In this document: positions 1 to 64,000 of the stretch, piece after piece | Numbering within the stretch: position 1 is the stretch's first letter | Layout of the letters: every line of letters begins with the position of its first letter | Source: Physcia stellaris | Taxonomy: Eukaryota; Ascomycota; Lecanoromycetes; Caliciales; Physciaceae | Length of the DNA stretch: 64,000 bases | Direction of reading: 5' to 3' | Assembly (NCBI GenBank): GCA_018902385.1 | Contig: JABSSW010000056.1 | Location: 186,001 to 250,000 of the forward strand | Translations under genes and position numbers: made by a program | Notes under the pieces: generated by a model | Told to the model about the DNA's origin: nothing | What the model saw: the letters and a program-made list of their open reading frames with translations, nothing else | Databases searched by the model: none

Positions 1-723
1 CTGGGTGGCTCTAATCTTGGAATACCCTTTCAAACTCTATACACCCTCCAGAACTTTAGAACAAACGTCGAATATTGTTCTCGAATTTCAGAAACTCGAC
101 ATGATAAAGTTCCGCGTATGCATTGCATATGGAAGCTTCAATACTATGATTTAGTATGAGATGGAAGTGTTTTGTCACTGTTGCAACGCCTTGGGTTATC
201 GAATGTCTGGCCCTGCACCCCATGGATTAGAGCTACGCCAGCCCAATTGGGTAGCCTGCTAGATGTTGTCGTACCACACTCTCTGCCTTCAAGGTGTAGA
301 TTACTAGGACCCATATGTCCGCCTGCGGGAAAACTCCTATGAAAGCGACATGAGCGAGCCCAATCATTTTAGATTGTGTCGTAAGCCGAGTGGTCGTCTT
401 TAGAAGAGCAACATATGACGATTGACGTTGATATGCAGAGCTGTGGCGCTTTGGGAAGGCCAGGCCGGGTTCTGCTGATCTCGTGTGCACACTGCGGAGC
501 TGGCATCTGTCTCTGCTGGTTGCACGAGAGGCGACAACAAATCAGGAAGCGAGTTCTCCCGTATCCCGACAGGATAAGTCACCTCAATGCATGCCGTGGG
601 GTGGAGAGAAAGTAGAGGGTCTGAGGCAGTGCAATTGGATGAGGTGCCGATCATTGGAACCCTGTGGCCCTGGTGCCATGAGTAGAACACGAACATGCTT
701 GATCCAGAAAGAATGATGCTTCC
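1..723. other. Non-coding or unassigned flank
   Basis: The base composition is ordinary, unlike the AT-rich block further right. Open frames of up to about 98 codons occur on both strands, but none has a recognisable domain, a good start context with matching introns, or coding-like composition. I see no gene I can support. An exon of a gene lying mostly outside the window cannot be excluded. Confidence 0.4.
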
Positions 724-765
724 TTCGCAGTTCGCAGCTCGCAGTTCGCAATTCGCAATTCGCAG
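724..765. repeat. 7-bp tandem repeat, six copies
   Basis: Six consecutive copies of a 7-mer of the form TTCGCAG or TTCGCAA (one copy CTCGCAG) run without interruption. It is a short microsatellite about 300 bp upstream of the zinc-finger/ankyrin gene. No function is evident. Confidence 0.9.
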
Positions 766-1066
766 TCTCAGACGATTGATTGGATATCTTTACAGCTCAA
801 GCCCGAACTAGCGGTTGTGGCTTATGCAGGTAAGCAGGGTTGGTTTTGCCATTCGTCACCACACGTATCAGACAGTCAGCCTTGTTGACCTCGGACCCTG
901 ACCTAGAAAGTCATATTAGATGCTCTGGGCCCCAATGGTAGAGCGCCTTTCAGCCCACACCACATTATATTCGTTTCCCGACATCTTAGTCTTAGTGGTC
1001 TTTGAGAATACCCACCACACGCATTTTGGTGTGTCTTGCTGCCTACTGATATCCTCTTACTTAGCC
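766..1066. other. Upstream region of the Zn2Cys6-ankyrin gene
   Basis: No gene is seen. The reading frame of the first exon is open upstream to an earlier ATG at about 920. The ATG at 1067 is preferred because it puts the zinc finger close to the N-terminus, as is usual for this domain. No clear TATA box was found. Confidence 0.4.
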
Positions 1067-3473
1067 ATGCCTAGAGCACCCAAAAAATTGGCGCGTTCAA
1101 AATGTTCACAGTGCCGCAAAGATAAGCAGAAGGTATGAAGAGATACTGATCGCACGTTCTTTTTATTATTGCTTTACGCACAGGTCAAAGCCTCAGGTTC
1201 ACTCGCCCTAGGCAAAAGTGAGAGCGGATAAGATATGAGTCCCTCGCCAGATCAAGATTAACCGACTTTGAAATCGGGACGAAAGCATTTCCCAACTCTA
1301 GCTATCGTTTCGTCATGTTTTTTTCAATCGCTAATTGTGACCATGTGATCAATTTTGCCCGGCTGGAGTGACGCTGGAGCACTTGAACCCTCCTGACCAT
1401 CACTGAGCTAATTCAAAGTCTAGTGTTTGCCCGAAAAGCGCGTTTGGCCCCGAGAACGGTGCGATCGATGCTTGCGTTTCGACTACGTATGTTCAGCGAA
1501 TACATCGAAGAATGAACAACCAAGACCAAGCTTGAGGACTACAAGCCATGACCCAATCCACTCTTCAACTGAAGCATCGGATCCAAGCCCTCAAATATGC
1601 TCAGACTACTACTCCCCGGAACCCAGCCAGTATCCGAATCACTTAGGCTCTGACGTGGTGTCCATTTCCAGTACCACACCTGATCCGATGAGATACTGCT
1701 CACCCGACCATGGGATTCAGCAAGCCGGTCTTGACTATGGGATTCACGAAGAGGATCCTGACTGTGAGATTCATCAAGCCGATCTTGATATGTGAGTAGA
1801 ACATCTTCTTTGTATTTCTATTCTTGAGACAAGTTGCTATTTCTCACTACTAAGAAGACTGTGGCGGTGTCGTTGAGTGTCCAGGGAAAATCTTCCCCCA
1901 ATGATCACTCGCTTTGACGAAGCTGAGCGCCGAAGTCAATCGAAGCCATGGTATCCCGACATGGGAACAACATCCCCTCGAACGTTTCCTTCATGTCATA
2001 TTTAATTAGCTACATTCCCATCGTGGGAAGCCCTACTTTCGCAAACGATTCAATCGTTGGGGCTCATTGTTATCACTTACAAATAGTGCATCCTAGTTTC
2101 TGCTACTGCCTAGATACCGACAAGTCGCTAATACCGTTCTTGATAGAATAGAGGAATTGCGAGACAAGGCTACCAATTCACACCTCTTATTAGGAGCCGT
2201 GAGAAGCAGTGCCTTTGGGCTTGTATGGTGGCTGCTTGACAAAGGTGCCAAGATCGGCTCTGAGATTGACGATGATGATGACTGCAGGAAACTACTCCTC
2301 GAAGCGATCAAGCGAGATGATCTAGATATAGTTGAGCTTCTACTGGAAAGAGGAGCTTATCTCCTCGGAAATCCTTATGGAGAAACTTCCTTGCACGTAG
2401 CGGCCAAGTATGGCTCAGCCGATGTTGTAAAACGTCTGCTTGACAGAGGGGCCGACATTATGGCTCGAAACAGTTCGGGGTATACTCCATTGCACGATGC
2501 TGCGATGGAAGGAAGCAGTGAGATAGTATCTATGTTACTCGATTCTGGTAGCGACGTTAACATCACTTCGAACGAGTATGGCGAGACGCCGTTGCACATA
2601 GCAGTAAACAATCAAGACATCGAGACCACCGTTGTGCTACTCAAACATGGTGCTTCTCTATCAGCGAGGGATCGGGAAGAAAACACGCCTATACATTTTG
2701 CGGCTCGATATGGCTCTGACGATATTCTGGATAAACTTTTGAATTACGTCGAACAACCCAGCGATATCGATCTTTACGATGGGGGTGGTAATACTGCGCT
2801 GCATATAGCAGTCCAGAGTAGCTCTTCGACAAAGGTGGCTGCGCTGTTGGAAAAACAAGCAGATTTGCTGGTTAAAAATGCGATTGGTAGGACGCCTATA
2901 CACAGCGCAGCTCAATACGGCACACCTGAAATACTGGATCTGCTGTTAGGCTATGTCAAACAAACTTGCGATCTCGATCTTCGCGATAAGGATGGTAATA
3001 CTGCGCTGCATCTAGCAATCAAGGCTGGAGACCCGGATAACGCGAAGATGTTATTGAAAAAGGGAGCGGATCTCACCATACACGTTGTAGACGGGTTTGG
3101 TAGGACGCCCATACACAGCGCAGCTCAATACGGCGCGCCTGAAATACTGGATCTGCTGTTAGGCTATGTCAAACAAACATGCGATCTCGATCTTCGCGAT
3201 AAGGATGGTAATACTGCGTTGCATCTAGCAATCAAGGCTGAAAACTCGGATAACGCGAAGATTTTATTGAAAAAGGGAGCGAATTTCACCATGCTCAATT
3301 CATTCGGTGAAAGTGCCTTAGTCATGGCGCTCTCGTCAGATGAAGAGGGAATTAGGGAATTAGGCCGTCAGTGTCAGAACTCGCAGGCGATGTATTCCGC
3401 GATACCTTACCTCGGGGATGATGCTTGTAACGTTGAGTCTTCTATCTCATGGTCTAGTAGCAAGTGGTGCTAA
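1067..3473 (+). CDS. Zn2Cys6 zinc-finger / ankyrin-repeat protein (three-exon model)
   Basis: Proposed exons are 1067-1132, 1424-1791 and 2114-3473, with introns 1133-1423 (GTATGA..TAG) and 1792-2113 (GTGAGT..TAG). The joined frame closes at 597 residues. The first splice is well supported because it completes a textbook zinc cluster: Cys13, 16, 23, 35, 38 and 45, spaced C-X2-C-X6-C-X11-C-X2-C-X6-C, with the DKQKC signature I associate with fungal proteins that pair this finger with other modules. Residues 50-144 are Pro/Ser/Asp-rich and probably disordered, with degenerate GI-QAGLD-type repeats. From about residue 165 to 550 there are roughly nine or ten ankyrin repeats (TPLHxAA, TALHLAI, LLLxxGA). 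Zn2Cys6 domains bind DNA and ankyrin arrays bind proteins, so a nuclear regulator is plausible but inferred. Introns of about 290 and 320 bp are long for a fungus. The second junction is the weak point: two separate genes, or an extra small exon near 1885-1945, remain possible. Confidence 0.7.
2885..3300 (+). repeat. 213-bp in-frame tandem duplication inside the ankyrin array
   Basis: Two nearly identical 213-bp units (71 codons, two ankyrin repeats each) begin near 2886 and 3099. The block from GGTAGGACGCC through the AAAAAGGGAGCG stretch matches with only scattered substitutions. Identity this high between ankyrin pairs points to a recent unit duplication rather than ancient repeat expansion. 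Confidence 0.9.
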
Positions 3474-4020
3474 TTCTTTGGATATACCGAGAGATCTACG
3501 ATTACCCGACTTAGGACGAAATCAGAAGTCGATGCTTCTTTCATGTCGTTTTCATGTCATCTTCATATCACCTTCATATGCCTTGTGCCAAACACGGGTA
3601 CGCGTCTTGTCATATTGAATGTATTGATGGCGATGCTTGGGGGAGGGATAGCACCACACCAGACCATGGGATAGCATGGTAGCATAAATCACCAATGCCC
3701 CTTTTCTCCATGAATACCTCCGTGCAAAGGATCTCTTATTGCATCTAATGAAGGACTAAGAAGCTATCTACAACTGCATATCTTGGCTGTAGGTTTCAGG
3801 GGCCGTTAGGAGTACTAGGAGCAGAAACGGAAACTGGCAGATATTCATATGGATGGCTAAATGCCTGCTGCTAGGAAACGTCTACACAACACCATGATCA
3901 ACCTTTCCAATCTCGCATACACATCAAGTGATGCGTAGATCTATCCAAACGTTTGCACCGGCAGCTGCATCCTGCATTTTTAATTTGGATCACGGTAATC
4001 ACATCACATCGCCCACCACC
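3474..4020. other. Intergenic, no gene seen
   Basis: This lies between the converging ends of the plus-strand ankyrin gene and the minus-strand glutathione transferase. No open frame with recognisable content and no obvious repeat was found. It presumably holds the 3' ends of both transcripts. Confidence 0.5.
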
Positions 4021-4829
4021 CTACCGCACAACCGCATACCGCCCCAACGCCTCATCCAACCTCCCCAAAAAGCCCCCATGCCAAGTCCTCACATCCCTCC
4101 ACTCCGGCGTCGTCTCCTTCAGCATCCCCAACCAACCGCCCACAATCAAATCCGCATAACACGGCCTCTCCCCCTCCAACCACACCCCCTCCGTCAGCCC
4201 ATAAACCGTCGCCAGCTCCCCCAGCGCAGCCTCAAAAGACCTCAGCATCTTCTCCCTCGCCTCCCCCGAACCGCAAAATCATCCCAGCTCTTAGCCCCAA
4301 ACCGATCCATCCACGTCTTCTGCGTGATGTGCGCGTTGGCGGGGTTCAAGGGCATGCCGTGCGTGCTCAGGAGCACGTGGTTGGTGAAGATCGCGTCGAC
4401 TTGCGTGTTGAATGCTTTCTGCAGCCCCACTGTGGAGGGGGGGAATAGGGGCGGGGCGCTGGGGAGCAGTTTATCGAGGTAGAGCGCGATTTCGAAGGAG
4501 TCGCCGATTACCTCGCCCGTGGAGGGGTTTTTGATTATGGGGAGCGTGTAGAAGGGGCTTCCGTCCGGGAGAGTGCGCACCGGCGCTGCGCCGAGCTCTT
4601 GTCGGATGGAGGTTATTTCGGGGAGCTCGACCCAGCGGGTTTGGTAGTTTGCGGTTTTGAAGTTTAGGGCTAGTCTGGTGTGGTGGTGTGGGTGTAAGTT
4701 ATGGACTACACGGTTGGGCGTGGGACGGGGGGAGTGCGGTTACCGGGTCTTCCAGGGGTTTGGGGCGTAGGTTCTAACTGGTGGACCGGAGGCTATGTCG
4801 TAGAAGACCAGGGGTGGAGATTGATCCAT
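4021..4829 (-). CDS. Glutathione S-transferase, UstS/LigE-like, with one apparent frameshift
   Basis: Exon 1 runs 4829-4744 and exon 2 from 4674 to the stop at 4021-4023. The 69-bp intron 4743-4675 starts GTAACC and ends CAG. The N-terminal thioredoxin-like half is clear: NPWKTRLALNFK (about 24-35), the substrate-side strand LPIIKNPSTG (73-82) and the SFEIALYLDKL helix (88-98). The C-terminal helical half carries PCYADLIVGGWLGML. The family conjugates glutathione to small molecules or cleaves ether/thioether bonds, and relatives occur both as stand-alone detoxifying enzymes and in ustiloxin-type clusters; the substrate cannot be read from sequence. The two halves sit in different frames. The shift maps to a run of five G (minus strand, 4263-4267), where one more base would give about 246 residues, the usual family length. 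No GT-AG intron explains the shift. It is either a sequencing or assembly error or a very young pseudogene. Confidence 0.8.
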
Positions 4830-5126
4830 ATGTACGAAATAGTCGAACGCTGTAACCTTTCTCTTGTCAAAGTAACTAATTAAGAATAGGGAGGATGCGT
4901 AAGCGTTTACGAGGTTTACAATCCTTCTTTGACATCTTTGATGGCTCTTCGGACGCGGGAGGGGATCTTAATATAAGAATCAAGAGATTTCCAGCAGTGC
5001 GGATCGAGTAGTGACGGTGAGATGCGGGCAAAAAACTAATTGGACGAGGTCGACTGCAGGTACCAATGCATGTCAGCACTAATGCGCCGCTTTCAGATCG
5101 TGACTCATTTCTAGCTTCCCTAATAA
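4830..5126. other. Upstream region of the GST gene
   Basis: This stretch has mixed composition and no supported gene. It presumably contains the minus-strand GST promoter. I found no clear TATA box or repeat. Confidence 0.4.
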
Positions 5127-5212
5127 TGGGTCAGGACCTCACCAAAACTCGGGACCCAAATGGAGGCCCCGAGTTGTCCTTTGGGCCCCGAGTTTTGGGA
5201 GGTACTGACCCA
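5127..5212. repeat. 86-bp hairpin, MITE-like foldback element
   Basis: The left arm (5127-5160, beginning TGGGTCAGGACCTC) and right arm (5180-5212, ending GAGGTACTGACCCA) are inverted copies matching at about 31 of 34 positions, with a 19-base loop at 5161-5179. The flanks TAAT and ATTA extend the symmetry imperfectly. There is no coding capacity. A non-autonomous DNA transposon remnant (MITE) is the likeliest reading. I could not define a target-site duplication, so a stand-alone structured transcript is an alternative. Confidence 0.65.
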
Positions 5213-6106
5213 CGATTACTGTACGCACTGAATTTTTCGTCGTCGAATGGCGAAAAGAAAATGCCCACACTCAAGTTTGGTGATGACTGCAAGATCGATA
5301 ATAATGGTGGCCGTGCTGTTTTCAATCAAAAGTGTCTTTTCTCTTTTGTCTTTCCTCACACGTATCTCTCTCCTCCCTCGCCTCTGCATTTACACCCCCT
5401 TTTCTTGGACGAAGTTACCGATGAACAAAGACTCGATTACGTTCCACGCCCTAGCGGCTTGAGTGATCTGTAAATGCTGGTGGCGCTCGACTATCTTACA
5501 TCTGGGAACGGCGAAGTGATAGGACTCGGGGCATTAGGTCTTTAATTTAGCTAATAGCTATTCTCTCCATTTTTCTTCTTTTTTTCTTTTGAATGGAGGC
5601 CGATCGAAAGACAGCAAGCATTTTATTGCATGCGGCGGCTCTGTGTTGCATCTTTTCGGTGGCTGTCTGGCCGGCTGGCAACGTATTGCTTACTATCCAC
5701 TTGGTATGGAGCATTGTCGGGGATAGCCCCTGGGTAAGGCAAAGAGAATAAAGGGGAGCTTTCGAGAGCAGTCGAGAGGGCAAACGAAGGTCCCTAAAAG
5801 AAGCATGATGATCCCAGGCACTGGAGAGACCGAATAAGCGATCAATGGTCACGAATGATTACACTTGCATTGAAAAAGTCAAGATCATCAGCACGAGTAC
5901 TCAACACTCAATCTCACAGATCTTAGGCCATCGTCACCCAGAACAGAAAATAAATGCCATCCCACAAGAAAAGACCCTTCCCACATTCACCGCCTCCGTG
6001 CTCCACCTAAGATCTATTTGACCAAGCTAAGTCACCGATCAGCCCTCTTCGCATGTCCAAAGGGAAAAGAAATATCCCGAACCTCAATGGTCTACCCAGT
6101 TCCATC
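5213..6106. other. Intergenic, no supported gene
   Basis: Open frames up to 101 codons (for example minus strand 5547-5852) show no domain, signal peptide or intron support and include low-complexity poly-T/poly-K runs. I see nothing here that I can defend as a gene. Confidence 0.45.
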
Positions 6107-6352
6107 TTAATCGGAGTCTGGGGTGTACGTCCCAATAGGCCCAATAGGAGGTAAACCGCATGGGGTGTACGTCTCAGCAGGCCCAACAGGCCCAATAGGA
6201 GGTAAACCGCACTTCGAGCCTCGGGGATATGTAGGACTGGCTACGGGATCGGCCTCGCGCTTCAATTGGAGCTCGGTAGAAAGAGGGAGAGCCGTTGTAT
6301 AGGGGAGGAGAGCCAAGCAGGTGGTAAGCATGACGGGGACAACAATTTTCAT
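6107..6352 (-). CDS. Small secreted repeat peptide precursor (81 residues)
   Basis: The start is the ATG at 6352, preceded by CTCACA and a C/T-rich leader typical of ascomycete genes; upstream in-frame codons lack an ATG. Residues 1-21 form a classical signal peptide with a hydrophobic core around VPVMLTTCLALL. A KR site at 31-32, followed by EADP, fits Kex2 cleavage and possibly Ste13-type trimming. The mature part contains two copies of a peptide: CGLPPIGPVGPAETYTP (48-64) and a shorter CGLPPIGPIGTYTP (65-78), then DSD. DNA around 6121-6210 shows the 51-bp period behind this. I do not recognise a named family. Options are a small secreted effector, a Kex2-processed repeat precursor (pheromone-like or of the fungal RiPP type), or a structural Gly/Pro peptide. 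Only two Cys are present, one per repeat. It lies about 2 kb from the AT-rich block, a common setting for effector genes. The gene call is firm; the function is unknown. Confidence 0.8.
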   Translation of the reverse strand: MKIVVPVMLTTCLALLPYTTALPLSTELQLKREADPVASPTYPRGSKCGLPPIGPVGPAETYTPCGLPPIGPIGTYTPDSD

Positions 6353-6676
6353 TGTGAGGGCAGCGGGAGGCTGAGCGTTGGTGAGTGTGGGCACGGTTGG
6401 ATTGAAACTATTTGTGGGTACGATAATTGGCGCTCGAGAGATGAAGACCGTGTTCGAAGGAGTGCGAGATGAAACGAGGATACTGGTACAGAGTTTCCAG
6501 AGTGCGGGGGATGAGGCCCTTCTATATTCGTGATTGCGGTGCTGGTACAGCGTGGGCGGTTGCGAGTTGTTGCATGAAGTCGTCAGTGGTGTGATGGCTT
6601 ATGCAAAGGCGTTTGTCATCCAGAACGACAAAACATATCATTGGTTTACTCATCGAAGTCTAGCTAGATTCGAAAC
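6353..6676 (-). promoter_or_regulatory. 5' leader and promoter region of the secreted-peptide gene
   Basis: Read on the minus strand, the bases before the start are strongly pyrimidine-rich (CATCTCTCGAGC, CCAACGCTCAGCC), as in many highly expressed fungal 5' UTRs. A TATA-like GAATATAGAA lies about 170-180 bp upstream of the ATG. The region ends at the minisatellite starting at 6677. Confidence 0.4.
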
Positions 6677-6901
6677 TTTGTACAACTTTTCAAATCCTCA
6701 GTGGCGCTTTTGTACAACTTTCAAATCCTCAGTGACGCTTTTGTACAACTTTTCAAATCCTCAGTGACGCTTCGTACAACTTTTCAAATCCTCAGTGGCG
6801 GTTTTGTACAACTTTTCAAATCCTCAGTGACGCCTTTGTACAACCTTTCAAATCCTCAGTGACGCCTTTGTACAACTTTCAACTCGTCAGTGGCGCTTTT
6901 G
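6677..6901. repeat. Minisatellite, seven copies of a 31-32 bp unit
   Basis: Units of the form TTTGTACAACTTTTCAAATC followed by CTCAGTGACGC repeat head to tail seven times, with an eighth start (TTTGTAACGC) at the right edge. Most copies carry the palindrome TTGTACAA; differences are single T deletions and G/A or C/T changes. It ends about 320 bp upstream of the secreted-peptide start. Spacers are lacking, so it is not CRISPR-like. Confidence 0.95.
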
Positions 6902-7506
6902 TAACGCATGTTGGTTGGTTCGAATAGGCAGATTCGCGAATGAAGGGCTTACAGAGCAGTCGAAGGCGCTCTAAGTATTGTTGGCGCGATGGGTTACCGG
7001 TTTACCTTGCCATATCCACACTAGTAGATAAGTTCAGGTGGTTCAATGGCGGATAAGTGAAGCCAATGTAAAGTAAGAGACCCTTTGAACGCTCTGCCGT
7101 GGTCTTCGAGAAGCTTGACGGACAAAAGTAAGCTGTGTTGTCACTGGTAGTCAATGAGCACCTTAGGATGTTTAACTCATCGCACAACCAGGATAACCCA
7201 ATACTATGCATCGTCGAGATAACGATGCTCCATGAAGATCGAAGATCCACCGTGTGTCTTCTACGACTCGAATACAGATGTTGTGTCTCCAGTTGCCGAA
7301 GGTTTTGCAATGCCTTTTCTAGCTAGGAGACTGGGAGAAGTACGTTGAGGGACTCGTATCGAAAATTCGTTCTGCGGAATGCATTTGGATTGCTCTGGTC
7401 TGAGATGTACGATTCTTTCTTTTGCATCTCTGTAAAAATGATAGCTAGCGAAGTAAGTCAGTAGACAGCCTTCGATACACGTAGCACTGTAGAGTGCAGG
7501 TAGCGT
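6902..7506. other. Intergenic, no supported gene
   Basis: A 102-codon minus-strand frame (7002-7310) and a 63-codon plus-strand frame overlap each other. Neither has a domain or splice support. I see nothing I can defend here. Confidence 0.4.
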
Positions 7507-7717
7507 CTATATTATACGATCATCAGTGGTCCTCATGCTGACATTTGTTTGCAGCGTGACCCCATCCACCTTCTCTTCCTTTTCGCAGAACCCATTAGCC
7601 GTCTCATCGAAAGCGGGGCTGATACCGATAGTTGCTGGTACCGTCTTGCCGTCCATCCACCTTGTGTCCTATCCAGCTCCTGAGCTCGTTGTTTAAGGTC
7701 GTTTCAGTCTCTGCCAT
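7507..7717 (-). CDS. Possible small gene, unrecognised, two overlapping frames
   Basis: On the minus strand an ATG at 7717 sits about 40 bases downstream of a good TATA box (TATAAAAG, 7763-7756). That frame runs 37 codons to 7604. An overlapping frame with its own ATG (7656-7507) runs 49 codons, with protein-like content (VPATIGISPAFDETANGF, VDGVTLQTNVSM). The frames overlap around a repeated AAGGTGGATGG. This could be one small gene with an unseen intron or base error, a decayed gene, or chance. I do not recognise it. Confidence 0.25.
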
Positions 7718-7755
7718 AGTGTGGTATTACGAGTATGTCCCTTTATGCCGGAAGG

Positions 7756-7763
7756 CTTTTATA
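7756..7763 (-). promoter_or_regulatory. TATA box candidate
   Basis: TATAAAAG on the minus strand, about 40 bases before the ATG at 7717. It is the clearest TATA element in the gene-bearing segment and the main reason to keep the weak small gene downstream. Confidence 0.4.
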
Positions 7764-7860
7764 GAGAAAGGTAAAGAGAGTTCCTAACGCAAGCGCATAA
7801 TCTCACAAATTGATTTAAGCTCTGCTCCACCGGAGTAGCGCTCCCATCGTGAAAAGGCGG

Positions 7861-8211
7861 CTACGCAAGCGACAAGTTTATTGTGTGCCCTGCAGCTTTC
7901 TCGATTTGAATCCTCCCATGCAGGACCATTTCAGCCGTAAAAGATTGACATTCCATGAAGTGCTGATCTCGCTCGGTTTCGATTTCTTTGGCCACTTGCA
8001 GAGATCGAGGGTATTCGTTACTGCGGATCACGCCTCGTAGATTGCATACCAAGTCATAGACTTACGATTTGTTCGGACGTTCTTCGCCATTTTCTGTTCT
8101 GGCTTTGCGCTGATTGCGAGGGTGGAAAAAGAGATCTCTTTGTTCGTTGTGTACGAGCAGTAGGTAAGATGCCAGAGCCCTGCGATGCTTCGGCTGCACG
8201 GCCCGAAACAT
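7861..8211 (-). CDS. Hypothetical protein, two-exon model, 101 residues
   Basis: The model uses exon 1 at 8211-8066 and exon 2 at 8020-7861, separated by a 45-bp intron with a perfect GTAAGT donor and a CGCAG acceptor. The joined frame is exactly 102 codons including the stop, with no internal stop. The predicted protein is charged (RRALASYLLLVHNEQRDLFF in exon 1; QVAKEIETERDQHFMECQS and GRIQIEKAAGHTINLSLA in exon 2), with no signal peptide or domain that I recognise. A stop lies just upstream of the ATG in frame, though an earlier exon spliced near CCGTGCAG (about 8191) is possible. The intron is at the short end for fungi. It sits next to the AT-rich boundary and could be the tail of a gene cut off there. 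Confidence 0.35.
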
Positions 8212-8245
8212 TAGAGGTATTCAAACATCTCGTTTGCAAAACTCG

Positions 8246-8296
8246 GCCCATAAGCCCATAATGGCCCATTATGGCCCATATGGCCCATATGAGCCA
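8246..8296. repeat. Short tandem repeat of a GGCCCAT motif
   Basis: About five copies of a 9-10 bp unit containing GGCCCAT (AATGGCCCATT, ATGGCCCATA and variants) lie just before the composition change. Intact GGCCC sites here contrast with the near absence of CC/GG to the right. Confidence 0.85.
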
Positions 8297-10085
8297 TAAG
8301 ATGTCTGAAACTTCCACATAAACAAGATTTTCGATTCAAGCCATATATCGATTAATAATGATTTTTGACGATTTAGTATTTTGCATTTTAATTTCTTGAT
8401 TCGTGCGTTTTTTCGTTAAATGTTTCGTGCTTCAAATCTTTTTGCATTGAGAACAATTGTTGAATTATGTTTCGACGTAACGAAAAACAACGTCAAATTC
8501 ACGATTTATGAAATTTATTCGCTCAATTCATGAATTTTCAGAATTTTTTAATCAAATCACGATACAATGATTGTGTATATATCACGTTTTGCAAAATCAA
8601 CGATATTTACAATTTCGAATTCGAATATCGAAATTCAATTGAATTTCAACGATTTTGTCTGATTTATTCGATGATCGTTTTCGCAAATTCGTTCGTATGA
8701 ATCGAAACACGTTCAAAAAATGCTTGAAATCATTGAAAATGATTCGATATTTTACAACAATTCGTATGCGCAACAGATTTTCGTTAATTTTCAATTTTCG
8801 ATCGTTTTGTACAAATTAAATCATGATAATATTGAATGCGATTACAAAAACGTCGCAAACGTTTGAAAAATTTCAAAAATCATGTATATAATTGTACGAG
8901 AAAAATAATTTTAACATTGAACAACAAAAAAAAATCAATACGTCAAATGATTCGACGTTTCGAAACGTCGATATGAAAATATGAAAAATAATTATCGTGC
9001 AAAATTTATCGATTGTATAAACAAAATGAACGACATCGATGTTTTTTTTGTGATCAAATGTAATGAGACGAAATCGATCAAGCGAACGCTAAAACGTTGT
9101 GAATTTAATTGTCGCATTTCGTGTTTATATATTCGAAATTTCACGAATTTCTTTTTGTTTTTTAACAATTAGTTTTATTATGTGTTTAACATTTATTATA
9201 ACAATTAATATTATTATTCGTACATTCTAGTCACGCAATGTTTACATTTTTACAATTTTAATTGTTTTTACATCAAAAACTGTTCGATTAAAAATGTTCA
9301 ATTCAACAAATGCGTTTCGTCGTCGCGAAATTCGTTCGCAAATTCGTGATCGTGCGATCGTATCGATTGTATCACAATCAAATATCATTTCATCAAACAA
9401 TTTTTTTATGTTTTTTTTTATCGATCGAATTATTGAATTGTTTGATAATGTTCAATTCGAAAATTTTGATAAAAATAACGATTTTGTCGATTTTGATAAT
9501 GTCGATGTTTCAATTAAACACATTTTAATTTTCGAATTTTTGATTTTAAATGTTGATTAATTTTTCAATTTAACATTTGTTACGCATTCTAATCAAAATG
9601 AAACACAACGAAAAAACAATTTTGTTTCGTTGTCGTCAAATAACGATGTCGTTGTGTTTGTTGTTGTCGATTCAAACGTGATTTTTAAACAAATAAAAAT
9701 GCGTATCAAAATGTTGAAAATTGAATCAAAATTCAATGATTTTAAAATATTTTTGATCAAAACGAAAACGAAACGTGATCGAAATCGTCGTCGTCGTCGC
9801 AACAACGATAATCAATATAAAAATTCGTTTTCGCATATCAAAAAACGAATCGCACGATCAAAAATTTCAAACACGCAAAAATGTGAAAATTGAAACAATT
9901 TGAAAAATTGATTGCGTGATTGCGAAAAATATATCGTTTTCGATTTTGTTAATTTTCAAACAAAAAAAATAAAAACAAATTGATCGACGTCGTTCTTGAT
10001 GACGACAAAAAAAAAATTAATGACGTAATTATGTTGATATTCAATTTGAAAAACAGACATAAAAACAATATAAAAATTACTTGTT

Positions 10086-10406
10086 TGTAAAACTCGTACT
10101 AGAAATAATATAATCTAATGAATTATTGACATCAGAAATGTATAACTTGAAATGTAATATATTGATTTATTAATCGTTACAAAACAAATTACGTTTTGCA
10201 ACTGTTTTTTATTCACATTCTATTTATTCAATCGTACGAATTCGATCGATTTCGACTGACAATATGAACTTGTTGAATTTATCGTTGATCGAATTGTAAA
10301 ATAATTGAAATTGATTTTTTTCGAAATCATTCGAATTTCGATAATCGAATTGCTTGACGAAATGCGAATCGCATTTTCGAAAATTTTGAATTTTTATTTT
10401 TTACAT
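10086..10406. repeat. E1 LTR, left copy
   Basis: A 321-bp direct repeat of 16,400-16,719, starting TGTAAAACTCGTACTAG and ending TTTTTTACA. It carries the 3' end of the minus-strand element. Confidence 0.9.
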
Positions 10407-13400
10407 ACGTTTTTTTTTAAGCATCGAAGTTTTTTGAAATCAACATGTTAACAAAAATTTTGACGTATTTTGTTTGTCTTGACGTGTTTTGTTTGTTTTG
10501 ATTTTGCATTGACTTGAAAAATCATTATAATCGTGATTTTCGCATTTCGAAATATTTTTGTTCGAATTCAATAGTCAGTCTGCGTTAAAAATTTGAAAAA
10601 ACATTTTTTTGAATGATTCAAAAAAAGCATAATTTGATGAATCAATTGTTTGTTGCTTTCATGATCGAATGTTTGATTTCGTATCATTCACAATTTTCGA
10701 TATGATGATTGACAATTGATTTGTTGACAAAAAATTCTGAATTCGAACATTTTTTCATTTTTTCATTTTTTTATTTCGAATATCAACATCGATATCATGA
10801 AAAAATGTGTAACGCGATAAACGTTTATTAATCGCGATCGCATTGATATTCAAATTTTCGAAATTTTTTTTATTTTATTTCATATTTTTTATTCAACGAT
10901 TTATCGTTCGATCAAATCGAACAACAATTTTTGAAAATGTTTTTGACACAATTTAATTTTTCATGCGTCGTAAATTTTAAACAATAAATAACACACAAAG
11001 TTTTTGAAAACGAAAATGTGTTAACATGCAATAAATATTTCAATTCATTTTTTTCGTGATTTTCGATGATTTGTTTTTTTATTGACATCAAATTTTTTTG
11101 AATTTTCGTTGTGAAATTGTCGCAAAATCTTTCGAAAATGTTTGACAAACGATGCAAATTTTCAAATCGCGTTTTCATAATTTTTTCATTTCACGAAATA
11201 ATAAAAATCGAATTCGTTGTAAAATTTGTTTGAAATTTCATTTGTTTTGAAAATTTTGCTGTTTTTGATGATTTCGATTTCATAAAATTTTTTCGTGATT
11301 TTCATTTTCATGTTTTCGTCGAATTCAATATTTTTAATTTGATAAAAAAATTCAAAAAAATGTGACGTATGCGCGTTTTTTTTTTTTTAAAATTAAATTT
11401 TTTCAAAAAAAAAACGTGAAAAACGTCGTGAATACGTTAACGTTTGAATAAATTTAAACGATAAATTTGATTTTTTATAATTTTTAAAATTTGAAATGAG
11501 TCAAAGAATTTTCATTTCAACTTTTTGTTTCGTTTAATTTTGATGTTTTTATCGTTCAAATTCACGTAATTTTCGACGTTGTATGACATTGATTTCGTGC
11601 GTTCGTTTTTATACATCGTTTGTTGTTGTTGTGTCATGAGTAAATTGTTTTTCAATATTCGAAATAGTTCAATTAAATGTTCAACGTGTTTCTTTGCGAA
11701 TTTGAATTTAGCTTTTTTGTTTCATGTTTTTTCGAAAAACATGCGAAATGAATATTCAAACATAATTTCGAACGAAAAAATGTTTGTAAATGCATGTTTG
11801 CTGTTGTTGTAAACGAATTCGATCATAAACAACAATTTTATTCAATCATTTTGCTCGAAATTGACGAAAACACGAAAAAATTGTTTCATGACGTTGTTCA
11901 TTCGCTCGATTTGTTCATCAATGTGAAAATGAAAAACGATTGACAATTTACGTTTGATTTTCAAAACGTAACACAATGCATCGTTGTATTTGAACGTGAA
12001 AATGAAATTTTTGTCGATGACGATTGACGAAAAAAAATCGTGAAATCGAATGATTTCGCGAAATAAAATTTCGATCAAATTTTTTGCGAAAATCGTTTTA
12101 ATTATTGATATGTAATGAATCATTTTCGTTAAACGATTCACAATCATTAAAATCGAATCGTAAATCGTTTCATTTCATGTTTTATTTGAAAAAAATTCTG
12201 TCACGAAATTCATGAAAAAATCAATTCATTTAAATTCAAAAATCGAAAAAAAAAAAACTCGTCGTATGATTTGTGTCGTGCAATTTTGTTTCGTTTGCAA
12301 ACGACGCATGTTTCACAATGTTTTTTGATTTGTTGTCGCATTTCAAAAATTTCGATAAAATTTTGATTCGATTAATAATATTTTCGACGTATTAATTTTA
12401 ACGTTCGTTCGATGTCGAAATGATTAACGAACGAATTATCGTGATATATACGAATAACATTTTTACGCAAATTTTTTGAAATGTAAACGACATTGTTGTA
12501 ATACAAAAATTTATTTTTGTGTTGTCAATTGTTTGTTTTTATTTTCGAAATAATTAATTTTCGATATATTTCAAAAACGAATTGATTTTTAACGATCAAA
12601 TCACGAACGAAATTCAACAATGAAAATGTTGATTCGTCGTTATATATCGTTTTTTCTCGTAAAGCAATTTGTATTCGAATTTTATGCATTGCGCATTCAA
12701 ATACAATCGCTGATTTTAGCACAAAAATTCTTCATTTTATGAATGTCACGTTTGACTTTTGCTCAATCGAATGTTTCGAATTTTTTGAATTTTTTGAGTC
12801 AAATGCTCTCGAAACAGCGTTGATTGAAATTCGATTTCGTTTTGAATTTTTTGAATCAAATGTTTTCGAAACAACGTTAATTGATTCGATTGTTAAATTA
12901 TTTAAATACGATTAACGTTTTATGTTATGCATTGTATTCATGAATCGTTTCATGACATATATCGCATTCATAATTTTGATCGCATTTATTCGCATTTTTT
13001 CGAAACGTTTCGAATTTGCGATCAATGATTTTTGCAATTGTTTCAAAATTTGACGATTGTTTTCGACGTTTTTTTCAATAATCATCATGTGATCAAATCG
13101 TTTTGAAAATTCGTTAATAAAATTTTTGTTATCGAAACGATAATCGATTAAAAAATTATATCGATTCAATTTTTGAATTCATCGAATTTGACGTGACGAC
13201 AATCTAATTGTGATCATAAATTGTTTCAAATTGCGATGATCAATAAAAACAAAAATTTGCTTTTTTGCGTTTTCGAAATAATGTTTTCATTGTTTGAACG
13301 AAATCACAATAATCAACAATTTTTTGTCATGAATTTCGTAATGACATTCGATCGAAATCAATTTGCGCGAAAAATACGCAACAAAATGTCAATGATTCTC

Positions 13401-16399
13401 GTCGTTTTGTTGACATAAAATGATTTCAAAAATTTTGTCGAATGCGTCGATTTCGATTCGAATAACACGTTCGAAATCGAAATGACGTAAAATTGATGTT
13501 TCGATAAATGTTTTGCGAAATTGTTTGAAAATTTTCAATGTCTCGTTGATCAAAAAAATGTGAATATTCGATAATTTGTTGCGATTTCGATTTTGATTTC
13601 GTTTACGTTTACGAATATTTTTTCGAAATTTTTGTGATTTTTTTAACATAACGATCAAAAATTTAACAATTTTATTGAAATGTTTAATGAATCGTCGATA
13701 AAAATTAGCGATATCGAGAAATTGCATAATGTCGAAAACGTTGCGAAATATTGATTATTGTTGAATAATTTCGATTTTCTTGTTTTGCATTTTCATTTTT
13801 TGAAAAAAACGACGAATTCAAAAAAATTTATTTCGTCAACGAATCATTTGCATTTTTCAAAAACAATGTATAACTTATTTTTCTTAAAACGATCAAGAAT
13901 TCATTTGATATCGTCGACATGAATCTCGACGTTTATCGAATAAATTACTATATCATTCAAATATACAATGACGTTAATATCGAGACGAATCGCTAAAATT
14001 TTATTGATGAAATTTTGAAACGTCGTCGAAACGTTAATGAAATCGAAAAAAAATACGTTATATTCGAAATGATCATATCGAATACGAAAAATTGTTTTTC
14101 ATTCGTTTTCATGTTTGATACGCAATCGATGATAAACAGCAATCAAATCAATGTTGATATATTTGACGATTTTGTTGAATTTATTTAAATTTTCATCGAT
14201 TAACGATAGAAAATATCTATTTTTTATCGTGAAAACATTAAGATTTCTGTAATTCACGCATAATCGTAAATTATCGTTTTTTTTTGACGAACAAAATGAA
14301 CGTTTTTGCAAAAAACTGTGAAAATCGAATGAAATCGTTAATTAAATGTTTTTCGATGTAAACACGTAATATTCGAAATTCATTTTCGAATAGAAAATAA
14401 ATTGATTCATGCGACGATTTTTTGTTTTTTTTTAAATCAATAACATGATCGTTTGAATCATGATTCGATAATTCGTAAATTTTATTTTCGTTATCGAATT
14501 TTTCATACGTTTTCAAAATATCGAAAAAAATGATTTTGATATCGAATTTTTTTTCATTTCAATCAAAACAAATTTTATTTGAATTCGTTTTGAAATATGC
14601 ATTTCATGCATGTCGAATTGCTTGTCAATATACATTCGTACGAACATGAAATACGTTTCGATTTCGTTATCGATGACGTTTTCGATCAATTGTTTTGATT
14701 CGATGTTTTCGATACGACATGTGATGAAAATGAAATGTTTTTTTTTGCAACGTCAAATTTTGATATTGTCGTCGTTTCAATTCATTTTGATTTTCGAAAA
14801 TTGTATTCAAAACATGTTTAACGTTAAATTTCAATTCAGATTCACGATCAGAAACGATTTCTCGAAAAAACGACTAATTTTTTTGACGTTTGACATTTCG
14901 AATTGTACGAAATAAACGTTATACGTTTTCAAACGATGATTGTCAATTGTTATTGCATCACAATCTAAAATTTCAAAACGACGAAAATTCAATTTTTTCG
15001 CATAAACATGATTTATCAAATTAATTTTCGTTTTTGTATCGAATATTGTTTTCGATTCGTTTCAAATTTTGTTTTCGTTTTGTATGTTAATTTTGATTTT
15101 GACGCATTTACGAATCACGAATTTTTTAAATTTTTTGCGTCGTTTTTTTTTTGTTAACATGATTTTTGTTCATGTTTGAAAAAAACGACGTATCGAAATC
15201 GAAATTCGAAAATTTTTTTTTTTTAACGATTTGAACGAAAATCATCAAATCGATTAATTTTTTGATTGTTCAAAAATTTGATCAACGAAAATGATTTTGT
15301 TTTTTTTGTTTGTGCAAATTTCGATTTGATGATTTGATTTGTCACAATTTATACAATTATTTTTGTTTTGAATTTTTTTGAATTCGCTGACGAATCAACG
15401 ATACATTCGAATATTTTTCGATTTGATTGACTCGTGATTCGAATTGATTTTGTTAATATTTTTGATTTTTTTATTTTTGAATTTCGCAGTTTTGAATTTT
15501 TCGTTTTCGTTTTCAGAATTGTCAATATCGAACGAAATTTTACGTTTTTGAAATTTTTGATTTTTTTCAAAATTTGAACGTTTTTCATACGTTTGAATCG
15601 TTCAAACAATTTCGTTTTTGTGAAAATTTTCTTTTTTTAAAGAACATGCAACGAAATTTCAAACGTAATTCGTCACGAAAATCGTTGAATTTCATTGTTT
15701 TCGTAAATTTGAATTCGAATTTCAATTCAACAAACATATTTATTCGTTCGACATTGTAATTTTTAATCGATTGATTGTGATTTTGTTTGTGTTTGCGATA
15801 TTTTTTCAAAAAATTCTGTTGCAACGTGATTGCTCGTTCGATGTCGTTTTTCAAAAAAATTTTGAATTCGTTTCAAATGTATTGTTTGTTTGAATGAAAA
15901 TCGATTTTTGCGTTTCAAAACTTGTTCGCATTGCTATTTGACTTAAAATAAATATCAACGTATGCGATTTTGATTAAATTCGAAAATTGAATCATGTGAT
16001 TCACGTTGTTTTGCGTGAATTGATTTTTCATTTGTTTGCAATATTTTTTTCACTTTTTGTAATTTTTTTTTATATTGATTCGATGTCGTTTCGATAATTT
16101 TCATGACGAAAAATTTTCAAACAAAATCAGAAACAAAAATAAATGAAATAAAAACAAATGAAATAAAAATTACAAATTTCGAACGTTCAATATTTCGAGC
16201 TTGCAATTTGATTTTTTTTTTATGATTTTTTTCGATTTGTTGTTTGTAATAAATCAATCAAAAAAATACGTCAGCATTTTCGACAAATTCAAAAAACAAA
16301 TCATTATCAGAACTCGACATGATGTATGCGAAACAACAAAATTGTATTTTGTTAAATATATACGAATGACATCATTCTAAGATATGATAACGATTAAAA

Positions 16400-16719
16400 T
16401 GTAAAATTCGTACTAAAAATAGTATAATTTAATGAATTATTGACATCAAAAATGTATAATTTGAAATGTAATATATTGATTTATTAATCGTTACAGAACA
16501 GATTACGTTTTGCAATTGCTTTTTATTCACATTCTATTTATTCAATCGTACGAATTCGAGCGATTTTAATTGACAATATGAATTTGTTGAGTTTATCGTT
16601 GATCGAGTTGTAAAATAATTGAAATTGATTCTTTTCGAAATCATTCGAATTTCGATAATCGAATTGTTTGACGAAATGCGAATCGCATTTTCGAAAATTC
16701 TGAATTTTTATTTTTTACA
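16400..16719. repeat. E1 LTR, right copy
   Basis: A 320-bp direct repeat of the left copy with mostly transition differences. It holds a few more CpT/ApG sites than the left copy, so the two ends were not mutated equally. Confidence 0.9.
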
Positions 16720-19700
16720 TTGTTGACGTTGTTTAACAATTCGATGATTTCTGAAAATGAACACGATTATTGTTATTAAAAATGTCAAACAATTGTTTCG
16801 ACAAAACATTGTTGCATTTAGTCAATATTTAATCAAATTGTGAAACAAATTGAAACGTCACGTTTCGAACGAAAAACGACAAGAAAAATTGCTGATCAAA
16901 ATTATGTTTTCATTCGCATCAAATGTGTAAAAATGCGAAATCATAAAATCGATTTTTATTTCAAATTAATCGTCAATTTGTTGATTGCGAAACAATTGTT
17001 TGTCGACGATAATACGTTAAATAAATCGTCGAACAATGTTACGAAAACAAAACAAAAAAAAAAAAAATCAAAAAAATCAAAAAAATGACAATGATGACGA
17101 CAAAAATAAAAACAAAAAAATTTCGCGTAATAGATTTGTTGAATTTGACAACGTTCAAAAAAACAATCAAAATCAATTTTCGAAATCGCAACAAAATCAA
17201 CAAAATGAAAAAAAAAATGAAAATCGAAATCAAAATCACAATTTCGCATTTTCAAAATTCGAAAAACGCACATGTTTTTCATGTCACAAATCGAATAACA
17301 TAACAAATGATTTTGTGTGTGAAAATTATGCGCAAATTTAAAAAAACGCAATCAAAATCAAAATCAATCGTCGAAAAAAAACGAATTTAATGTTTGTCGC
17401 TAAAACATTGAAAATAAATTTAAAACGAAATAAATTTCGTGTTTTGATAATTACGTTATTAATCAAAACATTTGTCACGCAAACAAACAATATAACAATT
17501 ATTTGTTTGATTGATTTTAATGTCGAAACGAATTTTATATTACAAATTTTTGTTAAACAAATGCAATTGTTTGAATTCAAAAAAATTGTTAAACAACATT
17601 TAAAAATTGTTGACGATCGTGTGATTCAAATGTATAAACATCATGAAAACGTGCATATCATGACACGAAATTTTGAAAAACATGTAAAAAAACAAAATAT
17701 TGATTTTTGAACGATTGACATGCGTAAATACGACATGATTTTTGAATATTTATAATTGAATATTGTCGATTTTGATATTCGTTGACATGATCGTCGCTGA
17801 TTATATCGTGATAATAATTATGAAAAATTCAAGCAAATTTCAATCAATTTCTGTTTTGCGAAAAAATTCGCTGATTTAATTATGATTGTCATTGCGAATC
17901 GCGATCGTGTTTATGTCGTAATGTCATATCAAATATTTTTTTTAACACAAAATTATTAATATCGAAAACGAAATGTTGTTCGTTGTGATGCGTTACAAAT
18001 GAATCGCAACGATCATTTTTTTGATATTATCAAAAAAAATAATCGAAATATTTTTCAAAACGTTGTCGAACAATTTGAATACGCATAATCAAATCGAATA
18101 TGTTATTGATTTGCAATCAAACAAAAAAATCGCGTTTTGAATTTATATACAATATGTCACATGACGAATTTATTGTTATACGCAATTATTTCGAAAACGC
18201 GTTGACGAAAAAATAAATTCGTTTTTTTTCAACGCATTTGCGAAAACATTTGTGTTGTTTGTCAAAAAATCAAATGACAATTTGCATTTATGTGTGAATT
18301 ATCGAAAATTCAATGAAATCACGATCAAAAACAATTATTTATTGTCGTTGTTGTTTGAAACGCTAAAACGTTTCGCGAATGTTAAACATTTTATCAAAAT
18401 AAACATTCGAAATGCGTATCATAAAATTCGTATTCGTTAAAAAAATGAATAAAAAATTGCTTTTCGTATTCGTTATGAACAATACGAGTATCAAATTATG
18501 TTTTTCGATTTTGTTAACGTTTTTGTTACTTTTCAATTTTATGTTAATGAAACATTAAAGTCATACATTGACGTTTTTTGCGTGATATATCTGAATGATG
18601 TGTTGATTTATTTCGAAAATAAACAACAACATTGAAAACATGTTCGTTTGATGTTTAAAACGTTGTTACGTTATCGTTTGTATTCAAGCTGAAAAATGCG
18701 AATTCAACAAAAAAAATGAATTTTTTAAATTTCGTTGTTGAACGCAATGATATTCAAATGAAACGTTCGCGTATAAACGCAATCGTCGATTGATTTGAAT
18801 TCGAAAATGCGAAAAATATCATAATTTTTTTAGATTTTGCTGAATTTTATAAACGTTTTGTTAGAAAATTTTCGCAAATCGTAACATCATTTACGAATTT
18901 GACGCGTGATGCGAAAAAAAAAAATCGTTTTTCATTTGTTATGACAAAAAAAACTAAAATTGCGTTCAACGAATTCAAAATTAAATTCACGATTGTTTTT
19001 ATTTTTACGCATTATGATTGAAAAGCGAAATTACGCATGAAAACTGATGTTTTTAATCGCGAAACAAATGATATGTTCAATCAAAAAAACAAAAACGATC
19101 AATGACATTTTATTGCGTTTTTCAATTACAAATTCAAAAAAACAAAAATTAATTGAAATACGCATGACAAAAATTGTATGCGATAATGTTTGATTTCAAA
19201 ATTGAAAACATTATTTGCAAAATAGCAAATATTTCATTCGCGTTATTTTTGATCACAACAATTTTCGATATTTTATAACAATCAAAAAATTCAAACGCGA
19301 AACAGATTCGCTGAATTGAAAAATTAATTGCGTTTAATTTCAATATAGAATATCGCAAAAACAAATTGAATTTTGCGAACGCGTCGTCGAGAAAATTTGA
19401 TTTTATAAAATCGAACGATAACGACAAAAACAACGATAAATTTTTGTTTATTTTGCGAAACAAATTTCGCAATCAAAATTATCAATTTGATTTGCAAAAC
19501 GATTAACGTGTGTTTGTTTCAATCAAATTTGCAATATCGACAACGCGATTACGTAACATTGTTACGACAAATATTCGAAATATTGTTTCGAATGAAAAAG
19601 TTCTCGATAAATGTGCTTGCAAAATTTTAAACATTGTCGCATTTCGATTTTTAGTTCATCAAATTATGAAATCGAAAAAATTTTATTTGAAATTGCGAAA

Positions 19701-22398
19701 ATCAATGATTGCGTGATTATTCAAATTAAACAAAAAAAAACGTTTTTTTTGTTGAAAACAATAACGTCAAAAATACGCAAACAAACAAAACGAATTTTCG
19801 AAATAAAATGTTGAAAAAAATGAATTGTTTCGTCGTGATTTCGCAATCTATGTGTTTGAAAATTTCGTTACAAAACAAGAAATTTTTCGTTTGAATTATA
19901 ACGATTCAAATGTTGAACATTTTTTTGAACAAAAATCGAAAATTTTTGCGACGCAAATATTTTTGATTTCATGATTAAAAAATAACAAATTATGTACGCA
20001 TTTGTTCAAATTGTTAACGAATGCGAATTTATCGACATAAATTTTATGACGACATGATAACAATTTCATCAAATAAAAAATTGTCATTTGATACAATTAT
20101 TATGAATTTCGAATTTGAAAATATGTTTTTTGTTAAAGATTTTTACATTGAAAAAATTAACGATTCGATATTAATATTAATAAACAAATTGACGAAATAC
20201 GCAACGTACATAACAATCACAAAAACGTTAAACGCGATAAATTTTGCGAATTTGTTATGACGAAAATTCGTATATCGTCATAAAATGATGCGTAACATTA
20301 TTTCGAATCGAAACTTTTTTTTTACAAACAATTTTTGATTTATTTTGTGCTGAAATTTGAAAACGAAACGTAAATTTAACATTGTTTTTCATTCACAAAC
20401 AAATGAAGCAAACAAAAAACAAAATGTTGTGTTCAAAATTTTTTATTATTTGCGTTTTATTGCAATTTCAAACAAAATAATTGATCAAAATTGTTATTCA
20501 GTTGACACAATTTGTATTTACAATAATAATAAACATTCAAACATTGATCAAATTTTTCAAAAGTTTTTGTCTGAATACGTTGCGACGTTAAACAACGATT
20601 CTGTGAACAATTTTCAAAAAAAAACAACATTTACAACAGACAAAACAAAAACGTTGCGAAACAATCGAGCGCATTTAATGAATTTGTAAAAAACGATTTT
20701 CGAACAGCAAATCAAATATTATAATAAAAATCATATAATGAAAAATTTTGAATTTGAAAAAAAAAATGTTGTTACGTGATGTAAATATACGCATTGCGTT
20801 TCAAAAAAAAAATTGATCGTAAACAATTGAATTTTTCGAAATTGTCAAGAAAATAAATACGCAAATTTACGAGTTTGATTTGTTTAAACAATATGAATTT
20901 ATACATTTTGTGTTTCATGTTTTTTTATTCGAATTTTGATATAATCGTGACGACGCAAATTCAAAATCGCAATCAATATTAATCAAAAACGAAAAAAATG
21001 AAAAATATCGCAAATGCTAAACAAGCGCATTAGAAAAAATCAATTTGAATATTTTATTGCATGAATAAAATCGTTATATAAGAATTCGTGAAAATCAATA
21101 ATCGAAACATTTCGAAAATGCGAAAAACGCAATTGTCAAATTCGAAAATGCGCGCAATTACGCAAGTTTGAAAAAATTGCGAAACGTCGAAAAACAAACA
21201 AATTCAAAACGAAATCGAACGAAAAATTTTCAACAAGAAAACAAACACGTCAATTTTTAAAGTTGAAAAAAACGTGAACGATTGAAATTAAAACAAAAAT
21301 AACAATAATTGCGACGCAAAAACACAAACAATAAAATGATATTATGAATTGTTTTTAATTACATGCAAACAATTTGCATACAACAAACAAACAACAAAAC
21401 AACACGTTACAACAAAAACAAAATTCAACATTCAAAAAAAAACACAAAACAAACAAAATCACGCGATCATTAAATCGAAAAAAACACGAAAATGTAAATC
21501 AACGCGTCAATAAATTTATCAATCAAAATTTATATCACAACAATCAAATCGATTTCGATTTGCGTCAGTTTTAATTGTCGTCGCGTTTAATAAAATTTTG
21601 TTTATCATTAATTACGCGATTTGATTGAATCGAAATCGACGCAAAAACAAACGCGACAACAAACGAGTTTGTTTGCGATGCAAACGCAACGAAATCAACA
21701 AACGAAACAGACGCAAACGAAACGAAAACGAAAAAAATCAAAAAAAAAACGACGCGAAAGTCGAGAAGCGAAACAAAAAAAATTCGAATTTTTTTCGAAC
21801 AAGAACAGAAACAAACGAAAAAAAAAATGACAAACAAAATGATGTTTTTTTCAACGAATTTTGACGTGACAATCAACGCAAACTTGCGAAAAAAATTTTG
21901 ATAAAAACAATGAATTCTTTTTATGTCATTTTGTTTTATGTTAATCACGTTATGCATCAAAAATCGTATGTTATTATTTTTCAATGTTGAAAAAAATCAA
22001 TTTCAAATTGTTGTTATTTTTGACAACGAAAATGCGAACGTTGTTTTGCAACTTGTAAAAAACATTGTTTTTTTCACAATAGTGAAAATTCTTGTTGCAA
22101 AATTCGCATTTGTTTCGTTTGTTTTTGTCAAAAAAAACGCAAACGTGTTTTAAATCAAAGCGAAATTTTCGAACGCAACGTTGACATTATATATGAGTTG
22201 ATTTTGTTACGCGTCAAATTGATATGAAACAATTGTGTGTGTTTGTTTATGAATTTGATTACAATGCGATCGCGAACATCGCGATTCGAATACATGTTTG
22301 TCGTATTGATTGTATTCAACAATTCGAACGTAAAAAGTTTATCAATTTAATACGCGTCATCAACGTCATCGTTATTTACAATACATTTACAGCAAAAA

Positions 22399-22717
22399 TG
22401 TAAGAAATAAAAATTCAGAATTTCCGAAAGTGCGATTCGCATTTCGTCAACAATTCGATTATCGAAATTCGAATGATTTCGAAAAAAATCAATTTCAATC
22501 ATTTTACAACTCGATCAACGATAAACTCAACAAGTTCATATTTTCAGTCGAAGTCGATCGAATTCGTACGATTGAATAAATAAAATGCAGATAAAAAACA
22601 ATTGCAAAACGTAATCTGTTTTGTAACGATTAATAAATCAATATATTACATTTCAAGCTATACATCTTTGATGTCAATAATTCATTAGATTATACTATTT
22701 TTAATACGAATTTTACA
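22399..22717. repeat. E2 LTR, left copy
   Basis: 319 bp, TGTAAGAAAT to AATTTTACA, reverse complement of the E1 LTR type and the least mutated member of that LTR family in the window. Confidence 0.85.
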
Positions 22718-25700
22718 TTTTAATCGTTATCATATTTCAAAATGATATCATTTCGTGTATATTTAACAAAACACAATTTTGTTGTTTCGCATACATCATG
22801 TCGAATTTTAATAATGATTTGTTTTTGAGTTTGTCGAGAATGTTGATTTATTTCTTTAATTGATTTATTACAAACAACAGATCGAAGAAAATCACAAAAA
22901 AAATCAAATTCAAAGTTCGAATTGTCGAGCGTTCGAAATTTGCAATCATTATTTCATTTGTTTTTATTTCATTTACTTTTGTTTTTGATCTTGTTTGAAA
23001 GTCTTTCGTCATGAAAATTATCGAAACGACATCGAATTAATATAAAAAAACATTACAAAAAGTGAAAAAGATATTGCAAACAAATGAAAAATCAATTCAC
23101 GCAAAACAACGTGAATCACATGATTCAATTTTCGAATTTAATCAAAATCGCATATGTTGATATTTATTTTAAGTCAAATAGCAATGCGAACAAGTTTTGA
23201 AACGCAAAAATCGATTTTCATTCAAACAAGCAATACATTTGAATCGAATTCAAAATTTTTTTGAAAAGCGACATCGAACGAGCAATCACGTTGCAACAGA
23301 ATTTTTTGAAAAAATATCGCAAACACAAACAGAATCACAATCAATCGATTAAAAATTACAATGTCGAACGAATAAATATGTTTGTTGAATTGAAACTCGA
23401 ATTCAGATTCACGAAAGCAGTGAAACTCAACGATTTTCGTGACGAATTACGTTTGAAACTTCGTTGCATGCTCTTTAAGGAAAAAAAAATTCTCACAAAA
23501 ACGAAGTTGCTTGAACGACTCAAGCGTATGAAAGACGTTCAAATTTTGAAGAAAAAACTCAAAAACTTCAAGAAACGTAAAATCTCGTTCGATATTGACA
23601 GCTTTGAAAACGAGAACGAGAAACTCAAAATTACGAAATTCAAAAATAAAAAGATCAAAAATATTAACAAAATCAATTCGAATCACGAGTCAATCAAATC
23701 GAAAGAATATTCGAATGTATCGTTGATTCGTTAACGAATTCAAGAAAATTCAAAACAAAAATAACTGTATAGATTGTGACAAATCAAATCATCAAATCGA
23801 AATTTGCACAAACAAAAAGAACAAAATCATTTTCGTTGATCAAATTCTTGAACAATCAAAAAACTAATCGATTTGATGATTTTCGTTCAAATTGTTAAAA
23901 AAAAAATTTTCGAATTTCTGATTTCGATACGTCGTTTTTTCAAACATGAACAAAAATCATGTTAACAAAAAAAAAAAAAAACGCAAAAGTTTAAAAATTT
24001 GTGATTCGTAAATGCGTTAAAGTCAAGATTAACATACAAAACAAAAATCAAATTTGAAACGAATCGAAAACAATACTCGATACAAAGACGAAAATTAATT
24101 TGATAAATCATGTTTATGCGAAAAAATTCGATTTTCGTCGTTTCGAAACTCTAAATTGTGATGCAATAACAGTTGACAATCATCGTTTGAAAACATATGA
24201 CGTTTATTTCGTACAATTCGAAATGTCAAACGTCAGAGAAATCAATCGTTTTTTCGAGAAATCGTTTTTGATCGTGAATTTGAATTGAAATTTAACGCTA
24301 AACATGTTTTGAATACAGTTTTCGAAAATCAAAATGAATTGAAACGACGACAATATCAAAATTTGACGTTACAAAAAGAAACATTTCATTTTCACGACGA
24401 ATCGTATCGAAAACATCGAATCAAAACAATTGATCATAAACGTCATCGATAACGAAACTGAAACGTATTTCATGTTCGTACGAATGTATATTGACAAACA
24501 ATTCGACATGCATGAAATGCACGTTTCAAAACGAATTCAAATAAAATTTGTTTTGATTGAAATGAAAAAAAATTCGATGTCAAAATCACGCTTTTCGATA
24601 TTTTGAAAACGTATGAAAAATTCGATAACGAAAATAAAATTTACGAATTATCGAATCATGATTCAAACGATCATGTTATTGATTTAAAAAAAAACAAAAA
24701 ATCGTCGCATGAATCAATTTATTTTCTATTTGAAAATGAGTTTCGAATATTACGTGTTTACATCGAAAAACATTTAGTTAACGATTTCATTCGATCTTTA
24801 TAATTTTTGCAAAAACGTTCATTTTGTTCGTCAAAAAAAACGATAATTTACGTTATGTGTGAACTACAAGAATCTTAATGTTTTCACGATAAAAAATAAA
24901 TATTTTTTATCGTTAATCGATGAAAATCTAAATAAATTCACAGAATCGTCAAGTATATCAACATCGATTTGATTGTTGTTTATCATCGATTGCGTATCAA
25001 GCGTGAAAACGAATGAAAAACAATTTTCGTATTCGATATGATCATTTCGAATATAACGTATTTTTTTTTCGATTTCATTAACGTTTCGACGACGTTTCAA
25101 AATTTTATCAATCGAATTTTAACGATTCGTTTCGATATTAACGTCATAAGTATATTTGAACGATATAGTAATTTATTCGATGAACGTCGAAATTCATGTC
25201 GACGATGTTAAATGAATTTTTGATCGTTTTAAAAAAAATAAATTATATATTGTTTTTGAAAAATGCAAATGATTCGTTGACGAAATAAACTTTCTTGAAT
25301 TCGTTGTTTTTTTCAAAAAAAGTACGAATGCAAACAAAAAAATCGAAACTATTCAACAATGATTTGTATTTCGCAACGTTTTCGACATCATGCAGTTTTT
25401 CGACATCGTTAATTTTTATCGACGATTCATTAAACATTTCAATAAAATTGTTGAATTTTGATCGTTATGCTAAAAAAATCACAAAAATTACGAAAAAATA
25501 TTCGTAAACGCAAACGAAATCAAAATCGAAATCGCAACAAATTTTCGAATATTCACATTTTTTGATCAATGAAACGTTGAAAGTTTTCAAACGATTTCGC
25601 AAAACATTTATCGAAATATCAATTTTACGTCATTTCGATTTCGAACATGTTATTCGAATCGAAATCGACGCATTCGACAAAATCATCGAAATCATTTTAT

Positions 25701-28688
25701 GTCAACAAAACGACGAAAATCATTGACATTTTGTTGCGTATTTTTCACGCAAAATGATTTCGATCGAATGCAATTACGAAATTCATGACAAAAAGTTGCT
25801 GACTATTGTGATTTCGTTCAAACAATGAAAACATTATCTCGAAAACGCAAAAGCAAATTCTTGTTTTTATTGATCATCGCAATTTGAAACAATTTATGAT
25901 CACAATTAAATTGTCGTCACGTCAAATTCGAAAGTTCAAAAGTTAAATCGATATAATTTTTTAATCGATTATCGTTTCGATAACAAAAATTTTGTTGACG
26001 AATTTTCAAGACGATTTGATCACATGATGATTATTGAGAAAAACGTCGAAAACAATCGTCAGATTTTGAAACAATTGCAAAAATTATTGATCGCAAATTC
26101 GAAACATTTCGAAAAAATACAAATAAATGCGATCAAATTACGACGCGACATATTCATGAAACGATTCATGAATGCGATATATAACATAAAACGTCGATCG
26201 TATTTAAATGATTTAAAATTCGAATCAATCAACGTTGTTTCGAAAACATTTGATTCAAAAAATTCAAAACGAAATCGAATTTCAATCAACGTTGTTTCGA
26301 AAACATTCGATTCAAAAAAATTCAAAAAATTCCAAAACATTCGATGAACAAAAATCAAACGCATATCATAAAATGAAAAATTTTTGTGTTAAAATCAACG
26401 ATTGTATTTAAATACGCAATGTATAAAATTCGAGGCCACAAATTGCTTTTAAGAAAAAAACGACATATAACGACGAATCAACACAATCATTATTGAATTT
26501 CGTTCATTGATTTGATCGTTAAAATCAATCGTTTTTGAAAATTCGTTTTTAAAATATGTCGAAAATTAATTATTTCGAAACAAAAACAAATTATTGACAA
26601 CACAAAAACGAATTTTTGTATTACGACGACGTCTTTATATTTCAAAAATTTGCGCGAAAACGTTATTCGTGTCAATCCACGATAATTCGTTTGTTGATCA
26701 TTTCGACATCAAACGAACGTTAAAATTAATACGTCGAAAATATTATTAATCGAATCGAAATTTTATCGAAATTTTTAAAATGCGACAAAAATTAAAAATA
26801 TTGTGAAACATGCGTCGTTTGCAAACGAAACAAAAATTGCACGACACAAATTATACGACGATTTTTTTCGATTTTGAATTTAAATAAATTGATTTTTTTC
26901 ATGAATTTCGTGATAAATATTTTTTCAAATAAAACATGAAATGAAAGCGATTTACGATTCGATTTTGTGATTGTAAATCGTTCAACGAAAATGATTTATT
27001 ACATATCAACGATTAAAACGATTTTCAAAAATTTGATCGAAATTTTGAAATCTCGATACGATTTCACGATTTTTTCGTCAATCGTTATCGACAAAAATTT
27101 TATTTTTATATTTAAATACAACGATACGTTGTGTTTACGTTTTGAAAATCAAACGTAAATTGTCAATCGTTTTTTATTTTAAATCGATAAACAAATCGAA
27201 CGAATAAACAACGTCACGAAACAATTTTTTTCGCGTTTTCGTCAATTTCGAACAAAATGATTGAATAAAATTGTTGTTCATAATCGAATTCGTTTACAAT
27301 AACAACAAACACGTATTCACAAACATTTTTTCGTTCGAAATTATGTTTGAATATTCGTTTCGCATGTTTTTCGAAAAAACAAAAAAAAAATTTAAATTCG
27401 TCAAAAAAACACGTCAACATTTAATCAATTATTTCGAATATTGAAAAACAATTTATTCGTGACACAACAACAACAAACAATGTAAAAAAACGAACGTACA
27501 AAATCAATGTTCATACAACGTCGAAAATTACGTGAATTAACGATAAAAATCCGATAAAAATAAAATTAAACGAAATAAAAAGTGAAATAAAATTTTTTGA
27601 ATCATTTCAAATTTTAAAATTATAAAAATCAAATTGATCGTTTAAATTATTCAAACGTTGACGTATTCACGACAAGACGTTTTTTTTTTGAAAAAATTCA
27701 ATTTAAAAAAACGCGCATACGTCACATTTTTTGAATTTTCGTATTAGATCGAAAATGTGGATTCGACGAAAACATAAATAAAAATCACGAAAAATTTTAT
27801 GAAATCGAAATCATTAAAAACAACAAAATTTTCAAAACAAAAGTAAAATTTCAAACAAATTTTACAACGAATTCGATTTTTATTATTCGAGCAAATGAAA
27901 AAATTATAAAAACGCGATTTGAAAAATTGCACGTTTGTTAAACATTTTCGAAAAATTTTGCGACAATTTACAACGAAAATTCAAAAATTTGATATTAATA
28001 AAAAAACAAATTATCGGAAAATCACGAAAAAAATGGTGAAATATTTGTGCAATATTTATCGTTTTTAAAAAATTTTATGTTATTATTTTTGTTTCAAAAA
28101 TTTTGTGCGTTATTTATTGTTTAAAAACGATTGAATTATTGTGTCAAGAATATTTTCAAAATTGTTGTTCGATTTGATCGAAACGATAAATCATTAAATA
28201 AAAATATGAAATGAAATAAAAAAAAATTCGAATTTTGAATATTAATGCGATCGCGATTAATGAACGTTTATCGCGTTACATATTTTTTCATAATATCGAT
28301 GTTGATATTCGAAATGAAAAAATAAAAAAATAAAAAAAATATTCGAATTCAGAATTTTTTGTCAACAAATTAGTTGTCAATTATCATATTAAAAATTGTG
28401 AATAATACGAAATCAAACATTCGATCATGAAAATAACAAACAATTGATTCATCAAATTATGTTTTTTTTGAATCATTCAAAAAAATGTTTTTTCAAATTT
28501 TTAACGCAAATTGAATTATTGAATTCGAACAAAAATATTTCAAATGCGAAAATCAGATAAACATGACATATAATAATTTTCAAATCAATGCAAAATCAAA
28601 ACAAACAAAACACGTCAAACAAACAAAATACGCTCAAAAATTTTGTTAACGTATTGATTCAAAAATTTCGATATTAAAAAAAAACGTA

Positions 28689-29004
28689 TGTAAAAAATAA
28701 AATGCAAAATTTTCGAAATCAAATTCGTATTTCGTTAAACAATTCGATTATCGAAATTCGAATAATTTTGAAAAAAATCAATTTCAATTATTTTACAATT
28801 CGATCAACGATAAATTTAACAAATTCATATTGTTAGTCGAAATCGATCGAATTCGCAATGATCAATAAATAAAATATATATAAAAAGCAATTGCAAACGT
28901 AATTTGTTTTGTAACGATTAATAAATCAATATATTACATTTCAAATTATACATTTTGATGTCAATAATTCATTAAATTATATTATTTCTAATACGAATTT
29001 TACA
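28689..29004. repeat. E2 LTR, right copy
   Basis: 316 bp, a direct repeat of 22,399-22,717 but more strongly mutated. Confidence 0.85.
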
Positions 29005-29783
29005 AAATTTTTCGAAAATTTACGTTCTGACATTTAAATTTCAAATTATTTCGTCAACGTCGTAATTTTCAACAACGAAACAGCATCATAATTTCGCTGA
29101 ATATTATTTTTCGAAACACAAAAAAAAATATCGAATTTATTTTTGTATTTAATATAAAACATGACGAATAAAAATAAAATCGACAAAACACGAAATTTAT
29201 ACAATAACAATGATAAATTATTTCAAAAATGTATAATTTTAAATGTAAATATTCGAAATAATATTCAGACAAAATCAAAATTTTGTCAATTGTTCAAATT
29301 TAATTTTATTCTGTCAATCCATAATAACGTTAAATTCGATAAATATTCAAAACGAAATTTTTTAATTTGTACAAAAAAAATTATCGCGTTGATCGAATAT
29401 TGAACAAAAAAAATATTTTCGAAAATGTTGATTTTTACATTAAAAAATTAAAATACGACATTGTTTCAAAAAATGCGATGCATTTTCGAACAATATTTTT
29501 ATAATTTTTTACAAAAAACAAAATAATATATTGAAATCGTCTCACGATCAAAAATTTAAATTATTTAAAAACGTCGAAAAACGAAATTGTTTATTGTTAA
29601 AACACAATTTATAAAATTTCGTTAAAAACGTTTTTATTGATTTTGCGCAAAAATACATTATGAAAGTCGATTAAACATAAAAAATCATTCGTTTTTCAAA
29701 ATAATAATCAAAATGAAAAATCGATTATAATTTAATTTAGTCGATTTTTGATTTACAATGCAGTTAAAATCAATTTGACGAAA
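29005..29783. other. AT-rich, unassigned
   Basis: Heavily mutated sequence between E2 and E3, with frames up to 80 codons rich in Asn, Lys and Ile and without recognisable motifs. It may be more of E0 displaced by E2, but nothing seen proves that. Confidence 0.4.
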
Positions 29784-32700
29784 TTTAAAAATCGTACTAA
29801 AAAAAATTACATTTAATGAATTATTGACAACAATTTAATAATAAAATTTTAATAAATAATGAAAATCGATATCGTTTTTATTATCGTTATAAAACAAATC
29901 GTACGTTTTCAATTGTTTTTATCGTTTTTTAATTTGATCATTCGATTCGTATAATATTTTCTTTGTTATCAATAAACGTGTGAATTTATCCGAAAATTGT
30001 AAAATGATTGAATTTTTTCGCAATTTCGACAAATTCGAATATTTAATTTCGAATCAATTTCAGAAAAACAAAAATAACGTTTATATTTTTCAACAACAAT
30101 AACGTTTTTTTAAAATCAAAATTATTCAAATCGACAACAATCAACACAAATTTACGTAAAATGTTTTATATGTTTGTTAACGTATCGATTTCAACAAACG
30201 CATTTAAAACGAAATTCAAAAAAATCGAAACATTTTTGATTCATGATTTCAATATTCGCGATTTACGTTTTTAATAATTATTTTTTTGAATGATTTTCAA
30301 ATTCATTCTGAATTTTGTTTAAACAAAATCGAATTTATTTTAATCAAATGAAACGTTTTCAAAATGAAACATTATATCGACGAACGTATTTTTGCGAAAA
30401 CAAAACAATTATTCAAACGATTTAAATAAATTATTTTTTTTATTTCAAATATCAATAAACGCGTCAAAATATTTAGCGATAAATGATAAATATAATGACG
30501 ATCGCATTGAAATTCAAAAATTTTGAAAATTTTTTTTTTTTGATTTTATTTCGAATTTTTTGTGATTAATATTTCAATCAAACAAACAAAATTTTGAAAA
30601 TAATTTTTATTTTACTGAATAAATTTTATCGACATTTGCGTTCGTGTCGAACAATTTCAAGCATTAAATAATATCGTCGACGAAAATATTTTAAAAACGA
30701 AAATTTATCATACAATCAAATGTCAAATAAATATTTCGATTTATTTTTTCGTGATTTTCGATGATTTGTTTTTTACGCCACGATAAAACAAACATAAAAC
30801 AAAATTTTATCGATATGTACGTCGATATCGAATTTAGATCGCGTTTTAATTTTAAATTTTGATTAAATAATAAAAATTTGATTCAAAACATTGCGCGACA
30901 AATCATGAAATTTTAAAATTCGCGTTATTCGAAAATGTCGTCGTCACAACAATTATTTTATTGATTTTCGTGTTTTTGAAATTTCAATTTAATAACGAAA
31001 ATTCACGAATGTCACGTTCATTTTAAGATTGAATTTTAACGTGAAAAATTGAAAACAAAAATACTTTTTAAACGTTTAAATAAATTTAAACGATAAATTT
31101 GATTTTTATAATTTTAAAATCATTGAAAAAATTGCAAAAATTTCTTCGAATTAAATTAAATGTCGTTTAATATTAAATTACAAATCAAACGCGTAATTTT
31201 CGACGAAATTGTATAACATTGATTTCGTTAAATCGTTTTTTACATCGTTTTTTTCAAGTTACGAAAAAATTGTTTTTTAATATTAACGCGATTTTAAATG
31301 TTTACGTGTTTCACGAATTTAAATTTAATTTTTTTTTTAAATGTTTATCGAAAAACATACAAAAATCATTCAAATTCATAATTTTAAACGAAAAATGTTT
31401 TTCAAAAATACGCGTTTGTTGTTGTTGTAAAAAATACGTAAAAAAATTTTATTTCGATTATTTTGTTAATTAACGAAATACGTTCATTTAATTGTTTTAT
31501 AAATTTTTTTCTAAATTTGTTCAATCAAATTGAAATTTAATGTTTCGATTATGACAATTTACGATTATAACGATTAATTATGAAAATCGAAACGCGATCG
31601 TTGTATTTGAATCGTAAATTCAACAAATTTTTATCAATTTTTCAATTAATTCGAAACAATTTTGAGCAAATTCGAATGATTTCGTTGAAATTACAATTTA
31701 TGACAAATTTTTTTAAAATCGTTTTAATCATGTTAACGTAATCGAACATTATTTTCGAATTATAAAACGATTATTAAAATCAATCGTAAATTTTTTAAAT
31801 TCGCGTTTTATTTAAAATTGAAATTTTGTCAAAATTGAAACAAAAAAATGTATCCGTTTGATTTCAAAAATCGAAAAAAATTCGTCGTAAATATTCGTAA
31901 ATTGTTTTCAAAATTGCGAGAAATACATCAATCAATTTATTTGATTTATTTCGCATTTCAAAAAAAACAATATTTGAATTAAACATTCAAAACGCAAAAT
32001 CGAATCGTTCGAATATAAATGAATTAAACAAAATCATTTTAATCGATTTAATGTTTTTCGCGCAAATTTTTAAAAATCGTTGTCGTAATACAAAAATTCA
32101 TATTCGTTTTTGACGATGATTTGTTTTTTTATCGAAATAATTGATTTTTAAAATTTTAAAAACGACATTGATTTTTATCGTCGTTTCAAATTAAAAAACA
32201 AAAAGAATTTAACGTCACGCATAAATGTTGATTCGTCGTTCATTTTCGTACGTATAACGACGAATCAATTTTTTCAAATTTTCGCGAATTTGTTCGTGTT
32301 TACGTAAACGACATTGTCGTTTTTTTCAATATTTTTGAAAAATATATGATTCATTTACATTCGATATTCGCTCCGATCAATGTTTATGAAATTTAATTTT
32401 ATCGTCGAAACAATCGTTGATTCGAAATTATTTTACGGATTTCGCATTTTGAATCAAATGTTTTTGAAACACGTTATCGCATTCGATATTTTGAAAAACA
32501 ATAATTAAATGAATTTTTTTATATTTTCAAAAATTTGAAAATTTATTTAAATTATTCAAATGACATGAAATTTCGTCGTTTTATGTTCAAAAACGAACGC
32601 GTTATAATTTTATTTTTCGTCAATTTTTATTCAACAAAACGATTGCAAAATTTAGTCAAAAAATTGAAATTGCAACGTTTTTTCAATCAAAATCAAAATT

Positions 32701-34355
32701 GAACATTATCGAATCAATTTTCAAAATTTTCGTTATTTGATGAATTTGCAAATTAAAAATTTCGATTTGAATTTGAATTAAATTGAAATTCAAATTTTTG
32801 ACGCAAATAAAAAAATTTGAATTGTTTTCAAATCAAGTCAAAATGTCAAAATTTGATTTTGCGTTTTGAAAAAGTTCAAATTTCGATGTCGAATTAAAAA
32901 TTGCAAATCGTCGAGAATTTTAACTTCATAAAGTAACATTATTTCGATCGATATTTTTGATATTGCGTGAAAATATTTTTTTCAGAATTGAAATGATTTT
33001 TGCGTATTTGTTAAATCAAATATAATCATAATTTTTTCAAATTCGATTTCTATCAATTTTTCTCGAATATTACGTTCTAATTATATTATTTATTCGAAAA
33101 TTTCATCGAAAATTGCAATTGCGATATTCGTATTAATTTTCAACGTTTTTTGATCAATTAACGAAAATATAATTATATTCGCGAAATTTTATTGCAAAAG
33201 ATTTCGATTTTGATTTCGTTTGCGTTTAAATATAAAATTTCAATGATTTTTCGAATTTTTTTCGTTTTCAAATCAAAATTTAAAAATTTTCACGTTGAAA
33301 TGTTTAACGATATCGTCAATTAACAATTTTCAAAATTAATCAATTCAAATTTTTACAATATATTATTACGAAATCGTTATCGATAAAACGACAAACAACA
33401 TTGATAATTTCAAAATCAAATAATCAAATTTAAAAATTTCGAACAAAACAATCGAGTCAAAAAAATTTATTTCGTTAACGAAATTCGTTTACAAAAAACA
33501 ATAAAATTTATTCTTTTTCAAACGATCAAAAATTCATTTTGAAATCATGCAAAATACATTTCAAAAAATGTTTCCTCGAAAAATTACTAATTTAAAATAA
33601 ATCAAAATGTCAACGTTAATATTTGAAAAGTTGTTAAATTCGATTGATAAAATCAATTTAATTCATCGTTCAAAACGTAAATTAAATCGAAAAAATGTTA
33701 AAAATTAAAACGTCGAATGATTAAATTCAAAACAGAAAAATTGTTTTTATTAACGTCAAAAATATTTGATACACGAAAAAACGTAATAAAAAATTCGAAT
33801 GAAAATTTTTCGAATCATTCAAATTTTCATCGATTAACGATAAAAAATCAAATTTTATCGTGATAAATATATAAAATTTTGTAGTCGACATAAACTTTAA
33901 ATTATCGTTTTTTTTTGACGAACAAAAAAAAGTTTTTAAAGTTCACATATCAATTCAAAAATTGAATCGAAAAATCGTTAATTAAAAATTTACGATGTAA
34001 ACAATTAAAAATAATAAAATTTTCAAAAAAATCAAATTTCGAAAAATCATACAACGAATCAAATTTTTTTATTTTATTCGTTTGAAAATTATAAAAATTT
34101 TATTTTGAAAATCAATTTTTCGATGATCAAAATTTGAAAAATTTGATACGAATATTTTACATAAAAATCAAAAAAGAACGATTTCAATTCGTTTTGAAAC
34201 GATGTATTCGATGTCAAATAAATGCAATTTTCGTATTGAAATCATTGACAAAAAAAAACAATTTTTATCAATGATTTTGATGTTGTTATTGATTAAAAGT
34301 TTACGATTCGCATAAAGAATGAAATGTTTTTCAACGTCAAATTTTCAAAATTTGT
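29784..34355 (-). mobile_element. E3: truncated, very old E1-family Gypsy element
   Basis: It begins with a degenerate LTR (29,784 to about 30,095) collinear with the left LTR of E1, and follows E1 collinearly for about 4.6 kb. Matching landmarks include the stretches near 31,201 (E1 11,575) and 33,900 (E1 14,270). It ends abruptly near 34,355 without the gag end or second LTR. Indels and substitutions exceed those of E1 and E2, so it is probably the oldest copy. Dozens of breaks. Confidence 0.65.
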
Positions 34356-35200
34356 TGTTCGATTTGATTGAACGATAAATATATAAACGTGTAAAAATAA
34401 AAAATTGAAAAATTTTGAAATATGATATATTCAATGCGATTTTTATTCGACGTTTTTTGGATTTAATCATTTTTTTTCAATCAATTCGTCGATGTTCAAT
34501 ATTCGAAACAGAAAAATAAAAAGATAATAATGATTTAAATTCAAAATTTATTGTTATTCAATTGTTTCAATCATCAAATCGAAAAGAAAATTGTACGAAA
34601 TCAAATTATCGATTTGAAAACAACGAAAAATTAAAATTATTAAATCATGTTTTTTTGAATTATTCAAAAAGATGTACTTTCAAATTTTTAACGCAAAATT
34701 GACTAGAAATCGAATAAAATCGATAAAATATTCGATACGAAAATCACGATCACAATAATTTTTGATATAAAATTTTGAATGCGAAAATCGCGATTACAAC
34801 GATTTTTCAAATTTCGTTTGAATATAACATATTAATACAATTTTACAATTTTAATAATGATTCAAATCAAATAATATTGTTATTTCGAAAAATTCTGATC
34901 TTAAAAAGAAAACGCGTGTAAAAATTCAAAATTCAAAATTTGCAAAAGTACGAATCGCATTTCGATTGTCAAAAATTCAAATTTTGCAAATTCGAAACAT
35001 TAAATCGATTATATAATGAAACAAACAATTTCGTCATATTAATAAAATCAACGTAACAACGATTAACGTATCGATATTTGCGCATATGCGACAATTAAAT
35101 ATATACGTTGCATTTAACAAAATATTGATATAATTAATTTTCTGTAAAATAATTAATTTTGCAATTATTAATTTACGAACAATATTATTTTATTAGGCAT
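34355..35200 (+). mobile_element. E4: 3'-end fragment of an E1/E2-family element
   Basis: From about 34,355 the sequence switches to the plus-orientation 3' end of the family, collinear with E2 from about 28,165 onward, and ends in a degenerate LTR-like stretch (about 34,910-35,160). It faces E3 head to head across an inverted junction. Very degraded; right limit approximate. Confidence 0.5.
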
Positions 35201-35284
35201 TATATATTGATGTTTATACGTTTTATAATGTTCATTGAATTTTTTTTTTCGATAGTTGAGAATTTTTCGTTATGATATTTATTT
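35201..35284. other. AT-rich, unassigned
   Basis: A short AT-rich interval between E4 and the ACGAAAA minisatellite. Nothing recognisable. Confidence 0.3.
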
Positions 35285-35512
35285 GCGTGAAAATACAAAA
35301 ATCGCGAAAAACAAAAAACACGAAAATCGTAAAAAACACGAAAATACGAAAAGTCACGAAAAAGCACGAACTTCTTGAAAAGTCGCGAAAAACACGAAAA
35401 CACGAAAAATCGTAAAAACACGAAAATACGAAAAGTCGCGATTTTGCACGAAAACACGAAAAATCGTAAAAATACGAAAACACGAAGAGTCGCGAAAAAT
35501 ACGAAAAATTCA
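35285..35512. repeat. ACGAAAA-type minisatellite
   Basis: About 230 bp built from short units such as CACGAAAATACGAAAA and GTCGCGAAAA, arranged in a loose higher-order pattern (the block CGTAAAAACACGAAAATACG recurs). It retains several ApG and CpT sites, unlike its surroundings. The long frames it creates on the minus strand are repeats of Phe/Arg/Val codons, not a gene. Confidence 0.8.
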
Positions 35513-35599
35513 AAAAAAAAAATGAAAATGATAAAAAATGTCGAAATTGTTTGATTTTTCAAACAAATCGAAATATTCGAAAAAAATAATGAAGAAAAA

Positions 35600-35770
35600 C
35601 GAAAAAAAATTGAAATTGTCGATTCGTTAATCGATCGAAATTTAATATACGATAAAACGTCGATAAATGCGATTTGTAAACGAAAAAAATTAAAATTGTT
35701 GATTCGTTAAACAATCGAAACAAAACGTTCGATAAAACGTAAAACAATTTCGAAAAAACGTTAAAAATAT
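35600..35770. repeat. Two-copy tandem duplication, about 75 bp
   Basis: Two neighbouring copies begin CGAAAAAAATT, share TTGATTCGTTAA-like and CGATAAAACGT stretches, and differ mainly by transitions. Confidence 0.6.
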
Positions 35771-37216
35771 TCGAATAATGTTTTTGCACGATTTGTAAAA
35801 AAAAATCGTTAAATTTATATTTTAATTCGCGATTTGTTCGTAAAAATTGATTATGACAAAAAATTCGTCGTAAAAAATGTTGATTATCGTATTTTTATTT
35901 AAAATTTATATTAAATTTTGAATTGAAAATTTGAATTTTTTTCGTTTTTGAATTTTTAAAAATATTCATTCGATTTATTATTGCATTTTTTATTATCGAA
36001 CGTATTCAATCGATATTCGAATACGTTTTTTGCGAAATTATTAAAAACGTTTAAATTTTTGTAAATACGTACGAACGTATCGTTTGTTTCACGTTAACGA
36101 AATTTCAAAATTGTTTTAATTTTTTTTGTTCGAAATTTTTGATTTTTTTCAAAACGAAAATTTTTTGTTTTTTTATATTTGTTCAACAATCGTTTTTTAA
36201 TTTTAAACGATTCATTGATAATTTTTCAATCAATCGATGAAAATCGATTATAAAACGTTTTATTTCGTAAAACAAAATCATAACAAAATTTCGAACATTT
36301 CGTATCAAATTTTCAACATTTATGTCGCGTGTTTTGTGTTTCAAAAAAATTTTCAATTCGTCGATATAATTAAAAATATTGAATCGAATTATTAAACGTT
36401 AATTTATTTATTTCGAAAAAACATTAATACGACGTTCGATTGTTTTTACGAATATTGATTTTACGAATGTTTTTACGAATAAAATTGTTGATTTGAATTC
36501 ATTAATAAAACATAAACAAATCAAAATTTTGTAAATTTACGCAATTTTTCGAAATTAAATTATAAAATATTAAATGAAAATTTAAATTTTGCAAATTTAA
36601 ACAATTTTTTTTTTTGCAAATTCAAACAATTTTTAAAAATTGATTTGTGAAATATAAAATGAAAAAATCAAAATTTTGCAAATTTGAACAATTTTGAAAA
36701 TTGATTTGTAAAATATTTTGAAATTTGAAAATTGCATTTATAATTTAAAAAATCAAATTCGAAAAATGAAACAAACAATGAAATTATTAAAAAAAAATTT
36801 GCATGTCGATTATTAATTTAAATCAAATAAATTTTCACGATCGTTGTTTTTTATTTTTTGACACGTAATTGTTAATATTTATTGTTTTTATTTCATTTGA
36901 TATTTTACGAACACGTTATTGAAAAAATGTTTGTTTTGATTTTTAAACAAAAACAAATTTTCAAAATTACGAATTGAAATATTTTGTTTTGTTTTTAAAC
37001 AATTCAATTTAAATGCAATTTTTTTTTTGTAAATTACACATTTATTTGTTGAATTTTGATCGTATTTTGAAAATTCAATCGACGTAATAATATTTTCAAA
37101 ATATAACGATTTTTAAAATCGAATTTGTGTATTAACGCGATTTTTTTGCAATAGAATTTTTCTTAATTGATGTGTATTACGAAACAGATTTTTATTATTT
37201 TTTTGACGTTTTAAAC
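35771..37216. other. AT-rich, unassigned
   Basis: Strongly AT-rich sequence of short, repeated A/T phrases with scattered CG. No coding motif or LTR was found. Presumably very old repeat debris into which E5 inserted. Confidence 0.4.
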
Positions 37217-37221
37217 GTGAC

Positions 37222-37399
37222 TGTTGATGTATTGAATGTAAAAAGTTTGATTAGCTATCTAGAAATCAAATGATCAGATATATATCATAGTAATTACATA
37301 AAAAATCACTCAATGACTGAGTGTCAATTGATTGATTGAATGTTAAATACAGAAAGTCTGTCTATTTTGTTTTCAAAAGTCACATGTCAATTCATAACA
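37222..37399. repeat. E5 LTR, left copy
   Basis: 178 bp, TGTTGATGTATTGAATG to TTCATAACA, a direct repeat of 58,629-58,811. The two differ by small indels and mostly transitions, occurring in both copies. Confidence 0.9.
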
Positions 37400-38669
37400 A
37401 TCTGTTTCAATAGAAAGAAACTGTAAAGACATTCGTCTCGACGTTATTCGTATCAATATCATTTCACATATCAATATTAATCACGTATCTAATCATACAG
37501 CTATTTGAGTCGAGAGACTCGACGAATCAGAACGTTAAAAGAAGCATCAACGATCGAAATCTTAAATGAAATGATAATGACAAATCTTTGTTCAGAGAAA
37601 ATCTCGACAAATGAAATGTTAAAAGCTTTCGAATTAAAGTTTTGAAAATTTGAAAATTTTTCGAATTAAAACTAGTTTGAAAGATCTTTTCAGTATTTTC
37701 GTTTTTGATAGTCGATTTAACTAGTTTTGACGATGATGTGAAAAACGAACTCGCAAACTCATCAAATGAAACTAATCGATTTGACAAAATGCACTTTTTG
37801 ACTCATAGTTGTTTCATATTTTTCACGAAATTCATAACATTTTCAAATTTCGAAAAATTTCGTCAAACATCATGCTCTGACTCGTAGTTTTTTCATTCAA
37901 CAAAATATTCAACGTTTCGCTTTTTGATCATGCGCTTGTTGATAATGCGTGACAACTCAAAAATTTGACGTTAATTGTATCGTCGTTCACAAAGACGAAA
38001 TCAAAATGATTTGATTTAAAACGCTTGAAAAAAATCAGTCGATGACGACGAGCATCTTTTCAGTCAATTACGTTGAAAATCGTTTTGAATAAATCAGTTG
38101 CTAAAAATATTCAATCGATAAATCAGACGATCAATCTTCTCGATAATAGTAAAAAAATTCAACGAATTGTTGATCATATTTTTGCTGATAGTCGAAAGTA
38201 TATTATAGTCTTTGTGTAATTTGACGAGCGCGACATTTTTTTGTTTCATAAACATCGATTGATGTTTTCTGTCATAATGAAACTTAGCATTTATTTGATC
38301 AAAAAGCATGATATCACTAGCATTTTGACGAGTGATAAAACGACGCTTCTTTATTGATTATCAGAGATATCGACGTCGATAAATTTAGTCAAATCGATGA
38401 TTTTGAACTGAAATAAAATCATAGACGATCTCATTTGAAAAGTTGTCAATGTTAATTGAATTGTTGAAATCTCGTTGCATTTGCGACAGAACGTCAAATC
38501 AAAAATCAGAATATTTCAGAATAGAAATCAGAAAGCGAAAAACGATTTCAACGATTTGATTAATTCGTTTCGACAAGTCGTTCGTTTGAAAATGATAAAC
38601 AATTGAATACAAAAATTTAACTTCTAGTCTGATAAACATAGAATTTTCACATATTTGATAAAAACTTTC

Positions 38670-38893
38670 TGTTACGAGCATGCCTGACAGATAGATTTGA
38701 CAAATAGATAGTTGATATGATATATGATCGAACAGCGAACTATGCTTTAATTCTACGTTGAAATTAACGTGATTTGAAATTTGACGTCGCACATTGTTTG
38801 CAATTTCAACATTTTGTATTTATTTGTTTTTGCAAATTTATTGTTTTCGTCTAGCTAATCAATAATACGTCTATTCAAACACGACTCATGATA
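38670..38893. repeat. E7 LTR, left copy
   Basis: 224 bp, TGTTACGAGCATGCC to CTCATGATA, a direct repeat of 45,154-45,378. It is followed by a leader containing GTGATACGCGAG. Confidence 0.85.
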
Positions 38894-41800
38894 TTACAAT
38901 AAATTTTCAATTTTATCGCTCGTCGTGATACGCGAGCGCGTTCAAAAATAAAATTTCAAATCGATTAAATTCTTTTGACGAAACAAACGACGAAAAGTTT
39001 TGTTGATCAAACAAACGATTCAAAAATTCTTTTGACGAGACAATTGACGAAAGTCGTGAAATAACAAGTCGAATTTTCACGCAATCGACGATAAAAAACG
39101 AAAATTGACACGATTAATTTTTTTCTCTTTTATCATTTTCAATTTTTCATTTTCAGTTATGACTCGAAGTCATCACGAAACAACTTTTCTCGAATTTTTT
39201 ATTTCGATGAAACAACGTTTCAAAACGTTACGCGTCAACGTGAATCGTATGCTGCATGAAATTAACGACAATTTTTTTGACGAAAGTTTCGTTAATCAGT
39301 TCAAACGTCGTCGATTTATATCAACGATCGAATTCATAAAAATGAAAAATGACGAAATCATTCATTTTTTTGAATATCGTCATCATCGATCAGTTGAAAT
39401 GATGAATCAATCATAAAATCGTCGACTTTTTAAAGAAATTTGATCGATTACGCATCGATCGTGACAATTATTTGAATGTTTTGATTCAATATCAGAATTT
39501 GTACAATATTGTCAACGTCGATCGTGACGAGCTGATCGATATGAATGTCGAATTAAATGAAATTCGTCGAAAATTGAATACTGAAAAAGCGAATACGAAA
39601 AACAACGTGATTTACTTTTGATCAAACAAAAAAATTACATTTTTTTGAAAAAAGATCACGACGTTTTGCTGATCAAAATTCGCGATCGTGCACGAGATTT
39701 TGACGTCGACGATGAAAAAGCGACGATGAAATCAACGTAATTAATTTTTTCAAAAGAACAAACGACGTTTCAAAACACATTCAGATTCTTTTAAATTCAT
39801 CGATGAAATAAAATTATTTGACGTGTTTGAAAAACAAAAATACACGATAAAATGACGATCAACGTTGATCATTACGACACGAACATGATCGCGATCATTA
39901 TTGTAATTGATTGAATTGAAAATGATGTCGATGATCACATACAATCGATTCGTGATATTGATATGAATCATTTCAAAATTTGACATATAATGTTGAAATT
40001 CTTGAACATTATTTACGAAAATTCTGATTTTAAACGCAATATGCGTAATCAATTCGAGCATTGATCATGAATATTCAGAATTTTCAATTTTTTTATTTCA
40101 TCTTTTTCGTTTTAGCAATTCAATTGACTATAGCGAAATCATCAAAATCGAAAAATTGATGAACAAAATTTTCTGAAATTTGAAAAAAGCGATGAATGTA
40201 TATTCACGTGAATTCATCACGCTCGATGAGACTCGAATCATTTTGCAACAAATATACAATCGACAATCGAATTTTCGAAAAAAAAAAATCGCGACACGTC
40301 AACAACGTTCTGAATTGTCTCAGTTCAAATCAATTTTTGTCGTTTCGATTTCGATATTTTTTACGAAATTTGCTATTTCGACTTTTTTTCGTGAAATTTG
40401 TCGCTTATTTTCATTTCAACGTTGAAATCAAAATTCGTGATTCGATGACAAACAAATTGATCGTCACGAACAAATGTTTCACATGCGATGAAATCGATCA
40501 CGTATGAAAAAATGCTCGAACGTTCACAAACATCAAAAACGTCATTGACACAAAATGCAAATGTTTTACATGAACATGATCAACGAATCGAGCGAATTTG
40601 ATTCGAAAAATTGATAATTCACATCAAAGACGCGATTGATGAAGTGTTTAAAAATTTTTTTACTCATCATGACGAATTGTTTGATTTTTTTGTCAAACGA
40701 TTTTTAGTTATCAGTTGTACGTTGTCATTCAACGATAATAAACATAAATTAGAAATTTTAATAAACATTGATGCAATTGATTATGTTTTCATTGATAAAG
40801 AAATTGCGCAATTTGTATGCAACATGCTGAATATGAATTTCGTATTTTTATTAAAATCGAAATTCATTATCGAATTCGACGATCGTCAAATTTTTCAATA
40901 ATTCATGTCATTTATTTCAAGTTGACAATTGATTTGCATTTCGAATTGACAATTTTTTTGTTCATCATCGATTTGAACAATCATTCGATAATTTTAGAAA
41001 AATCGTGAATAAACAAACATGAAATTATTTTGAATATGATTTACGATAAACTGATTTTCAAATCGTTCAAATGTAATTATCATGACAGCATACTCATCAA
41101 AACAATGCAAATTCGACGTTTGAAAGTTTTTAATTCAAATCGTCGATGAAACGTATTTAATTGACGTCGCGATGCTTTTTTATCGAAAACAAATAACGCG
41201 AAACATATTGTTGCAATAAAATTTCGATATACGATTTTATCTCGTTCGCAATTTAGTTTTTCAGCGTTTTATGTACAGAACGAATCAGACGTATTCGATT
41301 CAAAATGTTTCGATTGCTTTATTCATTCGAAAATCGATCAAAATGACGAATCGTTCGTCGTTGAATCAAATCATTCAAAAATTGATATCACAACGATTAC
41401 GAAAGCGACATTCGTCAAAAAAAAATTTGAAAAAACAACGCAACAAACGTTGAAAAATCAAAAAACAACAATTCGAAATTTCTTCATTTTCGAGACTGAA
41501 TTCAGACGATTCGATGAATATCGCGATAATTGATGCGATTTTTTTTTGTTTATTCGTCGATTTCAAAAATCGAAAACAAGAAATGCAATGTTTTTTTATT
41601 ACGATTAATCAAATCGATTTCGCACTCAAAACATTGCGAACAAATTTTGAATCGTTGAAAATTGTCATCATGATCAAAGAGATTTTGAAACACGAACAAA
41701 TCAAATCGATTCTTGAACGTATAATGAAAAAAATATCGAAATATTTCAGACATTTGTCAAAAATATTCGATTTTCAAAAAGCAATTGAATTGTCGTCGCA

Positions 41801-44800
41801 TCGAATTTACGATCACAAAATCGAATTTCTAAACGATAACAATACATTGTTTCGAAGTCGAATATATTCTTTGTTCGAATTCAAATTTCAAAAACTCAAA
41901 AAGTATTTGAAAAATAATTTTCAAAAAAATTTCATCGTATTCAGTCAAACAACATACGTTTCGTTCGTTTTATTTGCAATCAAATCAAATGATCAATTAC
42001 GTTTGTGTGTGAATTATCGACGATTTAATCACATCACGAAACGCAATCGATATTTCATTTCTTTGATCGAAGAAATTTTAGCTAAAATGCAAGAATGCAA
42101 ATATTTGATCAAATTAAATATCATTTCGATTTTCAACAAGTTTCGAATGAATGAGAAAAGTGAAAAATTCATCACGTTCGTTATTTTCATGAAATCGTAC
42201 AAATATCGAGTATTATTTTTCGAATTGATCAACGAATTCGCGAGTTGACAATATTACATGAACGATTTGTTGTTCAGTTTTTTGAACGATTTTTGTCAAA
42301 TCTATTTAAATGATATTCTCATTTACAACAAATTCAAAAAGAAACACATCGTTCACGTTCGTAAAATGTTGAAAAAACTCAAAAAAGTCGAATTACAGAT
42401 GAATATTGAAAAGTGCGAATTCTTCAAAAAAAAAATGACATTTTTGAGCGTCATATTATCGATGAATGATCTTCGCATGAATTCGAAAAAAATAAAAATC
42501 ATTGTCAATTGAAAACGTTTTACAAATTTGAAGAAAATGCAAATTTTCGTGAATTTCGTCAATTTTTACAGACGATTCATTCGTGATTTTTCGAAAAAGA
42601 TTCGAATTTTCACTCGAATGATCAAAAAATTCGTGAATTTCGAATGAATTGCTGAAATCGAAAAGATTTTCAATTTTCTCAAAAAAACGATGATCGAGAT
42701 TTTCATATTACGACATTACGATCGAATCAAACAAATCATTTTGAAAATTGATTTTTTTGATTACGTCAATGCGAAAATATTATCTCAATACGACGACGAA
42801 GAAGTTTTGCATTTCGTTGTTTTTTATAATCGCAACATGATTTCAATCGAATGCAATTACGAAATTTATAACAAAAAATTGCTGATCATTATTCGTTGTT
42901 TAAAACATTGACGTTTTGAATTTGAAAACATTGAAAAATCGATCAAAATTTTCATCGATCACAAAGATTTGAAAATTTTCATGACGTCAAAAAAATTAAT
43001 TTCTCGTCAAACTCGTTGAGCAAAAACTTTTTCGAAATTCAATATTGTCATTCAATTTCAATTCGAAATTCAGAACGTTAAAACAAATGTTTTGATTCGT
43101 ATGTTTGATTCACGATCAAAAAACGATATTGACGAACGACATCAATATCGAAAGCAAATATTGTTTATTTCGAAACGACTCGAAATTCACGCGATGAAAA
43201 TTGACGAATCTATTTATGAACGAATTTTTGTTGTCAATCGAATTGACGATGATTGCACGATTTATCGTGAAATCATCGAGCAAAATTTCATTTCAATGAA
43301 TGAAATTGATTTACGAGATTGCATTGAAAAAAACGACGTTCTGTATCGAAAAAATCGATTTTGAATGTTCGTCGATGTTTTTTTACTCGTTGATTTTTTC
43401 AGAAAAATTCATGAACTTTCTGTTTCGAAACATTCAGATTTTAATCGCATGAAAAATTTTATACGTCGTGATTATTATTGATTCAACATGCGTAAAGCGA
43501 TTCGTCGATACGTGCGTAATTGTCATGAATGTCAACGCACGAAAATTTTCAAAAATCGCAAAAACGATTTATTTATTTTTTTGATTATATTTTTGCAACG
43601 TTGAATCGACATATCAATGAATTTCATCATCGAATTGTTCGACGTTCACGATCATAATGTCATATGCACGATAATTGACAAATTTAACAAAAAACGTCAT
43701 TACGTGTTTTGTATCGTCGACGACGAGAATATCAATGCTGAAATCACGATCAAAATATTCATCAATTACGTATTTCGTACACATGAGCTATTTTTTTCGA
43801 TAACGTTTGATCGAGATTTTCAGTTCATATCGTTCGTTTGACAGACATTTTGTCGAATTTTCGACATCAAATGTAAATTTTTCATCGTTTTTCATTCAGA
43901 AATCGATGAAGCAAATCGAGAAAATCAATCAGAATATCGAAAGACAATTGCGACAATATTGCAATTACATGCAAAACGATTGAAACGTTTGATTGTTCAT
44001 GATCGAATTTGCAAACAACAACGCAATATTTGCAACAACAAAATTATTTTCATTTTTCATCAATAAAGATTTTCACTTTCGTATGAAGTTTTTCATCAGA
44101 TTTTATTTCGTATGTTACAACGAGAAAGCGATTTCTGATCGTCAAAACAAAAAATATTATCGACACAATGCAAAATATTCTCAATTACGTACGAAATCAT
44201 GCAAAGATGACTCAAAAGCGTATGACAATTTAAATCAACAAACATCGAAAAATCGTAAAATACGTCGAAAAAAATTTCGTTTTTTTCGATCGACGAAACA
44301 TCAAAACGATCAAATCGTCTGACAAATTCGATGACAAAAAATTAAATTTCTACAAAATATTACAACGTATGAACAACTCATATCGATTCGAGTTGTTTGA
44401 AATCATGCATATTTACGATGTGTTTCATTGTTGATTTTTTGCGCAAAAATTTTCGTGATTCATTCGAAAATCAAATCAATAAATTTTTGATTTTGTCATA
44501 ATCAACGAAAATTTCGAGTGAAAAATAAACGATATTTTGAAATTTCGATATCATTACAATCGTTTTCAGTATCGTGTCAATTGATCGAGTTGATCGCATG
44601 ATCGAACATGATATTATGTCGACAACGAAAAATTTGATAATGTTCGCGACGTGATGAACGATTTTCATCGTATTCATTTCACGATTGCAAACTCAAAATC
44701 GTTCAAAACGTTGATTTCAATATTTCAAAACGTCGTCAACGAATCAAATTTCTCGATGAATCGTCGTCGTTTTCGAAAAAAAATCGTCATGCTGACATTA

Positions 44801-45153
44801 ATCGAGACTACATTCAATTAAAATTTGAAAATCTCGAATTCAGTACATTCATCTCGATTTCACTCTCGCAACGTTTTCGCAATTTTTAGTTTTCGTTATC
44901 GTTTCGATGTTATTTACAATCAAAATTTACGTCGCATGAAAAATTGAATCGTGTCAAAAATATTTTCAAAAATTGTTGTCAAATTTTATCGAACTTTGAA
45001 ACAATAACGAAACATCTGAAAATGAAAAATGATGATCGTGAAACTTCTGAATTTTGCAAACATTCAAATCAGTCGACAAAGTTTTCAACAAGATTTTTCA
45101 ATTTCGAAATAACAACGAATCGTCGAGACGACGTTCGCGAAAAAAAAGAAATA

Positions 45154-45378
45154 GTGTTACGAACATGTCTGACAAATAAGTTTGACAAATAAATAATTGA
45201 TATGATATGTGATCGAGCAACGAATTATGCTCTAATTCTACGTTGAAATTAGCGTGATTTGAAATTTGACGTCGCACATTGTTTGCAATTTCAATATTTT
45301 GTATTTATTTGTTTCTGCAAACTTATTGTTTTCGTCTAGCTAGTCAATAATACGTCTATTCAAGCACGATTCATGATA
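45154..45378. repeat. E7 LTR, right copy
   Basis: 225 bp partner of the left LTR, differing mainly by transitions. Confidence 0.85.
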
Positions 45379-45774
45379 TTTTCTATCACGATCGAAAATA
45401 ATAGTTTTTGATAGTTCTCAATCAGTCGTATTCAGACGATTCAGCAAAACATGCTTTCATTGAACAATTGTTCATGTGTTTTTGTTTGAAATTAGCACTA
45501 TACGTTTGAAATATTTACAGTTAATCGACATCACGCAATCGAATTGATCGACTCGTGACTTTGATAGAATCAAAATGAAATCGATAATGATAATGTGAAA
45601 AAGAATATTCGAAGTGAATATAGATTGCAGTGAGTCATAGAGTTTGTGTCGACGTGTTTGATATGTTTGACATTTCGAACAATGCTTAAAAAAATCTTTG
45701 AAATATTTGAACAAATCACGAATGTAATAGAAAGCTGCTATTTTCTCATAGCAGCGAGCGAAATTTGAATGATT

Positions 45775-45965
45775 TGTGAAATGTCATGCATTGATATGAT
45801 ATTAATACATAATTACACGAGAATATCGAAGTGAAAAACAAATACATGAAAGTTCGACAAAACATATGTAAAAGATTTGATCATAGACGAGATTCGATTC
45901 TGTCACTCGATGTGATAAAATAAAAGTGTTAATTCTAATGATTGATCAAATATTGATTTCAAATG
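45775..45965. repeat. E6 terminal repeat, left (inverted)
   Basis: Reverse complement of the repeat at 52,657-52,837. Shared blocks include AAATGTCATGCA, CATATGTAAA and GATTTGATCATAG. It is more diverged than the other two copies. Confidence 0.8.
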
Positions 45966-46049
45966 TTGAAATCGATGCACGCTCGTCACATTACTTTTCG
46001 TTTTTTCTCAGCTTCGTCTCGAAGCGATAACTCATTGTTTTTTTCTCTT

Positions 46050-48263
46050 TCATCGATCGACAAAATACGTAATCTTGATGATTTGATTTTTAGAAATGTA
46101 CAGTTCATAGCGAATGCGACAGTCGTGAAGACGTACAGAAATCTGAAATGAAAACGACGAAAACGACGAAAACGACGAAAACGACGAAAAAAACTTTTGC
46201 AAACTATTTGATTTTGTATTGCGAAAATCGTTGAATGTCAAAGAAATTTCGCAAATATGAAATTTTTGATGTTTTCGAACTGAGCTATGCGATGAAATAG
46301 ATGAAAAAATGAACGAGCAAACGACGATTGCGCTTTTCATCGACTTTGAGCTAATTTTGTATGTCGCAATCGAAAAATTCGAGCATTTCGATGATAGAAA
46401 TTGCGAAGCAATTTTCGTCGAAAATATTTGACTTCGTGATGTTGCAAAAGAAATAAACGAAACGAGCGAAACAAAAAAATCATTGATTGATGCAATCTTC
46501 ACGAATTTTGATGTGATTTTGTGTGTCGCAATCGAAAAACTTGAATTATTTGATGAAACAAATCGCGAAACAATTTTCGTTGAAAATATTTGATTTCGTG
46601 ATGTTGCAAAAATAAATCGAACGAGCGAATCAGATGAGCAAATAAATGTTGATTTCTTCTTGATTTTACATGTAGATTCTGATGCGAAAATTTGAAAAAT
46701 CAAGTTTTTGACAAACTTTCGAGCATGATGCTCGCGAATATGCTCGTGAAATTTGTTATTGAAATTGAAATTCTGTTTGCAACGTTTGCAAATTCGAATG
46801 CAAACGATCTGTGAAATCGAAAATCGTTCAATTTTTGTTTTTACGCGAATGCGAGCAATTTGAATTCGAAATGCTGTGAGTCATTTTGCGATGAATTTCG
46901 CATCTTTTGCGAATAATGTAATTGTTGATCTCTCTGCGATTTCGCACGTTGAATTGACTGTATCATTCGAGAGAAATGAACAGATTATTGAAAACATCTG
47001 ATCAAAAGTTTTTGAAAATTCAAGTACGTGCTCGAAAGATGTTGCGAACGAAACAACACGTGATGAAACAATGATTGATTTTTTCATTTTTTCGCATATT
47101 GATTTGAGTGTACAGTTTTTGAAAGACGAATCGCTTTTTGAAGACTTCTGTACATCGATTTTTAAATCGATTTGAATCGAATTTTTAAATGAAATAGTAA
47201 AGCATTGAAGTGATTCGCTCTCTGTTCGAATAGATACAATTTCGAATGTGAAAAGTAGAAAATTCGAATTCTTTAGTGAGTTGACTGTTTCGAAAGATAT
47301 TGTCGATTCGAATATTTGTTTCTGTGATGTTGCAAATGCAACAAACGTTTTCAACGAAATCAACGAATTGACAATTGTTGATTTTTTTTTCGTCTCGCAT
47401 ACTGAATTGACTGTATCGATCGAGAAATGAAAACTGACGATTGAATGTCTTCGAATATCGATTTTGTGAAATTTTTGAGTCGAAATATGCAGTTCTTGCG
47501 AAGCAAACAAAGTCGTCACATTTTTGACTGTTGATTTCTTCTCTGCTTTGCATACTGATTTGAGTGAATGAAATCGAAAAGACGAATTGATGACAGTCTT
47601 TTTTGCATGCTGCTCGCGTTTATGTTGACGAAACATTTTTTTGAAATTGAATGTCTGTTTGCAATGTCGACACGCTGATAATCTCTTCGTCGATTCTGAT
47701 GTAATTTCGAATGCAAAAAATTGAAAAATCGAGTGTTTCAATAGAATGACTGTTTCGAGTGTTGCAAATGAAACAAAAAGCTCAAGCGAAACGAATGACG
47801 TTTTTTCGATTTCGCATACTAAATTGATTGCATTGATCGAGAGATGAGAATTCTTGACGAATTTCTGAATAGAAATTTTTTGATGTTTTGATTCGAGCGT
47901 TTGAAAAGATGTTGATTTCAACGAAATAACAAAACATCGAGTTGAAATATTTTTCATCGACTCTGATACAGTTTCTGATGTAAAAAATGAAAGATGTGAG
48001 TTTTTCAATAAAATGACTGTTTCGAAAATCATTGTTGAATTAAATATCTGCTTTAATGTTGCAATAGAAATGTCAGATTTTTGCGATGCAAACGCAAAGA
48101 GCGAATCATTAACTGTTGACTTTTCGTCGTTCTTGCACATTAATTTGGCTGTATTGATATCGAAACAGAAATTTTTGACGAATTTCTTCGCGTGTTGCTT
48201 GCGCACGTGCTCGTGAAACGTTTCTTTGATGTTGAAGTTCTGATCGCAACGCATGCAAAACAT
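46050..48263 (-). other. C2H2 zinc-finger accessory frames of E6, left half
   Basis: Part of fossil E6. The 48,263-46,881 frame is 460 codons, the longest in the AT-rich block. It has at least two fingers of the form C-X2-C-X12-H-X-H/Q-X4-H (CMRCDQNFNIKETFHEHVRK; CRHCKQTFNFKKMFRQHKRE) separated by Ser/Phe-rich spacers that repeat an SIAT..ES motif. The 46,703-46,050 frame repeats the same spacer motifs. Homologous to the right half of E6 and to E8. Confidence 0.6.
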
Positions 48264-49054
48264 TGTTGAAATTGATTTTGCAAATATGACGAATTCGATT
48301 CGTAAAGTTTCTATTCACTCGTTCAACGATGCTGACGTCAAAACGTTTTGTTTATTGTATCAGATATCGAACGCAGCGTCATCAAGACAAGTAAATAACA
48401 AAATGAGCAGATTTGACTCTCGATATAAATGTTGACAGTGTTGAAGATGTTGCAGAAAATTCGCGAAATCGCTAAATTGTCGATCTTCACGTGTGAGAAT
48501 TGAATCGAAAATATCGACATCTTGAATAATTGATGTTGATTTTGCAACTTTTTGAGTTTTCAATGTTTTTGATTTGATTCGTTTAACATTTTTGACAACA
48601 TTAGCTTTCGTTTTCTTGATCGCTTTCAGATTTTCGAATGAAATGTTCGATTCTTGTTGTTTCTGCGAAGCAGACGAAGAAATTGAAACAATTGAAACTA
48701 TCAAAGTAAAAATTGTCGAGTTCTCGAAGATTTCGCATACTGATTCTGATGCGAAAATTGAAAAAGACGAGTTATTGATTTGCTTGAGAGAAAATGCATT
48801 CGTTAAAGCTATATCAAATTCACGCAGAGAGATGAAATTCGATTGATTTTTGAATCAATCGAGAACAGAATTTTCGAGACATGTTGATAATCATTCGAGC
48901 ATGTCTGATTTCGAATATTGATTTCGACATTGCTGAAAATGTTGCAAGAAATTCACGACTTCATTGAACAATCTAACATTCAAGTTTTCAAGAGTGAATT
49001 CTGAATAGAAAATATCGATATGTTGAAACATTAAAATCATCGCAGAAATTGAAA

Positions 49055-49970
49055 ATCAAAATCGATTTGCTAGACAAACAAATGTGATTTTGGAATGTTC
49101 TCAAGCAACTCAAATGATGTTGATATCGATTGTTGAAAAAAAAACGTTTTAAAAGATTTTTGATATTTCTGATGCAATGATCTTTGATGCAAGATTTCGA
49201 AAATCTGATATTGAATTCAACATCGAGACAGAGAACAAATGCTGATTTGTTAGATAAATAGATAGAATATTGAAAGAATCTCGAATGAGAAAAATGATTG
49301 CAATATCAGATGTTGATGATGATTCGAACAATTTTTGAAATCGATACTGAAACTATCGCTGAAATCAGAAAATATGATCGATCAATAAAAAAGACAAATA
49401 TGTTTTGACAATATTCTCGAAAAACATAAATGATTTCGATATTGAAATAACGTGAATATTAAAAATTTTTAATTAGAAATGATATTGACTTTCTGACTGA
49501 ATACAGAATCTATCATCAAAACAAAAGAGAATAGATCTTTTGCTAGATAAACGAAAATGATTTCGTAAAATTCTCATCAAAAATAAATGATTTTTGTATC
49601 AGATTTCTTGATTGAATGTTGTTGATTTCTGACTAAATATCGAGTTCATCGAGTGAATAGAAAAGAAACACTGATTTGATAAATCGATGAGTATGTTTTC
49701 GAATTAATTCTCAAACAAAGAAAATAGTTTCGATGTTGATGTGTTGATGAAATGTTGAATCGAAATATGTGAATTTTTTGACTCGATATCACAGTCATTT
49801 CCGTACAGTTTTTTGATTGAAGTATTAAAGCAATCGAAAGAATAAAGAAAAACGATCGAGTTGCTAGTAAAATAAATCTGATTTTGAAGAATTCTCGAAG
49901 AAGATAAATGATTCGAGTTCGATCGAAAAGATGAAAACGATATTTCGAATATTGATGATCAAGAATTTGA
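49055..49970. repeat. Degenerate tandem array, six units of about 130-190 bp
   Basis: Within E6. Landmarks TTGCTAGACAAA, TTGTTAGATAAA, TTGCTAGATAAA and TTGCTAGTAAAAT, each followed by an ATTCTC/AATGAT block, recur near 49,076, 49,246, 49,379, 49,541, 49,678 and 49,870. Read on the minus strand each resembles the opening of the right-half finger frame (LIRDSFNILS, FIREFFDILS). Confidence 0.55.
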
Positions 49971-50468
49971 TTTTCGACTCAACGACGAAATTACTGATTT
50001 GATCACTGTTCAGACAGTTGATATGATGTTTTCGTGATGTAGAAAAATTCGTTGACTTGATGATTTAAATTTGATTTTTGATAATTTGCTTTGACGATTG
50101 CTTTTGCAACTCGTTTTTCGATTTTACATCGATTATTGAATTCGCGAATTTTGAAAATTATTGACGTACACTTTGTGTCTGATCACTGATACTGATTTGA
50201 CGACTATTTTTGCAATTCGTTCTTCGATGAGTTTTGCTTGATACATCGACTTTCGCGATAGATATTTTCTTGAAAATTCTGCACAACACTAGAGCGAGCT
50301 ATGTTTTCTGTTTTTTTTTTGCTGATTCGTTGAATAGAATCGAGTCTCGTTGTTCAGTCTGACTTTGAAGAAGTGACGTCTTAGATCTTCGCATTGAGTT
50401 TGAAAACTTGTTTATTGAATAAACTGTCGTATTTCGAGCAGCTTGAAAAAATGTAAAGTGATTTCGAT

Positions 50469-50655
50469 ATAATGTGAAAAATGTGACGAGCGTACTATGT
50501 GTTGATTTCTAATAAATGTTTGAATCTTTATCTTATCATATCGAAATTCGAATTCGAATTTCGCTATGATCAAATCATTTACATATGATTTGTCAGATTT
50601 TCATAGTTAATTCTGCAGTCTAGAATTTTGTTGTTTATTCATATCATTGCATGAC
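50469..50655. repeat. E6 internal copy of the terminal repeat
   Basis: Starts TGTGACGAGCGTACTATG, in direct orientation with 52,657-52,837. It is followed by a leader (to about 50,890) whose GAGATACGCGAGTTC resembles the leader after the left LTR of E7. It may act as the 5' LTR of the right-hand unit. Confidence 0.85.
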
Positions 50656-50935
50656 ATTTTACATTATTCTAGATTCTCAAACTCAATCGGGATATGTTTT
50701 CGTACATGTCTCAATCATAGTTTGAAGCAAACAGTTGAATTGAGCATTGCGAATTTCATTTCGCAGCAGAGTTTCGTCGATCAGATTTCAAATATTTGAA
50801 TCATTAACGAACTCGATTTCTTCATTTTACACGTCTATTCAGATTCATACAACAATTTAATTACATTCTCGTCGAGATACGCGAGTTCAAAATAAGATTT
50901 CATTACATCATTCAAGAACGATTGTATCAGAAACT

Positions 50936-52400
50936 TTGTTACAACACGAAATCATTCTTTTTATTCGAGAATTTTTCGATATTTTATCTAATCATCTAGC
51001 GAATCGATTATTTTTTTCTGTTTTCAGAATGCATTGTCAACATTGTAACGACGAGTTTTCAGAAACGTTTACAATTCGCGAGCATTATCAACAATCTGAC
51101 ATTTGTTTTGAGACTATTCGACATCGAATTGCACAATACGATGCTATTCATCATCATCGTTTTCTAGAAGTCAGATTGATCAGACAAAAAGAGCAAAAGA
51201 AAGTCGCAATGATCAGACCAAAAAAAACAAAAAAAACAAAAGAAAATCGAATTGATCGAGCAAAAAGCTGCAAAGCGAACAGAAATTGAAATCATTGAAA
51301 TTGTCAAATCAACATCAACATTTTGTGATATCGATATATTCGATTCAACACTCATATTTGATATTTTGAAATTTGATTTATACAGCAAAATGATAGATTT
51401 TCTGCAATATTTTCAGCAAATTCAACATCAATATCGAAAATCAGATGTGCTCGATTTATTGTTCAAATGCGTTCGAGATTTCGTTTATGCATGATTCAAT
51501 AATCAATCAAGTTTCATCATTATACAGAATTTCGACAAAGATTTGATTTGCGCATTTTCTACTATTTCGTTCGAATTCACATCGAAATCATTTATTTCAT
51601 CACATGCTTCGCATATTTCATCTCAGTATCATTCGTGCGTTGAATGTTTCGCTCAATTCTCGTCAATGACTCGATTTCTAGAATATACGAAACAAATCAA
51701 TTGTTTGAAAATGATTTGCAAACATTGCGAACAGAATTTCAATTTCAAAAACAAATTTCACGAGCATATTCGCGAGCAGCATATTCAGAAATCGAATATC
51801 AACTCGAATTTTCGATTTTCTACATCAGAATTCATTTACAACATCAAGAAGAAATCAATTTCGTTCATTTCGTCTGTTTCGTCGATTTTTTTTGCAACAT
51901 TTACATCGATATTTGAATCAATATCATCAAAATGTTCGCATTTTTCTATTGCGACATTCAATATCACATCAAAATCGATGAAAAAACTATCAATCAATTG
52001 TTCATTTACATTTTCGACTTCATTTTCGATTTCATTTTTTCGAACATCTGTATCAAAACATCAAAAATTTTATTTCATTATCGATGATTTGATTCGCATG
52101 TTTCGTGAAAAGTCTAAATCATTTGATTTACATTCGCATCAAAAAGATTTTGTTTTTTCGCAACGTTTCGACGATAATTCATTTCGTCGATCACGTTTTT
52201 TCATGTATCAATCACGAATAATTTTTTATTTCATGTTTGCAGTCAATCAGAAAACATCGATTAGTCAAAGTTTGAAAAACTCGAATTCGAAGAATTTTCA
52301 ACAGCATACGTTCGCGAAATCGATATCGTTTTGTCGTTTTGTTCTGTCAAAGAAATCGATCATTTCATCATACAAAAAAACACGTATTTTTTACATTTGA
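50936..52400 (+). other. C2H2 zinc-finger accessory frames of E6, right half
   Basis: Part of fossil E6. The first frame contains CQHCNDEFSETFTIREH (C-X2-C finger). The second (51,543-52,400) contains CKHCEQNFNFKNKFHEHIRE and, near its end, KSISFI and SRIIFYF stretches matching the tail of the E8 frame (SRITSYF). Same order of modules as E8 but more mutated. Confidence 0.6.
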
Positions 52401-52656
52401 TTGCAATCAAAATTCTCATCAAGATTTTCATTCGCATGATTTTCGTTTACGTTTTCGTTTACGTTTTCGTCATTTTTTCGATTTCGAATTTCAGATCACG
52501 TTTGTTGCATCTGTTTCGATCATTTCAGTTTTCGCAATGACTCGTTCAATTATCGACGTTTTAGTCAATTATATTTTTCGAATCGCCGGCCGATGAGAGA
52601 AATGAAAGAAATGATTAGTCGCTTCGAGACGAAACTGAAAAAAAACGAAAAATAAT

Positions 52657-52837
52657 GTGACGAACGTACTATGTGTTGATTTCTGATAGATGTTTGAATT
52701 TTTATTTTATCACATCGAGATTCGAACTCGAATTTCGTTATGATCAAATCATTTACATATGATTTGTCAGATTCTCATAGTTAGTTTTGCAGTCTAGAAT
52801 TCTGTTGTTTACTCATATCATTGCATAGCATTTTACA
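52657..52837. repeat. E6 terminal repeat, right
   Basis: TGTGACGAACGTACTATG to GCATTTTACA, followed directly by the target duplication TGATT. Confidence 0.85.
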
Positions 52838-55800
52838 TGATTATCATCATGAACGACGACTAGAATATTTTGAATAATTGAATGAAATATGCACAGTCGA
52901 TGAAATTCGTAAACGTGATTGTCAATGATGAAATCATCAAATCGAAAAATTAGCTCATTAGTCTTTCGATAAAAAGAAAGTTTGACGACGTTTTCGTCGT
53001 TTTTATTTTGTTGATTTAGCATTGAGCATATCTTTTTCAATTCAAATCGTTGATGTAACTCGCGACAAGCTTTTTGCGAAAATCTTTCTCAATTTTCATT
53101 AAAGTTGTTGTGAAAAAGCATCGAGTTCGTCTTTTTCGAATGCAACGTCAATATTGAAATTGATTAAACGAAAGAAAACGTCAAACACAATGTGTTATTT
53201 GTTTGACTTGTGACGCAACTCGACGTCGAATCGTTGAATATAGTCGAAAACGCGTACAAATCGAAAATTGAACTTGTCAATGAAAATTGTAATCATGTTG
53301 ATTTGTTTAATTATGTTTAAAGTCGCGTCGTGATTCGTGAAAATGATAATGAAACGTTGTTTCGAGAAATCGATTAAATGTTTTATTTTCTTTAACATTC
53401 AAACTATATCAACGAACTTTAATTCGATGAGTCAATATTTTGTTTTCGCGTTCGTTAGAAATCGACTAAAAAACAAAATAGATTCGATAGTTTTTCTAAA
53501 CGAATATTCTTTATCATTTCATTTGACGCTATTTTTCACGTGATACATCATGTCAATTAGCTCGAATTTCTTGCTAGCATCGAGATCGACGTATAGCTTT
53601 TTACGAGAGTTCGAATGAACGAGATAGAAAAATTTAATTAGCAAAAATTGTAATGTTTGAAAAAAAACTAGCTTTTCAATAGTAGAATTCTTAATTCTAG
53701 TGTTGCGTGAGTAGATTTTTTTGACATTGTCAATTACAAATTCGTCGTGAAATAGTTCAGTCTTCAACTTTTGAAACGATTTGAACATTTCAGCGTATCA
53801 AAACACATAATTTCGTAATCAATTCGTGAAATTTAAATACGTCTTCAGTAATTGCAAAGTAGTAGAAAAGAACAAACGTGAAATAGTTTTCAGCTTTTTT
53901 TCAACGATGACTAGTTCAAAAAAATCAATTTTCTGATCTAGCAAATGAACAGTGAGATAGTCAATGAAAATTTTTTTCGATTTGATAGAAATGTTGTTAA
54001 CTTTGAACATATCGAAAATTTGCTTGAAATGAGTTAGATGTTTCTGTAAAATGTTTGAATGAACAACAATATCGTTTACATATGTTTTAGCGAAAACTCG
54101 AAGCGATCGAAGCAATCGATCGATTTGACGTTGTACGTAAACAAAAGAATTTTTGTAATTCATCACGATTACGTTGAAACTTTTTTGATTTTTATGTGTG
54201 ATCACAGTCAATTTATGTTTGTCGTCTGAATGAATTCTTCATTGATAGAAAAAAATTGAGCAATTCAGCACAATAATGTATTGACATTTTAAAACAACTA
54301 AAATTATGTCGAATTGAAGAAATAAAAAATACACATTCGATTGAGTGATAACGTTGAAATTTCGAATATTCACAACAGATCGATTTTTTTTCTTGTCGTT
54401 GATCTTTTTTCATACGCAAAACACAAAATAGTTAAATGAAATAAATTCGTCGATTCAATTAAATCTATTTGATTCATGTAATTTGTCAAAAGTTTCGTCG
54501 ACAAACTTTTTATTCTTTTTGTTTAAAAAATATATTTTAATTTTGTCGAATATTCTTTGCTTTCAGTTCGATTTGAGCGAAATTTTCATTCAGTTTTTTT
54601 GAAATAGCTTGACAAAGTCTGTGTTTTTTCAAATATCAAAATAGATTGACATCAATTTTGTGATAATTTGCACGACATCGTCGCTAAATCGATGAATGAT
54701 GACGTCATTATCGAGAATGATTTTTGTCGAAAATTTCAAATCAAATTTTGACTTTGTATTTTTCAAGTTTGAAATAGTTGAAATTTCGTTGATGAAAACT
54801 AGAAATTGAAAATCGCTATAACAAATCGACGAAAACTGAACATTTAATTTTGAAAAAATTTGACGTTGCGACAAAATCGAATTGTGAAAAATTTTCGAAA
54901 TTGCGATTGTGACGACGATAATTTCAAAAATGAAAAAATTATTGTCATTCAACACGTTGATAACGACGTAAATCGCGACGATAATTTTTTTGAATCAATT
55001 AATTTTATGTTTTTGAATTGAACGTCGTAAAATTAAATCGACGACGTGATTAATCTCGTCGACGTGAATTTGAAAAACATTAATGTAATTTATTTCGATT
55101 ATGTGATCGACGCGATAATTTCGAAATATATAAACGAATTGATTGCTTTTATTGCGAACGATAATTTGTTTAGTATTGAAATCTACTAAATGAACGTAAA
55201 GTGAAAGCTTTAGCTCATTCGATTCGAAGAGATAATTTCGATCGAATGAGACAATCGTATAATGCATTGAAAAAATTAACTCGAAACGAAAAAATATTAC
55301 AGTGATTTTACGAGCATGAATCGAAGTTTGAACAATTATTTTAAACGTTCGAATCTCTAGACTAGTTGTAATTTCACAGCTCTCGATGTAAACTGTCTTT
55401 TTAGATATGTTAACATCGATTTTTTCTGACTCGATAACGTCATTTTCAAGTAGCATGTTAGTTTTCAAATTATCGATCAAATGAATTTTTCTAATGATTT
55501 TAACTTTAATCGAGTTATCGTTCTTTTGATCAGAAAAATACATAAACAGAATAACATACTCAGCAATTATATGCTTGTCGACGTCTAAATCACGTACGAA
55601 AATAAAAATAGTCATAGTTTTAATGAATACATTTGAAATTTGTTTTTTGAAAAACTGACGATCGCATAGAACTATGTCAACGTCGATGTTTAAGCAAATC
55701 GACTCAATTTCAACTATTGATGAAAGAGCTACGTGAATACGTGCGTAAATTCAGTTTCGAAAATCATGATCAATGTCGACGTCTTTGTTGAAATCGACGT

Positions 55801-58628
55801 TTGAAACAATGATGAAAATCGATGCAAATTTAGTTTTCTTAAAGAAATCGAAATGAGCATTTGTGAAAGACTTCGACGTTTTTGATACAATAGTTGAGTC
55901 AAAATCGATGATTTCGATTTTCGATTGCGTGATAAACGAGCTCGTAAACTCGTCTGACTTTGAAACTGTCAAAAGTTTTTTAGTTGAACTTCGCGTAATC
56001 ACACTGATGTTCTGAATAATCATAATAGTAAAAGAAAATTGATTAAATACATTTGCTGAATAAATCAAACTAGTTTTGTCAAAACAATCGAAACGAAAAT
56101 GTTCGTGTAATTTATTGTTGAACGAAAAATCATTGCTACACTTTTTGCAAATAGCTATTTTATTCGATTTTGACGAAAATACTTCTGACGTGATCAAATA
56201 AACAACGTTGTCATTCTCGTCTTCGAAATCGTTGTAGAAATTTGATTGATAATATGAAATATTTTTTGAAACATGATAATCGTCAGCATTCTTCTCGTCA
56301 AAGTAGTCTTTTTCAATTTTTTCAGTTTCGTTATTTTCGTCAACGTTGTAAACTTTAGCTTTGTCAGATTTTTCAAATTTTTTGACGTTTGATTTGTTCG
56401 ATTTTCGATTCGAAACTGAAGCGAACTCGTTTGAAAATTTTAACAAAAGAGATTGTCTTGCAATTGACAAAACAGTTGAGAATGAATCGAAAGATTTTTG
56501 TTGATAACTTTTTGTAAATTGACGAGACTGATAGATTGATTGAGTTTGATAAATCGAATTTCTATATTGATAAAAGTTGTAACTCGATGACGATCACATA
56601 TACGTTTGACTAAAAAGATTGACGTAGAATTGTTGACTAAAGTCAACATCTTTTGTTCGATTCTGTTTACTAAATCGATTAAATCGATCAGCATTGTTAT
56701 TGAAATTTGAGTTGTTAATTTGATCGCGATGACGAGTTGTCATATTCATTTATACACTTTTTTTCGCATTCAACTGATTTAAAAATGTAATCAAAATGAT
56801 GTTTTCAGACGACTCAGAAATTTGCGCTCGAAAATTCAGCTCGAAATTACTTCAAACAGTGATACATTGATGAAATACTGATGAGAAGTTTGCAATTCTG
56901 ACATGTCGAAAAATATTTTGCATGTAATTTCGAGATTTGCGTTCTCGACGAACGTCGACATAAATGTAATTTTCGATTTGTAGTTTTTTCAGAGCAGTCG
57001 ACGTTCGCTTTTGAATCGTTTGATAAAATGAGTGCATCAACGTTCAATGTTAATTTTTCGAAAAAAATTCTTCTCAATCTCAGTTAGCTTCGCGTTATAT
57101 CACGTTAAAACATGATTCTTTAGACAAATAAACATCAGCTTTTTGATTCTAAAATCGAATGAAATTTTTTCAGATTCTTAAAATGATCAATGAAGATGAA
57201 AACGTTTCGATAAAAATTGTGTCGATCAAAATTGACAATGAACTGATTTGTGTCGATTGAATTTTCATAGTCAGAATCGAAATAGTTCACGTTTTCAGCA
57301 AATTTGACAGCTGATTGAAGAATATTATTGTCAACAAAAAAAAATGTTTCAATAGCAGATCGAGATATTGAAACGAAAACGATAACTACGATCATAATGT
57401 CATTTCAAAAAATTTGATCGATTTTCGATGATGATTGAATTAAAAACATAATGCGACGAATCTTTTCGATTTGAGTGAAAGAAAATGTTTGACTATTGAA
57501 AAAAAATGTCTGACTATTGTCAATCTGAATGCTGATTGAGCGACGTTCATTGTTCGTGATATTTGAATCGACAATAAATTGACGAAAAGCGTTTAAATCA
57601 AAATCAGAATTAGTGATGAGCGAGTAGCTAGAAATTAATGACGAGAAAATAGAATCACGAATTTCTGAATTGCTATTTCGTCGAAATTTTGAGCTAATAG
57701 AAATTTCAGATTGAATAACTGTAAAGACTTCGAATCGAATAAAAATATCGAGTTTGAATACGAAAAACTGTTCATTCGAAAATTGTACACGAAATATTGA
57801 AAATGACGACGAATTGTTAGCAAACGAGTTAGTTACGATTTCGAATTTAACTGAGAAACTTCGAAAGACGTTCGATTGTCGAAAATCGACAATGTCGATT
57901 CGAAATTGATTCAAAGCGTTTTGCAATGATATTACGTCGTCAATTCATTGAGATGAATAAACAACGTCGTGAGCTCGTGTTCTAGAAAATTTGTAAATTT
58001 TAACAATGAAAATCTCAATCGTACGTCTATCTTCGTTGTTGAGCAATGAGTTGAAAAAATGATCAATTTGCAGAAACTCGTGTATCGATCACGCAAACTG
58101 AGTAGTTTGATTAAAAATTGAAATCAAAATGTCGAAAAGATGCTAGAAAAATGTCTGAGATTGTCTTTCTAGTCAATGATAAAATGTAGAAAACTTTCTA
58201 GACTAACTGAAAGATTTTTTCAATCATAGAAAATTTGCGACAAAAAGCAGATACAAATCAAAAAAATGTAATAATAGTTTATTGCAAAAGAAGCAATCTA
58301 ATATCAAAAAATGATTTCAAAATGAGACAACGAACGTAAATGAAAAAAAGAAAAAAAGTGAAAAAAACTCGAATAAAAGCAGAAATTCAATAAAATTTGA
58401 ATTCATTTTCTTAGACAAATGCGAATAGAATTCGAATATGACGTAATCACTTTGACTCAACGCAACGATGAGACAGCGAAATAACGAAACACATCGAGAA
58501 AAAGAAAAACTTGTTTGATGAAATAACATTTACAATCAAATAATGATAAATTTCTGATTGCATTGTTAGTCGAATGATTGATGATTAACAAATTAATTTT
58601 GATGATGTGATAAATGATGCTATCAAAT

Positions 58629-58811
58629 TGTTGATGTATTGAATGTAAAAAGTTTGATTAACTATCTAGAAATCAATGATCAGATATATATCATAGTAAT
58701 TACATAAACAAGTCACTCAATTGACTGAATGTCAGTTGATTGACTGAATGCTAAATACAGAAAATTTGTCTATTTTGTTTTCAAGTTCTAGTCACATGTC
58801 AATTCATAACA
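58629..58811. repeat. E5 LTR, right copy
   Basis: 183 bp partner of the left LTR and the 5' end of the minus-strand element. It is followed directly by the target duplication ATGAC (58,812-58,816). Confidence 0.9.
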
Positions 58812-58816
58812 ATGAC

Positions 58817-60519
58817 AAAATCATTACGCAAAATTCATAATTTCAATTAAAATGCAATTTTTTTTTCGTAATTCGAACGATAATATCGATATCGTTTGTA
58901 AATTTCGACATATTTTTTTCTTGCGTAACGAAACGATATTATCAATATTTATTTGCGACATTTCGACAAAATAATTGTATTAAACGATCAAGATTCGCGA
59001 TATTTATTCGTCGATTTTTGAATAAAACGATTGTATTGAAAAATCAAAATTCGCGATATTTATTCGTCGATCGTTGAATAAAACGATTGAATTAAACGAT
59101 CAAAATTATCAATTTTTATTTTGAATTTGATTCGATATAAATAAAAACGTATTTTTTTGAAAATTTTCGCGAATTCGCGATATTTTTTTTTCGTCGTATT
59201 GTTTTTTGTTTTTTATTCGATGCGTCAATTGTTTTTATAATATAATAAATGTTGTTTTTGATTGTTTTCATTCATTTGTTGTATCGTTTTATTTTATTTT
59301 CAAATATCGATATCGACGATTAAAATTATTTTTTTTGTTTCGTATTCATTTATCAATCGATTTTTTATCGTGAAAAACGTCGTTTTTCAAAAATTTTATT
59401 CATTTGTTGCATCGTTTTATTTCATTTTCAAAAAACAACATTGATAACAATAATTATTTTTTTCGTTTTCGATAAATAACGATTTTCAAAATCGAATATT
59501 CAACAATAAATGTACACATCAATAAAAACGCGAATTTCGAACATTTTCACGTACGCAAATCATTTTACATTTTTTATTATTTTTTGTTTTCGAATATTTG
59601 TTTATTTTCGCGCAATTCAAATCGACAAAATAACGACAAATTTGATTAAATTTTGTGTTATTCGATTCGATTCGAAAAACGCACGCAAAAAAAAAATTTA
59701 ATATCAAAATTTAAATTTTTTCATTGTTCAAACGTTTTGATTTTTTATTGATCAAAACAATTTTTATATCAACGTTGATTTGATGCAAAAATTTTTCATT
59801 GACAAAACAATCGCGATTTTTGACACAATTCGAATTTTTGATAAAATTTTCAATTTTTGTATTGATTTTGTTTAACATTAAAATTTAATTTTTTATTTTT
59901 TATTGATTAAACAATTTTTGCATTAACGTTTATTTGATACAAAAATTTGTCATTGATGAAATAATCGCGATTTTTGACATAATTCAATTTTTGATAAAAA
60001 AAAACAACATTGATTACGAATTTACGAATTTTTAACAAAATTTCGACAATGTGACAATTTCGAAAATAACAAAATGACGTTTTTTTTTAAACGAAAAAAC
60101 AAATTTGCAATTTTTTTTTATTCGATTGAATTTGTAAAAAATTGAAAAATTCGACGAAAAAAAACAAAACGAATGAATTTTTGACAACAATTCGTAAATT
60201 ATCGAAATTGTTAATCATGACGAATAATTAACGTTTGTAATTTGATAATGACGATATATTTGTTCGCAACGACGACAACAAAAAAATAATGTAAAAATAA
60301 AATGAAAAATATAAAACGATTTGTTTATTAATTAAATTAATGCGAAATTTAATTACATCAAATTCAACACACGTTAAAATTACGAATTATTTTTAATTAT
60401 ATACGCAATTTACATATATTGCGACATTATATTAAAACAACAATCGATAAACTTTTTAATATGTGAATATATTTCAAAAATTTTGTTTAACAAAATAAAC
60501 ACAAACGCATTTAAAAACG
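58817..60519. other. AT-rich spacer with several tandem duplications
   Basis: No coding motif. Visible duplications: a roughly 62-bp unit with CGATATTTATTCGTCGAT (58,990-59,110, about 2.5 copies); a roughly 140-bp unit with CATTTGTTG-ATCGTTTTATTT (59,260-59,460, 2 copies); and a roughly 155-bp unit with AATCGCGATTTTTGACA-AATTC (59,737-60,000, 2 copies). Confidence 0.6.
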
Positions 60520-60524
60520 AATTT

Positions 60525-60732
60525 TGTTGAAATATAATTTTCGCAAATGTGTTGTGCAAATGTTGCAATCAAAATTCAATTGATATAATTTGACGAAAGA
60601 AAAACTAATGCGTTTTTGTTGAAATTAATATTTTAACATTCGCACATTTTTTGTGTTTTCATTTGCATGTAATTTATTAAAACAACGAGATTCAAAACAA
60701 TAGAATGATAGTCATTCATGATTTTTTCAATA
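60525..60732. repeat. E8 5' LTR (mutated)
   Basis: 208 bp, gaplessly alignable with 63,602-63,809. The pair differs at 45 positions, all C-to-T or G-to-A transitions, with 44 of the changes on this copy. Confidence 0.95.
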
Positions 60733-60912
60733 AATTATGAGAATCGAATTAACAGTTTTCGTTATTACATTTAATATCAATTACAACAGCATGACAAAAC
60801 ATGTCAACAATAATATCTAGTCGTCGAACAATACAACAAATTTGCAATATTTCAACAATAATCAATTTTCGAAACATTCAATCTTGTCAAATTCGAAATC
60901 GACTCAATTGCA

Positions 60913-62352
60913 TTGACAACATTCAATATTTTGATACAAACGATCAATACATTTAGTATTCTCAGTTACGTCGATAACATTTATCTATTTACATTTTACG
61001 AATTCGTCTATTTATCGAATTTATTTCACGATATCGAAATCTTTCGCGAAATCTATCGCGCAGTCAGAATGACTGTTTTTATTTCTATTTATGCGAATTT
61101 CGCACTCGCATCTATTTTTATTTTCGCGATCACGTTCAAATCGACGTTCGTATTTTTCATTTTCGAATTTGATTTTTTATCTTTTTCGTCTGCTCTTTGC
61201 GATCACGTTTCTGAAGATCATTTCATGACGCAAAATCTGAAAACGCTGTATAACATGCATCTGACAGAGAATGCTAAAATTTTAAGATGCAGTTGATACG
61301 TGCAAATCAAAAAGTCACAAGAAATTTATCATGCTCGAAAGCACGAGTTGATCATGAAAAGCAAAATGAAGCAGAAAACGAAAAAGTTGTTGAAACAACA
61401 GAAAGAAGCTCGTCTGGTCAAGAAACGGGCTGAAGAATATACGTGCAGACGTTGCAAGCATTCGATCAAATTCGATAGCAACACCAAATTTCACGAGCAT
61501 ATCCGTACCCGTCATGCAAAGAAACCGAAGACAGTTGTTTCACCCTCCTTGCAGGCCTCGAAGTCAATTGCCTCATCTCCTACTCCTCCTGCTTCGTCAC
61601 CTCATTCGGTCACCTCGTCACCTGCCACGTCACCGAAACTCCTACCTCTCTCGATTCCTACACCAGAAGTTGTACGCGAGCGTTCAGAGAGCGTATCACC
61701 TTCATCGTCGGCTGCAACACCTGCAACACCAAGAAAGCCGATATCCTGGGCAGAAATTGCCTCACGACCCGTCACTGCACCGAAGCCCTCTCGTCTCCCG
61801 ATTGCGACACCCAAATCGGTGTGCAAACCGTTGAAGAATGCAAGCGTTGCTTGCCCGCCTACTCCGCCTCGAACCCCACCATCGAGGCCCTATCTCACTG
61901 TGGACGACCTGTTCCACATGTTCGCTGGGAAGCCGAGTCCGTTTGGCCTGCAGCCAAGTCAGAACAAGCCGTTGTCTCCTCGCAGCTTCGGCAAATGCAG
62001 TCCCGCCAGCAAATGTGGCCCCATACAAAGCCGCATTACGTCATACTTCCATGCGGTGGCCTTACCTGCTTCCAAATCGGCCAAATCCGAAGCATTTGCA
62101 CCAACTCACGTCTCGGTGAAACACTCGGCCCGCACGTCACCTTCGCGGACCTCTCGATTTTCTTCTCCTTCGATGCGCCCCTCTCTCTCAAGGGTCTCTC
62201 GCTCGCCTCCTGTTTGCAGGCATTGCCAAGGGCGTTCCGCCACCTATTGGCCTACTGGTTGGGCCATGCCAAGTGCCTCAAGAGTTGGGAACAATGGGAT
62301 ACCCATGGGGATACGTTTCGCTCCTCCCCGCCCTACTTTGGGGGAGTATTGA
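60913..62352 (+). other. C2H2 zinc-finger accessory frames of E8
   Basis: Part of element E8. The downstream frame (61,300-62,352) is rich in Lys/Arg/Glu at first. It then has one clear finger, CRRCKHSIKFDSN followed by the HEH-IRTRH histidines, and a long Pro/Ser/Thr-rich tail with the motifs ISWAEIASRP, YLTVDDLFHMFAGKP and SRITSYF. It ends in a second C-X2-C (VCRHCQG) and a basic Pro-rich terminus. The first part (60,913-61,296) lies in the mutated zone. I infer a nucleic-acid-binding or Gag-like packaging role; the family is unnamed to me. Related frames occur in E6 and, more distantly, at the gag end of E5. Confidence 0.65.
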
Positions 62353-63601
62353 CCCTCCTACTCCGGGGGAGTCACTACTTGGGGGAGTTAGCATGTTGTT
62401 TGTTTGTTTGTTTTGCCCGCCCGCCCTCCCTATTAACCGTTGATCGGCCATGGCCTGGGGGAGCATAAAAGTTGTTGTTTTAATGGATTCGATGTTCCGC
62501 CCCTTCCGTCCTTTGAAAGTTGTTGTATGCTTTGTTTTATTGTTTCACTAATGAGTAGGGACTTACCTCTGTTGTGGCTTCGTCTTGATCTAACACGAAA
62601 ACTCATCTACTCCCTACACTCTGCGGCTTCGTTATTCGCCCGATAAATACGAGGGGGAGAGAGTGACAGTACAGCTCAGAGAAGCGTACTGTACGTACAG
62701 TTGTTAGAAGAGGAGGAGCAGCCTACTAGACAGTACAACTTCGGGAAAGTGTACTGGCCAAGATGCTCACGTTCAGATAGTACCGCTTCGGGGGAGCGTA
62801 CTATGCAGTCATTACATACTCGGCCTTGCAGAGCAGAAACTCGATCAAGAAGGACAAGTAGTGCTGGAGATATCTGACCTTTTCGCATACTAATCGACCT
62901 GGTTCTCTGGCAGGTCTTAGTCAGGTCAGAAAAGCTCGATTCTGCACCCTTTGCATCGGTGTATGCCCGCAATGCATGCCGCGCATTCGATGCATTACCT
63001 TCCTTATCGATTTCTCGACCATCTGGCATACCTTATGGACTTCCTACAGCCAAATTGCATAGGTATTCGACCATTGATGCCGCAAGAAGTACCTGAGAAC
63101 CCTGAGACATAATGATGCTACCAGATCATGGTGTGACCTGCACTCTCGTTCAATATCGCAGAACTCAGGCACAGGGTACTTACTCCATGGTGTACCTTCT
63201 AGCCAATCCTAGGTACCAGATCCCACATCGATGCGCCACCTCATGGAGAAGCAGATGCAGAACCTCGCAATCCTTCAGATATTCGGTCGCACGCCTTACG
63301 AATCGGCCTTACGTCATACCTGAAGTTATGGACCTCGATTCGTTCGTTTCTGCAGCCTTCGCATCGGTGCATGACCTACCGTATAGGATCTACGTCATAC
63401 CACGTTGGGGGAGCTTGCTCGGAAGCTCCAGGCAATACACCGTTGGGGAAGCTCTAGGAGCCACATCGCTGGGGGAGCTACATCGCTGGGGAGCTCGCTC
63501 TGGGGAGCTCCAGGACTCGTCGCCGGGGAGCTTGCACGGAAGCTCCAGGCTGGGCTCGTTAGGATACAGGGCAGGTGGCACAAGCGGTTGCTGTGGGGGA
63601 G
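62335..63601 (+). other. E8 3' region with polypurine-tract-like motifs
   Basis: GGGGGAG occurs at least nine times (first at 62,340, last at 63,595-63,601 directly before the LTR), with several GGGGAG variants clustered at 63,400-63,530 among AGCTCC/GGAGCT inverted motifs. The last one is in the proper place for a plus-strand priming tract. Frames crossing this region (for example 63,112-63,705) run into the LTR and are not believable genes. Confidence 0.7.
62666..62803 (+). other. Three matched bulged hairpins
   Basis: Hairpins at 62,667-62,691, 62,731-62,756 and 62,778-62,803 share one design: a 6-bp outer stem (CAGTAC/GTACTG twice, TAGTAC/GTACTA once), a single unpaired base on the 5' side, a 3-4 bp inner stem (GCT/AGC or ACTT/AAGT) and a 5-7 base loop. 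Two loops contain TCGGG. The stem changes in the third copy are compensatory. Confidence 0.75.
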
Positions 63602-63809
63602 TGTTGAAATACAGCCTCCGCAGGTGTGCTGTGCAGGTGCTGCAGTCAGGATCCAGTTGGTATAACCTGACGAAAGAAGAACTAGTGCGTCCTTGTTGGG
63701 ACTAGTGTCTTGGCACCCGCACACTTCTTGTGCTCCCATCTGCATGTAACTTACTAAAACAACGAGATTCAGAGCAATAGAATGATAATCACTCATGATT
63801 TTTTCAATA
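63602..63809. repeat. E8 3' LTR (nearly unmutated)
   Basis: 208 bp partner of the 5' LTR. One G-to-A change is assignable to this copy. Beyond AATTT the sequence returns at once to mutated AT-rich DNA. Confidence 0.95.
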
Positions 63810-63814
63810 AATTT

Positions 63815-64000
63815 GAAATTAATTTTAAACAATTTGAAACAAAATATGAATCGTTGTATCGAAATTTAAAATTTCAATTATCGTTATTTCAATTATTGTT
63901 CATCATCGAATAATTGATTTCAATTGAATATTAAAATTTCGTTTTTCAAATTTTTCATTTTTTTCGTTTTGATTTTCATTGAAATTTTCATAATCAAAAA
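63815..64000. other. AT-rich, unassigned
   Basis: Mutated AT-rich sequence resumes right after the E8 target duplication and continues to the window end. No gene is visible. Confidence 0.6.

Follow-up and report, generated by a model that had tools for sequence, protein, structure and literature searches.

C-to-T mutation of cytosines before a 3' pyrimidine in repeats of the lichen-forming fungus Physcia stellaris

The retroelement E8 of Physcia stellaris, a lichen-forming ascomycete, carries one heavily mutated and one nearly intact LTR, which raises the question of which cytosines are mutated in its repeats and by which process. The DNA analyzed here, referred to as the window, comprises 64,000 nt (GCA_018902385.1, contig JABSSW010000056.1, 186,001-250,000, forward strand); an Rfam scan of this 64-kb window gave 0 matches at gathering scores. 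E8 is laid out in the window as follows:

60520..60524, no strand: 5' target-site duplication AATTT (direct reading), identical at 63810-63814
60525..60732, + strand: 5' LTR, heavily mutated, 24% GC (counts versus the 3' LTR)
60733..61500, + strand: 5' interior with graded CpC/CpT loss (250-bp bins)
61501..63601, + strand: near-intact interior, GC about 46-58% (250-bp bins)
63602..63809, + strand: 3' LTR, nearly intact, with light CpC/CpT mutation versus other genomic copies
63810..63814, no strand: 3' target-site duplication AATTT (direct reading)

The LTR proper spans 208 bp and the 5-bp direct repeat AATTT is found on both flanks. The open frame at 61297-62352 appears, by eye, to contain a C2H2-like finger.

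The LTR pair and the gradient along E8

Alignment of 60525-60736 with 63602-63813 was gap-free over 212 bp and unveiled 45 differences, all of them transitions (24 T/C, 20 A/G and one reversed G/A), as described by an earlier note on this DNA, which had reported 45 gap-free differences of the C-to-T or G-to-A type only. Relative to the 3' LTR, taken as the ancestral state, 16/16 CpC, 25/29 CpT, 3/38 CpA and 0/10 CpG are mutated in the 5' LTR, corresponding to 41/45 CpY vs 3/48 CpR (Fisher p = 3.7e-18). This recount is identical to the hand count of the note (16/16, 25/29, 3 of about 38 and 0/10), and the deviating context spectrum that the note had named as evidence against its claim did not appear upon realignment. 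The 3' LTR, which had been taken as the near-intact starting state, is nearly intact but itself lightly mutated: compared with three other near-intact genomic copies it showed 8, 10 and 11 such changes, all at CpC or CpT except for one CpG in the 10-change and one in the 11-change comparison.

Along E8 the loss of CpC and CpT falls off over a distance of about 1 kb from the left, AT-rich flank. When the reference copy is divided into consecutive 250-bp bins, the first of which takes in the LTR, the loss amounts to 25/25, 17/20, 20/26, 10/22 and 4/25 for CC and to 33/40, 27/35, 16/32, 8/37 and 1/25 for CT. Because this gradient crosses an LTR with many copies, the E8 boundary is not determined by copy number alone. 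Most of the best 40 of 212 LTR candidates, a list biased to intact copies, were hardly mutated when scored.

Target context in further copies, rRNA and the sampled genome

Beyond the LTR pair, C-to-T mutation on both strands follows a 3'-neighbour rule with the order CpC > CpT >> CpA and CpG, the latter two being at or near background. Three element copies were each scored against a near-intact copy, resulting in CC 107/396, CT 102/400, CA 31/409 and CG 29/298 for E8, CC 114/399, CT 55/402, CA 30/404 and CG 22/305 for C59, and CC 195/404, CT 113/405, CA 27/409 and CG 22/299 for C48. In the reverse direction the three copies gave CC 5-25 of 175-296 and CT 25-32 of 341-385, together with CA 21-28 of 391-405 and CG 29-35 of 306-332, and the latter two counts show that the loss of CpA and CpG in these copies barely exceeds background, if at all. 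Since CpC and CpT loss are about equal for E8 as a whole (0.27 vs 0.26), the order of CpC before CpT rests on C59, C48, the LTRs, the rRNA and the composition. Twelve LTR pairs outside the window differed at 52/245 CC, 39/364 CT, 13/423 CA and 3/130 CG sites. Both strands were mutated (C>T and G>A), C59 being strand-skewed (C>T 115/475, G>A 54/376). A rule based on the 5' context was dropped, as the rates vary little with the 5' base (NCT 0.24-0.29, NCC 0.32-0.51) and TCA (14/194) and TCG (14/245) were at the background level of 0.06-0.07.

For an rRNA pseudogene the ancestral state is known, and it was scored versus the Rfam consensus at conserved positions. In 11 printed blocks, a tally omitting blocks that aligned poorly or had almost only lower-case consensus, 27/30 CC, 17/33 CT, 0/27 CA and 0/34 CG were mutated. 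Poorly aligning blocks with conserved C/G add CC 2/4, CT 3/4, CA 1/3 and CG 0/2, so that all blocks with conserved C/G yield CC 29/34, CT 20/37, CA 1/30 and CG 0/36. Counting every position of the 11 blocks, whether upper- or lower-case, gave CC 113/140, CT 62/95, CA 12/87 and CG 26/115, a noisier tally because the Rfam consensus is not the rRNA of P. stellaris itself.

The remainder of the window was divided as follows:

1..8300, no strand: unaffected DNA with gene-like frames and balanced CpN, 46-53% GC (2-kb bins to 8,000)
8350..61400, no strand: AT-rich repeat tract with almost no CpC, reduced CpT and retained CpA
10084..16725, no strand: E1, mutated retroelement copy
22393..29006, no strand: E2, mutated retroelement copy, inverted relative to E1 and 90% identical

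The left edge of the AT-rich tract lies at about 8.3-8.4 kb, and within the tract CpG is 2-5 fold above expectation (2-kb bins, 10,001 to 60,000). Comparing E1 and E2 over the full 6.7 kb, 172/196 CpT, 3/3 CpC, 149/821 CpA and 93/826 CpG positions with C in either copy differed, accompanied by 124 transversions. The agreement of this pair with the CpT rule, as claimed before, is thus borne out when differences are taken per site, whereas raw numbers across the full 6.7 kb do not show it. For the gag tract at 15,600-15,720 roughly ten of twelve differences had been assigned to CpT/ApG and one to CpA, in line with 18 CpT, 2 CpA and 1 CpG differences in the 500-bp bin containing it; in other 500-bp bins CpA and CpG differences were numerous. 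Judging from these old copies, CpR sites are also open to change in the long run.

The genome was sampled as 20 stretches of 10 kb (200 kb), cut into 200 blocks of 1 kb. The 19/200 blocks below 25% GC contained in total 1 CpC, 86 CpT, 2,287 CpA and 1,946 CpG, with about 102 CpG per block vs 99 in blocks of 45-50% GC. A CpY/CpR ratio below 0.5 was found in 36/39 blocks below 35% GC and in 0/157 blocks with at least 42% GC, 4/200 lying between. CpA as the main target, the other outcome named as contrary to the claim, was looked for in the sampled genome and is not what it shows. A 100-bp match within sample and window was obtained for 17/38 AT-rich vs 9/158 GC-rich blocks (38 instead of 39 blocks below 35% GC, as rounded GC was used for this repeat test). 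As a tblastn search of the 20 sampled stretches with eight retroelement proteins as queries gave 0 hits, the sampled AT-rich blocks are tied to repeats by DNA matches alone. Within the sample, mutation is confined to the repeat-enriched AT-rich fraction, to which retroelements and a stray rRNA unit belong. Intermediates mutated to graded extents occur as well. As in RIP, repeats are hit and non-repeated DNA is spared, with repeats judged within sample and window only. Composition, rRNA, further copies and the comparison of 3' with 5' context all support the proposed C-to-T mutator that needs a 3' pyrimidine.

The standard RIP indices (TpA/ApT and (CpA+TpG)/(ApC+GpT)) called 0/92 AT-rich 1-kb blocks, namely 0/39 and 0/53 under either threshold set, and the looser thresholds called 2/157 GC-rich sample blocks. 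Since these indices seek CpA loss and TpA gain, RIP at CpC/CpT would be invisible to index-based surveys, and such screens can miss a saturated case.

Candidate enzymes and rival explanations

With a probability of roughly 0.7 we consider that P. stellaris mutates its repeats by a RIP-type process, with a RID-class enzyme following a 3'-pyrimidine rule. The target would be a C before a pyrimidine, CpC first and CpT second, with CpA and CpG essentially spared; by analogy with RIP, the repeats would direct mutation during the sexual cycle, and a RID/Masc1-class C5-methyltransferase homologue would be the agent. Searching for RID and DIM-2 homologues, as had been suggested, unveiled three C5-methyltransferase loci: a RID orthologue (contig C5), a second RID-class gene (C6) and a DIM-2-like gene (C3). 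The genome thereby contains a RID/Masc1-class homologue, as looked for in a RIP-capable fungus, and the three loci are consistent with the proposed methyltransferase/deaminase system of altered specificity.

The C6 protein matches PF00145, and its C5-methylase domain contains PCQ, the Glu of motif VI and GNAVPP. Its match spans two TGA, at which introns are predicted from splice-like borders and relatives. The C6 clade (16 rows) is well separated with an SH-aLRT of 97, and Heterodermia is its sole named close hit among the matches listed. In the numbering of the C5 protein, the RID catalytic loop holds D718 in 64/65 and N721 in 65/65 other rows, which were chosen for the comparison; in 16/16 rows of the C6 clade D718 is replaced by F/Y and N721 by K/I/Q, so that the RID-type loop is not retained. 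Due to the separated clade, the single named close hit and the rebuilt loop, C6 would be the first candidate enzyme, followed by the C5 RID orthologue, which shows near-private substitutions, as a putative second; the C3 gene may contribute to the spread of mutation out of heterochromatin. That a lineage of lichen fungi around the Physciaceae took on an additional RID-class enzyme, one with a C-before-pyrimidine rule, its RIP nearly mirroring the CpA form, is a tentative proposal to which we give slightly less than even odds.

The rival that survives best, though we regard it as unlikely, is slow decay, in which CpC and CpT in heterochromatin would be methylated by an enzyme of the DIM-2 type and then deaminate spontaneously to T, without an active premeiotic mutator. 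It is favoured by the presence of the DIM-2-like gene, by an E8 gradient starting at the left, AT-rich flank and by the methylation of all CpN with a preference for CpT that is ascribed to DIM-2 in the pertinent part of a review (PMC13297926). With CpC almost gone (1 in 19 blocks) and CpA/CpG near background, however, a methylase nearly blind to CpR would be required, and the DIM-2 context reported in that part of the review is broad and favours CpT rather than CpC.

An artefact of alignment, ancestor choice or nanopore assembly is highly improbable: although the assembly is described in its report as a hybrid nanopore/Illumina draft (PMC7513301, relevant passage), the spectrum was the same with an independent rRNA ancestor, with other copies and in raw composition, and Pro/Gly-free reverse-transcriptase relatives occur on other public contigs. 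The rRNA, the LTR comparisons and the further copies speak against the choice of ancestor as its source. APOBEC-like editing of retroelement cDNA, equally improbable, would explain C-to-T changes in retroelements. Such editing leaves one-strand G-to-A with a 5' context and is at odds with the data, as both strands are mutated under a 3'-side rule and the rRNA unit is also affected; a PF08210 search gave no match in P. stellaris but carries no weight, the control genomes being without a match as well. UV damage in a sun-exposed lichen, for which CpC and CpT as dipyrimidines might speak, is the least probable of all and is contradicted by spared TpC-purine sites (TCA 14/194, TCG 14/245, at background) and untouched GC-rich blocks, since UV also mutates the 3' C of TpC, whatever base is 3'.

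Coding effects and comparison with known RIP systems

Returning to RIP with a 3'-pyrimidine rule, its full-strength application to 20 frames generated 1.38 stops per 100 codons (each of them a TGA, by TGG to TGA) vs 5.51 for CpA, and stripped all Pro, Gly and Trp from 20/20 frames. Consequently, the reading frame usually survives but a functional protein does not, which alters the defence logic. The window contains the following frame:

41454..42248, + strand: RT-like frame, stop-free, 264 aa, without Pro, Gly and Trp

A protein search with this mutated frame returned 69 matches without Pro or Gly among the 120 listed (of 223), a number that shows existence and not frequency, as a Pro/Gly-free query shares words with its hits. 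Reverse-transcriptase relatives without Pro and Gly thus exist on other public contigs and may be further cases of such RIP; a viral_contigs scan with the same frame matched 45 stretches and gave 0 relatives.

The lichen fungus Cladonia rangiformis is likewise a Lecanoromycete. Strong RIP, a large AT-rich repeat compartment and RID and DIM-2 homologues are reported for it (PMC12542154), compartment and homologues being shared with P. stellaris; the main text of that report gives no dinucleotide context, with 0 occurrences of 'CpA' and 'dinucleotide'.

RID-dependent RIP of Neurospora crassa resembles the process in P. stellaris in its C-to-T mutation of both strands, the strong AT shift of repeats, the partial and full intermediates and the RID-class and DIM-2-class genes. 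In contrast, the order CpA>CpT>CpG>CpC stated for N. crassa in PMC5496416 is nearly inverted in P. stellaris (CpC>CpT>>CpA and CpG), in which the CpA preference that is usual in RIP, if not logically required, was not found. For Trichoderma reesei the same paper ranks CpA and CpG roughly level, ahead of CpT and, last, CpC, likewise a non-Neurospora preference and nearly the mirror image of P. stellaris. CpC, first in P. stellaris, is thus least favoured in the two fungi with a full order found in print, and the near-inversion provides a natural contrast for the question of which RID-class residues set the 3' neighbour.

RIP is mostly regarded as a process acting on CpA, and according to a k-mer survey of 1,239 species RIP-like defences have a preference for CpA in common (PMC12543289); if our reading is true, other fungi scored as without RIP may have the CpC/CpT form. 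In the transposons of Basidiomycota and Tuber context-restricted C-to-T mutation is also described, at CpG, however, which is spared in P. stellaris (PMC4352252). A precedent for CpC-led RIP that spares CpA was not found in the literature. CpT targeting itself is not new: CpT signatures are described in the corresponding parts of the reports on Magnaporthe, Botrytis and Sclerotinia (PMC4352252), Anisogramma (PMC10998396) and N. crassa Tad1 (PMC2621366), and CpT is named dominant in RIP-capable control fungi (PMC7882544, in a passage that leaves the other contexts unnamed). As far as these parts go, CpT to TpT is major or even dominant in some alignments but occurs alongside targeting of CpA or indices of the CpA type, and none of them names CpC as the leading target, whereas in P. 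stellaris mutation is led by CpC and CpA is spared.

Sequence context of the mutations

The 3.3-kb insertion E8 (60525-63809) carries both LTRs, of which the 5' copy is heavily mutated and the 3' copy nearly intact, and has an AATTT repeat on each side:

60525-60732, 5' LTR of E8, 208 bp
63602-63809, 3' LTR of E8, 208 bp

From a hand count of this pair the earlier note had claimed that repeat-directed C-to-T mutation hits CpC and CpT and spares CpA and CpG. Exact alignment (212 bp, 0 gaps) reproduced the count (first row of the table) as well as the 45 differences, all transitions and one of them opposite in direction; pooled, 41/45 CpY (CpC and CpT) versus 3/48 CpR (CpA and CpG) were mutated (Fisher p = 3.7e-18).

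Table. Sites changed per sites available by 3' neighbour of C; single figures are numbers of differences.
Comparison: CpC; CpT; CpA; CpG
E8 5' LTR vs E8 3' LTR: 16/16; 25/29; 3/38; 0/10
E8 vs C56 copy: 107/396; 102/400; 31/409; 29/298
C59 copy vs C56 copy: 114/399; 55/402; 30/404; 22/305
C48 copy vs C56 copy: 195/404; 113/405; 27/409; 22/299
39 LTRs and E8 5' LTR vs E8 3' LTR: 110/632; 77/1106; 44/1384; 0/400
Same 40 comparisons, reverse direction: 175; 150; 10; 13
12 LTR pairs outside the window: 52; 39; 13; 3
C41 rRNA, 11 alignment blocks: 27/30; 17/33; 0/27; 0/34
C41 rRNA, poorly aligning blocks added: 29/34; 20/37; 1/30; 0/36
E1 vs E2, full length: 3/3; 172/196; 149/821; 93/826

Taken over its full length, E8 shows about equal loss of CpC and CpT. 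The mutation is graded, CpC loss falling from 25/25 in the first 250 bp to 4/25 at 1.0-1.25 kb and being low beyond 1.25 kb up to the last bin (3 sites). Since both LTRs are of the same family, copy number does not explain this gradient, which looks like a spread from the left flank.

A near-intact copy on C56 served as the reference for E8 and for its family members on contigs C59 and C48. CpC and CpT loss in these three copies is far above plain divergence, as given by the reverse comparison; therein the counts for CpA (21/398, 24/391, 28/405) and CpG (29/306, 32/332, 35/322) resemble those of the forward direction, which puts CpA and CpG at, or close to, background. Both strands are mutated in E8 (C>T 115/468, G>A 94/375) and in the C48 copy (141/479, 167/383), and the C59 copy is strand-skewed (115/475, 54/376). 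The latter (L071, C59:223013-226354) is mutated in its 5' LTR and again at 2.5-2.75 kb, with an intact 3' LTR, i.e. mutation occurs in patches. With the three copies pooled, E8 by its first 1,000 reference bases only, the 5' neighbour was of little effect (NCT 0.24-0.29, NCC 0.32-0.51, TCA 0.07 and TCG 0.06 mutated); what sets the target is the single base 3' of C.

For the genome-wide LTR set the best 40 among 212 candidates were taken, a selection that yields mostly intact copies and includes the E8 3' LTR itself. The bias seen in E8 recurs in the 12 LTR pairs outside the window, where CpC and CpT lead and CpA is not the main target. For E1 (10084-16725) and E2 (22393-29006), mutated retroelement copies in mutual inversion, the earlier note had reported agreement with E8. 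Over their full length the CpT excess per site stands, but CpR sites are changed as well, beside 124 transversions; these are diverged copies, and over long times CpR does not escape change.

Contig C41 has a mutated rDNA unit (L005) with LSU, 5.8S and SSU parts, for which an independent ancestor was available. Its 5.8S (C41:45899-46052), in a heavily mutated pseudogene unit, is the sole match reported for the assembly with 39 of 2,644 candidates scored, and the same search found no intact rDNA array. The tally of this unit against the Rfam consensus was limited to C positions conserved together with their neighbour.

Composition and standard RIP indices

Between 10,001 and 60,000 the 25 bins of 2 kb have 20-33% GC, with observed/expected ratios of 0.00-0.10 for CpC, 0.07-0.73 for CpT, 1.06-1.44 for CpA and 1.97-4.97 for CpG, and those of 1-8 kb show balanced CpN. 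At 46-58 kb CpC is nearly gone where CpT is still half there; CpC was therefore mutated first. The GC-rich part has short tandem repeats at 2685-3292 (inside a frame that is ankyrin-like by eye) and 6676-6903 that are not mutated to AT.

The assembly (43,974,083 bases, 147 contigs) was sampled in 200 blocks from 20 x 10 kb on 19 contigs, hand-picked blind. The 19 blocks below 25% GC hold, on both strands, 1 CpC, 86 CpT, 2,287 CpA and 1,946 CpG, compared with 8,912, 10,905, 11,483 and 8,124 in the 82 blocks of 45-50% GC. Per block, CpC thereby drops from 109 to 0.05 and CpT from 133 to 4.5, with CpA almost unchanged (140 vs 120) and CpG unchanged (99 vs ~102).

The usual indices of repeat-induced point mutation (RIP) miss this pattern because they seek a loss of CpA and a gain of TpA. 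The AT-rich blocks have a lower TpA/ApT (0.45-0.46 vs 0.70-0.73) and a higher substrate index (1.35-1.42 vs 1.25-1.27). Neither of two threshold sets, one of them stricter, called RIP in the 39 AT-rich sample blocks or the 53 AT-rich window blocks, of which 36 and 53, respectively, have CpY/CpR <0.5; the looser set called 2/157 GC-rich sample blocks. The older of the two sets, a threshold pair, is quoted in excerpts of PMC2621366 and PMC10998396.

Effect on reading frames

When all CpC and CpT in 20 open frames (11,351 codons) were mutated in silico, no Pro, Gly or Trp was left and 157 stops arose, all TGA (1.38 per 100 codons), compared with 5.51 per 100 codons for full CpA mutation. At 9-61 kb of the window, the ten frames that run for 150 aa or more without a stop contain no Pro, Gly or Trp in 2,523 residues, and nine retroelement-like stretches carry 30 TGA and 7 TAA in frame. 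Among 120 listed relatives of the window's 264-aa frame on other public contigs 69 are without Pro and Gly, the query itself favouring such matches.

The public protein P0134 (447 aa), without Pro or Gly, is 83% identical to 41670-43007, and its four Trp sit where this copy has four in-frame TGA. It looks as if a gene caller had read TGA as Trp, and protein databases may be taking up mutated repeats of this kind under code 4. Several frames share, by eye, a C2H2-like finger motif (CxxC ... FHEHxRxxHA-like) and are perhaps the gag-like protein of non-autonomous elements:

46050-46880, mutated frame
46881-48314, mutated frame
51495-52400, mutated frame
61297-62352, near-intact frame

Methyltransferase genes and known RIP systems

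The earlier note had proposed a search for RID/DIM-2 homologues. A PF00145 profile search of the assembly gave four matches at three C5-methyltransferase loci: RID-class genes on contigs C5 and C6 and a DIM-2-like gene on C3. The C5 protein, identical at all 308 compared residues (100%) to Physcia stellaris G7Y79_00005g016670, is the orthologue of other lichens' RID-class proteins (e.g. Usnea 66%, Alectoria 64%, Teloschistes 61-62%, Xanthoria 58%); a Heterodermia protein reaches 86% over 54% of the query. In the C6 gene the PF00145 match spans two TGA which, by our own placement, would be intronic. Among its best 120 listed of 8,000 candidates scored, the nearest named relative is Heterodermia aff. 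obscurata (72% over 99%), other named fungi showing 33-44%.

In a quick tree of 86 hand-chosen rows from both lists the C6 clade has an SH-aLRT of 97 and an uncertain place among RIDs. This clade has other residues at D718 (64/65 outside it), N721 (65/65), H711 (57/65) and, where that site exists, T860 (61/62), so that the loop after the catalytic PCQ is rebuilt. The C5 clade (five rows) carries N672, C686, R691, M714 and M787, each in at most two other rows. Second RID-class proteins of Teloschistes, Ikaeria, Calogaya and relatives (P0084, P0094, P0069, P0112, P0279, P0284) form a clade apart from both Physcia genes.

The C3 gene combines PF00145 with DUF7893, and we take it to be DIM-2-like by resemblance. 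RIP that requires a pyrimidine 3' of the target C is the simplest account, with a RID-class enzyme as its candidate carrier. The serious rival explanation is that a DIM-2-type enzyme methylates CpC and CpT and that this methylation then decays.

In excerpts of the genome paper of P. stellaris (Physciaceae, Caliciales; PMC7513301) no repeat analysis for Physcia was seen, 'transposable' never appears and the three words starting with 'RIP' all denote RiPP peptides. A survey concludes, in its section 9, that CpA preference is shared, and a figure legend has lecanoromycetes among the classes with enriched k-mers (PMC12543289). No description of CpC-led RIP sparing CpA was found in the literature searched, partly as excerpts and with bioRxiv and most subscription journals outside, so that absence is not proven. 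According to excerpts of PMC5496416, the order is CpA>CpT>CpG>CpC in N. crassa, and in T. reesei CpA and CpG are about equal and precede CpT, with CpC last. The CpT half of the Physcia rule has precedents, which counts against its novelty: as far as the excerpts extend, CpT is targeted beside CpA in three species (PMC4352252) and in Anisogramma (PMC10998396), overshadows CpA in Tad1 of N. crassa (PMC2621366), and CpT/ApG is named dominant in RIP-capable control fungi (PMC7882544).
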